Positions 1-64,000 of a DNA stretch of 64,000 bases are shown piece after piece (within the stretch, counting starts at the first letter, position 1; each line of letters opens with the position of its first letter). The notes beneath the pieces are model-generated. The model had not been told where the DNA came from. It worked only from the letters and a program-made list of their open reading frames with translations, and ran no database searches. The stretch spans positions 1 to 64,000 of the forward strand of contig CACMOQ010000003.1 of assembly GCA_902615445.1 (NCBI GenBank). The letters run 5' to 3'. The position numbers and the translations under genes were made by a program. The DNA is from an uncultured Pelagibacteraceae bacterium. Lineage in GTDB: Bacteria > Pseudomonadota > Alphaproteobacteria > Pelagibacterales > Pelagibacteraceae.

Positions 1-967
1 AAAAATAACTCAAATAACAAGATATGGAACTGTGTTATTAGCTACAGTGCAGGGCTATGGTTTAGCTGTTGGTTTAGAATCTTCAGCTAACTTGGTTATC
101 AATCCAGGTTTATTTTTTAAAATTTCAACTGTAACAACTATAGTAGCGGGTACAATTTTTTTAATGTGGCTTGGAGAGCAAATTACTCAGAGGGGTATAG
201 GTAATGGAATATCTTTAATTATTTTTGCAGGTATTGTTGCTGAAATACCAAGAGCTTTAGTTACAACATTTGAATTAGGAAGAACTGGAGCCGTATCTAC
301 ATTAATGATAATTGCAATTTTTATTTTACTGATAGTAACCATACTATTTATAGTATTTATGGAGAGAGCGTTAAGAAAAATTTTGATTAATTATCCAAAA
401 AGACAAATGGGTAATAAAATGTATGGTGGAGAGTCTTCACATTTACCATTGAAGATTAATCAGGCGGGAGTTATTCCAGCCATATTCGCATCAGCACTTT
501 TGTTACTACCTGTAACATTTTCAAATTTTAATTTTTCTGACAATGATACATTTTTAAACATAAGTTCTTATTTTACTCAAGGCCAACCACTTTACATGTT
601 ACTTTACGCATCTGGAATTATCTTTTTTACATTTTTTTATACATCTATTACGTTTAATCCAGTAGAGACAGCTGATAATCTAAGAAAATATGGAGGATTT
701 GTTCCTGGTATACGCCCGGGTGAAAGTACAGCATTGTACATAGAAAATATTTTAACAAAATTAACAACTATTGGAGCCCTATATTTAACACTTGTATGCT
801 TAATGCCAGAATTTTTAATTGCTAATTATCCTATACCATTTTATTTAGGTGGAACATCAATATTAATTGTTGTTGTTGTTGCAATTGATACTGTAACTCA
901 AATTCAAACAAGATTAATGAGTTCACAATATGAACAATTGATTAAAAAAACTAAATTTGGAAAATAA
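1..967 (+). CDS. secY: Preprotein translocase subunit SecY (C-terminal part, truncated by window edge)
   Basis: Frame open from base 2; SecY motifs (GIGNGISLIIFAGIVA, NPVETADNLRKYGGFVPGIRPG); followed by adk and rpsM as in the spc/alpha operons. Confidence 0.97.
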   Translation, partial: KITQITRYGTVLLATVQGYGLAVGLESSANLVINPGLFFKISTVTTIVAGTIFLMWLGEQITQRGIGNGISLIIFAGIVAEIPRALVTTFELGRTGAVSTLMIIAIFILLIVTILFIVFMERALRKILINYPKRQMGNKMYGGESSHLPLKINQAGVIPAIFASALLLLPVTFSNFNFSDNDTFLNISSYFTQGQPLYMLLYASGIIFFTFFYTSITFNPVETADNLRKYGGFVPGIRPGESTALYIENILTKLTTIGALYLTLVCLMPEFLIANYPIPFYLGGTSILIVVVVAIDTVTQIQTRLMSSQYEQLIKKTKFGK

Positions 968-973
968 TACAAA

Positions 974-1537
974 GTGAATATAATCTTATTTGGGCCTCCA
1001 GGAGCAGGGAAAGGGACACAAGCCAAATATTTAGTAAAAAAATTAAATGGTTTTCAAATCTCAACAGGTGACATGTTGAGAGATGAAATTAAAAAAGACT
1101 CAGAGGTAGGTAAACAGATAATTCAGGATATGAATGATGGAAAATTTGTTGATGACAAAATAGTAAATAACCTTATTAAAAATTATATATTTGATCCAAA
1201 AAAAAAAAACAAATTGATTTTTGATGGCTATCCAAGATCGTTAAGTCAGGCAAAAAATTTAGATCTGTTATTAAAAGACTCAAATCAAAAAATTGACCAT
1301 ATTTTTTCTCTTAATGTAAAAAAAGAAATTATTATTAAGAGAATTGAAAAAAGAAAAAATATAGAAAAAAGGTCAGATGACAACTTAGAGACTATTCTAA
1401 AAAGACATGAGACCTATATGGAGACAACAAAGCCAGTGTTGGATTTTTATTCGAAAAATATAAATTTCCACGAAATCGATGGAGCATCTGAAATTGAGGT
1501 AATAACAGCTAAAATTGATGAAATTATCAATGTTTAA
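974..1537 (+). CDS. adk: Adenylate kinase
   Basis: GPPGAGKGTQA P-loop, STGDMLR, FDGYPRSLSQA; GTG start. Confidence 0.97.
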   Translation: MNIILFGPPGAGKGTQAKYLVKKLNGFQISTGDMLRDEIKKDSEVGKQIIQDMNDGKFVDDKIVNNLIKNYIFDPKKKNKLIFDGYPRSLSQAKNLDLLLKDSNQKIDHIFSLNVKKEIIIKRIEKRKNIEKRSDDNLETILKRHETYMETTKPVLDFYSKNINFHEIDGASEIEVITAKIDEIINV

Positions 1538-1592
1538 CCCGTTGACATTAAAATAACTTCTTATATAAAAGGCTAAATTTTATCACTTATTT

Positions 1593-1976
1593 ATGGCTCG
1601 TATTGCAGGTATTAATATTCCACAAAATAAACTCGTTCAAATTGGGCTTACATATATTTATGGGATTGGAGATAAGTTTTCAAAACAAATTTGTTCATCG
1701 TTAGAAATTCCAAAAGACAAAAGAGTTAATCAATTAACTGACGATGAAATATTAAAAATAAGGGAATACATAGATCAGAATTTCAAGGTTGAGGGTGATT
1801 TAAGAAGAGATTACTCCTTGAGTATTAAAAGATTAATTGATTTAGCATGTTATCGAGGTTCAAGACATAAAAAAAAATTACCAGTCAGAGGTCAGAGAAC
1901 AAGATGTAATGCAAGAACAAGAAAAGGTAAAGCAATAGCTATAGCAGGAAAAAAATTAACCCCACTTAAAAAATAA
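1593..1976 (+). CDS. rpsM: 30S ribosomal protein S13
   Basis: [13 protein letters not shown]...[16 protein letters not shown]. Confidence 0.98.
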
Positions 1977-1978
1977 TA

Positions 1979-2431
1979 ATGGCGAAAATTGAAAAAAAAA
2001 CCGAAGGTAAAGAGCATAAGGTAGAAAAAAATTCAAAAAAAGTTTCTAAAAGTACTTACTCAAAAAAGAAAAAAGTTAAAAAAAATATCCCAAATGGCAT
2101 TGCATATGTTCAGTCTACCTTTAATAATACTATTATCTCAATTGCTGACACTAATGGAAATATAATTTCTTGGTCTTCTGCAGGTCAAAAAGGTTTTAAG
2201 GGTTCAAGAAAATCAACTCCTTATGCTGCTCAGATTGCTGCTGACTCAGCTGCATCAAAAGCTTTGGAATTAGGGATGAAAAATTTATCTGTAGAAGTGA
2301 AAGGTCCAGGATCTGGTAGGGAAACAGCTTTAAGAGCATTACAAGCTAGAGGATTTAAAATCTTATCAATAAAAGATACAACGCCCATGCCTCATAATGG
2401 GACACGACCACCAAAAAAAAGGAGAGTTTAA
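1979..2431 (+). CDS. rpsK: 30S ribosomal protein S11 with Lys-rich N-terminal extension
   Basis: [16 protein letters not shown]...[20 protein letters not shown]...[12 protein letters not shown]. Confidence 0.98.
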
Positions 2432-3459
2432 TGGAAACAGAAAATGTGAACGTAAAAAATTGGAAATCATTAATTAAACCAGCTAAATTAGATGTGAAAA
2501 TTAGTGATGATTTTTCTCAGGCTACTATAGTTGCTGAACCTTTAGAAAAAGGTTTTGGGCTCACCTTAGGAAATTCTTTAAGAAGAATTCTATTATCCTC
2601 TATAAGAGGAGCTGCAGTAACTTCAATACAAATTGATGGAGTATTACATGAATTTACTTCAATCAAAGGTGTGAGAGAAGATGTGACAGACATTGTTCTA
2701 AATGTAAAATCTTTAGCTATAAAATGTGCTTCTGAAGGGACTAAAAAATTAATCTTAGACGCAAAGGGACCTGGTGAAATAAAAGCCTCTGATATTACAT
2801 CAGTGGCAGACGTAGAAATTCTTAATCCTGATTTAGTAATTTGTAATCTTGACGAAAATACCAATTTTCATATGGAGATGAATTTAAATACTGGAAAGGG
2901 ATACGTACCTGCTGAACTTAATAAACCAGAAGAACCACCATTGGGGCTTATTGCAATAGACTCTCTATATAGTCCAGTAAAAAAAGTTTCTTATTCAGTC
3001 AGTACAGCAAGAGAGGGTAAAGCACTTGATTATGATAAATTAACAATGCAAGTTGAAACAAATGGCTCGATCTCTGCAGAAGATGCGGTTGCTTACTCTG
3101 CAAGAATTTTTCAAGATCAATTAAAAATGTTTATAAATTTTGATGAACCAGTGGAAGCACCTATAAAAGAAGTTTCTTCTGAACCAGAATTTAATAAAAA
3201 CTTATTGAGAAAAGTTGATGAATTAGAACTTTCAGTTAGATCAATGAATTGTTTAAAAAATGATAACATTATTTACATTGGTGATCTTGTTCAAAAGTCA
3301 GAAGGTGAAATGCTTAGAACACCAAATTTTGGAAGAAAATCACTTAATGAAATTAAAGAAGTTTTAACAGGAATGTCTTTATATTTGGGTATGGAAATAC
3401 CAAATTGGCCACCAGACAACATTGCTGAAATGTCTAAAAAACTAGAGGAAGCTATATAA
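2431..3459 (+). CDS. rpoA: RNA polymerase alpha subunit
   Basis: [23 protein letters not shown]-terminal alphaCTD. Confidence 0.98.
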
Positions 3460-3909
3460 ATGAGACATGGATTTGCTAATAAGAAACTTAATAGGACATC
3501 TGAGCATAGAAAAGCATTATTAAAAAACATGCTTAATTCTTTGATAAAATATGAGCAAATAAAAACAACCTTACCAAAGGCAAAGTTTTTAAAACCCCAG
3601 GCTGATAAGATTGTTACATTAGGAAAAAAAGATTCTCTTCATAACACAAAAACCTTAATTTCACAGTTACAAGATATTAAATCAGCAAACAAAGTTAAAA
3701 AAACATTATCAAAAAGATATGAAAAAAGATCTGGTGGATATACCAGAATAATCAAAGCTGGTTTTAGATATGGTGATAACGCACCAATGGCAATTATTGA
3801 GTTTGTAGACAGAGATGTTCAAGCGAAAAGAGTAGATAAAAAGAAAAAATCTACTTCAAAAGAGTCTCAAAAAAAAGAAGATAAAAAACCAGCAGCTGCA
3901 TCAAAATAA
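3460..3909 (+). CDS. rplQ: 50S ribosomal protein L17
   Basis: [24 protein letters not shown]. Confidence 0.97.
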
Positions 3910-3914
3910 TATTT

Positions 3915-4838
3915 TTGTTTATGGTAAAAAATTACATCGTTGATTCAACGTGTAATAATATGCGTGTTGATAGGTGGATACGTAATACTATTGGTAAAAT
4001 TCCTCAAGGACTAATTGAAAAATCTTTAAGATTAGGAAAAATCAAAGTCAATAAAAAAAAAGTCAAAAGTTCCCATAAAATTCAATTAAATGACAAAATT
4101 GATTTACATGATTTTAAATTTGAAGAGAGAATTTTACAAAAAAAAACTATTTTTAATCCTTCAAATCAAATTATTAAAGCAAATGAAGATTTAATAATAG
4201 ATAACAATGAAAATTTTATAGTTTTAAATAAAAGTGCTGGTATTTCAGTTCAAGGTGGAACAAAATCAAAAAAAAACCTAATTGATATATTTAAGAAAAG
4301 TGACATTTTTTCAAATTCAAAACCTTTTTCTGTTCACAGATTAGATAAAGATACATCTGGTGTTTTTTTAATGGCTAAAAACAGAGAAACAGCGCAATTA
4401 TTAACATCATTGTTTAGATTAAGAAAAGTTCATAAAACTTACCTAGCTATATGTCACGGCGAACTTGAGAAAAATTCAGGAGAATGGACAGATGATTTAA
4501 TTCGTTATGAAAATGGAAAAAAAATAATTGAAAAAGCGAAAACTATTTATAAGGTTATTGATAAAAATTCTAATTCTAGTCTTATTGAAATGAAACCTAT
4601 TACTGGAAGAAAGCATCAATTAAGAAAACAACTTTTCAATATTGGTCATTCAATTTATGGAGATGATAAATACAAATCTTTCACAAAAAATATAGGTATT
4701 AACAAGGAATTAATGTTACATGCATACGAATTAAAATTTATGATTAAAAATAAAAAATTTACTTATAAAGCTTTACTCCCTAGTTATTTTAAAAAATTAT
4801 TAAAGATAAAAAGACTTACTTATTTAAATTCGAAATGA
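3915..4838 (+). CDS. RluC/RluD-family 23S rRNA pseudouridine synthase
   Basis: S4-like N-terminus; [16 protein letters not shown] catalytic motif; [10 protein letters not shown]. Confidence 0.9.
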
Positions 4839-5436
4839 AGATTTCTACTAGTTTTTTTTCTAATTCTTTATAATCTTGATCTTTAATTTGTTTTAGATTT
4901 GTTATTCCTTTATCTTTTATACCACATGGAATTATTGCGTTATATTTTTTTAAATTATTAGTAATATTAATTGAAAAACCATGATAGGCTATCCATTTAC
5001 TAACTCTTACCCCAATCGCAGCAACTTTTTTGGTTTGATAATTATCCTCGTACCATATTCCAACGTTTTCTTTATCTGAAAAAGTTTTTATATTAAAAAA
5101 ATTCAGCGTTTCTATAATTGTTTTTTCTATTATTGAAATAAAATTTCTAATATCTTTTTTTCTTTTTTTTAGGTCGATTACAAAATAACAAATTAATTGA
5201 CCAGGCCCATGATAGGTAATTTTACCACCCCTATTTGTCTTTAAAATTTTTATTGATTTATCTAAAATATCACTCTCATTATGGCTTGTCCCTGCTGTAT
5301 AAACATCTGGATGCTCTAAAGTCCAAATTAATTCATTTGATTTATTTAGATCAACATTCAACAATCTTTCTTCCATCAGTCTTTTAGCATCCTCATAAAT
5401 GACAGGTTTTTCAGACTTTTTAATTTCTATACTCAT
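4816..5436 (-). CDS. lipB: Octanoyltransferase LipB
   Basis: [46 protein letters not shown]. Confidence 0.95.
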
Positions 5437-5496
5437 TTAAAAATTGTAATCTCTTGATTATGTATTAAAAGATCGACCTAAATAATAGGAAAATTT

Positions 5497-6870
5497 ATGA
5501 CTTTAATTAAAAAAATTAAAGATAAAAAAGTCAATTTTGAATTTAATAAAGAATATATAAAAGTAGTCACTGATAAAATTTCAAACAGTGATGCAACTTT
5601 TATCACCAACTCTTTTAAAGAAATGCACCCTGCTGATGCAGCAGATATAATTGAACACTTAGGCCAAAATGATAGAGAAAATTTGATAAAACTAAATAAT
5701 TTTAAAATAGATCCTGAGGTTTTTATTGAGCTAAATGAGTCAGTTCAAACTGAAATTATAAAATTTCTTTCTTCTGATGCAATTGTTAGAATATTGAAAA
5801 ACTTGGAGTCTGATGACGCGATAGCTATTCTTGAAAATGTAGACGAAAAAAATAAAAATTCCATTCTAAGCCTACTGCCTCCTAAAGATCGTTTTGCTCT
5901 ATTAGAAGGTCTTAGTTATCCTGAGGATAGTGCAGCAAGAATAATGCAAAGAGAATTCACTGCTATACCAAGTAATTGGTCCGTCGGTCAAACTATCGAT
6001 TATTTAAGAGAAAATAAAGATTTACCTGAACAATTTTTAGAAATTTATATTGTAGACGAAAATTTTAAACCTATTGGCACTGTACCATCATCTAAAGTTT
6101 TGAGAACACCAAGAGAAACAAAAATGTCATCGATTATGGATGATTCTATTTTTTTAGTTCCTGTAGATATGGATAGAGAAGAAGTCGGTAACTCATTTGA
6201 AAATTATAATTTAAATTCAGCATGTGTTGTTGATAAAAATAATAAATTAGTTGGAATGATAACTTCAGACGATGTTCTAACTGTTTTAAAAGAAGAGGCA
6301 GAAGAAGATGCATTAAGATTAGCCGGTGTAGGTGATGAAGAAATTACAGATGGAGTAATAACGAAAACTAAAAGACGATTTAATTGGTTGTTATTAAATC
6401 TTTTTACTGCATTTTTAGCTACATATTGTATTAGTTTATTTGGAGCGACTATTGAACAAATGGTTGTTCTAGCTTTCTTGATGCCAATAGTTGCATCAAT
6501 GGGAGGTAATGCTGGAATGCAAACATTAGCTGTAACAGTTAGAACACTTGCTACTAATGATTTAACAAAAAATAATTTTAATCAGAATATTTTTAAAGAA
6601 TTTAATATTGGGATTTTAAATGGAATTATTTTTGCAATTATAAGTTCTTTTATTGTTCAGTTATGGTTTCAGGACATTATACTCTCTTTAATAATTTCAA
6701 TTTCAATGATTTTGACAATGATCGTTGCAGGGTTGTTTGGGATATTGGTTCCTGTTACATTAAAAAAGATGAATATAGATCCAGCTATAGCATCAAGTGT
6801 TTTTGTAACAACTATAACTGATGTTATTGGGTTCGTATCATTTTTAGGTGTTGGAGCTTACTTCTTGTAA
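5497..6870 (+). CDS. mgtE: Magnesium transporter MgtE (N domain, CBS pair, TM domain)
   Basis: HPADAADIIEHL, CBS motifs, LMPIVASMGGNAGMQTLAVTVR. Confidence 0.95.
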   Translation: MTLIKKIKDKKVNFEFNKEYIKVVTDKISNSDATFITNSFKEMHPADAADIIEHLGQNDRENLIKLNNFKIDPEVFIELNESVQTEIIKFLSSDAIVRILKNLESDDAIAILENVDEKNKNSILSLLPPKDRFALLEGLSYPEDSAARIMQREFTAIPSNWSVGQTIDYLRENKDLPEQFLEIYIVDENFKPIGTVPSSKVLRTPRETKMSSIMDDSIFLVPVDMDREEVGNSFENYNLNSACVVDKNNKLVGMITSDDVLTVLKEEAEEDALRLAGVGDEEITDGVITKTKRRFNWLLLNLFTAFLATYCISLFGATIEQMVVLAFLMPIVASMGGNAGMQTLAVTVRTLATNDLTKNNFNQNIFKEFNIGILNGIIFAIISSFIVQLWFQDIILSLIISISMILTMIVAGLFGILVPVTLKKMNIDPAIASSVFVTTITDVIGFVSFLGVGAYFL

Positions 6871-6873
6871 ATA

Positions 6874-7686
6874 TTAAAAGTTATCAATAAGTCTTACCTT
6901 TTTAATATAATATGCAATAAAAATTTTGGCATTTTTAATTTTATTAGTTAATTTAAGATTTTTTGTATCTCTTAGTTCAAGATAATCTATTTTAATATCA
7001 TACTTTTTTTTAAGTTCATTCTTTTTTTTAAAAATTAAATTTTTTAAATTTTTCTTTTTAGATAATTTTTTTTTGAAGATAATAAGATTCTTTGCTATTT
7101 TTCCTGCTTTGTTTAAATTATCTTTATTTAAAAGAATATTTCTAGAAGATAGTGCCAATTTATTTTTATCTCTAATTGTTTTGCAATAAATTATTTTAGA
7201 TTTGAAATTTTTTTCAACAAATCTTTTTACTAATACTAACTGCTGAAGATCTTTTTCACCCATAAATATTCTTGATGGATTAACTATTTTTGTTAAGCGA
7301 GTCATTACCTCAATCACCCCTTCAAAATGACCCTTTCTATACTTGGCACACAGTATTTTATCTTGTTTGTTGAGTTTAATCTTTATTTTGTTTTTAGCTT
7401 TATAGATATCTTTGATTTTAGGTAAATAAGCATAATCTACTTTTAGTTTTTTTAAAATTTTCAGATCATTTTTTATATTCCTAGGATATTTCTTGTAGTC
7501 TTGTTTGTTATTAAATTGTTTAGGATTTACGAATATACTTACAATGGTTTTATTAGATATTTTTAGAGATTTTTTAATTAATGAGATATGACCATCATGA
7601 AGGCTACCCATAGTAGGTACAAACCCAATATTTGAATTGCCAAATAATGCCTCATTTAAATCAATATTGCTTAATAAAGTTTTCAT
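6874..7686 (-). CDS. panC: Pantothenate synthetase (start set at MKTLLSNIDL; the ORF-track start at 7866 is too far upstream)
   Basis: GFVPTMGSLHDGHISLIKKS, SIFVNPKQFN, KDLQQL. Confidence 0.93.
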   Translation of the reverse strand: MKTLLSNIDLNEALFGNSNIGFVPTMGSLHDGHISLIKKSLKISNKTIVSIFVNPKQFNNKQDYKKYPRNIKNDLKILKKLKVDYAYLPKIKDIYKAKNKIKIKLNKQDKILCAKYRKGHFEGVIEVMTRLTKIVNPSRIFMGEKDLQQLVLVKRFVEKNFKSKIIYCKTIRDKNKLALSSRNILLNKDNLNKAGKIAKNLIIFKKKLSKKKNLKNLIFKKKNELKKKYDIKIDYLELRDTKNLKLTNKIKNAKIFIAYYIKKVRLIDNF

Positions 7687-7720
7687 TTGTATAAAACATT
7701 TTAATAAGTAAAACATTTTA

Positions 7721-8536
7721 ATGATTAAACAAGCAATTATTCCATTAGCTGGTCTAGGTACAAGGTTATTACCTTTAACCAGTATATTTGCTAAAGAACT
7801 TCTTCCTATAAATGGAAAACCAGGAATTGAGTATATTTTAGATGAATGCGCAGATGCTGGTATCAAAAAAATAGTTTTTATAATTTCAAAAAAAAAACAA
7901 ATGATAAAAGATTATTATTACAAGGATAGCTTTTATAAAAAGATAATAAAAAAAAAAAAAGATCCTAGGGTTATTAAAGAATATAAAAAAATTTTGAAAT
8001 ATAAAAAGATGATTAAATTTGTTTATCAAAATAAACCTCTTGGAACAGGTGATGCAGTATTAAAAACGAAAAAATTTATCACAGATGATTTTTTTCTTAT
8101 GTTATTACCAGATGATCTTATAATTAAGAAAAATTGCTCGAGGTCGATGATTAATATACATAATCGCTATAAATCATCCGTAATGGCAAGTATTAATGTC
8201 CCAAAAAAAACTGTATCAAGATGGGGAATTTATAAATTGGGAAAAAAAATAAATAAAAATAATTATGTTATAAAAGATGTTATTGAAAAACCTACAATTT
8301 CAACAGCACCATCAAATAAAGCTGTAATAGGACGATATATTCTTCCAAGAAAAATATTTTCGAAATTATTAAATCAAAAACCAGGCAAAGGTGGCGAAAT
8401 TCATATCACTGACGCAATACAATCATTGATAAAAAACAATGAAAAATTTATCGCTCATAATTTCACCGGAAAATATTTGGATTGTGGAAGTATGAGTGGT
8501 TATATCAAATCAACATTAGAAATAGCAAAATCATGA
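7721..8536 (+). CDS. galU: UTP-glucose-1-phosphate uridylyltransferase
   Basis: AIIPLAGLGTRLLPLTSIFAKELLPI, PLGTGDAVL, GGEIHITDAIQSL. Confidence 0.92.
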   Translation: MIKQAIIPLAGLGTRLLPLTSIFAKELLPINGKPGIEYILDECADAGIKKIVFIISKKKQMIKDYYYKDSFYKKIIKKKKDPRVIKEYKKILKYKKMIKFVYQNKPLGTGDAVLKTKKFITDDFFLMLLPDDLIIKKNCSRSMINIHNRYKSSVMASINVPKKTVSRWGIYKLGKKINKNNYVIKDVIEKPTISTAPSNKAVIGRYILPRKIFSKLLNQKPGKGGEIHITDAIQSLIKNNEKFIAHNFTGKYLDCGSMSGYIKSTLEIAKS

Positions 8537-9834
8537 AACTTTGTATGATAGGAACAGGTTATGTAGGTTTGGTTAGCGGTGTATGCTTTGCTGATTTAGG
8601 CAATAACGTAATTTGTGTTGATAAAGACTTAAAAAAAATAGATCTACTTTCTAGAGGAAAAATTCCTATTTATGAACCTGGACTTACTGAATTAGTGAAT
8701 AAAAATTATAAAAACAAAAGATTAAAATTTTCATCAGATTTAAAAAAATCAATAAAAGAATCTGATATAATTTTTATTTGTGTTGGAACACCAACAAAGA
8801 AGGGAGGTAGCAGTGCGGATCTAAGCCAAATTTTTCAAGTGGCAAAAGAGATAAGTTTATCAATCAATAAGTTTAAGATAATAGTCACTAAGTCAACAGT
8901 ACCTGTGACAACCGGTGATGAAATTGAAAAAATTTTACTAAAAAAAAAGAGTAATAAGAACAAATTTTCTGTTGTATCAAATCCAGAATTTTTAAGAGAA
9001 GGTGAAGCTATCAGAGATTTTATTTTTCCTGATAGAATAGTTGTTGGATCTAACGAAAAAAAGTCTAACCGTTTACTTAATAATTTATATGCACCTCTAA
9101 TTTCTAAAGGAGCTCAATATATTCATACATCAAGAAGAGCTGCAGAATTAATCAAATATGCATCCAACGCTTTTTTGGCTACGAAAATTACCTTCATTAA
9201 TGAAATCGCAAATTTGTGTGAAAAAACTGGAATAAATGTAGAAGATATTTCAATTGGGATGGGTTTAGATAAAAGGATAGGGAGTCGTTTTTTAAGAGCA
9301 GGTCCTGGTTATGGTGGATCATGTTTTCCAAAAGATACTAAAGCTATAATTTCCACTGCTGATAAGTTTAAAATAAATCTCTCTGTAATAAAATCAGTCA
9401 TTAAATCTAACGAAAATAGATCTAATTTTTTACTTAAAAAAGTCTATAAAATTTTAAATAACAAAATTAAAAATAAAAAAATAACTTTCTTAGGTGTCAC
9501 ATTTAAGGCTAATACAGACGACATGAGAGACTCTTCTAGTTTAAAAATGATACCTGCACTCTTAAAAAAGGGTGCTAAGGTAAATTATTTCGATCCGACG
9601 GGTCTTAAAAAAGAGTTCTCAAACTTAAAAAATGTTTTTTATATTGATAATATTAAAGAGTCTGTACAGGGCTCAGATCTTGTAATTATTCACACAGAAT
9701 GGAACGATTTTAAATCGATCAATTTTAAGAATTTAGCAAGAGGTAAAAAATTTATTATTTATGATATGAGAAATATATATTCACCAATGAAAATTAAAAA
9801 TCAAGGTTTCAAATATTATAGTATTGGGAGATAA
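8533..9834 (+). CDS. ugd: UDP-glucose 6-dehydrogenase (ATGA overlap with galU)
   Basis: MKLCMIGTGYVGLVSGVCFADLGN; GPGYGGSCFPKDTKA active site. Confidence 0.95.
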   Translation: MKLCMIGTGYVGLVSGVCFADLGNNVICVDKDLKKIDLLSRGKIPIYEPGLTELVNKNYKNKRLKFSSDLKKSIKESDIIFICVGTPTKKGGSSADLSQIFQVAKEISLSINKFKIIVTKSTVPVTTGDEIEKILLKKKSNKNKFSVVSNPEFLREGEAIRDFIFPDRIVVGSNEKKSNRLLNNLYAPLISKGAQYIHTSRRAAELIKYASNAFLATKITFINEIANLCEKTGINVEDISIGMGLDKRIGSRFLRAGPGYGGSCFPKDTKAIISTADKFKINLSVIKSVIKSNENRSNFLLKKVYKILNNKIKNKKITFLGVTFKANTDDMRDSSSLKMIPALLKKGAKVNYFDPTGLKKEFSNLKNVFYIDNIKESVQGSDLVIIHTEWNDFKSINFKNLARGKKFIIYDMRNIYSPMKIKNQGFKYYSIGR

Positions 9835-9838
9835 ATTT

Positions 9839-10300
9839 TTAATTTAGCTCAAATATAGCATCAACTTCAACAGCAACACCCAGGGGAAGACTATTAACAC
9901 TTACGGCTGCTCTTGTGTGCATTCCTGCATCTCCAAAAACAGATGCGATTAAATCAGATGCACCATTTATTACTTTAGGTTGATCCTGAAAATTATCAGT
10001 AGAATTAACAAAACCTGTTAGTTTAATACAAGATTTAATCTTTGTAAGATCGTTGTCGCATGCTTTCATTATTTGAGAAATAATACTTAAAGCACATCTT
10101 TTTGCTGCATTATATCCAGAGTCGACATTTAAATCTTTTCCAACTTTTCCTTTTATTAATTCACCCTTTTCATTAATTGAAATTTGTCCTGACACAAATA
10201 ACATCTTTCCTGTTATTTTAGTTGCAACATAATTTCCAACTGGTGCTTTCGCATCAGGAAGTTTTAACGCAAGTTTTTCTAAATTTTTTTGATAATTCAT
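9839..10300 (-). CDS. RidA/YjgF-family protein
   Basis: MLFVSGQISINEKGE..., HTRAAVSVNSLPLGVAVEVDAIFEL. Confidence 0.88.
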   Translation of the reverse strand: MNYQKNLEKLALKLPDAKAPVGNYVATKITGKMLFVSGQISINEKGELIKGKVGKDLNVDSGYNAAKRCALSIISQIMKACDNDLTKIKSCIKLTGFVNSTDNFQDQPKVINGASDLIASVFGDAGMHTRAAVSVNSLPLGVAVEVDAIFELN

Positions 10301-12876
10301 TTCTTCTTTTTTTTCTTTTTTGTTTTATCGTATTCTTTTCTTTTCTCAATCAATATTAATGCCTCTTCCATTGTGAGTTCTGTTGGATCCTTTTCCTCAG
10401 GTATTGTCGCATTTAGAGATTTATATTTGATATATGGCCCGTATTGTCCCTTCATAATTCTAACTGGTTTTTTATCTTCAGGGTGTTCACCTAAATCTTT
10501 AATCATTGAAGAAGACATTCTTCCTGGTTTAGCTTCAGCAATTAATGTTATTGCTCTATTTAAACCAATAGAGAAAATTTCTTCAATATTTTCTATTCGA
10601 GCTGATTTATTTTCACACTTTAGGTAAGGACCAAATCTTCCAGTATTTAAAGTAATTTCTTTTTGATTATCAGGATTTATTCCTAAAGATTTTGGTAGTG
10701 AGCATAAAAATTGTGCTTTTTCTAAATCTATACTTTCTAGTTCCAAACCCTTTGGAATAGAGACATTTTTTAAAAGTTCATTCACATCCGATTTAAGTTT
10801 TTTTGTTTTCTTTTTTTTCTTTGGTATTTTTTCAATTTCTATATCTTCTGGAATTTTTTCATATTGTAGATATGGACCGAATCTTCCATTTTTAAGATAT
10901 ATATCATTGCCGTTCTCATGTTTTCCAATAAATTTTGGTTCAGCCAACTGTGCTTGTGCTGCTGCTTTAGCTTTAGACAAAGGTCTTGTAAATTTACATT
11001 CAGGATAATTTGAACAACCAATAAACGCACCTCCCCTAAAGCTATTTTTTAAGCTTAGTGTCCCTGAATTACATAATTGACATTTTCTTACAATATTTCC
11101 TTTGTCATCCTTATCGAAAACCAAATCTCCTAAACTATCATTTAATAGATCTAAGACCTCTCTTGTTCTTTTTTCCTTTACTTCAGCCACATTGTTATTA
11201 AAGTCTTTCCAGAATAGCTCCAAAACTTTTATCCAGCTTTCTTTACCAGTTGTAATTTCGTCTAATTGATCCTCTAAACCAGCAGTAAAGTTATAATCCA
11301 CATATTTTGAGAACAATTTTTCAAGAAAAGCTGAAATAAGTTTGCCTCTATCTGTAGGAAAAAATCTTTTGTTTAATATCTCTGCGTAACCTCTATTTGC
11401 TATTGTAGAAATTATACTTGCGTAAGTAGATGGTCTTCCTATTCCTAATTCCTCTAGTTTTTTTACCAAGCTAGCCTCAGAATATCTTGGAGGGGGTTGT
11501 GTAAAATGCTGTTCATCTATTAAAGACTCAATATTTACAAGTCCTTTAGACACAGAGGGAAGAATGTTTTCATCATCATCCTTACCTTGATTATTATATA
11601 TCTTTAAAAATCCATCAAATTTGAGAACTGATCCACTTGCTTTGCATAATGTATCATCATTATTTGATGTAATCGTAATAGTATTTCTATCAAATTTAGC
11701 AGATTGCATTTGAGAAGATAAAGCTCTACTCCATATTAAATCATAAAGTTTATTTTGATCTGTGCTTAGATACCTTTTTACACTTTGCGGAGTCCTGATA
11801 ATATCTGTGGGTCTTATTGCTTCATGTGCCTCTTGTGCATTTTTTGCCTTTTTGCCGGAGTAATTTAAAGCACTCTCAGGCAGATACTCATTACCAATTT
11901 CTTTTTTGATATAATCTCTAAAAGCCACAACAACATCTTTTGATAAATTAGTACCATCTGTTCTCATATATGTTATCAAACCTATAGTTTCTCCTTCAAT
12001 TTCAACACCTTGGTAAAGTTTTTGAGCAATTTGCATAGTTCTTGATGCACCAAACCCTAATCGACTTGAAGCTGTTTGTTGAAGAGTTGATGTAGTAAAT
12101 GGTCCTGATGGATTACGATTTACCACTTTACTTGATATATCAGTAATACTAAATTTTTTTTGATTGATGCTTGATATAGCTTTATTTATCTCATCCTTAT
12201 TTCTAAAAGAGAATTTTTCAATTTTGTTGTTATCTAGTTGACTAATATTTGCAAGGATATTCTGATTTTTTTCATCTTTAAATTTGATACTTAAAGTCCA
12301 AAATTCTTCTGGCTTAAAGGACTCAATTTCATGCTCTCTTTCAGTTATCAATTTTAAAGCTACTGATTGAACTCTTCCCGCAGATTTAGAGCCTGGAAGT
12401 TTTGTCCATAATATTGGTGAGATATTAAAGCCAACCAAATAATCTAACGCTCTTCGAGCCATGTAAGCATCAACTAAAAGCGGTTCAATTTGTCTTGGAT
12501 TTTCAATGCCATGAATTACTGCTTTTTTTGTAATCTCGTTAAAAACAACCCTTTCAATTTCTTTATCTTTAAGAAGTTTTTTTTCATTTAGATACTCTTT
12601 TACATGCCAAGCTATTGCTTCTCCTTCACGATCAGGATCGGTAGCCAATATAATTTTTGAAGAATCTTTGGCTGCATCAGTAATTTCTTTAAGATATTTT
12701 TTTGAAAAGCTATCAATTTCCCATTCCATCTTAAAATCTTGATCTGGGTCAACTGAACCATTTTTAGAAGGTAAATCTCTAATATGCCCATAACTAGCTA
12801 ATACTTTATAATTGTCTCCCAAATATTTATTGATAGTTTTGGCTTTAGCTGGACTTTCTACAATGACCAAGTTCAT
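10297..12876 (-). CDS. topA: DNA topoisomerase I
   Basis: MNLVIVESPAKAKTINKYLG, ITYMRTDGTNLS, Zn-ribbon CQLCNSGTL...CSNYPECKF. Confidence 0.97.
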   Translation of the reverse strand: MNLVIVESPAKAKTINKYLGDNYKVLASYGHIRDLPSKNGSVDPDQDFKMEWEIDSFSKKYLKEITDAAKDSSKIILATDPDREGEAIAWHVKEYLNEKKLLKDKEIERVVFNEITKKAVIHGIENPRQIEPLLVDAYMARRALDYLVGFNISPILWTKLPGSKSAGRVQSVALKLITEREHEIESFKPEEFWTLSIKFKDEKNQNILANISQLDNNKIEKFSFRNKDEINKAISSINQKKFSITDISSKVVNRNPSGPFTTSTLQQTASSRLGFGASRTMQIAQKLYQGVEIEGETIGLITYMRTDGTNLSKDVVVAFRDYIKKEIGNEYLPESALNYSGKKAKNAQEAHEAIRPTDIIRTPQSVKRYLSTDQNKLYDLIWSRALSSQMQSAKFDRNTITITSNNDDTLCKASGSVLKFDGFLKIYNNQGKDDDENILPSVSKGLVNIESLIDEQHFTQPPPRYSEASLVKKLEELGIGRPSTYASIISTIANRGYAEILNKRFFPTDRGKLISAFLEKLFSKYVDYNFTAGLEDQLDEITTGKESWIKVLELFWKDFNNNVAEVKEKRTREVLDLLNDSLGDLVFDKDDKGNIVRKCQLCNSGTLSLKNSFRGGAFIGCSNYPECKFTRPLSKAKAAAQAQLAEPKFIGKHENGNDIYLKNGRFGPYLQYEKIPEDIEIEKIPKKKKKTKKLKSDVNELLKNVSIPKGLELESIDLEKAQFLCSLPKSLGINPDNQKEITLNTGRFGPYLKCENKSARIENIEEIFSIGLNRAITLIAEAKPGRMSSSMIKDLGEHPEDKKPVRIMKGQYGPYIKYKSLNATIPEEKDPTELTMEEALILIEKRKEYDKTKKKKKKK

Positions 12877-12912
12877 AAATAACAAACTACCTAAAAGAGT
12901 TAGATAGTCAAA

Positions 12913-13491
12913 CTAATAAATTTTTGTCTTAGTTTCTTCTTTATTTTTCAATCTTTTAATATTTTCTCGATGGGTAAAAAATATTAACACAAACATGATT
13001 ATAAAAAAAAATACATCATTAAATTGAACTGTGATTAGTAAATAAACAGGAACTGATATAGAGGCAATTAATGAAGATAAAGATGAATATTTTGTTAAGA
13101 CAAAAATTATTAACCAAGATAAAGCAAAAATAATTCCAAAATAAATATTTATTGCAAACAGGATGCCAACATATGTTGCAACACCTTTGCCTCCTTTAAA
13201 TTTCAGCCATACAGGAAATACGTGACCTATAAATGCGCATAATGACGACAAATATAATAAATCTGTGTAATAAATTTTAACAAATATAACAGGGATAACA
13301 GCTTTTAAAATATCAAGAGATAATGTTATATAACCGACTGTCTTGTTACCAGTTCTAAGTACATTTGTAGCTCCAATATTTCCAGATCCAATATCTCTTA
13401 TATCTTTTTTCAAAAAAATTTTTGTTAATATTAATCCAAATGGAATTGATCCCATCAAATATGAAATTATACCTATGATTAAAATATCCAT
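12913..13491 (-). CDS. plsY: Glycerol-3-phosphate acyltransferase PlsY
   Basis: YLMGSIPFGLILTK, DIGSGNIGATNVLRTGNK, KFKGGKGVATYVG. Confidence 0.95.
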   Translation of the reverse strand: MDILIIGIISYLMGSIPFGLILTKIFLKKDIRDIGSGNIGATNVLRTGNKTVGYITLSLDILKAVIPVIFVKIYYTDLLYLSSLCAFIGHVFPVWLKFKGGKGVATYVGILFAINIYFGIIFALSWLIIFVLTKYSSLSSLIASISVPVYLLITVQFNDVFFFIIMFVLIFFTHRENIKRLKNKEETKTKIY

Positions 13492-13492
13492 A

Positions 13493-14788
13493 CTAAAGCT
13501 TAAATAATTCTTTACCTTTTACAAATGTATTAGTGACTTTGCCTTGAAGTTTTTTATTTTCGATAGATGTATTTTTTGATTTTGAGATAAGCTTATCTTT
13601 TTTTACAATCCATGGTTTATCTATATCTACTATGCAAAGATCGGCATCATTACCAATAGATAGATTCCCTTTATTAATTTTTAATATTTTAGCAGGGTTT
13701 GATGTCAATGCTTTTATTATTGTCTCTAATTTGAGTGATCCGTTATGATATAATTCTAAACTTAGAGACAGCAGAGTTTCTATCCCTGACGCACCAGTTG
13801 CTGCTTGAGCAAAGGTTAATCTTTTAGATTCTTCATCTTCAGGCTTATGATCTGAAACTATTACATCAATCAAATCGTCCTTTAAACCTTGTACTAAAGC
13901 CAGTCTATCATCCTCTCTTCTTAATGGTGGAGATAATTTCAAAAATGTTTTGAAATCTCCTATGTCATTTTCATTTAAAGATAAGTTGTTAACTGAAACA
14001 CCACATGTGAATTTTACTATTTCCTTTCTTGATTTAATTACCTCGACAGACTTTTGTGATGATAATTGAGAGATATGATATCTACATTTAACCTTTTCCA
14101 GTAATGTTAAATCTCTTTCGATCAGAATACGTTCAGCGATTTCAGGTATACCAGATAGACCTAATTTTGAAGCAATTATTCCAGAGTTAATCATACCATT
14201 TTTTGCTAACTCATAATCTTCAGCGTGCTGCATTATTAAGCTACCTAAGTCTTTAGCTGAGTTCATTATTCTAGACATTAATCTTGGGTTTTGAATTGTT
14301 TTAACGCCATCGGTGAATGCAATTATTCCTTTATTTTGTAACAAACCAAACTCAGTCATATTTGTACCCTCAGTATTTTTTGTTAAAGAGGCACATGGAA
14401 AAATATTTATCTTTGATTTATCTCTTCCTCTTCTTTTCAAAAAGTCGACTATGGAAACGTTATCAATTACCGGATCTGTATTTGGCATTGTTACAACTGA
14501 AGTGACACCACCCGAGAGTGCCGCGTTACTCAGTGTCCTAAAATTTTCTTTATACTCATAGCCCGGTTCACCAACAAAAACTCGCATATCGACTAATCCA
14601 GGGAAAATATACTTACCTTTTAAATCAATTGGTTTCTCTCTACTTGGTAAATTATTAATATTTACTTTTTTTCCTATAGCCTCAATTTTTCCATCTTCAC
14701 TTATAATCAGACCCCCGTTCTCATTCATGGAGTTATAAGGATCAATTATATTTGCGTTTATAAAATATTGTTTTTTCATTATGTACAA
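13493..14788 (-). CDS. pyrC: Dihydroorotase
   Basis: [48 protein letters not shown]; next to pyrB. Confidence 0.92.
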
Positions 14789-15720
14789 AATATTTTAAGA
14801 CAAGCCATTCTCACCGCTACACCTAATTCAACTTGTTCTTTAATAACACTTTTGTTGATATCATCTGCTAACATTGTATCTATTTCTATACCTCTGTTCA
14901 TTGGACCAGGGTGCATAATTAAAGCATCAGATTTTGCATGTTCTAATTTATCAGGAGTTAATCCATAATATTCGTAATATTCTCTGTTGGATGAAAGATA
15001 TGAGCTCGTCATTCGTTCATTTTGTAATCTCAACATCATAACAATATCACAATCTTTCAATCCTTTTTTCATATCTGTAAAAGTATCAACACCAAATTTT
15101 TCAATTTCTTTTGGCATAAGATTTGTTGGAGCAATAATGTTCACTTCTGCTCCTAACATACTAAGTAAGTAAATATTTGATCTGGCAACTCTTGAATGAA
15201 GAATATCTCCACAGATTGCAATTTTTAATCCTTGAATTTTTTTTTTACGAGTAATAATTGTTAAAGCATCTAATAAAGCCTGAGTAGGGTGCTCTCTTCT
15301 TCCATCACCAGCATTTAGGACCGCACAGTTTACTTTTTGTGAAAGTAGATTACATGCCCCAGAATCTTGATGTCTAATTACAATAATGTCTGGATGCATT
15401 GCATTTAGTGTCATTGCTGTATCAATTAATGTTTCACCTTTTTTAATTGCTGAGTTGTTTATATTCATTGACATAACATCAGCCCCAAGTCTTTTACCAG
15501 CTAATTCAAATGAGCTTTGAGTTCTAGTGGAAGGTTCAAAAAATAAATTAATTTGAGTTTTACCTCTTAAAACATCAACTTTCTTATTTTTACTTTGATT
15601 TACTTTTATAAATGAATTTGCTTCATCAAGTATTAAGTTAACATCATTAATTGATAAATCTTGAATTCCTAAAAGGTGTTTTTGAGAAATTTTAATAGCC
15701 TGATTTGTTTTAATTGCCAT
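14779..15720 (-). CDS. pyrB: Aspartate carbamoyltransferase catalytic subunit (start set at MAIKTNQ)
   Basis: [45 protein letters not shown]. Confidence 0.96.
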
Positions 15721-15762
15721 TAAAACCAACTCTATAACTATAAACTCATATAATAGCAAGTA

Positions 15763-16218
15763 TTAATTATTCAAAAAATCTAAAGCTCCTTGTAATATAA
15801 AAGCAGCAGCATTTTCATCTATCTTTTTTTCTCTTTTACTCACATTAATATCTAATTGGCTAGACAGATTAAAAGCACCAACAGTTGAGAGTCTCTCATC
15901 CCAGAGACAAATTGGAATATCTAAGTTTTTTTCAATATTTTCAGTTGTATTTTTTACTGATTGAGCTGACCTACCTGAGGATCCATCCATATTCAAAGGA
16001 TTTCCAACAATGATTCCTTTTATGTTATTTTCACTGATAATTAATTTTAGTTCATCAACAAGGTCTTCTAACGAATTTCTATTTATTGTTTTTAATGGAG
16101 TGGCTATTAGTTGCTTGTCATCACAGATTGACACACCAATTCTTTTAGATCCAAGGTCCAAACCTATCAATCTACACTTATCTGAGTGTTTTTTTTTAAA
16201 TTCCTCTAAAGTGATCAT
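15763..16218 (-). CDS. ruvX: Putative pre-16S rRNA nuclease / Holliday junction resolvase-like YqgF
   Basis: RLIGLDLGSKRIGVSICDD, GIIVGNPLNMDGSSGRSAQ, WDERLSTV. Confidence 0.93.
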   Translation of the reverse strand: MITLEEFKKKHSDKCRLIGLDLGSKRIGVSICDDKQLIATPLKTINRNSLEDLVDELKLIISENNIKGIIVGNPLNMDGSSGRSAQSVKNTTENIEKNLDIPICLWDERLSTVGAFNLSSQLDINVSKREKKIDENAAAFILQGALDFLNN

Positions 16219-16268
16219 ATTGTATATTTTAAACTTAAGTGATACTTTGCCTCATATTTAAATAGCAT

Positions 16269-16556
16269 ATGAGTATAGATCTTAAAACAATAAAACATAT
16301 ATCTAAATTGGCAAGAATTTCAGTTGACGAGCAAAGAGCTGAAAAATTAGCTGGTGATTTAAATTCTATTTTTAAATTTATTGAAAAACTTAACGAATTA
16401 AAAACTGACAATGTAGAACCATTAACTTCTATCGCTGAAACAACCTTAAAATTAAGATCTGATGAAGTAAAAAGTAAAAATATCAGAGAACAAATTATTA
16501 AAAATTCTCCTCAGGATAACGAGGATTATTTTGTAGTACCTAAGGTGATTGAATAA
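16269..16556 (+). CDS. gatC: Asp-tRNA(Asn)/Glu-tRNA(Gln) amidotransferase subunit C
   Basis: GatC length and motifs (HISKLARISVDE...VEPLTSI); followed by gatA and gatB. Confidence 0.95.
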   Translation: MSIDLKTIKHISKLARISVDEQRAEKLAGDLNSIFKFIEKLNELKTDNVEPLTSIAETTLKLRSDEVKSKNIREQIIKNSPQDNEDYFVVPKVIE

Positions 16557-18013
16557 TGTCAGATATTACAAAACAATCCCTTACAGAACTAGTTGAAAAT
16601 ATCAAAAATAAAAAACTTTCTTCAACAGATGTGACCAAAGCATTTATTGATAGATCTGAAAAATCTGAAGAATTAAACGCTTATATTACAAATGACTTTA
16701 CATCGGCTTTAGATAAAGCAAAAAAATTCGATCAAAAACCAAATTTAAATTTGAAACTGCCTGGTATTCCAATGGCAGTTAAGGATTTATTTTGTACAAA
16801 AGATATTAAAACAACTGCTGGTAGTAAAATTTTAAATAACTTTGTACCAACTTACGAGTCAACAGTTACTGAAAATATTTGGAATGAAGGCGCAATACTT
16901 TTGGGTAAGTTAAACTGTGATGAGTTTGCAATGGGTTCATCGAATGAAACAAGTTTTTTTGGCAATGTACAAAGCCCTATTGATAAAAATCTGGTTCCAG
17001 GTGGATCATCTGGTGGTTCAGCTTCTGCAGTGGCTGGACAATTAACTCCAGTTACAATTGGTACTGATACTGGTGGATCAATTAGACAACCAGCCTCTTT
17101 CACTGGGATTGTAGGATTAAAACCTACTTACGGTAGTTGCTCAAGATATGGAATAGTTGCTTTTGCTTCATCATTGGATCAAGCAGGACCAATGGCTCAA
17201 AATGTAAAAGATTGTGCTTTACTACACGAAGTAATTAGCTCATATGACTCAAAAGACTCTACTTCAATAGATTTTAAGAGAAATCATTACAGTAAAGAAT
17301 TAACAAATAATATTAAAGGAAAAAAAATTGGAATACCAAAAGAGTATAGAGTCGATGGTATGCCGAAAGAAATTGAAGATCTTTGGCAAAAAGGTATTCA
17401 GTACGTGAAAGATTGTGGTGCTGAAACCATTGATATTTCTCTGCCAAACACAAGTTATGCATTGCCGACATATTATATAGTAGCTCCTGCTGAAGCATCA
17501 TCAAACCTAGCAAGATATGATGGTGTTAAGTATGGTTTTAGAGCTAAAGGTGAAAATTTAATTGATATGTACGAAAAGACTAGATCAGAAGGCTTTGGAG
17601 CTGAAGTTCAAAGAAGAATCATGATTGGAACTTATGTTTTATCTTCTGGGTACTACGATGCTTATTATCTTAAAGCTCAAAAAGTAAGGAAACTTATCAA
17701 AAATGATTTTGATGAGGCTTATAAAAAAGTTGATGCAATTTTAACTCCATCAACACCTAGCTCAGCATTTAAGATAGGTGAAAAAACAAATGATCCAGTG
17801 TCAATGTATCTAAATGATATATTTACAGTTCCTGTTAACTTAGCTGGACTTCCAGGTATCTCAATACCTGCAGGACATGACTCTAAAGGTTATCCTTTAG
17901 GTTTACAAATTATTGGCAAAGCTTTTGATGAACAAAATATATTGAATATTGCTTATGCTATGGAAGAAAAGATCAATTTTAAAAACAAAATTACTGATTG
18001 GTGGATAAAATGA
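16556..18013 (+). CDS. gatA: Asp-tRNA(Asn)/Glu-tRNA(Gln) amidotransferase subunit A
   Basis: [40 protein letters not shown] amidase signature. Confidence 0.97.
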
Positions 18014-19485
18014 GTAAAAAAAATTCAGAATATTTGATCAATCGAAAAGATAATCAGTACGAGGTAGTAATTGGTTTGGAAGTTCATGCTCAAGTTTTAT
18101 CTGAGTCTAAATTATTTTCTACTTCAGCAACTAAATTTGGAGCGGAACCTAATACGCAGGTTAGTTTAGTTGATGCTGCATTTCCAGGAATGTTACCGGT
18201 AATAAATGAATTTTGTGTTAAACAGGCAATTAAAACTGGTATTGGCCTTAACGCAAAAATTAATAAACGTTCAGTATTTGATAGAAAAAATTATTTTTAT
18301 GCTGATTTACCTCAAGGATATCAAATATCACAATTTAAAGATCCAATAGTAGGCGAGGGTAAGGTTATTTTGGATATGCCTAATGGTCAAAAAGAAGTTG
18401 GTATAGAAAGATTACACCTAGAACAAGATGCTGGAAAAAGCATACATGATCTTGACCCACAAAATACTTTTGTTGATTTAAACAGATCAGGGGTAGCTTT
18501 AATGGAAATAGTCAGCAAGCCTGATCTAAGATCCCCAGATGAGGTTAATGCTTACATTAAAAAATTACGATCTATAATGAGATATTTAGGAACTTGTGAT
18601 GGAAATATGCAAGAGGGCTCTTTAAGAGCTGATGTGAATGTTTCTGTAAGACCAAAGGGCTCAAAAGAATTTGGCACTCGATGCGAAATTAAAAACGTAA
18701 ATTCAATTAAATTTATGCAATTGGCAATAGAATATGAGGCTAATAGGCAAGTTGATTTAATAGAAGAGGGCAAAACTATTGATCAAGAAACAAGGCTTTT
18801 TGATACGAAGAAAAATGAGACAAGGTCAATGAGATCAAAAGAAGACGCTCATGATTATAGATATTTTCCTGACCCAGATTTATTACCTTTAGAAGTCTCG
18901 GAAAAATTTATTGAAGAACTTAAAAATGATATTCCAGAACTTCCAGATGACAAAAAGAAAAGATTTATTGAAGAGTTTAAATTGTCTCCTTATGAGGCTA
19001 ATATTTTAGTGTCCGATATTGATACTGCGAAATACTTTGAAGAAGTTGTAGCTAAAATGGGTAAGAACAAAGATATTAAGTTAGCAGTCAATTGGATTAC
19101 AGGAGAATTATTTGCTGTTTTAAATAGCAAAGCTTTAGAAATTTCTCAAAGTCCAGTGAGTGCTAAGAATTTTGCTATTTTGATAAATCTTATTAAGAAT
19201 GGAACTATCTCAGGAAAAATAGCAAAAACTGTTTTTGAATTGATGATCGATGGTGATATAGATCCTCAAAAGATAGTAGAAGAAAAAGGATTAAAACAAC
19301 AAAGTGATCCAAAAGCTTTAGAGGCATTAATTGACAAAATAATTAATGACAATAGAGAAAAAGCCATTGAATATAAACAAGGTAAAGAAAAATTATTTGG
19401 TTTTTTTGTTGGTCAAGCAATGAAGGCATCAGGTGGAAAAGCTAACCCTCAATTAATCAATGAGATCCTAAAGAAAAAATTATAA
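18010..19485 (+). CDS. gatB: Asp-tRNA(Asn)/Glu-tRNA(Gln) amidotransferase subunit B (ATGA overlap with gatA)
   Basis: [40 protein letters not shown]. Confidence 0.97.
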
Positions 19486-19489
19486 GGTT

Positions 19490-20140
19490 ATGGGTTCAGA
19501 CCTTAATATTACAAAACATTTACAAGATTATATTTTAAAGAATGGTTTAAAATTACATCCAATTCAAAAAGAAATAATAGATTACAACCTATCACTTGGT
19601 GACTCAAAAAGAATGCAAATATCTATTTCTCAATGTCAATTTCTACATCTGATTATTAAGGTTTCCAAAATTAAAAAAGTTCTAGAGATAGGAACTTTTA
19701 CAGGTTTAAGTACATTATCCATGGCATTAGCATTACCAGATGAGGGCAGTATAATTGCATTAGATAAAAATGCGGAAACAACCAAAGTTGCACAAAGCTT
19801 TTTTAAAAAGGCTAATCAAGATCATAAGATTAAAACAATGATTAAACCAGCATTAGAAACTTTAATGAGTATCAGAAATGAAAAATTTGACTTAGTTTTT
19901 ATTGATGCAGATAAAATGAATTATAAAAAATATTATGAAATTTCTTTAGATTTATTGAATAAAGAGGGTTTAGTGATAATCGATAATGTATTATGGCATG
20001 GAGAAGTAGTTAACAAAGATATAAATGACAAAATTACAAAAAGTATTAGAGATTTGAATGCTTTTATCTCTAAGGATAAAAGAATTGAAAAAGTCATGGT
20101 ACCATTTGGTGATGGAATGACCGTTTGTAGGAAGATTTAA
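19490..20140 (+). CDS. O-methyltransferase (class I SAM, COMT-like)
   Basis: VLEIGTFTGLSTLSMALALP, FDLVFIDADKMNY, DNVLWHGEV. Confidence 0.88.
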   Translation: MGSDLNITKHLQDYILKNGLKLHPIQKEIIDYNLSLGDSKRMQISISQCQFLHLIIKVSKIKKVLEIGTFTGLSTLSMALALPDEGSIIALDKNAETTKVAQSFFKKANQDHKIKTMIKPALETLMSIRNEKFDLVFIDADKMNYKKYYEISLDLLNKEGLVIIDNVLWHGEVVNKDINDKITKSIRDLNAFISKDKRIEKVMVPFGDGMTVCRKI

Positions 20141-21048
20141 TGTTCACTGTATTCAGTTTTTATAAATTTCAAAAAATAAATGATTTAAAAAAAAATCAAA
20201 AAATATTGAGCAATCTCTTGAATAATAAAAATATAAATGGAACAATTATTATATCCAAAGAGGGATTAAATGGATCTATATGTGGAACAAATAAAGATAT
20301 TAGGACCACAGTTATTAGATTAAAAAAAATTTTGAGTATCAAAAAATTTGATAGTTTTAATGACTCGAAAAGTAAGTTTAAACCTTTTCACAAACCAAAA
20401 GTAAAAATTAAAAAAGAAGTTGTTCCTATGGATCTTAAAATATCGAATAGGATCAAAAAAAAGAATAATTATATTGAACCAATAAAGTGGAATAAATTGA
20501 TAAAAAATAAGAAAACTTTATTATTAGATGCAAGAAAACCATTTGAACATAAAGTTGGATCTTTCAAAAAATCGGTAAATCCAAATATAGGTAGTTTTAG
20601 AGATTTCCCAAAATACCTTAAAAAGTTAAAAAAAGACCAGCCAATAGCAATGTTTTGCACTGGTGGAATTAGATGTGAAAAAGCATCTGTATTTTTAGAA
20701 AATAAAGGTTTTAAAAAAATTTATCAATTAAAGGGCGGAATTTTGAATTACTTAAAAAAAATCAAACAAAAAAATAGCCTATGGCAAGGAGAATGTTTTG
20801 TATTTGACAACAGAGTAAGTTTAAAACATGGATTGGTACAAGGAAGTTATTCAATTTGTGGTGGATGTAGACAGCCAATTTCAATTAAAGATAAAAAATC
20901 AAAAAGATATGAGGAGGGTGTAACTTGCCCTAATTGTTTTGATAAACTCTCAAAAAATCAAAAATCTCGTTTTAGAATGAGACAAAGTCAGATATACAAG
21001 ACAAAGCTATCTGGAAAAAAATATAATTTTCAAAAAGAGTTCAACTAA
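20140..21048 (+). CDS. trhO: Rhodanese-domain tRNA uridine(34) hydroxylase (TrhO/YceA, UPF0176)
   Basis: ISKEGLNGSICG, LLDARKPFEHKVGSF, MFCTGGIRCEKAS, SICGGCRQPIS. Confidence 0.9.
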   Translation: MFTVFSFYKFQKINDLKKNQKILSNLLNNKNINGTIIISKEGLNGSICGTNKDIRTTVIRLKKILSIKKFDSFNDSKSKFKPFHKPKVKIKKEVVPMDLKISNRIKKKNNYIEPIKWNKLIKNKKTLLLDARKPFEHKVGSFKKSVNPNIGSFRDFPKYLKKLKKDQPIAMFCTGGIRCEKASVFLENKGFKKIYQLKGGILNYLKKIKQKNSLWQGECFVFDNRVSLKHGLVQGSYSICGGCRQPISIKDKKSKRYEEGVTCPNCFDKLSKNQKSRFRMRQSQIYKTKLSGKKYNFQKEFN

Positions 21049-21056
21049 GGATTTAT

Positions 21057-22427
21057 TTGTCACAATCTCTCAAATTAACTAAAGATCCGATATGGTTTTT
21101 GTTAAGGAAAGTAACTGTTCCTGCAAGTGTTGGTTCATTATTTCAAACTTTTTACAATTTAGTAGATACATGGTTTGCAGGAAGAATATCTGCTGAAGCA
21201 ATAGCCGCAATTGCAAAATCTTTTCCAATTTATTTTACTATTATTGCTATAGGTGTGGGATTAACTGCAGGAACTAATACTTTAATTGGTAATAATATAG
21301 GTGCTAATAATAAAAAGAAGGCGTCATTATTTATCGCTCAATCAATTATATTTTCAATCTTTTTGTCTATTTTAGTTACTTTTTTTGGTTTAAATGTTTC
21401 TGATTTTCTACTCTCTCTGATGGGATCAGATCAAGAAGCAATTACCTTAACTAGAAAATATCTAGATATAATTTTTTATGGAACAATAATAGTTTTGATT
21501 CAAATTTCTTTAAATGGAACCTTAAATGCACAAGGTGATACCAAAAGCTATAGGAATGTTTTAATTTTTAGTTTCTTTTTAAATATTTTCCTCAACCCGT
21601 TATTTATTTTTGGCTATGGTTTTATTCCAGCATTTGGTATTTCTGGAATTGCTATAGCAACAGTAGTATCACAATTGATTGGTCTTCTATATTTGGCTTA
21701 TAAAGTTTATTGTTGTGAATTAAAAAAATATTTAAAACTAGAATGTTTTTTTCCAAAATTTAATCTTTTAGCAGAACTTGTTTATCAAACTATCCCAGTA
21801 ATGTTCAGTATGTTATTGATTGGCGTTGGAATATTTAATATTCTTTACTTCATTGGACAGTTTGGCGATTTAGCAACAGCTGGCTATGGTGCTGCTTTAA
21901 GAATTGAGCAAGTTTTTCTTCTACCGGTAATAGGATTAAATACTGCAGTTTTATCTATAGGTGGACAAAACTTTGGAGCAAAAAATTATGACCGTTTAAG
22001 AGAACTGTATAAAAAAGCTCTGCTATTTGGTTCTTCTTTTATGATTTTTGCAGGAATAATAATTTTTTTTGGTGCAGAAATTTTAGTTTCATTATTTACA
22101 GATAACTTAGAAGCAATTAAGCATGGTGTTATTTACCTAAAAGTTGCAGCCTTAATAGGACCCATTTATCCTGTATTTTTCATTACAACTGCAGTTTTTC
22201 AAGCAGTCAAAAAACCTCTTTATAGTTTGTATTTAAGCATATTAAGATTAACAGCTCTTCCCTTTCTATGCTTATGGTATGTAATCAATATAAAAGGGGG
22301 AGACTACGATGATATATTTTATACTATTTTAGTTACAAACTGGATTATGGGAATTGCAGTCTTGTTATTTATTGGGTATTTCTTAAATAATGTTTTCAAA
22401 CAAAATAAAAATTTTTTATCAACTTAA
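21057..22427 (+). CDS. MATE-family efflux transporter (TTG start)
   Basis: Twelve-TM-like hydrophobic profile; VPASVGSLFQTFYNLVDTWFAGRIS; MATE repeat motifs. Confidence 0.88.
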   Translation: MSQSLKLTKDPIWFLLRKVTVPASVGSLFQTFYNLVDTWFAGRISAEAIAAIAKSFPIYFTIIAIGVGLTAGTNTLIGNNIGANNKKKASLFIAQSIIFSIFLSILVTFFGLNVSDFLLSLMGSDQEAITLTRKYLDIIFYGTIIVLIQISLNGTLNAQGDTKSYRNVLIFSFFLNIFLNPLFIFGYGFIPAFGISGIAIATVVSQLIGLLYLAYKVYCCELKKYLKLECFFPKFNLLAELVYQTIPVMFSMLLIGVGIFNILYFIGQFGDLATAGYGAALRIEQVFLLPVIGLNTAVLSIGGQNFGAKNYDRLRELYKKALLFGSSFMIFAGIIIFFGAEILVSLFTDNLEAIKHGVIYLKVAALIGPIYPVFFITTAVFQAVKKPLYSLYLSILRLTALPFLCLWYVINIKGGDYDDIFYTILVTNWIMGIAVLLFIGYFLNNVFKQNKNFLST

Positions 22428-22917
22428 TATTTTATTTATAATTCTTTTTATATTCTGTATTCATTTAAAATCACAAGAAATTGAGAATATAATAGGCATC
22501 GCTAAAGTCATAGATGGAGATACAATCAAAATAGATACCAAAAAAATAAGACTTTTTGGAATAGATGCACCAGAAAAAAAACAATTTTGTAAAAAACCAT
22601 TTTTGTCAATATCCTCAATCTCATTTAAAAAAGATTATCCTTGTGGTGAAATATCAACTAATTTTTTAAAAAAAAAAATCGATAATAAAATTATTAACTG
22701 TAAATCTTTAGGCGTGGATCGATATAAAAGACATATAGCTGAGTGTTTTAAAGGAAAAAAAAATATAAATGCTTTTATGGTTCAGAATGGCCAAGCTGTA
22801 GCTTATAGAAAATATTCTCCGAAATTTATTTCATATGAAAATAACGCAAAAAAAGAAAAACTTGGATTATGGGCTGGAACTTTCGAAATGCCTTGGGTGT
22901 ATAGAAAAAAAGATTAA
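22390..22917 (+). CDS. Secreted thermonuclease-family (SNase-like) protein
   Basis: Signal-peptide-like N-terminus; AKVIDGDTIKI...RLFGIDAPEKKQ; DRYKRHIAEC; overlaps the end of the MATE gene. Confidence 0.87.
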   Translation: MFSNKIKIFYQLNILFIILFIFCIHLKSQEIENIIGIAKVIDGDTIKIDTKKIRLFGIDAPEKKQFCKKPFLSISSISFKKDYPCGEISTNFLKKKIDNKIINCKSLGVDRYKRHIAECFKGKKNINAFMVQNGQAVAYRKYSPKFISYENNAKKEKLGLWAGTFEMPWVYRKKD

Positions 22918-23645
22918 TCTTTTTGTAATTTTTTCTCTAATTTTCTGACTAAATATGAAACAATCAAAATTAATATTAAATATTCTAAGATTAAAAAAGT
23001 GTATATTTCTAATGGTCGATAAGTTGTTACGACAAGTTCGTTAGCTTTTCTTGTTAAATCTCCTATTCCAATAATAGATACTAATGATGACATTTTGAGA
23101 ACATATACAAATTGATTTCCAATAGCAGGTAAAATATTTTTGATAGCTTGAGGAAGTATTACTAATTTCAATTTTCTAAAAAAACTCAAACCTAAAGAAC
23201 TTCCTGCCTCCCATTGTGATTTTTTAATTGAATTAATACCTGCTCTAAAAATTTCTGCTTGAAAAGCACTTTCACTTATTGATAAAGCTATAATACCTGA
23301 AACAAAAGGGCTAAAACTAATACCAGTCATTATGGGTAAGCCATAATAAATCCATAAAATTAAAACTAATAATGGAATAGCTCTTACTATTTCAACATAA
23401 CCAATGTTTAAATATGTGAGAAATTTATTTTTTGCCAATGATGGAATTGCTACCAAAAGTCCTAAGAAAATAGAAATGATTATTGAAACTGATGAGATAA
23501 AAATTGTTGTAGTTAATCCACTTAATAAAAATTTTAGATTTGTGAGTCCTTCAATATTATTAGGAGATAAAATTAACCAATTTAACTCACTTTTACCACA
23601 TGAGCTCAGAGGTAAAATTAAAAGTAAAAAAAATAAATTTCTCAC
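22914..23645 (-). CDS. Amino-acid-type ABC transporter permease (HisM/GlnP family)
   Basis: YVEIVRAIPLLVLILWIYYGLP, SAFQAEIFRAGINSIKKSQWEAGSSLGLS EAA loop. Confidence 0.9.
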   Translation of the reverse strand: MRNLFFLLLILPLSSCGKSELNWLILSPNNIEGLTNLKFLLSGLTTTIFISSVSIIISIFLGLLVAIPSLAKNKFLTYLNIGYVEIVRAIPLLVLILWIYYGLPIMTGISFSPFVSGIIALSISESAFQAEIFRAGINSIKKSQWEAGSSLGLSFFRKLKLVILPQAIKNILPAIGNQFVYVLKMSSLVSIIGIGDLTRKANELVVTTYRPLEIYTFLILEYLILILIVSYLVRKLEKKLQKD

Positions 23646-23685
23646 TTTTAAAATTATAAAGAATTAAAAAATAATTACTAATTGA

Positions 23686-24453
23686 TTATAAGCTTTTTAG
23701 ATTATATTTGGCTAGCAAACGGGTAAAGAAGCCCGAGGATTTTTTCTTTTTGATCCAGTCGTTTACATAGCTATTCCATTTATCATCGCCTTTAGGAACC
23801 ATCATGGCTAAAAAGGCTGGATTTTTTTCTCCATCAGGCACTATTGCTAATTGAGGATATTTTATTACTAACTTATTTGCCTCTGTAGAGCTTGTAATAT
23901 TTCCATCAGCTCTCCCAGCTAAAACTTCCTGAAAATCTCTTGCAGGAGCCTCGATAGAGTTTAATTTTGATTTAGGAAAGAATTCTTTTGCTTTTTCTTC
24001 TTGAGATGTACCAAGTGTTGTTGCTATCGTTACATTTTTGTTATTAAGAGAATCCCAAGTAGGAAATTTTTTTAAATTTTCTTTAAGCACAAGTGGAACT
24101 GTTCCATATTTGTAATAAGTATCTGTAAATCCCGCTACCTCAGCTCTTTTAGGAGTCTTAGTTACACTTGTTGAAATATCGTACCTTGATGATGTTATAC
24201 CTGAAACAATGGTTTTCCATTCTGCTGGAACAAATTCGATTTTTACACCCATATCTTTAGCTAATTCGTTCATAACATCAATATCAAAACCTTTATATTT
24301 ATTTGTAGCTGGATCTTTGACGGTCATTGGATCCCAATCTCCAGTAGTTCCAACTTTTAATACTCCAGAAGATGTAATTTTGTCTAAATTTGATTCTGCG
24401 TTAAGAGAAAATGGTAAGATTATAAATAGTAATAGTGTAAAAATTTTCTTCAT
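23686..24453 (-). CDS. Amino-acid-type ABC transporter substrate-binding protein (family 3)
   Basis: Signal peptide; [40 protein letters not shown]. Confidence 0.9.
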
Positions 24454-24487
24454 AACTATTAATAGCTAATTTATAAAAAAATTATGT

Positions 24488-25051
24488 CTATAATCTTGAC
24501 GCACTGTCATTTATCCAAGAAAATAAATGTTGTGCAAATGAGCGCCTTACAAAAAGATTTACGTCACTTTCATTCTGATTATGAATAATTACGTCAATTT
24601 TAGCTAGGATTGTCTGTGTAACTGACCCCTTTTTTTTTCTAAATTCATTAAAATTGAATGGACAGCCACTTTCAAACAAATCGTATACTTTGTCACCCTT
24701 TAAATTTATTAATATAAATTGGTCTGAAACATCGGTTATAGCCCCAAGATTAAGTTTGGAGATATTTTTATAAAGTAATTTTTCAATTTCATATTCGTTT
24801 GTGTCATTTCTGACAGTTTTATTAGAATAAATCATCCATTCATCGGGGCTTAACCATAAAGCTGTTAAATCTTCTCCTTGTGAAGAGGTATTAGGTTTTG
24901 TAGGCAAAAGCATATTCAAAGATTTTCCAGCAGCTGAAAAAAATTCTCTCTTTTTCCCTCTTATGATTAACTTGATTGTAGGTTGTACCTCTCTCATTTG
25001 AAGATCTTGATATGATTTTTCATCAGATAAAGCTCGATTATAATTAAGCAT
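24488..25051 (-). CDS. soxG: Sarcosine oxidase gamma subunit
   Basis: ALWLSPDEWMIY; operon position after soxA. Confidence 0.88.
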   Translation of the reverse strand: MLNYNRALSDEKSYQDLQMREVQPTIKLIIRGKKREFFSAAGKSLNMLLPTKPNTSSQGEDLTALWLSPDEWMIYSNKTVRNDTNEYEIEKLLYKNISKLNLGAITDVSDQFILINLKGDKVYDLFESGCPFNFNEFRKKKGSVTQTILAKIDVIIHNQNESDVNLFVRRSFAQHLFSWINDSASRL

Positions 25052-28000
25052 TTAATCTTTTATTCTCCTTATCTAAAAAAACAGGATCTGTGATTGTTAC
25101 ATTAATTTTTTTGTTTTCCATTGGAATTATTAATTTTTGTCCGAGCATATTTTTACCACCTTTTACAACTCCAAGAGCTATGGATTTTTTTAAGTTAGGG
25201 CTGAAATAGCTTGAAGTAACATGACCTAACATTTCAATTGGTGATTTGTTTATATCAGCAACTATCTGTGCACCTTCTTCTAAAATTTCGTTTGGGTTAT
25301 CAGTTAATAAACCAACTAATTGTTTTCTATCCCCCCTAATTGTATCAGATCTGTACAATGACCTTTTACCAATAAAATCATATTTCTTTTTACTTACTAT
25401 CCAATCCATTTGTAAATCAATAGGAGTTATTGTACCGTCAGTGTCTTGACCAATAATTATGAAACCTTTTTCTGCCCTCAGCAAATGCATAGTTTCAGTT
25501 CCATAAGGTGTAATATTGTAATTTTTTCCAACCTCCATACATTTTTCCCAAACAGATTTTCCAAAATTAGCCTGAACATTGATTTCATAGCTTTGTTCAC
25601 CGGTAAAACTTATTCTCATTATTCTACAATGTATTTTTCCTATCTTTGTTTTCTTAAACGACATGTGTGGAAAATTTTTATCTGAGAGATCGAGACCAGG
25701 AAATATCCCGGAAATAATTTTTTTACTATTAGGCCCGCAAACACTTATAGTTGCAAAGTGATCTGTTACCGAAGTTAAATATACATCGAGCTCAGGCCAT
25801 TCTGTTTGTAAGTAATCTTCTAACTTTCCTAAAACATTTGCAGCCCCTCCGGTGGTAGTTGTCATTAAATAGTGATTTTCACCTAAACGTGTAGTGACAC
25901 CATCATCATAAACCATACCATCTTCATTAAGCATTAAACCATATCTACATTTACCAATTTGAAGTTTCGACCAGGCATTCGTATAAACACGGTTGAGAAA
26001 TTCTGATGCGTCAGTACCTTGAATATCAATTTTACCAAGGGTTGATGCATCTAATATTCCAGCACTTTCTCTAGCAGCCTTACTTTCTCTTTGAACCGCT
26101 TGAAACATATTCTCATTATTTTTAGGATAATACCAAGCTCTTTTCCATTGACCCACATTTTCAAATTTTGCACTGTTTTTTACATGCCATTCGTGAATTG
26201 GTGTTTTTCTATAAGCATCAAAATATTCACCAACATTTCTTCCCACAATTGTTCCAAAAGTGAGTGGGGTATATGGAGGTCTAAAAGTTGTTGTTCCAAG
26301 CTCACCCATTTTAACCTCTGAGGTTTCAGCAATTATACCCAAAGCATGCATATTACCTAATTTACCTTGATCTGTTCCCATTCCAGTCGTGGTATATCTT
26401 TTTACATGTTCAATTGATTTAAAACCCTCTCTTAAGGCTAATTTAATATCTTTGGCAGTAGCATCATTTTGATAATCGACAAATGATTTTGTTTTTCCCA
26501 AAACTTTATCAGAGGGAAGAAGCCATATATTTCGTTTAAAATTGTTGTATGAGGATAAAACATCGAAATTTTCATACACATTATCTTTATCTTTAATATT
26601 GAGAAAATCTTTTAAAGATTTAGGAACATTCATCAAAATAGAATTTAGAGTTAAATCGCCATTACATGCACCTACACTTATTTGATCTGAAGGGTAAACA
26701 TTAGGGATAAAAACTTGGTCTTCGTCTCTAAATTTAAGCTTTCCTCCTGATTGAGTAAATAAATGAACAGCTGGTGTCCATCCACCTGAAATACCAAGAC
26801 AATCGCATAATAAATCAATTTTTGAGCCTATAACATTCTGCCCATCTTTTGAAAGTTGCATAATAGAAATCTTATTAATTCTTCTATATCCATAAGTATT
26901 TATAATTGTGTGACCTTTAAAAATTTTAACATTATTCTTTTCTACCTCATAAATTAATTTTGAATCAACTTCTTCCCTATTGTCTACAATAGCTTCTACA
27001 TTTATTCCTTTTTGAATTAAACTAATAGCTGTTTCATAAGCGCTGTCATTATTTGTGAAAAGAATATTTTTTTCACCACAAGCGACACCAAATAAATCAG
27101 CATATTTTTTAATAGCTGAGGAAAGAAGAATTCCTGGACGATCATTGTTGTTGAAAATAAGTGGTCTTTCAATAGATCCAGTGGCTGTAATAACTTTTTT
27201 TGCTCTTATTTTGAGCAATTTATGTCTTGTTTTATTTTTTCTTCTTTCAATCGGTAAATAATCAGTAAGATTTTCTCTTGCTAATAAATAATTGTACCCA
27301 TGATAAGCTGCAACACTTGTTCTAGTTTTAATTTCTAAATTTTCAATTTTTTTTATTTCGTTAATTTCTTTCTCCAACCATGAACCTGAATTTTGATTAT
27401 TAATTTTAAAATATTCTGAGTTTTGATATATGGTAGATCCTCCAAGATAAGGTTTTTCATCGACAAGAAGTGTTTTAAAGCCGTTTTTAGCAGCTGTTTT
27501 AGCTGATATTATTCCTGAAATACCTGCACCGATAACTAAAACATCACAATGTATATATCTGTGTTCATAAATATCTGGATCAGGCTTAGTTGGTGATTTA
27601 CCCAATCCTGCAGACTTACGAATAAAGTACTCGTATTTTTCCCAAAAACTAGCTGGCCACATAAATGTTTTATAATAAAAACCAGCTGGCAGAAGAGGGG
27701 ATAAAAAATTATTTATTCCTCCGATATCAAAATTTACACTTGGCCAACAATTTTGACTAGACGCCTCTAAACCTTCATATATTTCAACTTCTGTAGCTCT
27801 AACATTTGGTTCAGTCCAAGGAGAAATTTTGTGAAGTTGCACAATAGCATTTGGCTCTTCTGATCCAGCAGTCATAATTCCACGAGGCCTATGATATTTA
27901 AAACTTCTTCCAACAAGATGAATATCATTTGCTAGTAGTGCTGAAGCCAACGTATCACCTTTAAAACCGTAATACAATTTCCCATTAAATTTAAAAGAAA

Positions 28001-28055
28001 TTTTGTAAGTTTCATCAATATGCTTGCTTCTTTTAACTCTTAGTTTTTTTTTCAT
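25044..28055 (-). CDS. soxA: Sarcosine oxidase alpha subunit
   Basis: N-terminal 2Fe-2S-like module (GDTLASALLANDIHLVGRSFKYHRPRG), FAD motif VLVIGAGISGI, C-terminal GcvT-like domain. Confidence 0.95.
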   Translation of the reverse strand: MKKKLRVKRSKHIDETYKISFKFNGKLYYGFKGDTLASALLANDIHLVGRSFKYHRPRGIMTAGSEEPNAIVQLHKISPWTEPNVRATEVEIYEGLEASSQNCWPSVNFDIGGINNFLSPLLPAGFYYKTFMWPASFWEKYEYFIRKSAGLGKSPTKPDPDIYEHRYIHCDVLVIGAGISGIISAKTAAKNGFKTLLVDEKPYLGGSTIYQNSEYFKINNQNSGSWLEKEINEIKKIENLEIKTRTSVAAYHGYNYLLARENLTDYLPIERRKNKTRHKLLKIRAKKVITATGSIERPLIFNNNDRPGILLSSAIKKYADLFGVACGEKNILFTNNDSAYETAISLIQKGINVEAIVDNREEVDSKLIYEVEKNNVKIFKGHTIINTYGYRRINKISIMQLSKDGQNVIGSKIDLLCDCLGISGGWTPAVHLFTQSGGKLKFRDEDQVFIPNVYPSDQISVGACNGDLTLNSILMNVPKSLKDFLNIKDKDNVYENFDVLSSYNNFKRNIWLLPSDKVLGKTKSFVDYQNDATAKDIKLALREGFKSIEHVKRYTTTGMGTDQGKLGNMHALGIIAETSEVKMGELGTTTFRPPYTPLTFGTIVGRNVGEYFDAYRKTPIHEWHVKNSAKFENVGQWKRAWYYPKNNENMFQAVQRESKAARESAGILDASTLGKIDIQGTDASEFLNRVYTNAWSKLQIGKCRYGLMLNEDGMVYDDGVTTRLGENHYLMTTTTGGAANVLGKLEDYLQTEWPELDVYLTSVTDHFATISVCGPNSKKIISGIFPGLDLSDKNFPHMSFKKTKIGKIHCRIMRISFTGEQSYEINVQANFGKSVWEKCMEVGKNYNITPYGTETMHLLRAEKGFIIIGQDTDGTITPIDLQMDWIVSKKKYDFIGKRSLYRSDTIRGDRKQLVGLLTDNPNEILEEGAQIVADINKSPIEMLGHVTSSYFSPNLKKSIALGVVKGGKNMLGQKLIIPMENKKINVTITDPVFLDKENKRLNA

Positions 28056-28060
28056 ATTTT

Positions 28061-28333
28061 TTAAATTGGTGGTTTTTCTCCCATCTTATATACAGCCTTT
28101 ATTTCATCATTAGAAGTGTCTCTCACTATATTAAACCATTTCCTACATCCATGAATATGATTCCATCTTTCATACTGAACACCTTTAATATTCTTTCTCA
28201 TAAATAAATACTCTGCCCACTCATCGTCACTTAATTCTGTTGGTTGTTTAGGTCTTACTATATGAGCCTCACCACCAGCTTTAAATTCACTCTGTTCTCT
28301 CTCTCCACAAAAAGGACAATTAATTAGAAACAT
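28061..28333 (-). CDS. soxD: Sarcosine oxidase delta subunit
   Basis: FLINCPFCGEREQSEFKAGGEAHIVRP; HIHGCRKWFNIVRDT. Confidence 0.95.
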   Translation of the reverse strand: MFLINCPFCGEREQSEFKAGGEAHIVRPKQPTELSDDEWAEYLFMRKNIKGVQYERWNHIHGCRKWFNIVRDTSNDEIKAVYKMGEKPPI

Positions 28334-29586
28334 CAGTGTGCTACTGCTGCAGCACCATGCTCATCCACCAGATCACCACTTACAAATCTATTTAAATTAA
28401 AAGCAGCGTTAAGTTTATGAGGTTCATCATTAGCTATTGTATGTGCAAACAAATCTCCAGATCCAGGTGTTGCTTTAAAACCACCAGTTCCCCAACCACA
28501 ATTAAAATATAAGCCTTTCACAGAGGTTTTACTAATTATTGGACTTGCATCAGGGCAAATGTCTACAATTCCTCCCCATTGTCTTAACATTCTCATTCTA
28601 CTAAATATCGGGTATAATTCTAAAATTGCATTTAAAGTTCCCTCTACTATGTCGTGACTACCTTTTTGAGAATAAGATATGTAATCATCTGTACCAGCAC
28701 CAATAACTAACTCACCTTTATCTGATTGGCTTACGTAAGCGTGGACTGCATTAGACATTACAACAGTATCAATTATAGGTTTAACTGGTTCAGACACAAG
28801 CGCCTGTAATGGTTTACTTTCCAGAGGTAATTTTAGACCTGCCATTTGAGCAATTACACTAGAGTGACCAGCAGCAACAACACCAATTTTTTTTGTTTTT
28901 ATAAATCCTTTTGTTGTCTCTACACCTTCAACTTCATCACCATTTCTCTTAATTCCTTTCACTTCACAATTTTGAATAATATCAACACCCATTTTATCCG
29001 CACCTCTTGCATATCCCCATGCAACAGCGTCATGTCGTGCTGTGCCAGCCCGTTTTTGTAAAGTTCCCCCTAAAACAGGATATCTTATATTTGGAGAGGT
29101 ATTTATTATAGGACAAAATTTTTTGACTTGTTCTGTGTTTAAATAAACTGCATCAATACCATTAAGCCTATTTGCGTGTGTTCTTCTTTTTAAGTCCCTA
29201 ACATCTTGAAGATTATGAGCAAGATTCATAACTCCTCTTTGACTAAACATAACATTATAATTCAGTTCTTGAGATAATCCTTCCCATATCTTGAGAGCAT
29301 GATCATAAAGCCCAGCACTTGCATCCCATAAATAATTTGATCTAATAATAGTAGTGTTTCTTCCTGTATTACCACCACCTATCCATCCTTTTTCAACGAC
29401 AGCAATTTTTTTTATGTCATGTTTTTTTGCTAAATAGTAAGCAGTAGCTAGCCCATGACCTCCACCACCGATAATTATAACATCATACTCTTTTTTTGGG
29501 TCTGGGTCTCTCCATGCTCTCTGCCAATTTTCGTGATAGGTTAGAGCGTTTTTAAAAAGAGAAAAAATGGAATATTTATTTGTCAT
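28333..29586 (-). CDS. soxB: Sarcosine oxidase beta subunit
   Basis: [45 protein letters not shown]. Confidence 0.96.
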
Positions 29587-29639
29587 AAGTCTTAAGAGAT
29601 AAAATTTATACTTTTAACATTTACATATATATAATATTT

Positions 29640-30290
29640 TTATTTTTTTGCTTCAAGATAAATAGTCTGAAAAGCTCTATCTTTTAAATCTTTTACTAAG
29701 TCTTCATTTTCACCTTCTCCAAATTGACACACTTTTGCGGACGAAAAACCAGCATTTAATAATTCTCTTTTCAAAGTTTCTTTGTCCCAAACATTAAGAT
29801 GTCCATAGTTATTAGTTAAATCTCTCATGGCATCACATCCATTTTCGAAACTTGAAAAATAATCATCTTTTTTTTTTTCATTATAATTTTCAATAAATAA
29901 ATCAAGACCTGGAACTGTACACCTAAATATTGCAGTTTTTTTTAAAACCCTACATATTTCTGACAGCAAAAATTTTGCGTCTTTAAAATACAGATGTTCC
30001 AAAGTATGTTCACTAAAAGCACCCTCGTAAACATTATCTTCAAATGGAAGTTTGTACCTAAAATCATGTGAGATATAATTTTTTTTTTTCCAAAAAGAAA
30101 AACTAGAGTTATAAAAATCAAGATTATCAAAATTATTAAATTTATGATAACCACACCCAATGTGAATATATTTATTTTTAGCTTTAATAATTTTAGGAGA
30201 AAGAAATCTTTTAATCTTGGCAATTAATGCCATTTGAAGAGATCTTCTTAGGTTTACTCTGAAATTATCTTTATCATCAAAAACGTACAT
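29640..30290 (-). CDS. SAM-dependent methyltransferase (type 11-like)
   Basis: KYIHIGCGYHKFNNFDNLDF, FSEHTLEHLYFKDAKFLLSEICRVLK. Confidence 0.78.
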   Translation of the reverse strand: MYVFDDKDNFRVNLRRSLQMALIAKIKRFLSPKIIKAKNKYIHIGCGYHKFNNFDNLDFYNSSFSFWKKKNYISHDFRYKLPFEDNVYEGAFSEHTLEHLYFKDAKFLLSEICRVLKKTAIFRCTVPGLDLFIENYNEKKKDDYFSSFENGCDAMRDLTNNYGHLNVWDKETLKRELLNAGFSSAKVCQFGEGENEDLVKDLKDRAFQTIYLEAKK

Positions 30291-30390
30291 ACTTTTTTTT
30301 AAAAAATTGGTATATTATACTAAATTAATATTCAAATATAAGTTGATTTATTTTGAATCATAACAGATATATTAATTATAAATTAGCTTA

Positions 30391-30482
30391 GGAAGAGTGG
30401 GTGAGAGGTTTAAACCAGTCGTTTGCTAAATGACCGTGCGAGGAAACTTGTACCGAGGGTTCGAATCCCTCCTCTTCCGCCA
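30391..30482 (+). tRNA. tRNA-Ser(GCU), genomically encoded CCA
   Basis: Acceptor GGAAGAG/CTCTTCC, anticodon stem GTCGT/ATGAC with loop TTGCTAA (anticodon 30425-30427), long variable arm, GGTTCGAATCC T-arm, discriminator G then CCA. Confidence 0.97.
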
Positions 30483-30485
30483 TTC

Positions 30486-32693
30486 TCAAAATAAAGGATT
30501 ATCTTTAAAAAAATCTTTCATTGTGATTGGTTTTTGTTCTAAGATGAACCTGTAGACATTATAGTTTTCCAGCACTCTTTGAACGTAGTTTCTAGTTTCT
30601 TTAAATTTAATTAGCTCAATCCAATCGATATAATTGGTTTGTCCTTTTTGTGGATTTTTATTGATTCTTTTCCAATATCTAACCCTTTTTGGCCCAGCGT
30701 TGTAAGCTGCAACTGCGTAAGGGTATGCTCCATCATATTCTAGAATTAAACCAGCAATGTAATGTGAACCCAAATTAATATTATATTCTGGATCAGTTGT
30801 GAGTCTCGATTTAGAATATGGTAGCTTAGCCTGTTTAGCAACTAATTTAGCTGTATAAGGCATTAATTGCATTAAACCTTTGGCTCCAGCGTGACTGTTT
30901 GCTTTCAGATCGAACTCACTTTCCTGCCTTATGATAGATAAAATAAAAGCAGCTTCTGGAATTTTTCTTCCATTTATATATTTTGGAGTACTTATTATTG
31001 GATAATTAAATTTATTATGAAATCTTTTTTCATAAGAAGCTATTTTAGAAATTTGTATGGCAAAATCAAAACGATCAATATTTGTAGCCAGTTCAGCAGC
31101 TAAAACTTCACTTCCACTATCAATATTATCATTAGCAAGATGCCTGAGCATATGTTTTGCATACTTATCCTCGTCTAACTCATCTAATAAATAAATTAGT
31201 TTAACGATTTCTTTCTTAAAAAAGTAATCACGATACTTCTTATTTACCTCAAAATCTTTGGAGAGCTCAAATTTTCCATTTGGATTTATTTCCATAAAAG
31301 CCAATTGACCATAATAAGTAGTTAGATAATTAGAAGCTTCAGTAAACCATTTATTTGATAATTCTTTATATCCTAAGACCTTATAAGTTTTCCCAAGCCA
31401 ATATGCTCCTCTTGCAACACTTATAGGATACCCGACATTATTATAAAAATTTTCAAAATGATCTTTTGCTAACAAAGGATCATTCAAAAAGCTCAAGGCA
31501 ATCCATCCGCTCATCCATTCGGCTGCTGCAAATTCTGGACCCTCAGATAATGAATGATTACTGCTAATTTTATATGCTAACTCGTACTTTTTTTTATAAA
31601 TCAAAGATCTTGATATAATTTCTCTTTCAATCCACCACTTGTCTGGTCTAACCAAGTAATCTTCTGTATTTTTAATTTTTAATAAAATTTCAACAGAACT
31701 ATCAACTCGTCCTCTTTTTCTTCTCCATTTTAATCTATCGTAATTTAAACCAGCATCATTTTTAAATTTAGTTGGCACTTTTGATATTGCATTATCGACA
31801 CCATATGATCTGCTCATCAATAATTGTCTTGCATTATATAAAAGTTCATATTCTTTAGGTAAATATCTTAATAATCGTTTCAAATCCCAATACTTATTAT
31901 TCCATGCTAGATAATCAGCTCTCTTTATATAATCATTCGCATTAAGATATTTCTTAAATTTTTTTCTATAGAATCTTAGTTCGGACTTGGTTAATTCTGC
32001 TGTAATCCATCCCTCTTTAACCAGTTTCAAACCTTTTTCCTTTTCACCAGTTAAGATATAGCTTTCTCCAAGTATCATTTTTCCAAATCCACTTAATGGC
32101 TCAGAAGAGCCATACCAATTAATAATTTTTTTTGGAGAAACTTTATCTGTTGAAAGCTTATGTTCAGCTAAATATTTTACTCTACCAATTCTTGGGTAAT
32201 CCTCATTTTTATCGATAAAAGTTCTATAATCGAAATATGATGCTTGATTACCCTTTGTAAGAAGGTGTCTCCATTGTATAAAATTATAAATAGATTTATC
32301 TTTAGCTTTTTTTGCAGTTTTTAAAGCCGCTGTCCATTTTGCTTTTTTCATTTCCGCAATAGCTTTATTTGCTAAGCTAAAATCTTTTTTATTATAGTAT
32401 TTTGATATTTTAATATTTTTAGGTTTTTCAGATCCTGCTATAAGAGGCTTTTTCTTAGGGAGTATAAAGTTGATTTTTATACCCTGTTTTGCAATATCTT
32501 CTTTGTCAATTTCTTTTTTTTTAGTTTTTTTAATTGGTTTCGGTAACGGCTTAAGCACATCTATTAACAATTTTTTCTCAGTTTCCTCTGTGGTTTGAGA
32601 TGGCTTAATTAGAGGAATTATGTCGGATATAGCTATATTAGTTAGACAGACGAGAGGAAACAAAACTATTAAAAATAGTATTTTTTTTAACAT
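30486..32693 (-). CDS. Soluble lytic murein transglycosylase (SLT family)
   Basis: SLT domain AAFILSIIRQESEFDLKANSHAGAKGLMQLMPYTAK, AVAAYNAGPKRVRYW; alpha-helical N-terminus, signal peptide. Confidence 0.93.
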   Translation of the reverse strand: MLKKILFLIVLFPLVCLTNIAISDIIPLIKPSQTTEETEKKLLIDVLKPLPKPIKKTKKKEIDKEDIAKQGIKINFILPKKKPLIAGSEKPKNIKISKYYNKKDFSLANKAIAEMKKAKWTAALKTAKKAKDKSIYNFIQWRHLLTKGNQASYFDYRTFIDKNEDYPRIGRVKYLAEHKLSTDKVSPKKIINWYGSSEPLSGFGKMILGESYILTGEKEKGLKLVKEGWITAELTKSELRFYRKKFKKYLNANDYIKRADYLAWNNKYWDLKRLLRYLPKEYELLYNARQLLMSRSYGVDNAISKVPTKFKNDAGLNYDRLKWRRKRGRVDSSVEILLKIKNTEDYLVRPDKWWIEREIISRSLIYKKKYELAYKISSNHSLSEGPEFAAAEWMSGWIALSFLNDPLLAKDHFENFYNNVGYPISVARGAYWLGKTYKVLGYKELSNKWFTEASNYLTTYYGQLAFMEINPNGKFELSKDFEVNKKYRDYFFKKEIVKLIYLLDELDEDKYAKHMLRHLANDNIDSGSEVLAAELATNIDRFDFAIQISKIASYEKRFHNKFNYPIISTPKYINGRKIPEAAFILSIIRQESEFDLKANSHAGAKGLMQLMPYTAKLVAKQAKLPYSKSRLTTDPEYNINLGSHYIAGLILEYDGAYPYAVAAYNAGPKRVRYWKRINKNPQKGQTNYIDWIELIKFKETRNYVQRVLENYNVYRFILEQKPITMKDFFKDNPLF

Positions 32694-32735
32694 AATCTTT
32701 AGTATATGTATCTACAATCTATGTTATAAGTATTT

Positions 32736-33617
32736 ATGTTTAAAGGTTCAAATGTTGCTTTAGTCACTCCTTTTAAAAACGGTAAACTTGATGATGCTAG
32801 TTATATCAAGTTAATTCATTTTCACATTAAAAATGGAACAAATGGTTTAGTTCCAGCTGGAACAACAGGAGAATCACCGACATTAAGCCATGAAGAGCAC
32901 GAAAGAGTTATAGAATTGTGTGTTAAAGAGAGTGATGGCAAATTACCTGTAATTGCAGGCACAGGATCAAATTCTACTGAGGAGGCTATATCTCTTACTT
33001 CTCATGCAGAAAGAATTGGAGCTAACGGTGCTTTAATAGTTACACCTTATTATAATAAGCCAACCCAAGAGGGACTTTATCAACATTATAAAGCAATAAA
33101 TGATAAATGTGGCATTCCAATTATTATTTATAATATTCCAGGAAGATCGGTAATAGATATGTCAGTCGACACTATGGCAAGATTATTTGAGCTTAAAAAT
33201 ATAGTTGGTGTCAAGGATGCAACGGGAGACTTAAATAGAGTAAACGAAACTTTAAAAAAATTAGGTAAAGATTTTATTCAACTTACCGGAAATGATGATA
33301 ATGCTTTGGAATTTAATTTAAGAGGAGGGGTAGGCTCAATAAGTGTTACTGCCAACATTGCTCCAAAGTATTGTTCAGAATTTCAAAAGTTTTCAATTTT
33401 AACTGATGAAAAATCTAAACTCGAAGCAGAAAAAATTGATAAAATTTTACAACCAGTTCATCATTCGATGTTTATAGAAAGCAATCCTAGTCCTGTTAAA
33501 TATGCAGCAAAACTATTAGGTTTATGTGATGATGAGGTTAGACTTCCTATGGTAAAAGTTACAGAGGCTACAAAAAAAATAGTTGAGGGTGCCTTAAAGT
33601 CTGCAAAATTGATTTAA
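32736..33617 (+). CDS. dapA: 4-hydroxy-tetrahydrodipicolinate synthase
   Basis: [41 protein letters not shown]. Confidence 0.96.
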
Positions 33618-34087
33618 TGCGTAAAAAAACCAATGTTGGTTCAAAAATAATTTGCCTTAATCGTAAAGCAAGCTTTAACTATTTTTTTGAAGATCTTTTA
33701 GAAGCAGGAATTGTTCTTAAAGGATCAGAAATAAAATCAATCAGAAATGGTAAAGTAAATATTGCAGACTCTTATGCTGTAGAAAAAAATGGTGAAATAG
33801 TTTTGATAAATTCGCATATAGCATCTTACAAACAAGCAAGTTACTCAAATCATGGTCCCTTGGATGAGAGAAAGTTGTTATTGAATAAAAGAGAAATTAA
33901 TAAACTAATTGGAAAAACACAGAGAGAGGGTTTTACTTTGGTTCCCACTAAGATGTATTTCAAAAAGGGCAAAGCCAAAATTGAGCTCGCTGTTGCAAAA
34001 GGTAAAAAACAGTTTGATAAGAGAAGTGTTAAAAAAGATAGAGATTGGAGTCGAACTAAAGCAAGATATATTAGAAAGTCGAGCTGA
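33617..34087 (+). CDS. smpB: SsrA-binding protein
   Basis: [34 protein letters not shown]-like [12 protein letters not shown]. Confidence 0.96.
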
Positions 34088-34564
34088 ATGATTTACTTGG
34101 GTATTGGATCAAATTTAGGTGATAGAAGAAAGAATATTGAAATAGCAAAATTTGAAATTGCTCAAAATGGAGTAAATATAATCAATTGCTCAAATTTTTA
34201 CGAAAGCTTGTCTTGGCCTAACATTAACTATCCTAAATTTTTGAATATTGTATTAAGAGTAGATACCAATCTAACACCACTTGAGTTAATTAAGATTTGT
34301 AAGAATATTGAAAAATCCCTTGGTAGAAAAGAGAGTACTAGAAATGCTCCAAGAGTATGTGACATTGACATACTAGACTATAAAAAGAAGCAAATTAATA
34401 ATAAAATTATTTTACCTCATCCTAGGTTACATCAAAGAAATTTCGTTCTTTTACCTTTATTTGAATTAGATAAGTCATGGATACATCCAGTTTCTAAATA
34501 TCATATAAAAAAATTAATATTTTATTTACCAAATAGAGACATAAGATCTATTAAACAAATTTAA
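34088..34564 (+). CDS. folK: 2-amino-4-hydroxy-6-hydroxymethyldihydropteridine pyrophosphokinase
   Basis: IYLGIGSNLGDRRKNI, NAPRVCDIDILDY, LPHPRLHQRNFVLLPL. Confidence 0.93.
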   Translation: MIYLGIGSNLGDRRKNIEIAKFEIAQNGVNIINCSNFYESLSWPNINYPKFLNIVLRVDTNLTPLELIKICKNIEKSLGRKESTRNAPRVCDIDILDYKKKQINNKIILPHPRLHQRNFVLLPLFELDKSWIHPVSKYHIKKLIFYLPNRDIRSIKQI

Positions 34565-34583
34565 TTTAGTGTTATAATAAGTA

Positions 34584-36329
34584 ATGTTAAATTCTGAAGA
34601 ATTAATAAATAAAGTAAAAATTTATAATAAATTTCTAAATCCTGAAAAATTGAATAAAGCCTATGATTTTGCTATAAAAGCTCACAGTAATCAAAAAAGA
34701 GCATCTGGTGATCCTTACTCAGTACATCCAATTGAAGTTGCAAATATTCTTACAGATCTAAAATTAGATAGCGCAACAATCACTACTGGATTACTTCATG
34801 ACACTATTGAAGACACTTATGCTACATATGAGACGATAAAAGGAGAATTTGGAAATGAAGTTGCTGACTTAGTAGATGGAGTTACGAAAATATCTGTTTT
34901 AGAAAATAAAGCTTCATCAAATTCAAAAGCTGAAAATTTTAGAAAATTAATTTTAGCCACATCAAAAGATATAAGAGTTCTACTTGTAAAAATTGCTGAC
35001 AGATTACACAATATGAGAACTATCAAGGCGATAACTAAAGAGGATAAAAGAAAAAGAATAGCTCAAGAAACTATGGAGATTTATGCACCTCTTGCAGATA
35101 GAATGGGTATGCACAGGATTAGAGATGAGTTAGAGGATCTCTCTTTTGAAATTTTGAATAATCAAGCACGATCATTAATTCAAAAAAGACTTGATGAAAT
35201 TAAATTAGATAAAAAAGATATTTTTAAATCTTTATCTGTAGAGCTAAAAGATTTACTAAGTCAAAATAATATAAAGTCAGATATATTTGGTCGTGAAAAA
35301 ACTCCTTTTTCTATTTGGAGGAAGGTACAAAAAAAAAGAGTTTCTTTAGAGCAAATTACTGACATTATAGGCTTTAGAATTATTCTAGATAATATAGACG
35401 AGTGTTATAAAACACTTGGTGTTTTACATAAAGAGTACAATTGTATCCCAGGAAAATTTAAAGATTATATTTCATTTGCTAAAATCAATGGTTATAAATC
35501 AATTCATACATCTGTAATTGGCTCAAATAAAAAACCAATAGAAATTCAAATAAGAACAAAAGAAATGCATGAGTTTGCTGAAAGAGGTATAGCTTCTCAT
35601 TGGCAGTATAAATCGTCTGAAAAATTCAATTCGTTAACTTGGAAAGAATATGACTGGTTAAAGGATTTAGTCGAAATAATAGAAAAAAATGAAAATCCTG
35701 AACACTCTTATGAGTATACTAAACTTCAAATGTTCCAAGAAAATGTATTCTGTTTTACACCTAAAGGATCTGTAATTAAACTTCCAAAAAACGCAACCCC
35801 AATCGATTTTGCCTACGCTGTTCATACAAAAATTGGCGATACCGCAATAGGCTGTGAAATTAATGGTAATAAGAGTGAATTACAATCAATTTTAAGAAAT
35901 GGAGATAGGGTAAACATTATTACCTCTAAAAAACAATCACCTTCCTTACATTGGATACCAATAACTAAAACAGGAAAAGCAAGAGCAGCAATAAGAAGAT
36001 ATTGGCATGATAGAGGAGAAAAAAAGGAAGAAAGAATTAAAAAATATAATACCACTTTATGGATTTCATTACCTGATAAGCCAGGACAATTAGGCAATGT
36101 AAGTTCTCTTATAGGCGAACATAAACTGAATATTTCGAATTTAGAGATGGTCGGCAAAAACCCTAATTACATCAATTTTAAGTTTCAATTGATTATAAGA
36201 GATCTTAAAAACTTTACTAATTTTATTGCAGAGCTTAAACAAAAGAGTATAAAATTTAAGATAATTAGACACGAAGATAAAAGAAATGCTTTCACCCAAA
36301 AAATCCTTAAATATTTTAAAAAAAACTAA
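34584..36329 (+). CDS. RelA/SpoT-family (p)ppGpp synthetase/hydrolase, short form
   Basis: HD motif LLHDTIEDT; synthetase region NGYKSIHTSVIG; TGS VFCFTPKGSVIKLPKNATPIDFAYAVHT; C-terminal ACT-like LPDKPGQLGNVSSLIGEH. Confidence 0.93.
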   Translation: MLNSEELINKVKIYNKFLNPEKLNKAYDFAIKAHSNQKRASGDPYSVHPIEVANILTDLKLDSATITTGLLHDTIEDTYATYETIKGEFGNEVADLVDGVTKISVLENKASSNSKAENFRKLILATSKDIRVLLVKIADRLHNMRTIKAITKEDKRKRIAQETMEIYAPLADRMGMHRIRDELEDLSFEILNNQARSLIQKRLDEIKLDKKDIFKSLSVELKDLLSQNNIKSDIFGREKTPFSIWRKVQKKRVSLEQITDIIGFRIILDNIDECYKTLGVLHKEYNCIPGKFKDYISFAKINGYKSIHTSVIGSNKKPIEIQIRTKEMHEFAERGIASHWQYKSSEKFNSLTWKEYDWLKDLVEIIEKNENPEHSYEYTKLQMFQENVFCFTPKGSVIKLPKNATPIDFAYAVHTKIGDTAIGCEINGNKSELQSILRNGDRVNIITSKKQSPSLHWIPITKTGKARAAIRRYWHDRGEKKEERIKKYNTTLWISLPDKPGQLGNVSSLIGEHKLNISNLEMVGKNPNYINFKFQLIIRDLKNFTNFIAELKQKSIKFKIIRHEDKRNAFTQKILKYFKKN

Positions 36330-36873
36330 TGCATTATTAGAAGGTCATTTTGTTTTATCCTCCGGCTTACATTCTGCAAAATATATACAATGCGCCAAAC
36401 TGTTAAGTTTTCCTCATTTATCCAATAAAATTTGCAAGTCATTTGCTAACAAAATTAAAAAAAATTTTAAAAAGATAGATCTCATTCTAGCTCCAGCCAT
36501 GGGTGGAATAATTATTGGCTATGAAGTTGGAAGAATTTTAAAAAAAGAGACAATTTTTTGTGAGCGTGTAAGTGGAAAATTTAAATTAAGAAGAGGTTTT
36601 ACAATTAACAAAGGATCAAAAGTTTTGATTATTGAGGATGTTATCACGACCGGTAAGTCTAGTATGGAATGTGTTAAATTAATAAAAAAAAATAAAGCAA
36701 AATTAGTTGGTTTTGCATCATTAATTGATAGATCTACAAAAAAAAGTTTAAAAATAAAAAAAAAGATCATCTCACATCTTAAGATTGATGTGCCAACTTT
36801 TAAGCAAAATGAATTACCTGATTATTTGAAAAAAGTGCCAATAACAACACCTGGAAGTAGATTTATAAAGTGA
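36286..36873 (+). CDS. pyrE: Orotate phosphoribosyltransferase
   Basis: GHFVLSSGLHSAKYIQCAKL; VLIIEDVITTGKSS PRPP loop. Confidence 0.94.
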   Translation: MLSPKKSLNILKKTNALLEGHFVLSSGLHSAKYIQCAKLLSFPHLSNKICKSFANKIKKNFKKIDLILAPAMGGIIIGYEVGRILKKETIFCERVSGKFKLRRGFTINKGSKVLIIEDVITTGKSSMECVKLIKKNKAKLVGFASLIDRSTKKSLKIKKKIISHLKIDVPTFKQNELPDYLKKVPITTPGSRFIK

Positions 36874-37589
36874 AAAGGCTAGGCGTAAATATAGATCATG
36901 TTGCCACTTTAAGAAATGCACGTGGGGAATTACATCCTGATCCTGTTTATGCTGCAAAATATGTGAGTAAAGCAGGCGCTGACTCTATTACAATTCACTT
37001 GAGAGAAGATAGACGGCATATAAAAGATTTAGATGCACAAAAAATATGTTCCATTAAAAAGCTCTTAGTAAATTTGGAAATTTCTACTAATAGCGAGATT
37101 GTTAAGAAAGCGCTAAAGATTAAACCTGATTTTATATGTATTGTTCCAGAAAATAGAAAAGAAATTACCACAGAGGGTGGATTAGATCTCAAAAAAAATA
37201 AAACAAATATCAAAAAAATTATCTCAAAATTTAAAAGTAAAAATATCAGAACAAGTTTATTTATTAATCCTGTTTTATCTGATATCGAAATTTCTAAAGA
37301 GCTTAAAACTGACTGTGTTGAAATTCATACAGGAAAATTAGCAAACTTAGTTAAAGCTAAAAAAAACCACTCTTATGAATTAAAAAGAATTATTCAAAGT
37401 TCAAAGCTTGCCCACAAATTAGGTATAGAAGTCCATGCCGGCCATGGATTGGATTATAAAACTACGAAACTTTTAGTGAAAGTTGATGAAATTAAAGAAT
37501 TCAATATTGGCCATTATTTAATAGGTGAGTCAATTTTTTATGGTTTACCAAAAGTGATAAAAAATTTTAAAAAAATTTTAAAAAGTTGA
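36870..37589 (+). CDS. pdxJ: Pyridoxine 5'-phosphate synthase
   Basis: LGVNIDHVATLRNARG, ITIHLREDRRHI, EVHAGHGLDY. Confidence 0.96.
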   Translation: MKRLGVNIDHVATLRNARGELHPDPVYAAKYVSKAGADSITIHLREDRRHIKDLDAQKICSIKKLLVNLEISTNSEIVKKALKIKPDFICIVPENRKEITTEGGLDLKKNKTNIKKIISKFKSKNIRTSLFINPVLSDIEISKELKTDCVEIHTGKLANLVKAKKNHSYELKRIIQSSKLAHKLGIEVHAGHGLDYKTTKLLVKVDEIKEFNIGHYLIGESIFYGLPKVIKNFKKILKS

Positions 37590-37984
37590 GACTTAAAATG
37601 AGAATATTGGGTATTGGTGTTGATATTATACAAAATAAAAGGATTAAATCTTTAATAAAAAATAAAAATTTTATTACGAGAACATTTAGTCCTAAAGAAA
37701 TTAAATTTTCTCAAAAATATTCAAATAAAACTAATTATTTTTCAAAGCGTTTTGCAGCAAAAGAATCATTAGCGAAATCTCTTGGTAGTGGCTTTAGAGA
37801 TAATCTAAATTTCAAAGATATAGAAATTTTAAATGATAAAAAGGGAAAACCCTTTTTTTCAAAATCTAGAAAGATTGATGTTATTGTAAACAAAAAATTC
37901 AAAGTAAAAAAATATGATTTGTTTCTTTCAATTTCTGATGAAAAAGATTATTCAATAGCATTTACGACTTTGCAGACTAAATAA
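37586..37984 (+). CDS. acpS: Holo-[acyl-carrier-protein] synthase
   Basis: ILGIGVDIIQNKRI, RFAAKESLAKSLGSGF. Confidence 0.94.
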   Translation: MRLKMRILGIGVDIIQNKRIKSLIKNKNFITRTFSPKEIKFSQKYSNKTNYFSKRFAAKESLAKSLGSGFRDNLNFKDIEILNDKKGKPFFSKSRKIDVIVNKKFKVKKYDLFLSISDEKDYSIAFTTLQTK

Positions 37985-38718
37985 TGTTTAATAAAGAAAG
38001 TATTATAGATAATATTAAAACCTTATTTTATGCGCTAATCATAGCCATAATAATAAGATCACTAATAATTCAGCCTTTTTACATTCCTTCCTCATCAATG
38101 GAACCAACATTATTAGTTGGGGATAGATTATTTGTTACTAAATATTCTTATGGTTATAGTAAACATTCATTTCCTTTTAGCCCACCGATTTTTAAAGATA
38201 GAATTATTTTCAGTAGTCCTAAAAGAGGGGATGTGGTTGTATTCAAAACACCCGCAGATAATAGAACAGATTACATAAAACGACTAATTGGATTACCAGG
38301 TGATAGAATTCAATTTTTAGACTCAAATTTATTTTTAAATAATAATGAGATTTTTAAATCAAGAATTTCAAAAAAAGATATTATTTACTGCGGAAATAAA
38401 AAGATTGATGTATTTACATTTGAAGAAAAGTTACCAAACAATAAAGTGCACAAAACTGTTTACTTAAAAAACTTTGGTTATCAAAATTCAGATATTTTTG
38501 AAGTGCCTGAAGATTTTTATTTTTTTTTAGGTGATAATAGAGACTGCTCAAAAGACAGTAGATTTTTATCAAGTGTTGGTTATGTTCATAAAGATAATCT
38601 TGTTGGTAAAGCAAGGTTTATTTTTTTTTCATCTGATAAATCAAAAGGTAATTTATTTTTCTTTTGGAAATGGAAAGACTCTATCCGGTTTGATAGATTC
38701 TTTAAAAAGATAAATTAA
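37984..38718 (+). CDS. lepB: Signal peptidase I
   Basis: IPSSSMEPTLLVGDRLFVTKYSYG, YIKRLIGLPGDRI, FFLGDNRDCSKDSR. Confidence 0.96.
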   Translation: MFNKESIIDNIKTLFYALIIAIIIRSLIIQPFYIPSSSMEPTLLVGDRLFVTKYSYGYSKHSFPFSPPIFKDRIIFSSPKRGDVVVFKTPADNRTDYIKRLIGLPGDRIQFLDSNLFLNNNEIFKSRISKKDIIYCGNKKIDVFTFEEKLPNNKVHKTVYLKNFGYQNSDIFEVPEDFYFFLGDNRDCSKDSRFLSSVGYVHKDNLVGKARFIFFSSDKSKGNLFFFWKWKDSIRFDRFFKKIN

Positions 38719-39380
38719 TGCAAAAAAATTTTCAATTATTTCAAAAAAAATTAAAGATTAAATTTAAAAATCCTAAATTGTTAGTACAAGCATTAACTCA
38801 TAAAAGTTATGAGCCAATAAACAATAATGAAAAAATCGAATTTCTTGGCGATAGAGTTTTAGGCTTAGTAATAGCAAAAAAATTATTAGAAATTTATCCC
38901 GATGAAAAAGAGGGGATTTTGGATAAAAAGTTCGCTTCTTTAGTAAATAAAAAAACCTGCCTTCTCATTGCGAAAAAGCTAGGTATTGAAAAATTTATAT
39001 TAATTTTAAGTTCGACTAAAAGTAAATCAAATATTGAAGATAAAGTTCTATCTGATGCTTGTGAAGCTATAATTGGTGCAATTTACTTAGACAAAGGATT
39101 TAATGTTGCTGAAAATTTCATTTTACGTTTATGGAAAGATGAAATTGATAAAAGTGTCATAACTATAATTGATGCAAAAACAAAGTTACAAGAGTACTCA
39201 CTGAAAAATTTCAAAAAGTTACCAATCTATAGATTAATTTCTAACACGGGTCCTAGACACAAGCCTGTTATCAAAGTAAGTGTCAAATTATCAGATGGTA
39301 AAATTTACCATGGTGAAGGAAAATCTAAAAAAAATGCGGAGCAAAAAGCCGCAACATTATGTTTAGATAATTTGGGATAA
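38718..39380 (+). CDS. rnc: Ribonuclease III
   Basis: NNEKIEFLGDRVLGLVIA; C-terminal dsRBD. Confidence 0.96.
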   Translation: MQKNFQLFQKKLKIKFKNPKLLVQALTHKSYEPINNNEKIEFLGDRVLGLVIAKKLLEIYPDEKEGILDKKFASLVNKKTCLLIAKKLGIEKFILILSSTKSKSNIEDKVLSDACEAIIGAIYLDKGFNVAENFILRLWKDEIDKSVITIIDAKTKLQEYSLKNFKKLPIYRLISNTGPRHKPVIKVSVKLSDGKIYHGEGKSKKNAEQKAATLCLDNLG

Positions 39381-39382
39381 CG

Positions 39383-40060
39383 ATGAATTGGGACGATACA
39401 GGTTTTTTACTTTCAAAAAACAAATATAGTGAAAACTCTTTGATAGCAGAGGTATTTACAAAAGAACATGGTAAGATTTCAGGTATTCTCTTTGGTGGAA
39501 CATCTAAAAAAATTAAAAGCTATCTACAAATTGGGAACAAATTATACACAAACTATAATGCAAAAAACGATAATAAAGTAGGATATTTTAAATTTGAGAT
39601 AATTAAAGCTGAAACACCATTTTTTTTTGATAATAAAAAAAAGTTGTCTTGCTTAACGTCAGCCCTACAATTGGTAAGAATATTAAATCCAGAGGCACAA
39701 CCAAATCTAAAAATTTTTGAATTAATTGAGAATTTTTTTATAATTTTAAAAGGTGACGAGTGGATTAAAAATTATATTTTGTGGGAATTAAAATTATTTA
39801 GTTTATTAGGTTATAATCTTGAATTAGAAAAAATTGTCACCAAAATAGTAAAAGATGAAAATATTTTTTATAAATTAAAATCTCAATCTGAAGACAGAAC
39901 TATACCTAATTTTCTTATTGAGAATGATTTTTCAGCAAATGATGAGGACCTGATCCAAGGAATTAAGTTAGTTAGTGATTTTCTTGAAAAATCTATATTG
40001 AAGCCTAATAATTTAAATCAGCCCTTAAGCAGATCACAATTTTTAAGTAATTTGGAATAA
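39383..40060 (+). CDS. recO: DNA repair protein RecO
   Basis: NWDDTGFLLSKNKYSENSLIAEVFTKEHGKISGILFGG. Confidence 0.92.
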   Translation: MNWDDTGFLLSKNKYSENSLIAEVFTKEHGKISGILFGGTSKKIKSYLQIGNKLYTNYNAKNDNKVGYFKFEIIKAETPFFFDNKKKLSCLTSALQLVRILNPEAQPNLKIFELIENFFIILKGDEWIKNYILWELKLFSLLGYNLELEKIVTKIVKDENIFYKLKSQSEDRTIPNFLIENDFSANDEDLIQGIKLVSDFLEKSILKPNNLNQPLSRSQFLSNLE

Positions 40061-41056
40061 TTATTTTAAAATTTTATCTAATCTGTCAGCATAATAGCTA
40101 ACTATTGCATTAGCTCCAGCTCTTTTGAATCCAATTAAACTTTCAATGATTACATTATTATCAACCAGGCCCTTTTCTACAGCGTTAGCTAATAAACTGT
40201 ATTCTCCTGATACTTGATAGGCCATGACTGGGATTTTAAAGTTATCTTTAATTAATTTAATAATATCTAAATATGGCAGACCTGGTTTAACCATAACCAT
40301 ATCAGCTCCCTCTTTAATATCTAATGCGACTTCTCTTAGAGCTTCATCACTATTTTTAAAATCCATTTGATAATTTTTTTTATCACTCTTGAGAAGTCCC
40401 TTAGATCCAACAGCATCTCTAAAGGGGCCATAAAAACTTGAGGCATACTTAACAGCATAAGAAAGAATTTGAGTCATCTTATATCCATTTTTATCAAGTG
40501 TTTTTCTGATTTCGCCAATTCTACCATCCATCATATCTGAAGGAGCAAGAACATCACATCCCATCTGTGCTTGAAGCAGTGACTGATTAATTAAAATACT
40601 TACTGTTTCATCATTTAGGACATATCCAGATTTTAACAAACCATCATGACCATGAGATGTGTAAGGGTCTAATGCAACATCTGTCATTATACCGATTTGA
40701 TTTTTATATTTTTTTTTTATTAATTGGATTGCTTTACAAACTAAATTGTCTTCATTTAAAGCTTCAGTGCCCAGATTATTCTTTTTTCTTTTATCTGTAT
40801 ATGGAAATAAAGCAACCATAGGTAGTTGATTTTTTATTGCTTTATCAACGAGACCAGAAAGTTTGTCTAAAGTGTAACGATATACACTTGGCATTGATTT
40901 GATTGGTTGCTTTTTGTTTTTGCCATCTATTAAAAATATTGGCAAGATAAAATCACTTGGACTTAAATTATTTTCTTCAATTAGTCTTCTAGACCAATCA
41001 TTTTTACGACTACGTCTTAGTCTTAAACCTGGATATTTACCTGTTATCATGTTCAA
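40061..41056 (-). CDS. hemB: Porphobilinogen synthase (delta-aminolevulinic acid dehydratase)
   Basis: RLRRSRKNDWSRRLIEE, DVALDPYTSHGHDG, MVKPGLPYLDII, AYQVSGEYSL. Confidence 0.97.
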   Translation of the reverse strand: MNMITGKYPGLRLRRSRKNDWSRRLIEENNLSPSDFILPIFLIDGKNKKQPIKSMPSVYRYTLDKLSGLVDKAIKNQLPMVALFPYTDKRKKNNLGTEALNEDNLVCKAIQLIKKKYKNQIGIMTDVALDPYTSHGHDGLLKSGYVLNDETVSILINQSLLQAQMGCDVLAPSDMMDGRIGEIRKTLDKNGYKMTQILSYAVKYASSFYGPFRDAVGSKGLLKSDKKNYQMDFKNSDEALREVALDIKEGADMVMVKPGLPYLDIIKLIKDNFKIPVMAYQVSGEYSLLANAVEKGLVDNNVIIESLIGFKRAGANAIVSYYADRLDKILK

Positions 41057-41122
41057 ATATATTTAAAAAATGCGACAAATGTAATATACAAATATATCTT
41101 AAAAAGGATATTAAACAATTAA

Positions 41123-41713
41123 ATGGACTTAAATTTTAACGATTTTGAAAAACAAGATATTAAGTTTGATATTGATAAGCTTAAAGAAGCTTATCAGGAA
41201 ATATTGAAAATAAAAGGATTTGAGGGAGTTGCTGGTGTTTCTAATTTTGGTGCAATATCATTAACTCAGATACCTGGAGATCCAGACTCTATCAAAGGAC
41301 ATAAAGCTCGTGGTATTTTTTGGACCAAACCAAACGGCTCTGGCAAAGAAGTAGTAAGAGATGAAATGATAAATGAAGAAGCTTACTCAGAATTTATAGA
41401 TGAATATAAGGAAACGTACTTTAAAGAAGTTTTTGATGCTCTTTCTTCAAAATATAAACTTGGAAGAGTTAGAATTTTATTAAAAGAACCAAGATCTACT
41501 TTAAGCTGGCATAGAGATCCAGAACCAAGACTTCACATTCCAATAATTACTAATCCTGGGTCAATCATGGTTATAGATAACGTTGCAAAACATCTGCCTG
41601 CAGATGGTTCTGTATGGATTACTAATAACACGAAATATCATAATGCCTTTAATGGTGGTGAGGAAAATAGGATCCATTTAGTGGCATGCGTTTTAAATCA
41701 TAAATTTAATTAA
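41123..41713 (+). CDS. Aspartyl/asparaginyl beta-hydroxylase-like (2OG-Fe(II)) protein, tentative
   Basis: LSWHRDPEPRLHIPIITNPG (HxD) ... NTKYHNAFNGGEENRIHLVACV (distal H) double-stranded beta-helix pattern. Confidence 0.6.
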   Translation: MDLNFNDFEKQDIKFDIDKLKEAYQEILKIKGFEGVAGVSNFGAISLTQIPGDPDSIKGHKARGIFWTKPNGSGKEVVRDEMINEEAYSEFIDEYKETYFKEVFDALSSKYKLGRVRILLKEPRSTLSWHRDPEPRLHIPIITNPGSIMVIDNVAKHLPADGSVWITNNTKYHNAFNGGEENRIHLVACVLNHKFN

Positions 41714-41714
41714 T

Positions 41715-42140
41715 TTGAAAAAAATTTTTATCTCATCAGATCATGCTGGATTCAAACTGAAAGAAACTATTAAAATATATTTAGAAAGAAAAAAATATAA
41801 ATATTTCGATTTAGGTCCAGAGAACGATAATAGTGTAGACTACCCAGACTTTGCCCATAAAGTAGCAAAAAAAGTAAAGTTGAACAAAAATAATGTCGGT
41901 ATATTAGTATGTGGATCTGGTACAGGTATGAATATTGCAGCAAATAAGCACAAAAATGTGCGCGCAGCGCAATGTTTTAATTTAAAATCAACCAAATTAT
42001 CAAGATTGCATAATGATGCAAACATCATTACATTAGGCTCTAGACTATTAAATAAAAAAAATGCTTTAAACTTTGTTAATGTGTTTTTAAACACTAAATT
42101 TGAAGGTGGGAGGCATTTAAAAAGAGTAAAAAAAATATAG
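41715..42140 (+). CDS. rpiB: Ribose-5-phosphate isomerase B (RpiB/LacAB family)
   Basis: IFISSDHAGFKLKETIKIYL, VCGSGTGMNIAANKHKNVRAA; TTG start. Confidence 0.94.
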   Translation: MKKIFISSDHAGFKLKETIKIYLERKKYKYFDLGPENDNSVDYPDFAHKVAKKVKLNKNNVGILVCGSGTGMNIAANKHKNVRAAQCFNLKSTKLSRLHNDANIITLGSRLLNKKNALNFVNVFLNTKFEGGRHLKRVKKI

Positions 42141-42146
42141 GTTATT

Positions 42147-43460
42147 ATGTCAAGTGAAAAAAAATATTTAAATTCAGATTATCAAAACTTTTTTGAAAAA
42201 AGTTTATCTGAAGCGGATCCAGATTTATTTAAAGCAATTAATGATGAGCTAATTAGACAACAAAATCATATAGAACTTATTGCCTCAGAAAATATTGTTT
42301 CACAGGCAGTGTTAGAGGCTCAGGGGTCTGTTTTAACAAACAAATATGCTGAAGGCTACCCTGGTAAAAGATATTATAATGGATGTGAACATGTTGATGT
42401 AGCTGAAAAATTAGCTTTAGAAAGAATTAAAAAACTTTTTAATTGTAAATATGCAAACGTTCAACCTCACTCAGGAGCTCAAGCTAATGGTGCAGTTTTT
42501 TTAGCTTTATTAAAACCTCATGATACATTTATGGGAATGAGTTTAAATTCTGGCGGACATATCACTCATGGATTAAAAATTTCTATGTCAGGTAAATGGT
42601 TTAATGCTGTGAGCTACGATGTAGATAAAAAATCTGAGCTTATTGATTATGATAATGTTGAAAAACTTGCCCTTGAGCATAAACCTAAATTAATTATTGC
42701 TGGAGGTAGTGCTTACTCAAGAGTTATAGATTTCAAAAGATTTAGAGAGATTGCAGATAAAGTTGGAGCATATTTTATGGTAGATATGGCTCACTTCTCA
42801 GGTTTAGTTGCAGGAAAAGGATATCCTAATCCATGTGATTATGCTCATGTTGTTACATCTACTACGCACAAAGTATTTAGAAGTGCAAGAGGTGGAATTA
42901 TTTTGTCTAATGAAGAAGATTTAGGTAAAAAATTTGATACAGCCGTATTTCCAGGTTATCAAGGTGGTCCATTAATGCATGTTATTGCAGCAAAGGCCGC
43001 TGGTTTTTATGAAGCATTAAAACCTGATTTTCAAACTTATATAAAAAATGTTTTAGCTAATGCAAAAATGTTAGCAGAGACTTTAAAAAATAATGGTTTC
43101 AAAATTTATTCTGGTGGTACAGATACTCACTTAATGTTAGTTGATCTAAGACCATTTAATGTAAAAGGAAATTTAGCATCAGAAAGTTTATGTAGAGCTA
43201 ATATTACATGTAATAAAAATGGTATACCATTTGATACTGAAAAACCAATGATCACTTCTGGAATTCGTTTGGGCTCTCAGGCAGCAACAACAAGAGGTTT
43301 TGGTTTAAAAGAATTTGAAAAAGTTGGAGAATTAATAACAAAAGTTATAAAAGGTCTATCAAAAAATCCCGAGGATAATAGTAAAGTTGAGGAAGAAGTG
43401 AGAAATGAAGTCATTGATTTGTGTTCGAATTTCCCGATTTACAAAAATCTCAATAAATGA
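42147..43460 (+). CDS. glyA: Serine hydroxymethyltransferase
   Basis: [56 protein letters not shown] lysine. Confidence 0.98.
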
Positions 43461-43915
43461 TCTGCCCATGCGAAAAGAAAGGTGAGACTTCTGTTGTAGA
43501 TTCCCGACCAACTGAAGATGGTACAGCTATTCGTAGAAGAAGACTTTGTGCATGTGGTGCAAGATTTACAACATTTGAGAGAATTCAACACCGTGAGATA
43601 ATGGTTGTTAAAAAAAATGGAAGAAAATCATCGTTTGATAGAGATAAACTTTCAAAATCTATTTACATTGCATTAAAGAAAAGACCGTTAGATACCGAAA
43701 CAGTTGAAAAATTTATTAGTAAAATTTCAAGATCTTTAGAGGAATTAGGGCAAAATGAAATTTCAAGTAATACAATTGGTACTATGGTTATGGAGGGCTT
43801 GAAAGATCTTGATCCAGTTGCTTATGTGCGATTTGCATCAGTCTACAGAAATTTTAGAGAAGAAAAAGATTTTGTACAATTTGTGGACAAAATAGATGTC
43901 TTCAAAAAAAGATAA
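43457..43915 (+). CDS. nrdR: Transcriptional repressor NrdR
   Basis: CPC..., [31 protein letters not shown]-cone. Confidence 0.96.
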
Positions 43916-45002
43916 ATTTACACTTAAAGATAAAAACTTTATGAAACTTGCTATAAATTTAGCAAGTGCTCGAAAAGGTTTAACTGGTGAAAACCCTTCT
44001 GTAGGTTGCTTGATAGTAAAAAATGACCAGATTATTTCTATTGGGCAAACAGGCTTAAACGGTAGACCTCATGCAGAGCATAATGCAATAAAAAATTCTG
44101 TTGAAAACGTAAAAGGCTCAAAAATGTATGTAACTTTAGAGCCTTGTAATCATTATGGAAAAACACCCCCATGTACTAATAGTATTATTAAAAGTGGTAT
44201 TAGTGAAATTATTTATGGCATGGATGATATTGATAAAAAAGTTAAAGGAAAGAGTTTTAAAATTTTATCAAATAAGAAAATAAAAGTAAAAAAGGGACTT
44301 TTAAAAAATGAGGCAAAAAATTTATATGACTCATATATTGTTAATAGAAATAAAAAATTACCATTTGTAACTGCAAAGATTGCAATTTCTAAAAACAAGT
44401 TAATTTACAACAAAGGCACCAAAAGAATTACTCATGAAACCTCCGATAAATTAACCCATTATTTAAGGTATAAAAACGATTCTATTATGATTTCCTCCAA
44501 AACACTTAATATTGATAATCCCAAACTGAATTGTAGGCTTAAGGGATTTGAAAATTTTTCACCCAGAAGAATAATTTTAGACAAGAATTTAGAGATAAAA
44601 TTAAATAGTTATATTTTTAAGTCTGCCAAAAAAGACAACACCATAATTTTTTATAACGCTCTAAATACCAAAAAAATAAAAATTTTAAAAAAAAAAGGAA
44701 TAAAATTAATTAGATCTAAAATTGATAATAAGAAAATGTTTAACTTAAAAGCAGTTTTAAAAAAACTATATATTCTTGGTGTTAGGAATTTATTAGTAGA
44801 GGGCGGAGATAAAATAACAAAAAATCTTATTCAAAATAGATTAATTGATAAATTTTACCTGTTTAAAAGCCCTAAAAACTTGCTAATTAGTAAGGAGCAT
44901 ATGACATTTACATCTTTAGATACGTTGAATAGTAAATACAAAAACAAAACCAACATTAGCCCAAAACTAGCCAAAGATAATATTACCATCTATAAAAGAT
45001 AA
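43896..45002 (+). CDS. ribD: Bifunctional riboflavin deaminase/reductase RibD
   Basis: [33 protein letters not shown]; reductase domain C-terminal. Confidence 0.94.
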
Positions 45003-45003
45003 A

Positions 45004-45597
45004 ATGTTTAACGGAATTATATTTAATAGAGGATTAATTACAGGCATATCCAAAAGAGCCAAAGGCATAAACATTTTTGTAAAGTCAGACCTCAAATTAA
45101 AAAGTAAAGATATAGGAGTTTCAGTTGCTTGCGATGGCGTATGTTTAACACTCATTACAATTAAAAATAAGATTATGGAATTTTATCTTTCAAATGAAAC
45201 AGTCAAAAGATCAAAGTTTAAATTCTTAAAAAAAAACGATTTAATAAACTTAGAGCTTCCACTTAAATATGGACAAAAAATTTCAGGACATATATGCCAA
45301 GGTCATGTTGATACTACTGCTAAGGTTTTAAGTATAAAAAAAGTGGATAAATCCTATATCTTTGATTTTGAAATAAATCGTAGAGATAAAAAGGATATCA
45401 TTGAAAAAGCTTCAATTTGTGTCAATGGTATTTCTCTAACTATATCAAAGGTTACTAAAAAAGGTTTCCAAATATGGGTAATCCCTCATACTTTCAAACT
45501 AACAAATCTATCTAAGGTTAAAAAAGGAAGTTTAGTTAATATTGAAATAGATATTCTCTCTAAATACGTTAAAAATTTTTTCAATGCCAAAAAGTAA
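45004..45597 (+). CDS. ribE: Riboflavin synthase alpha chain
   Basis: MFNGII..G.I; SVACDGVCLTLI; ISGHICQGHVDTTAKV; CVNGISLTI. Confidence 0.93.
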   Translation: MFNGIIFNRGLITGISKRAKGINIFVKSDLKLKSKDIGVSVACDGVCLTLITIKNKIMEFYLSNETVKRSKFKFLKKNDLINLELPLKYGQKISGHICQGHVDTTAKVLSIKKVDKSYIFDFEINRRDKKDIIEKASICVNGISLTISKVTKKGFQIWVIPHTFKLTNLSKVKKGSLVNIEIDILSKYVKNFFNAKK

Positions 45598-46684
45598 TTA
45601 TTCATCAATAGAAACAATAATTAAGATTGCCAAAAAAGGTGGCATGTTCATTTTAGTTGATGATGAAAAAAGAGAAAATGAGGGTGATCTTGTTATATCT
45701 ACTTCCGATACAAATTCAAAAAATATAAATTTCATGGCTAAATATGGCAGAGGTTTAATTTGTTTAGCCTTGGACAGCTTACAAGCTAAAAGATTAAATT
45801 TATCTTTGATGTCACCTGTTAATCAATCAAGAAATCAAACTGCTTTTACAATTTCGATTGAAGCAAAAAAAGGAATTACAACAGGAATATCTGCTAAAGA
45901 TAGATCTAGAACAATAAAAATTGCTTCAAAAAAAAATGTCAGTAAAAAAGACATTGTTTCCCCAGGACATGTATTTCCTATTATTGCTAAAGATGGGGGA
46001 GTGTTAGTTAGGGCAGGTCATACTGAGGCTTCAGTAGATATTTCAAAAATAGCAAAAAAGAATAATTCAGCAGTCATTTGTGAAATAATGAATGAGGATG
46101 GGTCTATGGCTAAAGGCCAAGATCTTTTTGATTTTGCAGATAAACATAAACTGAAAATAGGAAAAATAGAGGATTTAATTTCTTATCGGTTAAAAAGAGA
46201 AAAGTTGGTAAGATTAAAAAAATCATCAGAAATTAAAGTAAAAAATCAAAAATATAAAATTAAGATTTATGAAAATCTATTAGATGGTTCCGAACACTTT
46301 GCCTTAGTAAAAGGAGCTATTAGAAAGGGTGTAGTTCCAAGAGTTCGAGTTATTTCCTCTAACATTGTTCATAATTATTTGATCAGTCAAAAATTACCTA
46401 ATTCATTCAATAAAACACTTAATTATTTTAAAAAATTTAATAACTGTGTTTTAGTTTTTATTAAAGACACAAATCTAAAATCAGTTACTCAAACATTAAA
46501 AGATTATAAAAATAAAGGCTCTTATAAAAAAAGTAATGATAAACTTTTAAGAAACTATGGTATTGGTGCCCAAATTATTAAAGATCTTAAGATAAGAAAA
46601 ATGATTTTAATAACAAAATCTCCAAAAAAAGTAATTGGATTAGAGGGTTATAATATTAAAATAACAAAACAAGAATTAATTTAA
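45584..46684 (+). CDS. ribB: 3,4-dihydroxy-2-butanone-4-phosphate synthase fused to a degenerate GTP cyclohydrolase II-like domain
   Basis: FILVDDEKRENEGDLV, GITTGISAKDRSRTI, GHVFPIIAKDGGVLVRAGHTEA; C-terminal NYGIGAQIIKDLKIRKMILITKSPKKVIGLEGY but no RibA Zn-Cys cluster. Confidence 0.92.
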   Translation: MPKSNYSSIETIIKIAKKGGMFILVDDEKRENEGDLVISTSDTNSKNINFMAKYGRGLICLALDSLQAKRLNLSLMSPVNQSRNQTAFTISIEAKKGITTGISAKDRSRTIKIASKKNVSKKDIVSPGHVFPIIAKDGGVLVRAGHTEASVDISKIAKKNNSAVICEIMNEDGSMAKGQDLFDFADKHKLKIGKIEDLISYRLKREKLVRLKKSSEIKVKNQKYKIKIYENLLDGSEHFALVKGAIRKGVVPRVRVISSNIVHNYLISQKLPNSFNKTLNYFKKFNNCVLVFIKDTNLKSVTQTLKDYKNKGSYKKSNDKLLRNYGIGAQIIKDLKIRKMILITKSPKKVIGLEGYNIKITKQELI

Positions 46685-47871
46685 TGAAAATTAGACCAGT
46701 TATTTTATGCGGAGGAGCTGGCACTAGACTTTGGCCAAAAGCTAAAAAACATCAAGCTAAACAGTTTATAGATTTTGGTAATTGGACTTTATTGGGAAAA
46801 ACTCTTGAGAGAGTTAAAGCATCTATATTTGATGCTCCAATTATAAGTACTAATTTAAAGTATTTAAGACAAGTAAAACAACATCTAAAGAAACACAAAA
46901 TAAGAAAATTCAAAATAGTTTTAGAGCCAGCTAAAAGAAACACAGCGCCAGCAATTTTAAGCACTGCTTTAATAAAGGATATTCCAAACGAACAACCTCT
47001 AATGTTCTTGGCTGCTGATCATTTGATAGAAAAGATAGGGTTACTCAATAAAGCTATCAAAAAAAATCAAAAGAAACTCACTCATAATAATATTTTTATC
47101 TTTGGAATTAAACCTACTATGCCTTCAAGTGAATTTGGTTATTTTTTAACAAAAAATAATAAAGTATCTAGATTTGTAGAAAAACCTAAAGAGGCTAAAG
47201 CTAAACAAATAATTAGTAAAAAAGGTTATTGGAATTCTGGAATGTTTTATTTGAGAAAAGACTCAATCATTAACAATTTTAAAAAACACCAGCCAAATAT
47301 TTACCAAAACTGTAACAAAGCTGTAACAAAAGCAAAATATAAAAGTAATGTGTATTATTTAAACAAACAAGCATTTACCAAAGCAACAGCTAAGTCTTTT
47401 GATTATGCAATATTAGAAAAAACTAAAGATATAAATGCGATTAAATTAGATATTCCTTGGTCAGATCTTGGATCGTGGAAGGAAATATTAAAAATGTACG
47501 ATAAAGATAAAAGTAAATATTATAAAAAAAGCAATGTTTATATTCGACCTTGGGGAAAGTATACAAATTTATTTGTAGGTAAAAATTTTTTGATAAAAGA
47601 ATTATACGTAAAACCAAAAGGGATTTTAAGTTTACAAAAACATTATCACAGATCTGAACATTGGTTAGTTATTAAAGGAAATCCAAAAATAACACTAAAT
47701 AAAAAAACTTTTATTAAAAAACCCAATGAACATATCTTTATAAATGTAGGATCAATACATAGAATTGAAAATCCTGGAAAAAAACCAGTTAGAATTATGG
47801 AATCTCAATTAGGATCAATTTTGAAAGAATCTGACATAGTAAGATACAAGGATAAATATGGTAGAGTCTAA
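46684..47871 (+). CDS. manC: Mannose-1-phosphate guanylyltransferase with C-terminal cupin (ManC/XanB type)
   Basis: PVILCGGAGTRLWPKAKKHQAKQF; RPWGKY...SLQKHYHRSEHWLVIKG; tail ESDIVRYKDKYGRV. Confidence 0.92.
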   Translation: MKIRPVILCGGAGTRLWPKAKKHQAKQFIDFGNWTLLGKTLERVKASIFDAPIISTNLKYLRQVKQHLKKHKIRKFKIVLEPAKRNTAPAILSTALIKDIPNEQPLMFLAADHLIEKIGLLNKAIKKNQKKLTHNNIFIFGIKPTMPSSEFGYFLTKNNKVSRFVEKPKEAKAKQIISKKGYWNSGMFYLRKDSIINNFKKHQPNIYQNCNKAVTKAKYKSNVYYLNKQAFTKATAKSFDYAILEKTKDINAIKLDIPWSDLGSWKEILKMYDKDKSKYYKKSNVYIRPWGKYTNLFVGKNFLIKELYVKPKGILSLQKHYHRSEHWLVIKGNPKITLNKKTFIKKPNEHIFINVGSIHRIENPGKKPVRIMESQLGSILKESDIVRYKDKYGRV

Positions 47872-48508
47872 TAATGATGAGGTAATTAGAGGAAATAAAG
47901 AAAATTTAGACAAAAAGGTTAGAATTAGGACAAAAGAAGAATTGGAAGTAAGAAAAATTGAATTCCTAAAGATCTGTGAGTTATTGGATAGGCTTAAAAT
48001 AAGATATTTTTTACAAACTGGAATTTTACTTGGAGCAATTAGACACAAAGGCTTTATTCCTTGGGATTGGGATGTTGAATTAAGTGTATATGCAAACGAA
48101 GTAGAACCTAAAATGGATCAATTACTTCATGAAATTGAACAAACTGGATTCAAGGTTGAGAAATATTATAAAGAATTATCGAGACTTAAAATAGATTTTA
48201 TTGGAAAATTTTCAAGAGAAACTACAGTTTATACCATTCAAGGTTGGAATCATGATAAAGAAAAAAGAGTTTTTTGGCGTAACAAATTTAGAGTTCCAGA
48301 TCATTTATTTAATAAAATGAGTAAAATAAAATTATTTGAAAAGGATCATTTTGTTCCAGACCCACCAGAAAGTTATTTAACTCATCAGTACGGTGATTGG
48401 AAAAAACCACTACAAACGAGTGATAAAAGCATATATTTAACAAAAAGATTTTCTGGAATATCACCAATTAAAATTTTTTTAAAAAAGATTATTAGTTTAA
48501 TAAAGTAA
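47858..48508 (+). CDS. LicD-family phosphotransferase-like protein
   Basis: YFLQTGILLGAIRHKGFIPWDWDVELSV; PDPPESYLTHQYGDWKKPL; start overlaps manC end by 14 nt. Confidence 0.82.
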   Translation: MVESNNDEVIRGNKENLDKKVRIRTKEELEVRKIEFLKICELLDRLKIRYFLQTGILLGAIRHKGFIPWDWDVELSVYANEVEPKMDQLLHEIEQTGFKVEKYYKELSRLKIDFIGKFSRETTVYTIQGWNHDKEKRVFWRNKFRVPDHLFNKMSKIKLFEKDHFVPDPPESYLTHQYGDWKKPLQTSDKSIYLTKRFSGISPIKIFLKKIISLIK

Positions 48509-48570
48509 ATTTAATTTAAACAAATCCAGTAAGTTAATTTGTTTTCATTATATATAATTTATTTTATAAT

Positions 48571-49752
48571 ATGATTCAGATGGCAAAACTTGTATTAAAT
48601 ATTCTTTTAATTATTTTTTTGTTTGAATTAATACTTTTTTTATTAGTCAACTATTTACGATTAAAAATTCCATGGGTAATTACAAATGAAGACGAATATC
48701 CAATTTTTGATTTAAATAAGATTGAAACTTTTTTAAAAAAAACACATGATATAAATTTAGGTTGGAATTGGAAACCCAATGCAAAACATGAGGAAAAAAT
48801 TTTTGATAAAACAAACAAAATTTATTTTGGCGAATTAGGCGAAAGAAAAGGTGTTAAGTCTTTAAAAAAAAAAGATAACTTTGCTTCTTTCGGTGACTCT
48901 TTTGTTTTTTGTAGATATGTAAAAAATAATCAAACATGGCAAGAACAATTAAAAAAGTCAGCAAATAGCAAAGGTCTAAATTTTGGTGTAGGTAATTATG
49001 GGTTAGACCAGATTTATTTAAAATATTTAAATACAAAGTTACCAAAATATATTAAAACGGTATATATAGGATTTGTTCCAGAAACTCTTTCTAGATGCCT
49101 ATGTTCTTGGAAACATTATCATGAATTTAATAATATTTATGGTTTTAAACCAAAGTTTTCTTTATCTAAAAATAGCTTAAAATTAATAAAAAATCCTATA
49201 AAAGATAAAAATAGTTTCAAAAACATTCATTCAATTATCAACAATTTAAAGAAAAAAGAATTTTTTTATAAAGAAAAATTTATGAAACATAAATTAGGAT
49301 TCCCATTTATTTATTATATTCTTTTAAACCCATTTCATAATACAAAATTGTTATTTTACTCTCTGTTAAAAATTTTTGGTATCAATAAAAATAAAATTTA
49401 TGAGTTTATAATAAAAGAAAATTGTTTTAAAAATGATGATTATTTTTTAGAAAAGAAAAATAAAGTTCTTATAAAAAAACTGATGTTAAAAATAAAAAAA
49501 ATATCTAAAAGCAGAAATCAAAAAATTTATTTTATCATTTTTCCACAAAAACATGATCTATCATTGAGTAAAAGAAATTACCAAAATTTTTTTTTGATGC
49601 TCAATAAAGAATTTAAAATAATTAATTTGACTAAAATATTTGAAAATAAAGATATAAATAAAATTTATTTACCAGATCAATATGGTGGCCATTTAAGCCC
49701 GTATGGCAACAAAGTCGTGGCTGATACATTGATAAAAAAAAAATTTACTTAA
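48571..49752 (+). CDS. Membrane-anchored SGNH/GDSL-hydrolase-like protein
   Basis: N-terminal TM segment; FASFGDSFVF (GDS block), NFGVGNYGLDQ, C-terminal LPDQYGGHLSPYGNKVVAD (D..H block). Confidence 0.72.
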   Translation: MIQMAKLVLNILLIIFLFELILFLLVNYLRLKIPWVITNEDEYPIFDLNKIETFLKKTHDINLGWNWKPNAKHEEKIFDKTNKIYFGELGERKGVKSLKKKDNFASFGDSFVFCRYVKNNQTWQEQLKKSANSKGLNFGVGNYGLDQIYLKYLNTKLPKYIKTVYIGFVPETLSRCLCSWKHYHEFNNIYGFKPKFSLSKNSLKLIKNPIKDKNSFKNIHSIINNLKKKEFFYKEKFMKHKLGFPFIYYILLNPFHNTKLLFYSLLKIFGINKNKIYEFIIKENCFKNDDYFLEKKNKVLIKKLMLKIKKISKSRNQKIYFIIFPQKHDLSLSKRNYQNFFLMLNKEFKIINLTKIFENKDINKIYLPDQYGGHLSPYGNKVVADTLIKKKFT

Positions 49753-49844
49753 AAACTTAGTGTTATTATATGATTTTTATGAGATCTATTATAAATAAAA
49801 AACATAAAAAAATCACAAAGTTATTTTATCGATCATAATTAAAA

Positions 49845-52157
49845 ATGATGTCTTTTACTAAAGCTAATTCTTTAAAAATAATTACTAGATATAAAAAAAC
49901 ATTAGTTCCAGAATTTTATTATTTTGAAAAAAATTATTTTTTAAAAAATAAATCAAGAGTAATTAAAAAGATAAAAAAAAGATTTGATACCGATATAATT
50001 ATAAGATCCTCAGCTGTGAATGAAGATAGTCAAAAAAAAAGTAACGCTGGATTTTACGATTCTCACGTAATTTATAAAAAAAACTTTCATCAAATTGAAG
50101 TTAAGATAATTAAACTTATCAAAAAATTTAAAAAAAATAATGATCAGATCCTAGTTCAAAAATTTATCAGAGACCCACAAATCGCGGGTGTTATTTTTAC
50201 AAAAGACAAAACATCAAATTCTTACTATTTTGACATCAACTATGATAGTTCAGGTAAATCAAATTTAATTACATCTGGAAAATATAACCCAACTATAAAA
50301 TCATTAACTATTTATAAAAATTCTAAGAATATTCCTATTAAATTTAAAAAATTGATAAGTGTTACAAGTAATTTGGAAAAAATATTTAAAAATGATCGTT
50401 TAGATATAGAGTTTTGTATTAAAAATAATAGAATTTATATTTTACAATGTAGACCTTTACTTGGATCAAAAAAAAAAGTTAGTAAAGAAAAATTAAATCA
50501 AGTCATTATTAATTTAGAGGCAAAATTTAAGAAGATTAATCAAAAAAACGAAACTTTATTTGGGGATAAAACTGTTTTATCTAATATGTCTGATTGGAAT
50601 CCAGCAGAAATGATTGGTAAAAAACCATCACAATTAGCTTTATCTTTATATTCTGAATTAATTACCAACTCTGTTTGGGCTGAACAAAGATATAATTATG
50701 GATATAAAGATGTTCATCCTAATAAGTTAATGCTTAATTTTGCAGGAACACCTTATATCGATTTGAGAGTCGATCTAAATTCATTTTTACCATACGACTT
50801 GAATCCAAAAATTTCAAATAAGCTTATTAATTTTTTTATAGATAAACTAAAAAAAAATCCTGAATTACATGATAAAATTGAATTTGAACTAATAAACACA
50901 TGTTTTGATTTTTCATTACTTAAAAATAATTCATTACCACTCACTAAACCTGAAAAAAAAATTTATTTTTCATCTCTAAAAAAACTGACAAATAATATCC
51001 TTAAACCTAGTAATAATATTCTTAATAACGACTTACAAAAAATAAACACATTGAAGAAAAAGATTTTTTTAATCAATAAGTCTAAACTAAGCCATATTCA
51101 AAAAATTTATTATCTAATAAGTGATTGCAAAAGATATGGCACTCTACCATTTGCTGGCATTGCGAGATGCGCATTTATAAGTAAGACAATTTTAGATAGT
51201 TTACAAAAAATTAAGATGATCAAAGCACAAGACATAGAAAATTTTTACCTTACAATAAATACTATATCCAAAAAAATTAATAATGATTATTATAAATCAA
51301 GACGTAATAATAAATTTAAAAAATTTATCGATAATTATGGTCATTTAAGGCCTTCAACATATTCAATATTAACTAAAAATTACAAAGAAAATTATAAGAA
51401 TTATTTTTCAAAAGATCTTAAAAAAGACGTTTTCAGTAATAAAACTAAATTTAGATTTAAAATAGATCAAATTAAAAAGATAGATAAATTATTTAAAAAA
51501 AGTGGCTTAGACATATCATTTAAACAATTTTTAAAATTTGCAAAAGAATCGATAGAGAACCGAGAATATTCAAAATTGATTTTTACCAAATCAATTGATG
51601 AGATATTTAAAAATTTAGAAAAATTAGCCAGTGAAATAAATATTGATATAAAAAAATTTCAACACTTAGATATTGATATAATTTTAAAATCATTCAATAA
51701 TCTTGAACAAGAAAGATTAAGAAAAACAATTTCAAGAAATATAGCTATTAACGAGGACTCATACAAGTTTTCACAATCAATTATGTCGCCTGATGTTATT
51801 ACTGAAAGTAAAAATTTTTATTATTTTCACAGTTTAAATTGTAAGGAAAATTACATCACAAAAAAAACTAAAATTGGTGAGGTTGTTTTACTAAATAAAC
51901 TGAATAATTTTAGATCTGTTACGAATAAAATCGTTTTAATTGAAAATGCAGACCCTGGTTTTGATTTTTTATTTTCTTATAAGATTGAAGGTTTAATAAC
52001 AAAATACGGCGGTTCTAATTCTCATATGGCAATAAGATGTATGGAACTAGGTTTACCCGCGATAATAGGAGTTGGTGATAAAATTTATGATCAATTATCT
52101 ATGTCTAAAAAAATTTTTATTGATTGTAATAATAAAAAATACTCCATCATTCATTAA
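49845..52157 (+). CDS. PEP-synthase-like phosphotransferase (PPDK N-terminal ATP-grasp + phosphohistidine swivel domain, no PEP barrel); candidate L-glutamine kinase (Cj1418-like)
   Basis: DIIIRSSAVNEDSQKKSNAGFYDSH; terminal GLITKYGGSNSHMAIRCMELGLPAIIGVGD; protein ends directly after swivel domain; operon context. Confidence 0.78.
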   Translation: MMSFTKANSLKIITRYKKTLVPEFYYFEKNYFLKNKSRVIKKIKKRFDTDIIIRSSAVNEDSQKKSNAGFYDSHVIYKKNFHQIEVKIIKLIKKFKKNNDQILVQKFIRDPQIAGVIFTKDKTSNSYYFDINYDSSGKSNLITSGKYNPTIKSLTIYKNSKNIPIKFKKLISVTSNLEKIFKNDRLDIEFCIKNNRIYILQCRPLLGSKKKVSKEKLNQVIINLEAKFKKINQKNETLFGDKTVLSNMSDWNPAEMIGKKPSQLALSLYSELITNSVWAEQRYNYGYKDVHPNKLMLNFAGTPYIDLRVDLNSFLPYDLNPKISNKLINFFIDKLKKNPELHDKIEFELINTCFDFSLLKNNSLPLTKPEKKIYFSSLKKLTNNILKPSNNILNNDLQKINTLKKKIFLINKSKLSHIQKIYYLISDCKRYGTLPFAGIARCAFISKTILDSLQKIKMIKAQDIENFYLTINTISKKINNDYYKSRRNNKFKKFIDNYGHLRPSTYSILTKNYKENYKNYFSKDLKKDVFSNKTKFRFKIDQIKKIDKLFKKSGLDISFKQFLKFAKESIENREYSKLIFTKSIDEIFKNLEKLASEINIDIKKFQHLDIDIILKSFNNLEQERLRKTISRNIAINEDSYKFSQSIMSPDVITESKNFYYFHSLNCKENYITKKTKIGEVVLLNKLNNFRSVTNKIVLIENADPGFDFLFSYKIEGLITKYGGSNSHMAIRCMELGLPAIIGVGDKIYDQLSMSKKIFIDCNNKKYSIIH

Positions 52158-52769
52158 ATGAAAACTTTAGTTGTATCTCCAAAAATTAGTATTGATAAAC
52201 ATAAAAAAATTAACTTTCATATCGATCAAGATTTATCAAATTTTTTAAATCGTCTTAAAGTAAAAATTATACCTGTAGTATTAAAGAATAATAAATTAGA
52301 TTTAAATTCAGTTAAATACGCAGATGGGCTAATTCTTGCTGGAGGTGGAGATATTTCAAAGAAGCATAAAAATAAAGTTAATCAAATTAGAGATAATTAT
52401 GAAAAAAAACTTTTTAAATATTATTACAATAGAAATAAACCGATCTTAGCTATATGCAGGGGATTTCAATTAATTGCAGATATCCATGGTATTAAGTTAG
52501 AAAAAATTAATAATCATGTTAGAAAATTTCATTCATTAAAGATTGATAGAAGTAAATTTATTAAAGACAAGATACTTAAAGTTAATTCTTATCATGATTA
52601 TTGTATAAAGGATTTACCAAAAAATTTTATCAAAGTTTCAAATACAAAAGATGGTTCAATAGAAATTGCTGAACATAAATCAAAAAAGATACTTTGTTTA
52701 ATGTTTCATCCTGAACGAAAAATGAAATCGAAAAAAAATATTCTTAAATCAATTAAAAATTTCTTTTAA
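52158..52769 (+). CDS. Class I glutamine amidotransferase (peptidase C26-like); candidate gamma-glutamyl-CDP-amidate hydrolase (Cj1417-like)
   Basis: ADGLILAGGGDIS, PILAICRGFQLIAD nucleophile Cys, NSYHDYCI, LMFHPERK. Confidence 0.8.
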   Translation: MKTLVVSPKISIDKHKKINFHIDQDLSNFLNRLKVKIIPVVLKNNKLDLNSVKYADGLILAGGGDISKKHKNKVNQIRDNYEKKLFKYYYNRNKPILAICRGFQLIADIHGIKLEKINNHVRKFHSLKIDRSKFIKDKILKVNSYHDYCIKDLPKNFIKVSNTKDGSIEIAEHKSKKILCLMFHPERKMKSKKNILKSIKNFF

Positions 52770-53482
52770 TGCAACTTATATTGTTATCTGCTGGAAGAGG
52801 GTCTCGATTATCAAAAGAGTTAAGATCTAAACCTAAATCATTAGCTAGAGTGAATGGTAAACCTATAATAGAGCATAATCTCAAATTTTTTAATAAGTTT
52901 AAGAAAAAATTTATAGTTACGGGTTACAAACAAAAATCTTTAGTAAGTTTTGCCAAAAAATATGGTTTTAAAATGGTTCACAATAGCAAGTTCCAGAAAA
53001 CAAATATGGTTTATAGCATGTTTCTACCCTCAAAATATATTACTAAGGATGTTGTAATTTGTTATGGAGATATAATTTTTGATCATAAAATTTATAATTT
53101 ACTAAATAATAAAAATAATATTATTCCATTAAATATTAATTGGTTAAAGATTTGGAAAAAAAGAATGTCCAAAAAAAAAATTAAAAAAGATGCTGAAAAT
53201 GTTTTGGTTAAAAATAATATTTTGTTGTCTATAGGAGGCAAGATAAGTAAAAATTTTCCTAAATATCAGTACATGGGTATTTTTAAATTAAAAAGAAATA
53301 TTTATCTTAATTTAAAAAAATTCTTTGTAAAAATTAAAAACCCCCAAATAGATATGACTAATTTTTTAAATACCTCAATAAAACATTACAAATTGAAATT
53401 AAAAGTTAAAAAATATAAGAGTTATTGGTATGAAATTGATAATAAGAAGGACCTGATAGTTTCTTCAAAAGATTTAAAATAA
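52769..53482 (+). CDS. Sugar-type nucleotidyltransferase; candidate CTP:phosphoglutamine cytidylyltransferase (Cj1416-like)
   Basis: MQLILLSAGRGSRLSKELRSKPKSLARVNGKPIIEHNL; NMVYSMF; VICYGDIIFD; YQYMGIFKL; YWYEIDNKKDL. Confidence 0.8.
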   Translation: MQLILLSAGRGSRLSKELRSKPKSLARVNGKPIIEHNLKFFNKFKKKFIVTGYKQKSLVSFAKKYGFKMVHNSKFQKTNMVYSMFLPSKYITKDVVICYGDIIFDHKIYNLLNNKNNIIPLNINWLKIWKKRMSKKKIKKDAENVLVKNNILLSIGGKISKNFPKYQYMGIFKLKRNIYLNLKKFFVKIKNPQIDMTNFLNTSIKHYKLKLKVKKYKSYWYEIDNKKDLIVSSKDLK

Positions 53483-53543
53483 GGCTGTTTATGGCAAGGC
53501 ATTATTTTTATACATTATTTAAGATTTTTGAGCTCTTAAACAA

Positions 53544-53573
53544 TTTTAACAAATCTGTAACATTTGAATGAGA
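53544..53573 (+). promoter_or_regulatory. Candidate Pho box A (TTTAACA-N4-TGTAACA)
   Basis: TTTTAACAAATCTGTAACATTTGAATG; 24 of 27 positions identical to site B; 7-4-7 spacing. Confidence 0.6.
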
Positions 53574-53582
53574 TAATTTTAT

Positions 53583-53660
53583 ATGGAAATTCTAACATTT
53601 ATTTTGTTAATCATAATAGCTATTTTGTTATTTTTTCTTTTAAAAAAGAAACTGATATAG
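53583..53660 (+). other. Possible 25-aa single-TM small ORF MEILTFILLIIIAILLFFLLKKKLI (unverified)
   Basis: ATG-to-TAG ORF directly downstream of candidate Pho box A; hydrophobic stretch followed by KKK. Confidence 0.3.
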
Positions 53661-53695
53661 TTAGATACCAAGATGTTTATGGAAGAGTAAAATAA
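53648..53695 (+). pseudogene. Remnant of a manC 3' end (ETDIVRYQDVYGRVK*)
   Basis: Translated fragment matches the tail of the ManC at 47827-47871 (ESDIVRYKDKYGRV*); no intact gene upstream. Confidence 0.72.
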
Positions 53696-54580
53696 TTATT
53701 TTACAAGAAAATTCACCTTTTTATTTGATAGATTTAAATGAATTTTTTTATATGAACCAAAATTATCTCCATCAATTTGAACTGGTATCAAATCATTTCC
53801 ATCAATAGTAATGTTTTGTGAATAAGTAGTAATAACATTTTTGTTTTTACTTAAATCACCATTAAGAATTATTAAGAATATAGAATATAATAAACTGATC
53901 CTAGTCAAATCCTTAAAAATATAGGTGACTAATTTATCTTCAAAAATATTTGTTTTATTTATTTTATGATGTCCAGCGTAATATTTGGTATTTGAGGATA
54001 ATATCCAGTCTGCTTGATAAAATTGCCCATCAAAAGTTACATTTAATTTTTTATTATTCATAAATAAGAAATATTGAAAACCTTTGATGCCAAAAATAAT
54101 TTTACCAAGAATTTTTTTAATTTTTGAATTAATTGAATGAACAATTTTTGCATCCCATCCTATACCAGCCATTAAAAAGAAATAATTATCGTTAATTTTT
54201 ACAAGATTAGAGGATTTATAATTATTAGAAACCAACACATTTACTATATCATCAACTTTTTTATTCATTGATAATTCAGCTTGAAGCAAATTTGCAGTGC
54301 CAGCAGGAATATAACCTATGGCAAAATCGTCTTTAAAATCAAAATTATTTTTAATTAATTCATTAATTGCAAAAGAAACTGAACCATCACCACCAGCTAC
54401 TATTAGTCGATCATAATTTTTTTGATTAAAATTTTTGAAAATTTTCTTAGCTTGATTTATTGTTTTTGTTTCAAAGTAGTCTACAAAATTATTTTCTTTT
54501 AACTTAGATAAAACCCTATTTATGAATTTTGATTTTCTTCCAGAAGAAGAGTTTAGATTGTAAATCAAACAATATAACAT
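53696..54580 (-). CDS. Diacylglycerol kinase-family lipid kinase (DagK/YegS-like)
   Basis: YDRLIVAGGDGSVSFAINEL; IGYIPAGTANLLQAEL; C-terminal IPVQIDGDNFG. Confidence 0.87.
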   Translation of the reverse strand: MLYCLIYNLNSSSGRKSKFINRVLSKLKENNFVDYFETKTINQAKKIFKNFNQKNYDRLIVAGGDGSVSFAINELIKNNFDFKDDFAIGYIPAGTANLLQAELSMNKKVDDIVNVLVSNNYKSSNLVKINDNYFFLMAGIGWDAKIVHSINSKIKKILGKIIFGIKGFQYFLFMNNKKLNVTFDGQFYQADWILSSNTKYYAGHHKINKTNIFEDKLVTYIFKDLTRISLLYSIFLIILNGDLSKNKNVITTYSQNITIDGNDLIPVQIDGDNFGSYKKIHLNLSNKKVNFLVK

Positions 54581-54598
54581 AATTAATCCTTAAAAAAT

Positions 54599-54628
54599 TT
54601 TTAACAAAATTGTAACATTAGAATGAAA
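54599..54628 (+). promoter_or_regulatory. Candidate Pho box B upstream of plcP-like/agt-like operon
   Basis: TTTTAACAAAATTGTAACATTAGAATG in the divergent DagK / phosphoesterase intergenic region. Confidence 0.68.
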
Positions 54629-54678
54629 TAAGAAATACATGATTCGTGTTACAGTTGTATTAAAAAATAGGTTTTTAA

Positions 54679-55491
54679 ATGCCTAATTTACTAAAATATA
54701 GAAGTATATTTATTTCTGACGTTCATTTAGGTACTAAAGGTTGTCAGGCGAAAAAACTTTTAGAGTTTTTTAAAAACTCGAGGTCTGAAAATCTTTATCT
54801 TGTAGGAGACATTATAGATATCTGGGAAATGCAAAAAAGTTTTTTTTGGCCTCAAGAACATAATGATGTAATCCAAAAAATTTTAAGAAAAGCTAGACAT
54901 GGTACCAAAGTTTTCTACATAATGGGTAATCATGACGAAATGTTAAGAAAATTTATTCCAATGCATTTTGGTGACATCCATATGGTTAATAGAGTTATTC
55001 ATGAAACAAATGCAGGAAAAAAATATCTCGTTGTTCATGGTGATGCTTGGGATGGTGTTATGAAACATGCTAAATGGTTATCTAAACTTGGATCAATAGC
55101 CTATAATTTACTATTAAAATTAAATGTAATAATTAATTTTTTTAGAAGATTGAGAGGAAAAGAATATTGGTCTCTTGCAAAATTTTTAAAGTATAAAGTC
55201 AAAAATGCAGTTAAATATATTGGTGAATATGAAAAAACACTTTCAGATTATGCAAAAAGAAAAAAATTTGATGGAATTATTTGTGGCCACATCCATCATG
55301 CTGAGGATAGAGACTTTAATGGGGTCAATTATTTAAATTGTGGAGACTGGGTTGAATCTTGTACCGCATTAGCCGAAAATTATGATGGTAGTTTTGAAAT
55401 ATTATATTGGGACAAAATAAGAGAACAATATTTAGACGATAAAGAAATAATTGAACCAATTAAAACTGAAGAATTAAAAAAAGCTTCATAA
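54679..55491 (+). CDS. plcP: Metallophosphoesterase (UDP-2,3-diacylglucosamine hydrolase-like); candidate PlcP phospholipase C
   Basis: FISDVHLGTKGCQAKKLLEFF, LVGDIIDIWEM, IMGNHDEMLR, LVVHGDAWDG, ICGHIHHAE; followed by GT and next to Pho regulon. Confidence 0.8.
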   Translation: MPNLLKYRSIFISDVHLGTKGCQAKKLLEFFKNSRSENLYLVGDIIDIWEMQKSFFWPQEHNDVIQKILRKARHGTKVFYIMGNHDEMLRKFIPMHFGDIHMVNRVIHETNAGKKYLVVHGDAWDGVMKHAKWLSKLGSIAYNLLLKLNVIINFFRRLRGKEYWSLAKFLKYKVKNAVKYIGEYEKTLSDYAKRKKFDGIICGHIHHAEDRDFNGVNYLNCGDWVESCTALAENYDGSFEILYWDKIREQYLDDKEIIEPIKTEELKKAS

Positions 55492-55494
55492 TTA

Positions 55495-56502
55495 ATGAAA
55501 ATTTTAATTGCTACAGACGCATATTTTCCACAAGTAAATGGTGTCGTAAGAACCTTACATGAAACAGGCAATGTATTAAAAGAACAAGGTCATAGAATAG
55601 AATATATTACACCTGACTTATTTTTTACTTTTCCGATGCCGAAATATAATGAAATTAAGTTGTCTATAAATGTATGGCCAAGAGTTGGTAATTTAATAAA
55701 GAAAATCAATCCAGATGCAATTCATATCGCTACCGAAGGCCCGATAGGCACTATGGCAAGAAGATATTGTTTAAAAAATAATCTAAAGTTTACTACGAGT
55801 TTCCATACAAGATTTGATAAATATCTAAAACTTTACTTTCCTATTATACCAGCAAAATGGGCTGAAAAATTCTTAGCAAATTTTCATAATAAGGCTGAGA
55901 GAATTTTAGTAACTACAGAGTCTATGAGAAAAGAATTAATCGATATAGGTATAGATGACAATAAAATGATTACTTGGACTAGAGGAGGAAATCATGGAGC
56001 TTTTAAGAACCCTAAAAAAATTGATTTACCTCATAAAAGACCTATTTGGATTTATGTTGGAAGAGTTGCAGTTGAAAAAAACATAAGAGCTTTCTTAGAA
56101 TGTGATTTAGAAGGTACAAAGATAATTATAGGAAAAGGACCTGATTTAAAAAAATTGAAAAAAGAATTCCCTAAAGATATTTTTTTAGGAGAAAAAACAA
56201 ATGGTGAATTAGCATCACATTTTGCATCCTCTGATGTTTTTGTTTTCCCAAGTAAAACAGATACATTTGGAATTGTAGTTACAGAAGCTTTAAATTGTGG
56301 AACACCTGTTGCTGCGTATCCTGTTCCAGGTCCTAAAGATATATTTGAAGGATCCAAAATAAATTGTTTAGATGATGATCTTAAAGTATCAGCACATAAA
56401 GCTTTGAAAGTTAATAGAAATGATTGTCTTGAATTTGCAAAAAAATTCACTTGGGAAGAAACAGCAAAAATATTTTTTAACAATATTTCACCAAATCATT
56501 AG
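55495..56502 (+). CDS. GT4-family glycosyltransferase (MgtA/SqdX-like); candidate Agt glycolipid synthase
   Basis: MKILIATDAYFPQVNGVVRTLHETG, SFHTRFDKYLKLYFP, VFVFPSKTDTFGIVVTEALNCGTPVAAYPVPGPKD. Confidence 0.85.
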   Translation: MKILIATDAYFPQVNGVVRTLHETGNVLKEQGHRIEYITPDLFFTFPMPKYNEIKLSINVWPRVGNLIKKINPDAIHIATEGPIGTMARRYCLKNNLKFTTSFHTRFDKYLKLYFPIIPAKWAEKFLANFHNKAERILVTTESMRKELIDIGIDDNKMITWTRGGNHGAFKNPKKIDLPHKRPIWIYVGRVAVEKNIRAFLECDLEGTKIIIGKGPDLKKLKKEFPKDIFLGEKTNGELASHFASSDVFVFPSKTDTFGIVVTEALNCGTPVAAYPVPGPKDIFEGSKINCLDDDLKVSAHKALKVNRNDCLEFAKKFTWEETAKIFFNNISPNH

Positions 56503-56567
56503 TTAATTTTTCCTTAATTTATTTGCATTAAAAAGTGTAATGATGCAAAATTAAGCCATCTAAATTT

Positions 56568-57710
56568 ATGGAATATTTCGTCATTCTACTTATAGTTGTG
56601 ATAGTTTATCTTCTCTATTTACTTAATCAAAAAAAAAATAAATCAATAAATACCGCTACAATAGTTAATAAAAGAGAAGAAAAAACAAAAAGAGTAATTA
56701 TTGATGAGCTTGAAGATCAATTTTTTGCATTAAATAAATTTAACATAATTAAATATGCCAATCCAAGTGCATTAAAAAGATTTGGAAGTAATTTAATTGA
56801 TAAAAACATATCTTCTATAATTCGAAAACCAGAATTAATAGAAAATATTGAAAAAGCTATCGTAGAAAATAAAACAAAAAATATCGATGTTGAAATAGAC
56901 CTCCCATCATATCAATTCTATAAAATTTATATTATTCCTGGCCCAACTCATTTGTTTACTGAACCAGACTCTGTTGTGTTATTTTTAAAAGATTTTACTG
57001 AAATTACAAAAGCACAAAAATTTAAAACTGATTTTGTAGCAAATGTAAGCCATGAATTAAGAACACCTTTAATGGCAATCAAAGGATCACTAGAAACAAT
57101 TGAGGGCCCAGCGTCTGATGATGAAAAGGCTAAAAAAAAATTTATGAAAATTTTATCTGAACAATCAACAAGGATGGAAAGTTTAATTAATGATCTATTA
57201 ATTCTTACACGGATTGAACTTGATGAACATATAAGACCTACTTCAATAGTAAATATTAATGAAATCTTTGAAACTATTATTAGTAATTTTGAAATTGTTT
57301 TAAAAAAGAAAAATATAACTGTTAAAAATCAATTAACAAATACATCAATTGTTATAGGTGATGAAAAAAGATTAAATACAGTTTTTTCTAATCTTTTGGA
57401 TAATTCAATAAAATATTCTCCAGAAAATAAAAATATATATATTTCTAAAAATGAAAATAGTAACAAACTATTAGAAAAGAATATAATGATTAGTATTAAA
57501 GATGAAGGTTATGGCATTCCATATGAACACATTTCGCGTGTTACAGAAAGATTTTACAGGGTTGACACAGAACAAAGTAATAAAGTTGGTGGAACTGGTT
57601 TAGGATTAGCTATTGTTAAACACATAATTACTCAACACAGAGGTGATTTTGAGATTCTTTCAGAGGTTGGTAAAGGTACTGAAATTAAAATATATTTGCC
57701 TTCGAAATAA
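56568..57710 (+). CDS. phoR: Phosphate regulon sensor histidine kinase PhoR
   Basis: N-terminal TM, FVANVSHELRTPLMAIKGSLETI, GTGLGLAIVKHI; upstream of pst operon. Confidence 0.92.
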   Translation: MEYFVILLIVVIVYLLYLLNQKKNKSINTATIVNKREEKTKRVIIDELEDQFFALNKFNIIKYANPSALKRFGSNLIDKNISSIIRKPELIENIEKAIVENKTKNIDVEIDLPSYQFYKIYIIPGPTHLFTEPDSVVLFLKDFTEITKAQKFKTDFVANVSHELRTPLMAIKGSLETIEGPASDDEKAKKKFMKILSEQSTRMESLINDLLILTRIELDEHIRPTSIVNINEIFETIISNFEIVLKKKNITVKNQLTNTSIVIGDEKRLNTVFSNLLDNSIKYSPENKNIYISKNENSNKLLEKNIMISIKDEGYGIPYEHISRVTERFYRVDTEQSNKVGGTGLGLAIVKHIITQHRGDFEILSEVGKGTEIKIYLPSK

Positions 57711-57805
57711 AAATTTAAAAAAAACTTCATTTTACAACCCTTATTTGAGAAAACTTTAACATTTCTTTGATTGATTCGTGTATAGATTTTATTTAAGTTT
57801 TTATA

Positions 57806-58414
57806 ATGTTTAAAATACTCAAAAATATTTTAATATTTTTTTATTTAATCTTGTTTTTCACAACTAGTGTATATTCAAAAGACCTTTCTACTCTTTTACG
57901 TACTCAGCAATTAACAGTTTTTGACATAGGTATTTTTAGATTAGAAGAGGACTTAAAGAGTTCTTATCCTGCTGTAAAGAAACATAAAGATGTGCCTTAT
58001 GAAGATATATATATGGATGTTGTCAGTTCCTATTGGAGAAATACAGTAGATTTAATTGTTTCAATCCCAGTAAATGAAAATTTAAAAAAAGAGAATTATA
58101 TGTCAGACTCATTTAGATGTAGAAATATATTTAATTCAGTAAGAGATCATTTGTTGAGAAACGAAAATTTAAGTAATTATAGGTTTACTATGGCAACTAG
58201 TTATTTAACATCTGTTTTTTCTACTCCAAGCACATGGCCAAGATGGCGATACGATCAAAGCGTCTTAGAAGAATTAGTTAATTTAGTGAAACTTGAAGTT
58301 ATTTTGAGACCTACAACTGAGCTTGCTTTTAAAGATAAAGTTAACCCTGTTTCTTGTAAAGGTGGTTTAGAAACAGAAAATGATGAGATTATAATCTCAA
58401 TGAAATACAACTAA
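57806..58414 (+). CDS. Secreted protein of unknown function between phoR and pstS
   Basis: Signal-peptide-like N-terminus (ILIFFYLILFFTTSVYSKD), intact ORF, two Cys; no family recognised. Confidence 0.7.
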   Translation: MFKILKNILIFFYLILFFTTSVYSKDLSTLLRTQQLTVFDIGIFRLEEDLKSSYPAVKKHKDVPYEDIYMDVVSSYWRNTVDLIVSIPVNENLKKENYMSDSFRCRNIFNSVRDHLLRNENLSNYRFTMATSYLTSVFSTPSTWPRWRYDQSVLEELVNLVKLEVILRPTTELAFKDKVNPVSCKGGLETENDEIIISMKYN

Positions 58415-58424
58415 AAAGTTATCT

Positions 58425-58456
58425 TTTTAACAAAAGTGTAACAATTCTGTAATATT
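58425..58456 (+). promoter_or_regulatory. Candidate Pho box C upstream of pstS (three 11-bp-phased repeats)
   Basis: TTTAACA-AAAG-TGTAACA-ATTC-TGTAATA. Confidence 0.75.
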
Positions 58457-58523
58457 AAAGATTCAATTAATTTATACGAGTCACTCATCTTTATATTAAT
58501 TAATAACGAAAGGATTAAAGATA

Positions 58524-59555
58524 ATGAAAAAACTAACTATAGTGATCGCTTCTTTAGTTGCTTTATCAATAGCAACTGTTGCTCAAGCAAGAGATCAAAT
58601 TAAGATAGTTGGTTCTTCTACGGTATTCCCTTACGCAACAGTTGTTGCTGAAAGATTTGGTGGTTCAGGATTTAAAACTCCTGTGATCGAGTCTACTGGT
58701 ACTGGTGGTGGAGCTAAACTATTCTGTGCTGGTGTAGGTGAACAACATCCAGATATTACAAATGCATCAAGAGCTATGAAAGATAAAGAAAAAGCTTTAT
58801 GTAAGAAAAATGGTGTTAATGATATCGTTGAAATCGTAATTGGTAACGATGGTATTACATTAGCTTACAGCAAAGATGCAAAACCAGTAAACTTTACTAA
58901 AGAACAATTATATTTAGCACTTGCTGCTCATACAGTTGTTGATGGTAAATTAGTTCCAAATATTTATAAAACTTGGGACCAAATTGACCCTAGCTTACCA
59001 AAACAAAAAATTTCAGTGATGATCCCACCAGGAACATCAGGAACTAGAGATGCTTGGAATTCTTTAGTAATGAAAAAAGGTATGACTAAAGAAGCTAAAG
59101 CTCTTTATAAAGCTGGTTTTGAAGCTGGAAATAAAAAATACAAAAAACCTCAAAAACTTTACAGAGAAGATGGTGCTGCTATTGAAGTTGGAGAAAACGA
59201 TAGTTTAATCATCCAAAAGTTAACTCAAGATAAAGAAATGTTTGGTTTCTTTGGTTTCAGTTATTTCTTAGCTGCAAAAGATAAATTGCAAGCAGCAAGT
59301 ATTGATGGTGGACAACCGTCATTAAAGTCTATTCAAGACTACAGTTATGCTGTTGCTAGACCTTTATTCTTCTACGTGAAAAAAGCACACGTTGGAGTAA
59401 TTCCAGGCTTACATGAGTTTGTGAAAGAATTCACAACTAAGAAAGCTATTGGAAAAGGTGGTTACTTAGCAGACATTGGTTTAGTGCCATTAGACTCTAA
59501 GTTGTATAAAACAACTAGAACTAATGCTACGAAGCTAGTTGCTATGGGTAATTAA
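58524..59555 (+). CDS. pstS: Phosphate ABC transporter substrate-binding protein
   Basis: IKIVGSSTVFPYATVVAERFG, STGTGGGAKLFCAG, PPGTSGTRDAWNSLV. Confidence 0.97.
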   Translation: MKKLTIVIASLVALSIATVAQARDQIKIVGSSTVFPYATVVAERFGGSGFKTPVIESTGTGGGAKLFCAGVGEQHPDITNASRAMKDKEKALCKKNGVNDIVEIVIGNDGITLAYSKDAKPVNFTKEQLYLALAAHTVVDGKLVPNIYKTWDQIDPSLPKQKISVMIPPGTSGTRDAWNSLVMKKGMTKEAKALYKAGFEAGNKKYKKPQKLYREDGAAIEVGENDSLIIQKLTQDKEMFGFFGFSYFLAAKDKLQAASIDGGQPSLKSIQDYSYAVARPLFFYVKKAHVGVIPGLHEFVKEFTTKKAIGKGGYLADIGLVPLDSKLYKTTRTNATKLVAMGN

Positions 59556-59580
59556 TTATTCCTCAGTTAACAAATGATCA

Positions 59581-59610
59581 AAAAGGGGGTCTTTTTAGAC
59601 CCCTTTTTTT
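59581..59610 (+). terminator. Intrinsic terminator/attenuator-like hairpin between pstS and pstC
   Basis: AAAAGGGGGTC-ttttta-GACCCC followed by T-tract. Confidence 0.88.
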
Positions 59611-59645
59611 TAAAAAAGAGTAAAGTCCTCACTTAAGGAGATTCT

Positions 59646-61031
59646 GTGAACTTAATATTATTTACATTTATTGTTCTTCTAGGTTTCACAAGCTATTATT
59701 TTGGACGCAAAAAAGCATATACAATTCAATCTACAAAAAAAAGATTAACCGCATTACCACAATTTTATGGTTATTATCTTGCAATCTGGTGTGCAATACC
59801 AGCCTTTATAATTTTTTCATTATGGGCAATTTTTGAGCCCACAATTGTAAAACTATTAATCTTAAGTGATTATTCAAATCAAGGTTATCTTGATGATGAA
59901 TTAAATTTATTATACGAAAAATCAAAAGCATTGTCTCGAGGGCAATTCACTGGAGAAATTACACCTTTTATTGAAGCTTCAGCTGAAAAATATTTAAGTC
60001 TTCGATCAATAGCTCAAAGTTCAAAAGTTGTTATAGTATTATCTGCAATTATTGCTTCTGTTGCTTATGCGTATAAAAGAATTTCATCTAATTCTAGAAC
60101 AAGAGAACCAGTTGAAAAATTTTTGAACGCAGTTTTATTTACAGCTTCTTTGGCTGCAATATTAACTACTGTTGGAATAGTTTTCTCACTTATATTTCAA
60201 ACTATAGATTTTTTTAAAGTAATTCCATTATTTGATTTTGTCTTTGGAACTCACTGGTATCCAGCAAAAGCTTTTGTTAGAGATTCTTCTGAGGCTTTAG
60301 ATCCGACAATGTATTCAGATACTTTTGGAGCAGTCCCTATTTTTGCAGGTACTTTTTTTATTGCATTTATTGCTATGTGCGTTGCTATCCCAATTGGATT
60401 AATGAGTGGAATTTATTTAGCTGAATATGCATCAACTAAAGTTAGACAATATGCAAAACCATTAATTGAAATTTTAGCTGGTATACCAACAGTTGTCTAT
60501 GGTTTTTTTGCTGCCCTAACTGTTGGACCATTTTTGAAAGAATTAGGAACTTCAATGGGTCTTGAAGTTTCAGCTGAAAGTGCTTTAGCAGCAGGAGGGG
60601 TAATGGGTATTATGATTATACCATTTATTTCAAGTTTAAGTGACGATGTCATTACAAGTGTGCCTCAAAGTTTAAGAGATGGAAGTTACGCTATGGGAGC
60701 AACTAAATCAGAAACAATTAAGAGAGTTATTTTTCCCGCGGCATTGCCGGGGATTGTTGGATCTATTTTACTTGGTGTTTCAAGAGCTATTGGAGAAACA
60801 ATGATAGTTGTTATGGCCTCTGGTTTAGCTGCTAATTTAACTTTAAATCCTTTAGAGTCTACTTCAACGATTACAGCTCAAATTGTAGTTATTCTAATTG
60901 GTGACCAAGCTTTTGGCGACCCAAAAACGCAAGCTGCTTTTGCTTTAGGTATGTCATTATTTTTAGTAACACTTTGTTTAAATATTGTGGCCTTGAGAGT
61001 AGTTAAAAAATATAGAGAAAAATATGAATAA
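59646..61031 (+). CDS. pstC: Phosphate ABC transporter permease PstC (long alphaproteobacterial type)
   Basis: Permease EAA-like loop LRDGSYAMGATKSETIKRVIFPAALPGIVGS; operon; GTG start. Confidence 0.94.
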   Translation: MNLILFTFIVLLGFTSYYFGRKKAYTIQSTKKRLTALPQFYGYYLAIWCAIPAFIIFSLWAIFEPTIVKLLILSDYSNQGYLDDELNLLYEKSKALSRGQFTGEITPFIEASAEKYLSLRSIAQSSKVVIVLSAIIASVAYAYKRISSNSRTREPVEKFLNAVLFTASLAAILTTVGIVFSLIFQTIDFFKVIPLFDFVFGTHWYPAKAFVRDSSEALDPTMYSDTFGAVPIFAGTFFIAFIAMCVAIPIGLMSGIYLAEYASTKVRQYAKPLIEILAGIPTVVYGFFAALTVGPFLKELGTSMGLEVSAESALAAGGVMGIMIIPFISSLSDDVITSVPQSLRDGSYAMGATKSETIKRVIFPAALPGIVGSILLGVSRAIGETMIVVMASGLAANLTLNPLESTSTITAQIVVILIGDQAFGDPKTQAAFALGMSLFLVTLCLNIVALRVVKKYREKYE

Positions 61032-62292
61032 AAATAAAGAACAATTATTAAATAAAAGATATAAAGCTGAACAGCGATTTCGCTTATACGGTCTGAGTGC
61101 AATTTTTATGGCACTTTTATTTTTAACAATCTTTATTTTTAAAATTTTTTCAACTGGCTATTCAGCTTTTCAAAAAACATGGCTTATTGTTCCAGTAACT
61201 TTCGATGCTGAATTAATGATGTTAGACCAAAATCCTTCTAAAGAAGATTTACAGGACGCTGATTATTACGATATAGCATTAAAATCAATGGCTGATTTAG
61301 ATCCAAACGCCAATGAAGATCAAGAAAATGAATTGAAGAGAATGGTGTCTTATTTTTTTGAAAAAGAAATTAAAAATGAACTTTTAAATGACCCTGATTT
61401 AATAGGAAAAACAAAGGAAGTTTATCTAACTGCTTCAGATGATTTAGACCAAGTCTTTAAAGGAAATTATCCAAGAGATTTACCTGAAGACCAAAGAAGA
61501 GTAAGCGATTATCAATTAAAAATTTTTGATCAACTTGTTGCAAATGGTAAGGTTGAAAGTAAATTTAATATAAGTTTTTTTACAAATGCTGACTCAAGAG
61601 AAGCTGAGTTAGCTGGAATAGCAAGTTCATTTATGGGCTCAATTTTTTCTATACTTGTTTGTTTAATGATAGCTTTTCCTGTTGCGGTTCTAGCGGCAAT
61701 CTATCTTGAAGAATTTGCCCCTAAAAATAGATTTACTGATTTTATTGAAGTAAATATAAACAACTTAGCAGCGGTTCCATCTATAGTTTTTGGTCTATTA
61801 GGATTAGGAGTTTTATTGGCTATATTTCAATTACCAAGGTCTACCCCATTAGTTGGAGGTATCACTTTGTCCTTAATGACCTTACCAACAATAATTATAG
61901 CCGCTAGAGCATCTTTAAAAGCAGTTCCACCAAGTATAAGAGAGGCAGCACTTGCTATGGGAGCAAGTCGAATGCAAACCACAATGCATCATACAGTTCC
62001 TCTTTCTATGCCTGGCACGTTATCAGGAACAATAATTGGTTTAGCTCAAGCTTTAGGAGAAACTGCACCCTTAATTTTAATTGGAATGGTTGCTTTTGTT
62101 AACACGATACCTGGATCACCCATGGATCCTGCTGCAAGCTTACCAGTTCAAATTTATATTTGGGCTGAAAGTGCTGAAAGGGGATTTGTAGAAAAAGTTT
62201 CGGCATGTATAATGGTCTTACTTGGCTTTTTAATAATAATGAATTTATTTGCCCAAATAATAAGACATAAGTTTGAGAAAAAATGGAGTTAA
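61024..62292 (+). CDS. pstA: Phosphate ABC transporter permease PstA
   Basis: [45 protein letters not shown]; operon. Confidence 0.94.
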
Positions 62293-63049
62293 AATGATAA
62301 AGATTAAAGCAAAAGATGTTGATGTTTTTTATGGAAAAAAACAAGCGCTCTTTAATATAAGTTTAGATATTGAGGAAAATCAAGTAACGGCATTAATTGG
62401 TCCATCTGGTTGTGGTAAATCAACTTTCCTAAGATGTCTTAATAGAATGAATGATGTAATTGATATCTGTAGTGTTAAAGGAGAAATTTTAATTAATGAT
62501 TTTAATATCAATGATAAAAGTTGTGATGTCGTAAGACTAAGAGAAAAAATTGGTATGGTTTTTCAAAAACCCAATCCTTTCCCAAAAACTTTATATGAAA
62601 ATGTGTCTTACGGTCCAACAATTCATGGTATGGCTCAATCAAAACAAGAAATGGATGAAATTGTTGAAACTAGTTTGAAAAAGGCTGCACTATGGGAAGA
62701 GGTAAAAGATAGGTTGCATGAACCTGGAACTGGATTATCTGGAGGACAACAGCAAAGACTTTGTATTGCTAGAGCGATTTCTGTAAGACCTGAAGTTATA
62801 TTAATGGATGAACCTTGTTCAGCATTAGATCCAATAGCAACAGCACAAATTGAAGAATTGATTGATGAGTTAAAAAAAGAGCACACAATAATAATTGTAA
62901 CTCATTCTATGGCTCAAGCAGCACGTGTTTCTCAAAATACAGGTTTTTTTCATTTAGGACAATTGATTGAACATGGATCTACTGATAAAATATTTAAGAA
63001 TCCTGATAATAAAAAAACGCAAGATTATATAACAGGGAGGTTTGGATAA
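62273..63049 (+). CDS. pstB: Phosphate ABC transporter ATP-binding protein
   Basis: [49 protein letters not shown]. Confidence 0.97.
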
Positions 63050-63756
63050 TGTCTGAAGCACCACATACAGTCAAATCTTACGAAGAAGAACTAAAAAATC
63101 TTAATGCTAATATAATTAAAATGGGAAGTGCATGTGAAGATTCTTTAAGTAAAGCAATTCAAGCCATTACATCAAGAGATAATAATATTGCAGAAGCTGT
63201 TATTCAAGAAGATGAAAAAATAGATAAATATGAGACTTTAATTGAACAGCAAGTTGTGAATTTAATTGCTTTAAGACAACCTATGGCAATTGATTTAAGA
63301 GAGACAGTAACGGCTTTGAAAATGTCTTCAGATTTAGAAAGAATAGGTGATTTAGCAAAAAATATATCCAAGAGAACACTTTTGCTTAACGAAAATCTTC
63401 CAAAGAACTTGGTAGACTCATTGAATAGAGTATCTACCAATGTTCAAAAACAATTAAAATCAACATTAGATGCTTATCTAGAAAGATCTGCGCCAATGGC
63501 AGTAAATGTTTGGGAAGGTGATGAGCAAATAGATGATCTAACAAATCTTTGTATGCAAGAAGTTATAAAATATCTTAAAGAAAATGAAAAAAATTTAGAA
63601 GATGGAACCCATTTATTGTTTGTAACTAAAAACATAGAGCGTATTGGTGATCATACTACAAATGTTGCAGAACAAGTTTATTATTTAGTTAAAGGCGAAT
63701 ATTTAGAAGGTGATAGACCCAAGGGAACAGAGCCAATTGTAACCGGAGAAAAATGA
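63049..63756 (+). CDS. phoU: Phosphate transport system regulator PhoU
   Basis: Two PhoU repeats (SSDLERIGDLAKNISKR; TKNIERIGDHTTNVAEQVYY). Confidence 0.96.
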   Translation: MSEAPHTVKSYEEELKNLNANIIKMGSACEDSLSKAIQAITSRDNNIAEAVIQEDEKIDKYETLIEQQVVNLIALRQPMAIDLRETVTALKMSSDLERIGDLAKNISKRTLLLNENLPKNLVDSLNRVSTNVQKQLKSTLDAYLERSAPMAVNVWEGDEQIDDLTNLCMQEVIKYLKENEKNLEDGTHLLFVTKNIERIGDHTTNVAEQVYYLVKGEYLEGDRPKGTEPIVTGEK

Positions 63757-63759
63757 TTT

Positions 63760-64000
63760 ATGTCAGCTCATGTTTTCATAGCTGAAGATGAAGCATCAAT
63801 TGTTAGTTTGTTAAAGTACAATCTTGAAAAAGAAGGTTATAAAGTCAGTCATTCAGAAAATGGAGAAGATGCTCTTAAACAAATAAAATTAAAACAGCCA
63901 GATTTAATATTAATGGATTGGATGTTACCAGAATTATCTGGTGTTGAAATTTGTAAAAACTTAAAAAAAGATAATAAGTTTAATGATATTCCTGTCATTA
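63760..64000 (+). CDS. phoB: Phosphate regulon response regulator PhoB (N-terminal part, truncated by window end)
   Basis: MSAHVFIAEDEASIVSLLKYNLEKEGYKVSHSENGEDALKQIKLKQPDLILMDWMLPELSG receiver domain; after phoU. Confidence 0.93.
   Translation, partial: MSAHVFIAEDEASIVSLLKYNLEKEGYKVSHSENGEDALKQIKLKQPDLILMDWMLPELSGVEICKNLKKDNKFNDIPVI

What the first reader, a model, noticed from the sequence alone, without database searches (positions are those of the whole stretch)
49845..53482. Candidate cytidine-diphosphoramidate pathway (Cj1418/Cj1417/Cj1416-like trio) in a SAR11-like genome
Seen in sequence: three tightly abutted genes encode (1) a PEP-synthase-like protein with the PPDK_N ATP-grasp motif (RSSAVNED) and swivelling-His motif (GGSNSHMAIRCMELGLPAIIG) that stops with no PEP-binding barrel, (2) a class I glutamine amidotransferase with C/H/E triad motifs, and (3) a short nucleotidyltransferase. 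Established knowledge: in Campylobacter jejuni the capsule O-methyl phosphoramidate pathway uses L-glutamine kinase (Cj1418), gamma-glutamyl-CDP-amidate hydrolase (Cj1417) and CTP:phosphoglutamine cytidylyltransferase (Cj1416) to make cytidine diphosphoramidate. Inference: this trio performs the same chemistry, giving a streamlined ocean bacterium a P-N-bonded surface modification. This could matter for phage resistance and for P-N compounds in seawater. No Cj1415-like kinase or methyltransferase is seen beside it, so any final product may differ.
Basis: partly seen in the sequence, partly recalled or inferred. Interest (0 to 1): 0.87.

Follow-up and report, generated by a model that had tools for sequence, protein, structure and literature searches.

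The report
Phosphoramidate-making gene trio in SAR11
An abundant ocean bacterium carries, in a small inserted gene cassette, the same three-enzyme set that the gut pathogen Campylobacter uses to make a rare phosphorus-nitrogen building block for its coat, but without that pathogen's next two enzymes, which suggests a simpler route to a rare surface decoration.

Summary
Three abutting genes (49845-53482) encode a PEP-synthase-like ATP-grasp/swivelling-His protein without PEP barrel (K), a class I amidotransferase-fold hydrolase (H) and a short nucleotidyltransferase (N). They are homologues, in the same order, of the trio in a Campylobacter-type capsule locus whose gene order matches Cj1421 to Cj1413 (K 39%, H 31%, N 31% identity). 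Most likely the trio makes cytidine diphosphoramidate from glutamine, ATP and CTP. New here: (1) the trio is cargo of a 5.6-kb, 22% GC insertion (LicD-SGNH-K-H-N) at the 3' end of a mannose-1-phosphate guanylyltransferase gene; 11 same-genus relatives lack it there. (2) SAR11 loci lack the methyltransferases (0 of 36). (3) The window belongs to a SAR11 branch that mostly also lacks the Cj1415-like kinase and often carries a TagF-like transferase (PF04464); the window has a LicD-type one. Both families use CDP-activated donors, so direct transfer of unmethylated phosphoramidate from CDP-amidate is proposed; that step is inference. H scores below the curated cut-off for Cj1417 equivalogs.

The parts
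49845..52157 (+). K: L-glutamine kinase homologue (Cj1418 type), 770 aa: ATP-grasp, central domain of about 470 aa, swivelling His domain, no PEP barrel
   Evidence: NF004508 783 bits; 38.8% over 737 aa to K of a C. jejuni-type locus; tree; AlphaFold model pLDDT 87.9; nearest solved fold rifampin phosphotransferase
52158..52769 (+). H: gamma-glutamyl-CDP-amidate hydrolase homologue (Cj1417 type), 203 aa, Cys100/His184/Glu186
   Evidence: (NF045546 best family, 116.7 bits, below cut-off 250)
52769..53482 (+). N: CTP:phosphoglutamine cytidylyltransferase homologue (Cj1416 type), 237 aa, with family motif W-x(2-4)-W-x2-R...D-x-E
   Evidence: motif in 105 of 110 trio N proteins, 4 of 1826 other ORFs
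47858..48508 (+). LicD-family protein, 216 aa; candidate phosphoramidate transferase
   Evidence: PF04991 E 1.2e-10; inside the insertion; LicD in only 7 of 99 same-genus genomes. Role inferred
48571..49752 (+). Membrane-anchored SGNH-fold protein, 393 aa; homologues near K in four other SAR11 loci
   Evidence: AlphaFold model with N-terminal helix matches SGNH/GDSL esterases and PatB O-acetyltransferase
46684..47871 (+). Mannose-1-phosphate guanylyltransferase/isomerase-like gene; its 3' end is the insertion site
53645..53705 (+). Remnant of the 3' end of the guanylyltransferase gene, repeated at the right edge of the insertion
   Evidence: close match to the empty-site gene end of L153; direct repeat of window about 47823-47876
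47858..53644 (+). Inserted cassette LicD-SGNH-K-H-N, 22.4% GC against 28-29% in the flanks
   Evidence: 11 of 11 same-genus relatives lack it at this site; GC and junctions

Best explanation
The trio makes cytidine diphosphoramidate (CDP-NH2). [quoted passage not shown] N couples the product to CTP; H hydrolyses off glutamate, leaving CDP-NH2. This part rests on homology to the characterised Campylobacter enzymes. Next (inferred), because no 3'-kinase of the Cj1415 kind and no methyltransferase is present, a CDP-dependent transferase moves the NH2-PO2 group directly onto a glycan or lipid head group and releases CMP. In this genome the candidate is the LicD-family protein encoded in the same inserted cassette; in sister loci it is a TagF-like (PF04464) protein encoded after N. 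The product would be an unmethylated phosphoramidate on the cell surface.
For: Full-length homology and gene order shared with a Campylobacter-type capsule locus in which MT-MT-K-H-N-APS-kinase is followed by 681 and 392 aa genes as in C. jejuni Cj1420-Cj1413 (the Cj gene order is from my own knowledge). Seven H proteins over the NF045546 cut-off each follow a K gene. Trio complete in 33 of 33 SAR11 loci tallied; H in 57 and N in 63 of 68 others. Catalytic residues conserved. The Cj1415-like kinase lies near the trio in 17 of 19 loci of the other SAR11 branches but 2 of 14 of the window's branch, and is never found with the TagF-like gene in those loci (0 of 8 against 19 of 25). L143, outside the main SAR11 clade, also has TagF-like without kinase. 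Methyltransferase in 0 of 36 SAR11 loci, 42 of 68 others. PF04464 supported by Pfam in one member. Unmethylated phosphoramidates occur in Xanthomonas and Shewanella LPS (stated in PMC3907429).
Against: No activity shown. Window H is far below the NF045546 cut-off (116.7 against 250). The LicD-trio link rests on one SAR11 locus. In the four other loci with the SGNH gene a Cj1415-like kinase is present, so the window may have lost it or hold it in the unassembled 7.5% or so of the genome. The closest relative L037 has a gene with a sulfotransferase-like motif, not LicD, in the same slot, though Pfam finds no family in it. Association counts are not corrected for shared ancestry.
Confidence: 0.72

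Rival explanations
1. The trio makes CDP-NH2, but the donor is still 3'-phosphorylated as in C. jejuni: a kinase encoded elsewhere (missing part of the assembly, or a general P-loop kinase) makes 3'-phospho-CDP-NH2, used by a sulfotransferase-like enzyme.
For: A Cj1415-like kinase is near the trio in 19 of 33 SAR11 loci; the SGNH gene is otherwise found with it; L037, sister to the window, has a gene with a sulfotransferase-like motif before K; G000 is 92.5% complete.
Against: Whole-genome search finds only a conserved 173 aa P-loop protein, 44 bits, present in many SAR11 genomes with or without K. The TagF-like gene and the kinase exclude each other in sister loci.
Confidence: 0.28
2. Phosphocholine decoration: N is a LicC-type CTP:phosphocholine cytidylyltransferase and LicD transfers phosphocholine; K and H do something else.
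For: Nearest solved structure to N is LicC 1jyk; a LicD-family gene lies in the same cassette.
Against: The match to LicC covers only the N-terminal half plus a weak C-terminal piece; the W..W..R...D.E block, shared with Campylobacter-type N proteins, falls outside it. N goes with K and H in loci of many phyla, mostly without LicD. No choline kinase or transporter gene was recognised in the cassette.
Confidence: 0.06
3. K is a PEP synthase or antibiotic phosphotransferase (rifampin type), H a generic C26 peptidase, and the linkage is incidental.
For: Best fold match of K is rifampin phosphotransferase; weak PPDK/PEP-synthase matches.
Against: No PEP barrel; K scores 783 bits with its own family NF004508 and far less with PEP-synthase or rifampin families; trio conserved across phyla.
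Confidence: 0.03
4. The trio makes CDP-NH2 for a small secreted P-N compound rather than a surface decoration.
For: Other natural P-N compounds exist (review PMC6429109); the acceptor here is unknown.
Against: The cassette follows a GDP-mannose-type gene and carries LicD and membrane-anchored SGNH genes; the Campylobacter-type trio sits in a capsule locus.
Confidence: 0.1

Closest known systems
Campylobacter jejuni O-methyl phosphoramidate capsule pathway, steps Cj1418-Cj1417-Cj1416
   Same: Three homologous enzymes in the same order K-H-N with catalytic motifs kept
   Different: No Cj1415-like kinase, no Cj1419/Cj1420-like methyltransferases, no Cj1421/Cj1422-like transferase recognised; H below the curated cut-off for the Campylobacter hydrolase
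Unmethylated phosphoramidate of Xanthomonas campestris and Shewanella LPS (as cited in PMC3907429)
   Same: Expected product lacks the O-methyl group
   Different: Genes behind those were not compared here
LicD (PF04991) and TagF/CDP-glycerol glycerophosphotransferases (PF04464)
   Same: Families that transfer a phospho-group from a CDP-activated donor; found at transferase-like positions beside SAR11 trios
   Different: Donor would be CDP-NH2 instead of CDP-choline or CDP-glycerol: inferred
Rifampin phosphotransferase / PEP synthase
   Same: ATP-grasp and swivelling His domains, overall architecture
   Different: Sequence of the central domain differs; no PEP barrel

Membership tests
L-glutamine kinase (Cj1418 type) | PPDK_N ATP-grasp plus swivelling His domain, no PEP barrel | tested here: met
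L-glutamine kinase (Cj1418 type) | Full-length homology to K of Campylobacter MeOPN-type loci, shared central-domain blocks (DWNPxE, HDKIEF, YGHLR) | tested here: met
L-glutamine kinase (Cj1418 type) | Phosphorylates the amide N of L-glutamine | not testable with these tools
   needs an enzyme assay
gamma-glutamyl-CDP-amidate hydrolase (NF045546) | Score above the curated cut-off of 250 bits | tested here: not met
   116.7 bits, but best-scoring of all NCBIfam families
gamma-glutamyl-CDP-amidate hydrolase (NF045546) | Cys/His/Glu triad and position directly after K | tested here: met
CTP:phosphoglutamine cytidylyltransferase (Cj1416 type) | Homology to N of Campylobacter-type loci and shared W..W..R...D.E block | tested here: met
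CTP:phosphoglutamine cytidylyltransferase (Cj1416 type) | Uses CTP and phosphoglutamine | not testable with these tools
   needs an enzyme assay
O-methyl phosphoramidate (MeOPN) pathway | Cj1415-like CDP-amidate kinase | tested here: not met
   none at the locus; only a weak conserved P-loop protein in the 92.5% complete genome
O-methyl phosphoramidate (MeOPN) pathway | Cj1419/Cj1420-like methyltransferases beside the trio | tested here: not met
LicC/LicD phosphocholine pathway | LicC-type cytidylyltransferase over its full length | tested here: not met
   similarity to 1jyk essentially limited to the N-terminal half
LicD family PF04991 | Pfam gathering score | tested here: met
   42.3 bits over 22.6, matched stretch only 37 residues

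The most novel reading that the evidence does not exclude
SAR11 bacteria hold a shortened phosphoramidate pathway in which CDP-amidate itself, without 3'-phosphorylation or methylation, is the donor, used by LicD-type or TagF-type phosphotransferases acting as phosphoramidate transferases; the cassette moves as an insertion at the end of a GDP-mannose gene beside the phosphate-starvation locus.
Probability: 0.4. Interest if true: 0.75.

Novelty: new variant of a known kind. Interest (0 to 1): 0.62.

Why it matters
Phosphoramidate surface groups are known from few bacteria, and the 2019 review read here still gives the methylated form as seen only in Campylobacter. [quoted passage not shown] That would matter for phage recognition and for the pool of P-N compounds in seawater. 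The kinase-less branch gives a testable new donor chemistry for the LicD and TagF families.

Tried and rejected
Direct fetch of the key enzymology papers (PMC5629633, PMC5938751, PMC6643271) failed, not held. C. jejuni itself was not among the best 80 loci; replaced by an unnamed Campylobacterales genome with the same gene order. IMG/VR gave no relative; the phage collection gave one unannotated 9.5-kb record. No Pfam hit for the SGNH protein even at E 10, settled by fold. PF04464 is absent from G000, so the TagF-like transferase is not the one used here. Paper search for Pelagibacter with phosphoramidate found none.

Full report
What is there. Between 49845 and 53482 three genes abut on the + strand: K (770 aa), H (203 aa) and N (237 aa). 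K contains PPDK_N and the PEP-utiliser mobile domain and nothing else in Pfam; H is a GATase/C26 protein; N an NTP_transf_3 protein. In NCBIfam, K belongs to NF004508 (PRK05849, 'hypothetical protein', 783 bits, cut-off 501), and the best family of H is NF045546, gamma-glutamyl-CDP-amidate hydrolase (E 1.3e-33, but 116.7 bits against a cut-off of 250).

Is it the Campylobacter trio? A search of 249 Campylobacterota genomes found 8 with H above the NF045546 cut-off; in the seven of these whose surroundings were read, H directly follows K. Against L130 the window K is 38.8% identical over 737 aa, H 31% and N 31%. The central domain of K shares blocks with the Campylobacter-type proteins, and the His of the swivelling domain is invariant; GG..SH and DWNP.E occur in 111 of 112 K proteins. 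All 102 H proteins checked keep Cys and the H.E pair. N proteins share a W..W..R...D.E block in 105 of 110 cases against 4 of 1826 other ORFs; it lies outside the region where the N profile matches LicC.

How widespread. A scan of 84,980 species genomes gave at least 554 relatives of K; the best 80 cover Pseudomonadota, Bacillota, Bacteroidota, Spirochaetota, Acidobacteriota and others. K, H and N stand together in nearly all. Within Pelagibacterales, 32 of 397 sampled genomes carry K. Fourteen plasmid records also do. In a tree of 101 K proteins, 31 SAR11 rows form one supported set, with three SAR11 rows elsewhere.

What is different here. Outside SAR11, the loci often hold an APS-kinase-family gene (like Cj1415; 40 of 68), a methyltransferase (42 of 68) and sometimes a CysQ-like 3'-nucleotidase (11 of 68), as expected if the donor is 3'-phosphorylated. 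No SAR11 locus has the methyltransferase (0 of 36). SAR11 splits in two: one part has the kinase near the trio (17 of 19), the branch holding the window mostly not (2 of 14). In the kinase-less branch, 8 of 14 loci carry a TagF-like protein near N, in most directly after it; one member passes the PF04464 cut-off and another falls just short. TagF-like and kinase never share a locus in this set. These counts are not corrected for ancestry; L143, outside the main SAR11 clade, repeats the pattern.

The window's cassette. In 11 of 11 same-genus genomes the guanylyltransferase gene (46684) is followed by the diacylglycerol-kinase-like gene (53696), at most with one other gene between. In the window LicD-SGNH-K-H-N are inserted there. 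GC is 22.4% against 28-29% in the flanks. The right edge keeps about 60 bases of a second copy of the guanylyltransferase 3' end, closer to the empty-site copy of L153 than the window's own intact gene end is. LicD genes are rare in the genus (7 of 99), so finding one inside this insertion is suggestive. L037, the nearest relative, has a different gene with a sulfotransferase-like motif before K in a slot after the same guanylyltransferase.

A recombinant trio. K and H of the window group with the kinase-less branch, but N groups with a kinase-bearing branch, and DNA identity to L037 jumps from about 74% to 94% near 52445. The trio is being reshuffled among SAR11 lineages.

Function. Glutamine kinase N-phosphorylates the glutamine amide (PMC6429109); the later steps (CTP coupling, hydrolysis to CDP-NH2, 3'-phosphorylation by Cj1415) are established for C. 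jejuni in papers cited there that I could not open, and are given here from own knowledge. By homology K, N and H make CDP-NH2 here. Transfer by LicD is inference. PMC3907429 states that unmethylated phosphoramidate occurs in Xanthomonas and Shewanella LPS, that C. fetus and C. lari strains with the trio gave no methylated signal, and that the methylated group is a phage receptor in C. jejuni.

Folds. The K model (pLDDT 87.9) is closest to rifampin phosphotransferase. The SGNH gene product (pLDDT 74.6) has an N-terminal helix and an SGNH/GDSL fold like PatB; its homologues lie in four other SAR11 trio loci, next to the kinase or K.

Verdict. The shortened, kinase-less variant is the new point (about 0.4).

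Noticed in passing
window 54679-63756: Next to the cassette lie a metallophosphoesterase and a 335 aa GT4 gene resembling the PlcP-glycosyltransferase pair of SAR11 lipid renovation (PMC8231724), then a histidine kinase and a PstS-like gene with permease-like genes: a phosphate-starvation locus. Any link to the cassette is untested.
   Followed up: partly
window 52445-53482 against L037: DNA identity rises from about 74% to about 94% inside H, and N groups with another SAR11 branch than K and H: recombination within the trio.
   Followed up: yes
L032 (G040:C1:97144-99347): K of this SAR11 genome is interrupted by in-frame stops and split in two ORFs, with H, N and kinase downstream: a decaying copy or sequencing errors.
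   Followed up: no
L147 (G667:C3:4365-6668): A SAR11 K that groups with Sulfuricurvum and has the kinase gene upstream: likely a separate transfer from Campylobacterota.
   Followed up: partly
L031, L036: A second C26/GATase-like protein (about 205 aa) follows the TagF-like gene, besides H.
   Followed up: no
L152 (G000:C7:44640-45162): A conserved 173 aa P-loop protein with a partial APS-kinase match, found in many SAR11 genomes, beside a nucleotidyltransferase-like ORF; function unknown.
   Followed up: partly
MT837632.1 682-2994: A 9.5-kb record labelled Bacteriophage sp. from human faeces encodes a full-length K relative (31.6%); could be bacterial DNA.
   Followed up: no
window 43896-46684: The rib genes precede the guanylyltransferase here, whereas relatives have 875 and 572 aa genes that look like valS and ilvD; the ilvD-like gene was not found in this incomplete genome.
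   Followed up: partly
L048, L049, L053, L054, L066, L071 and others: A CysQ-like 3'(2'),5'-bisphosphate nucleotidase sits in about ten trio loci, which would fit removal of the 3'-phosphate left after transfer.
   Followed up: partly
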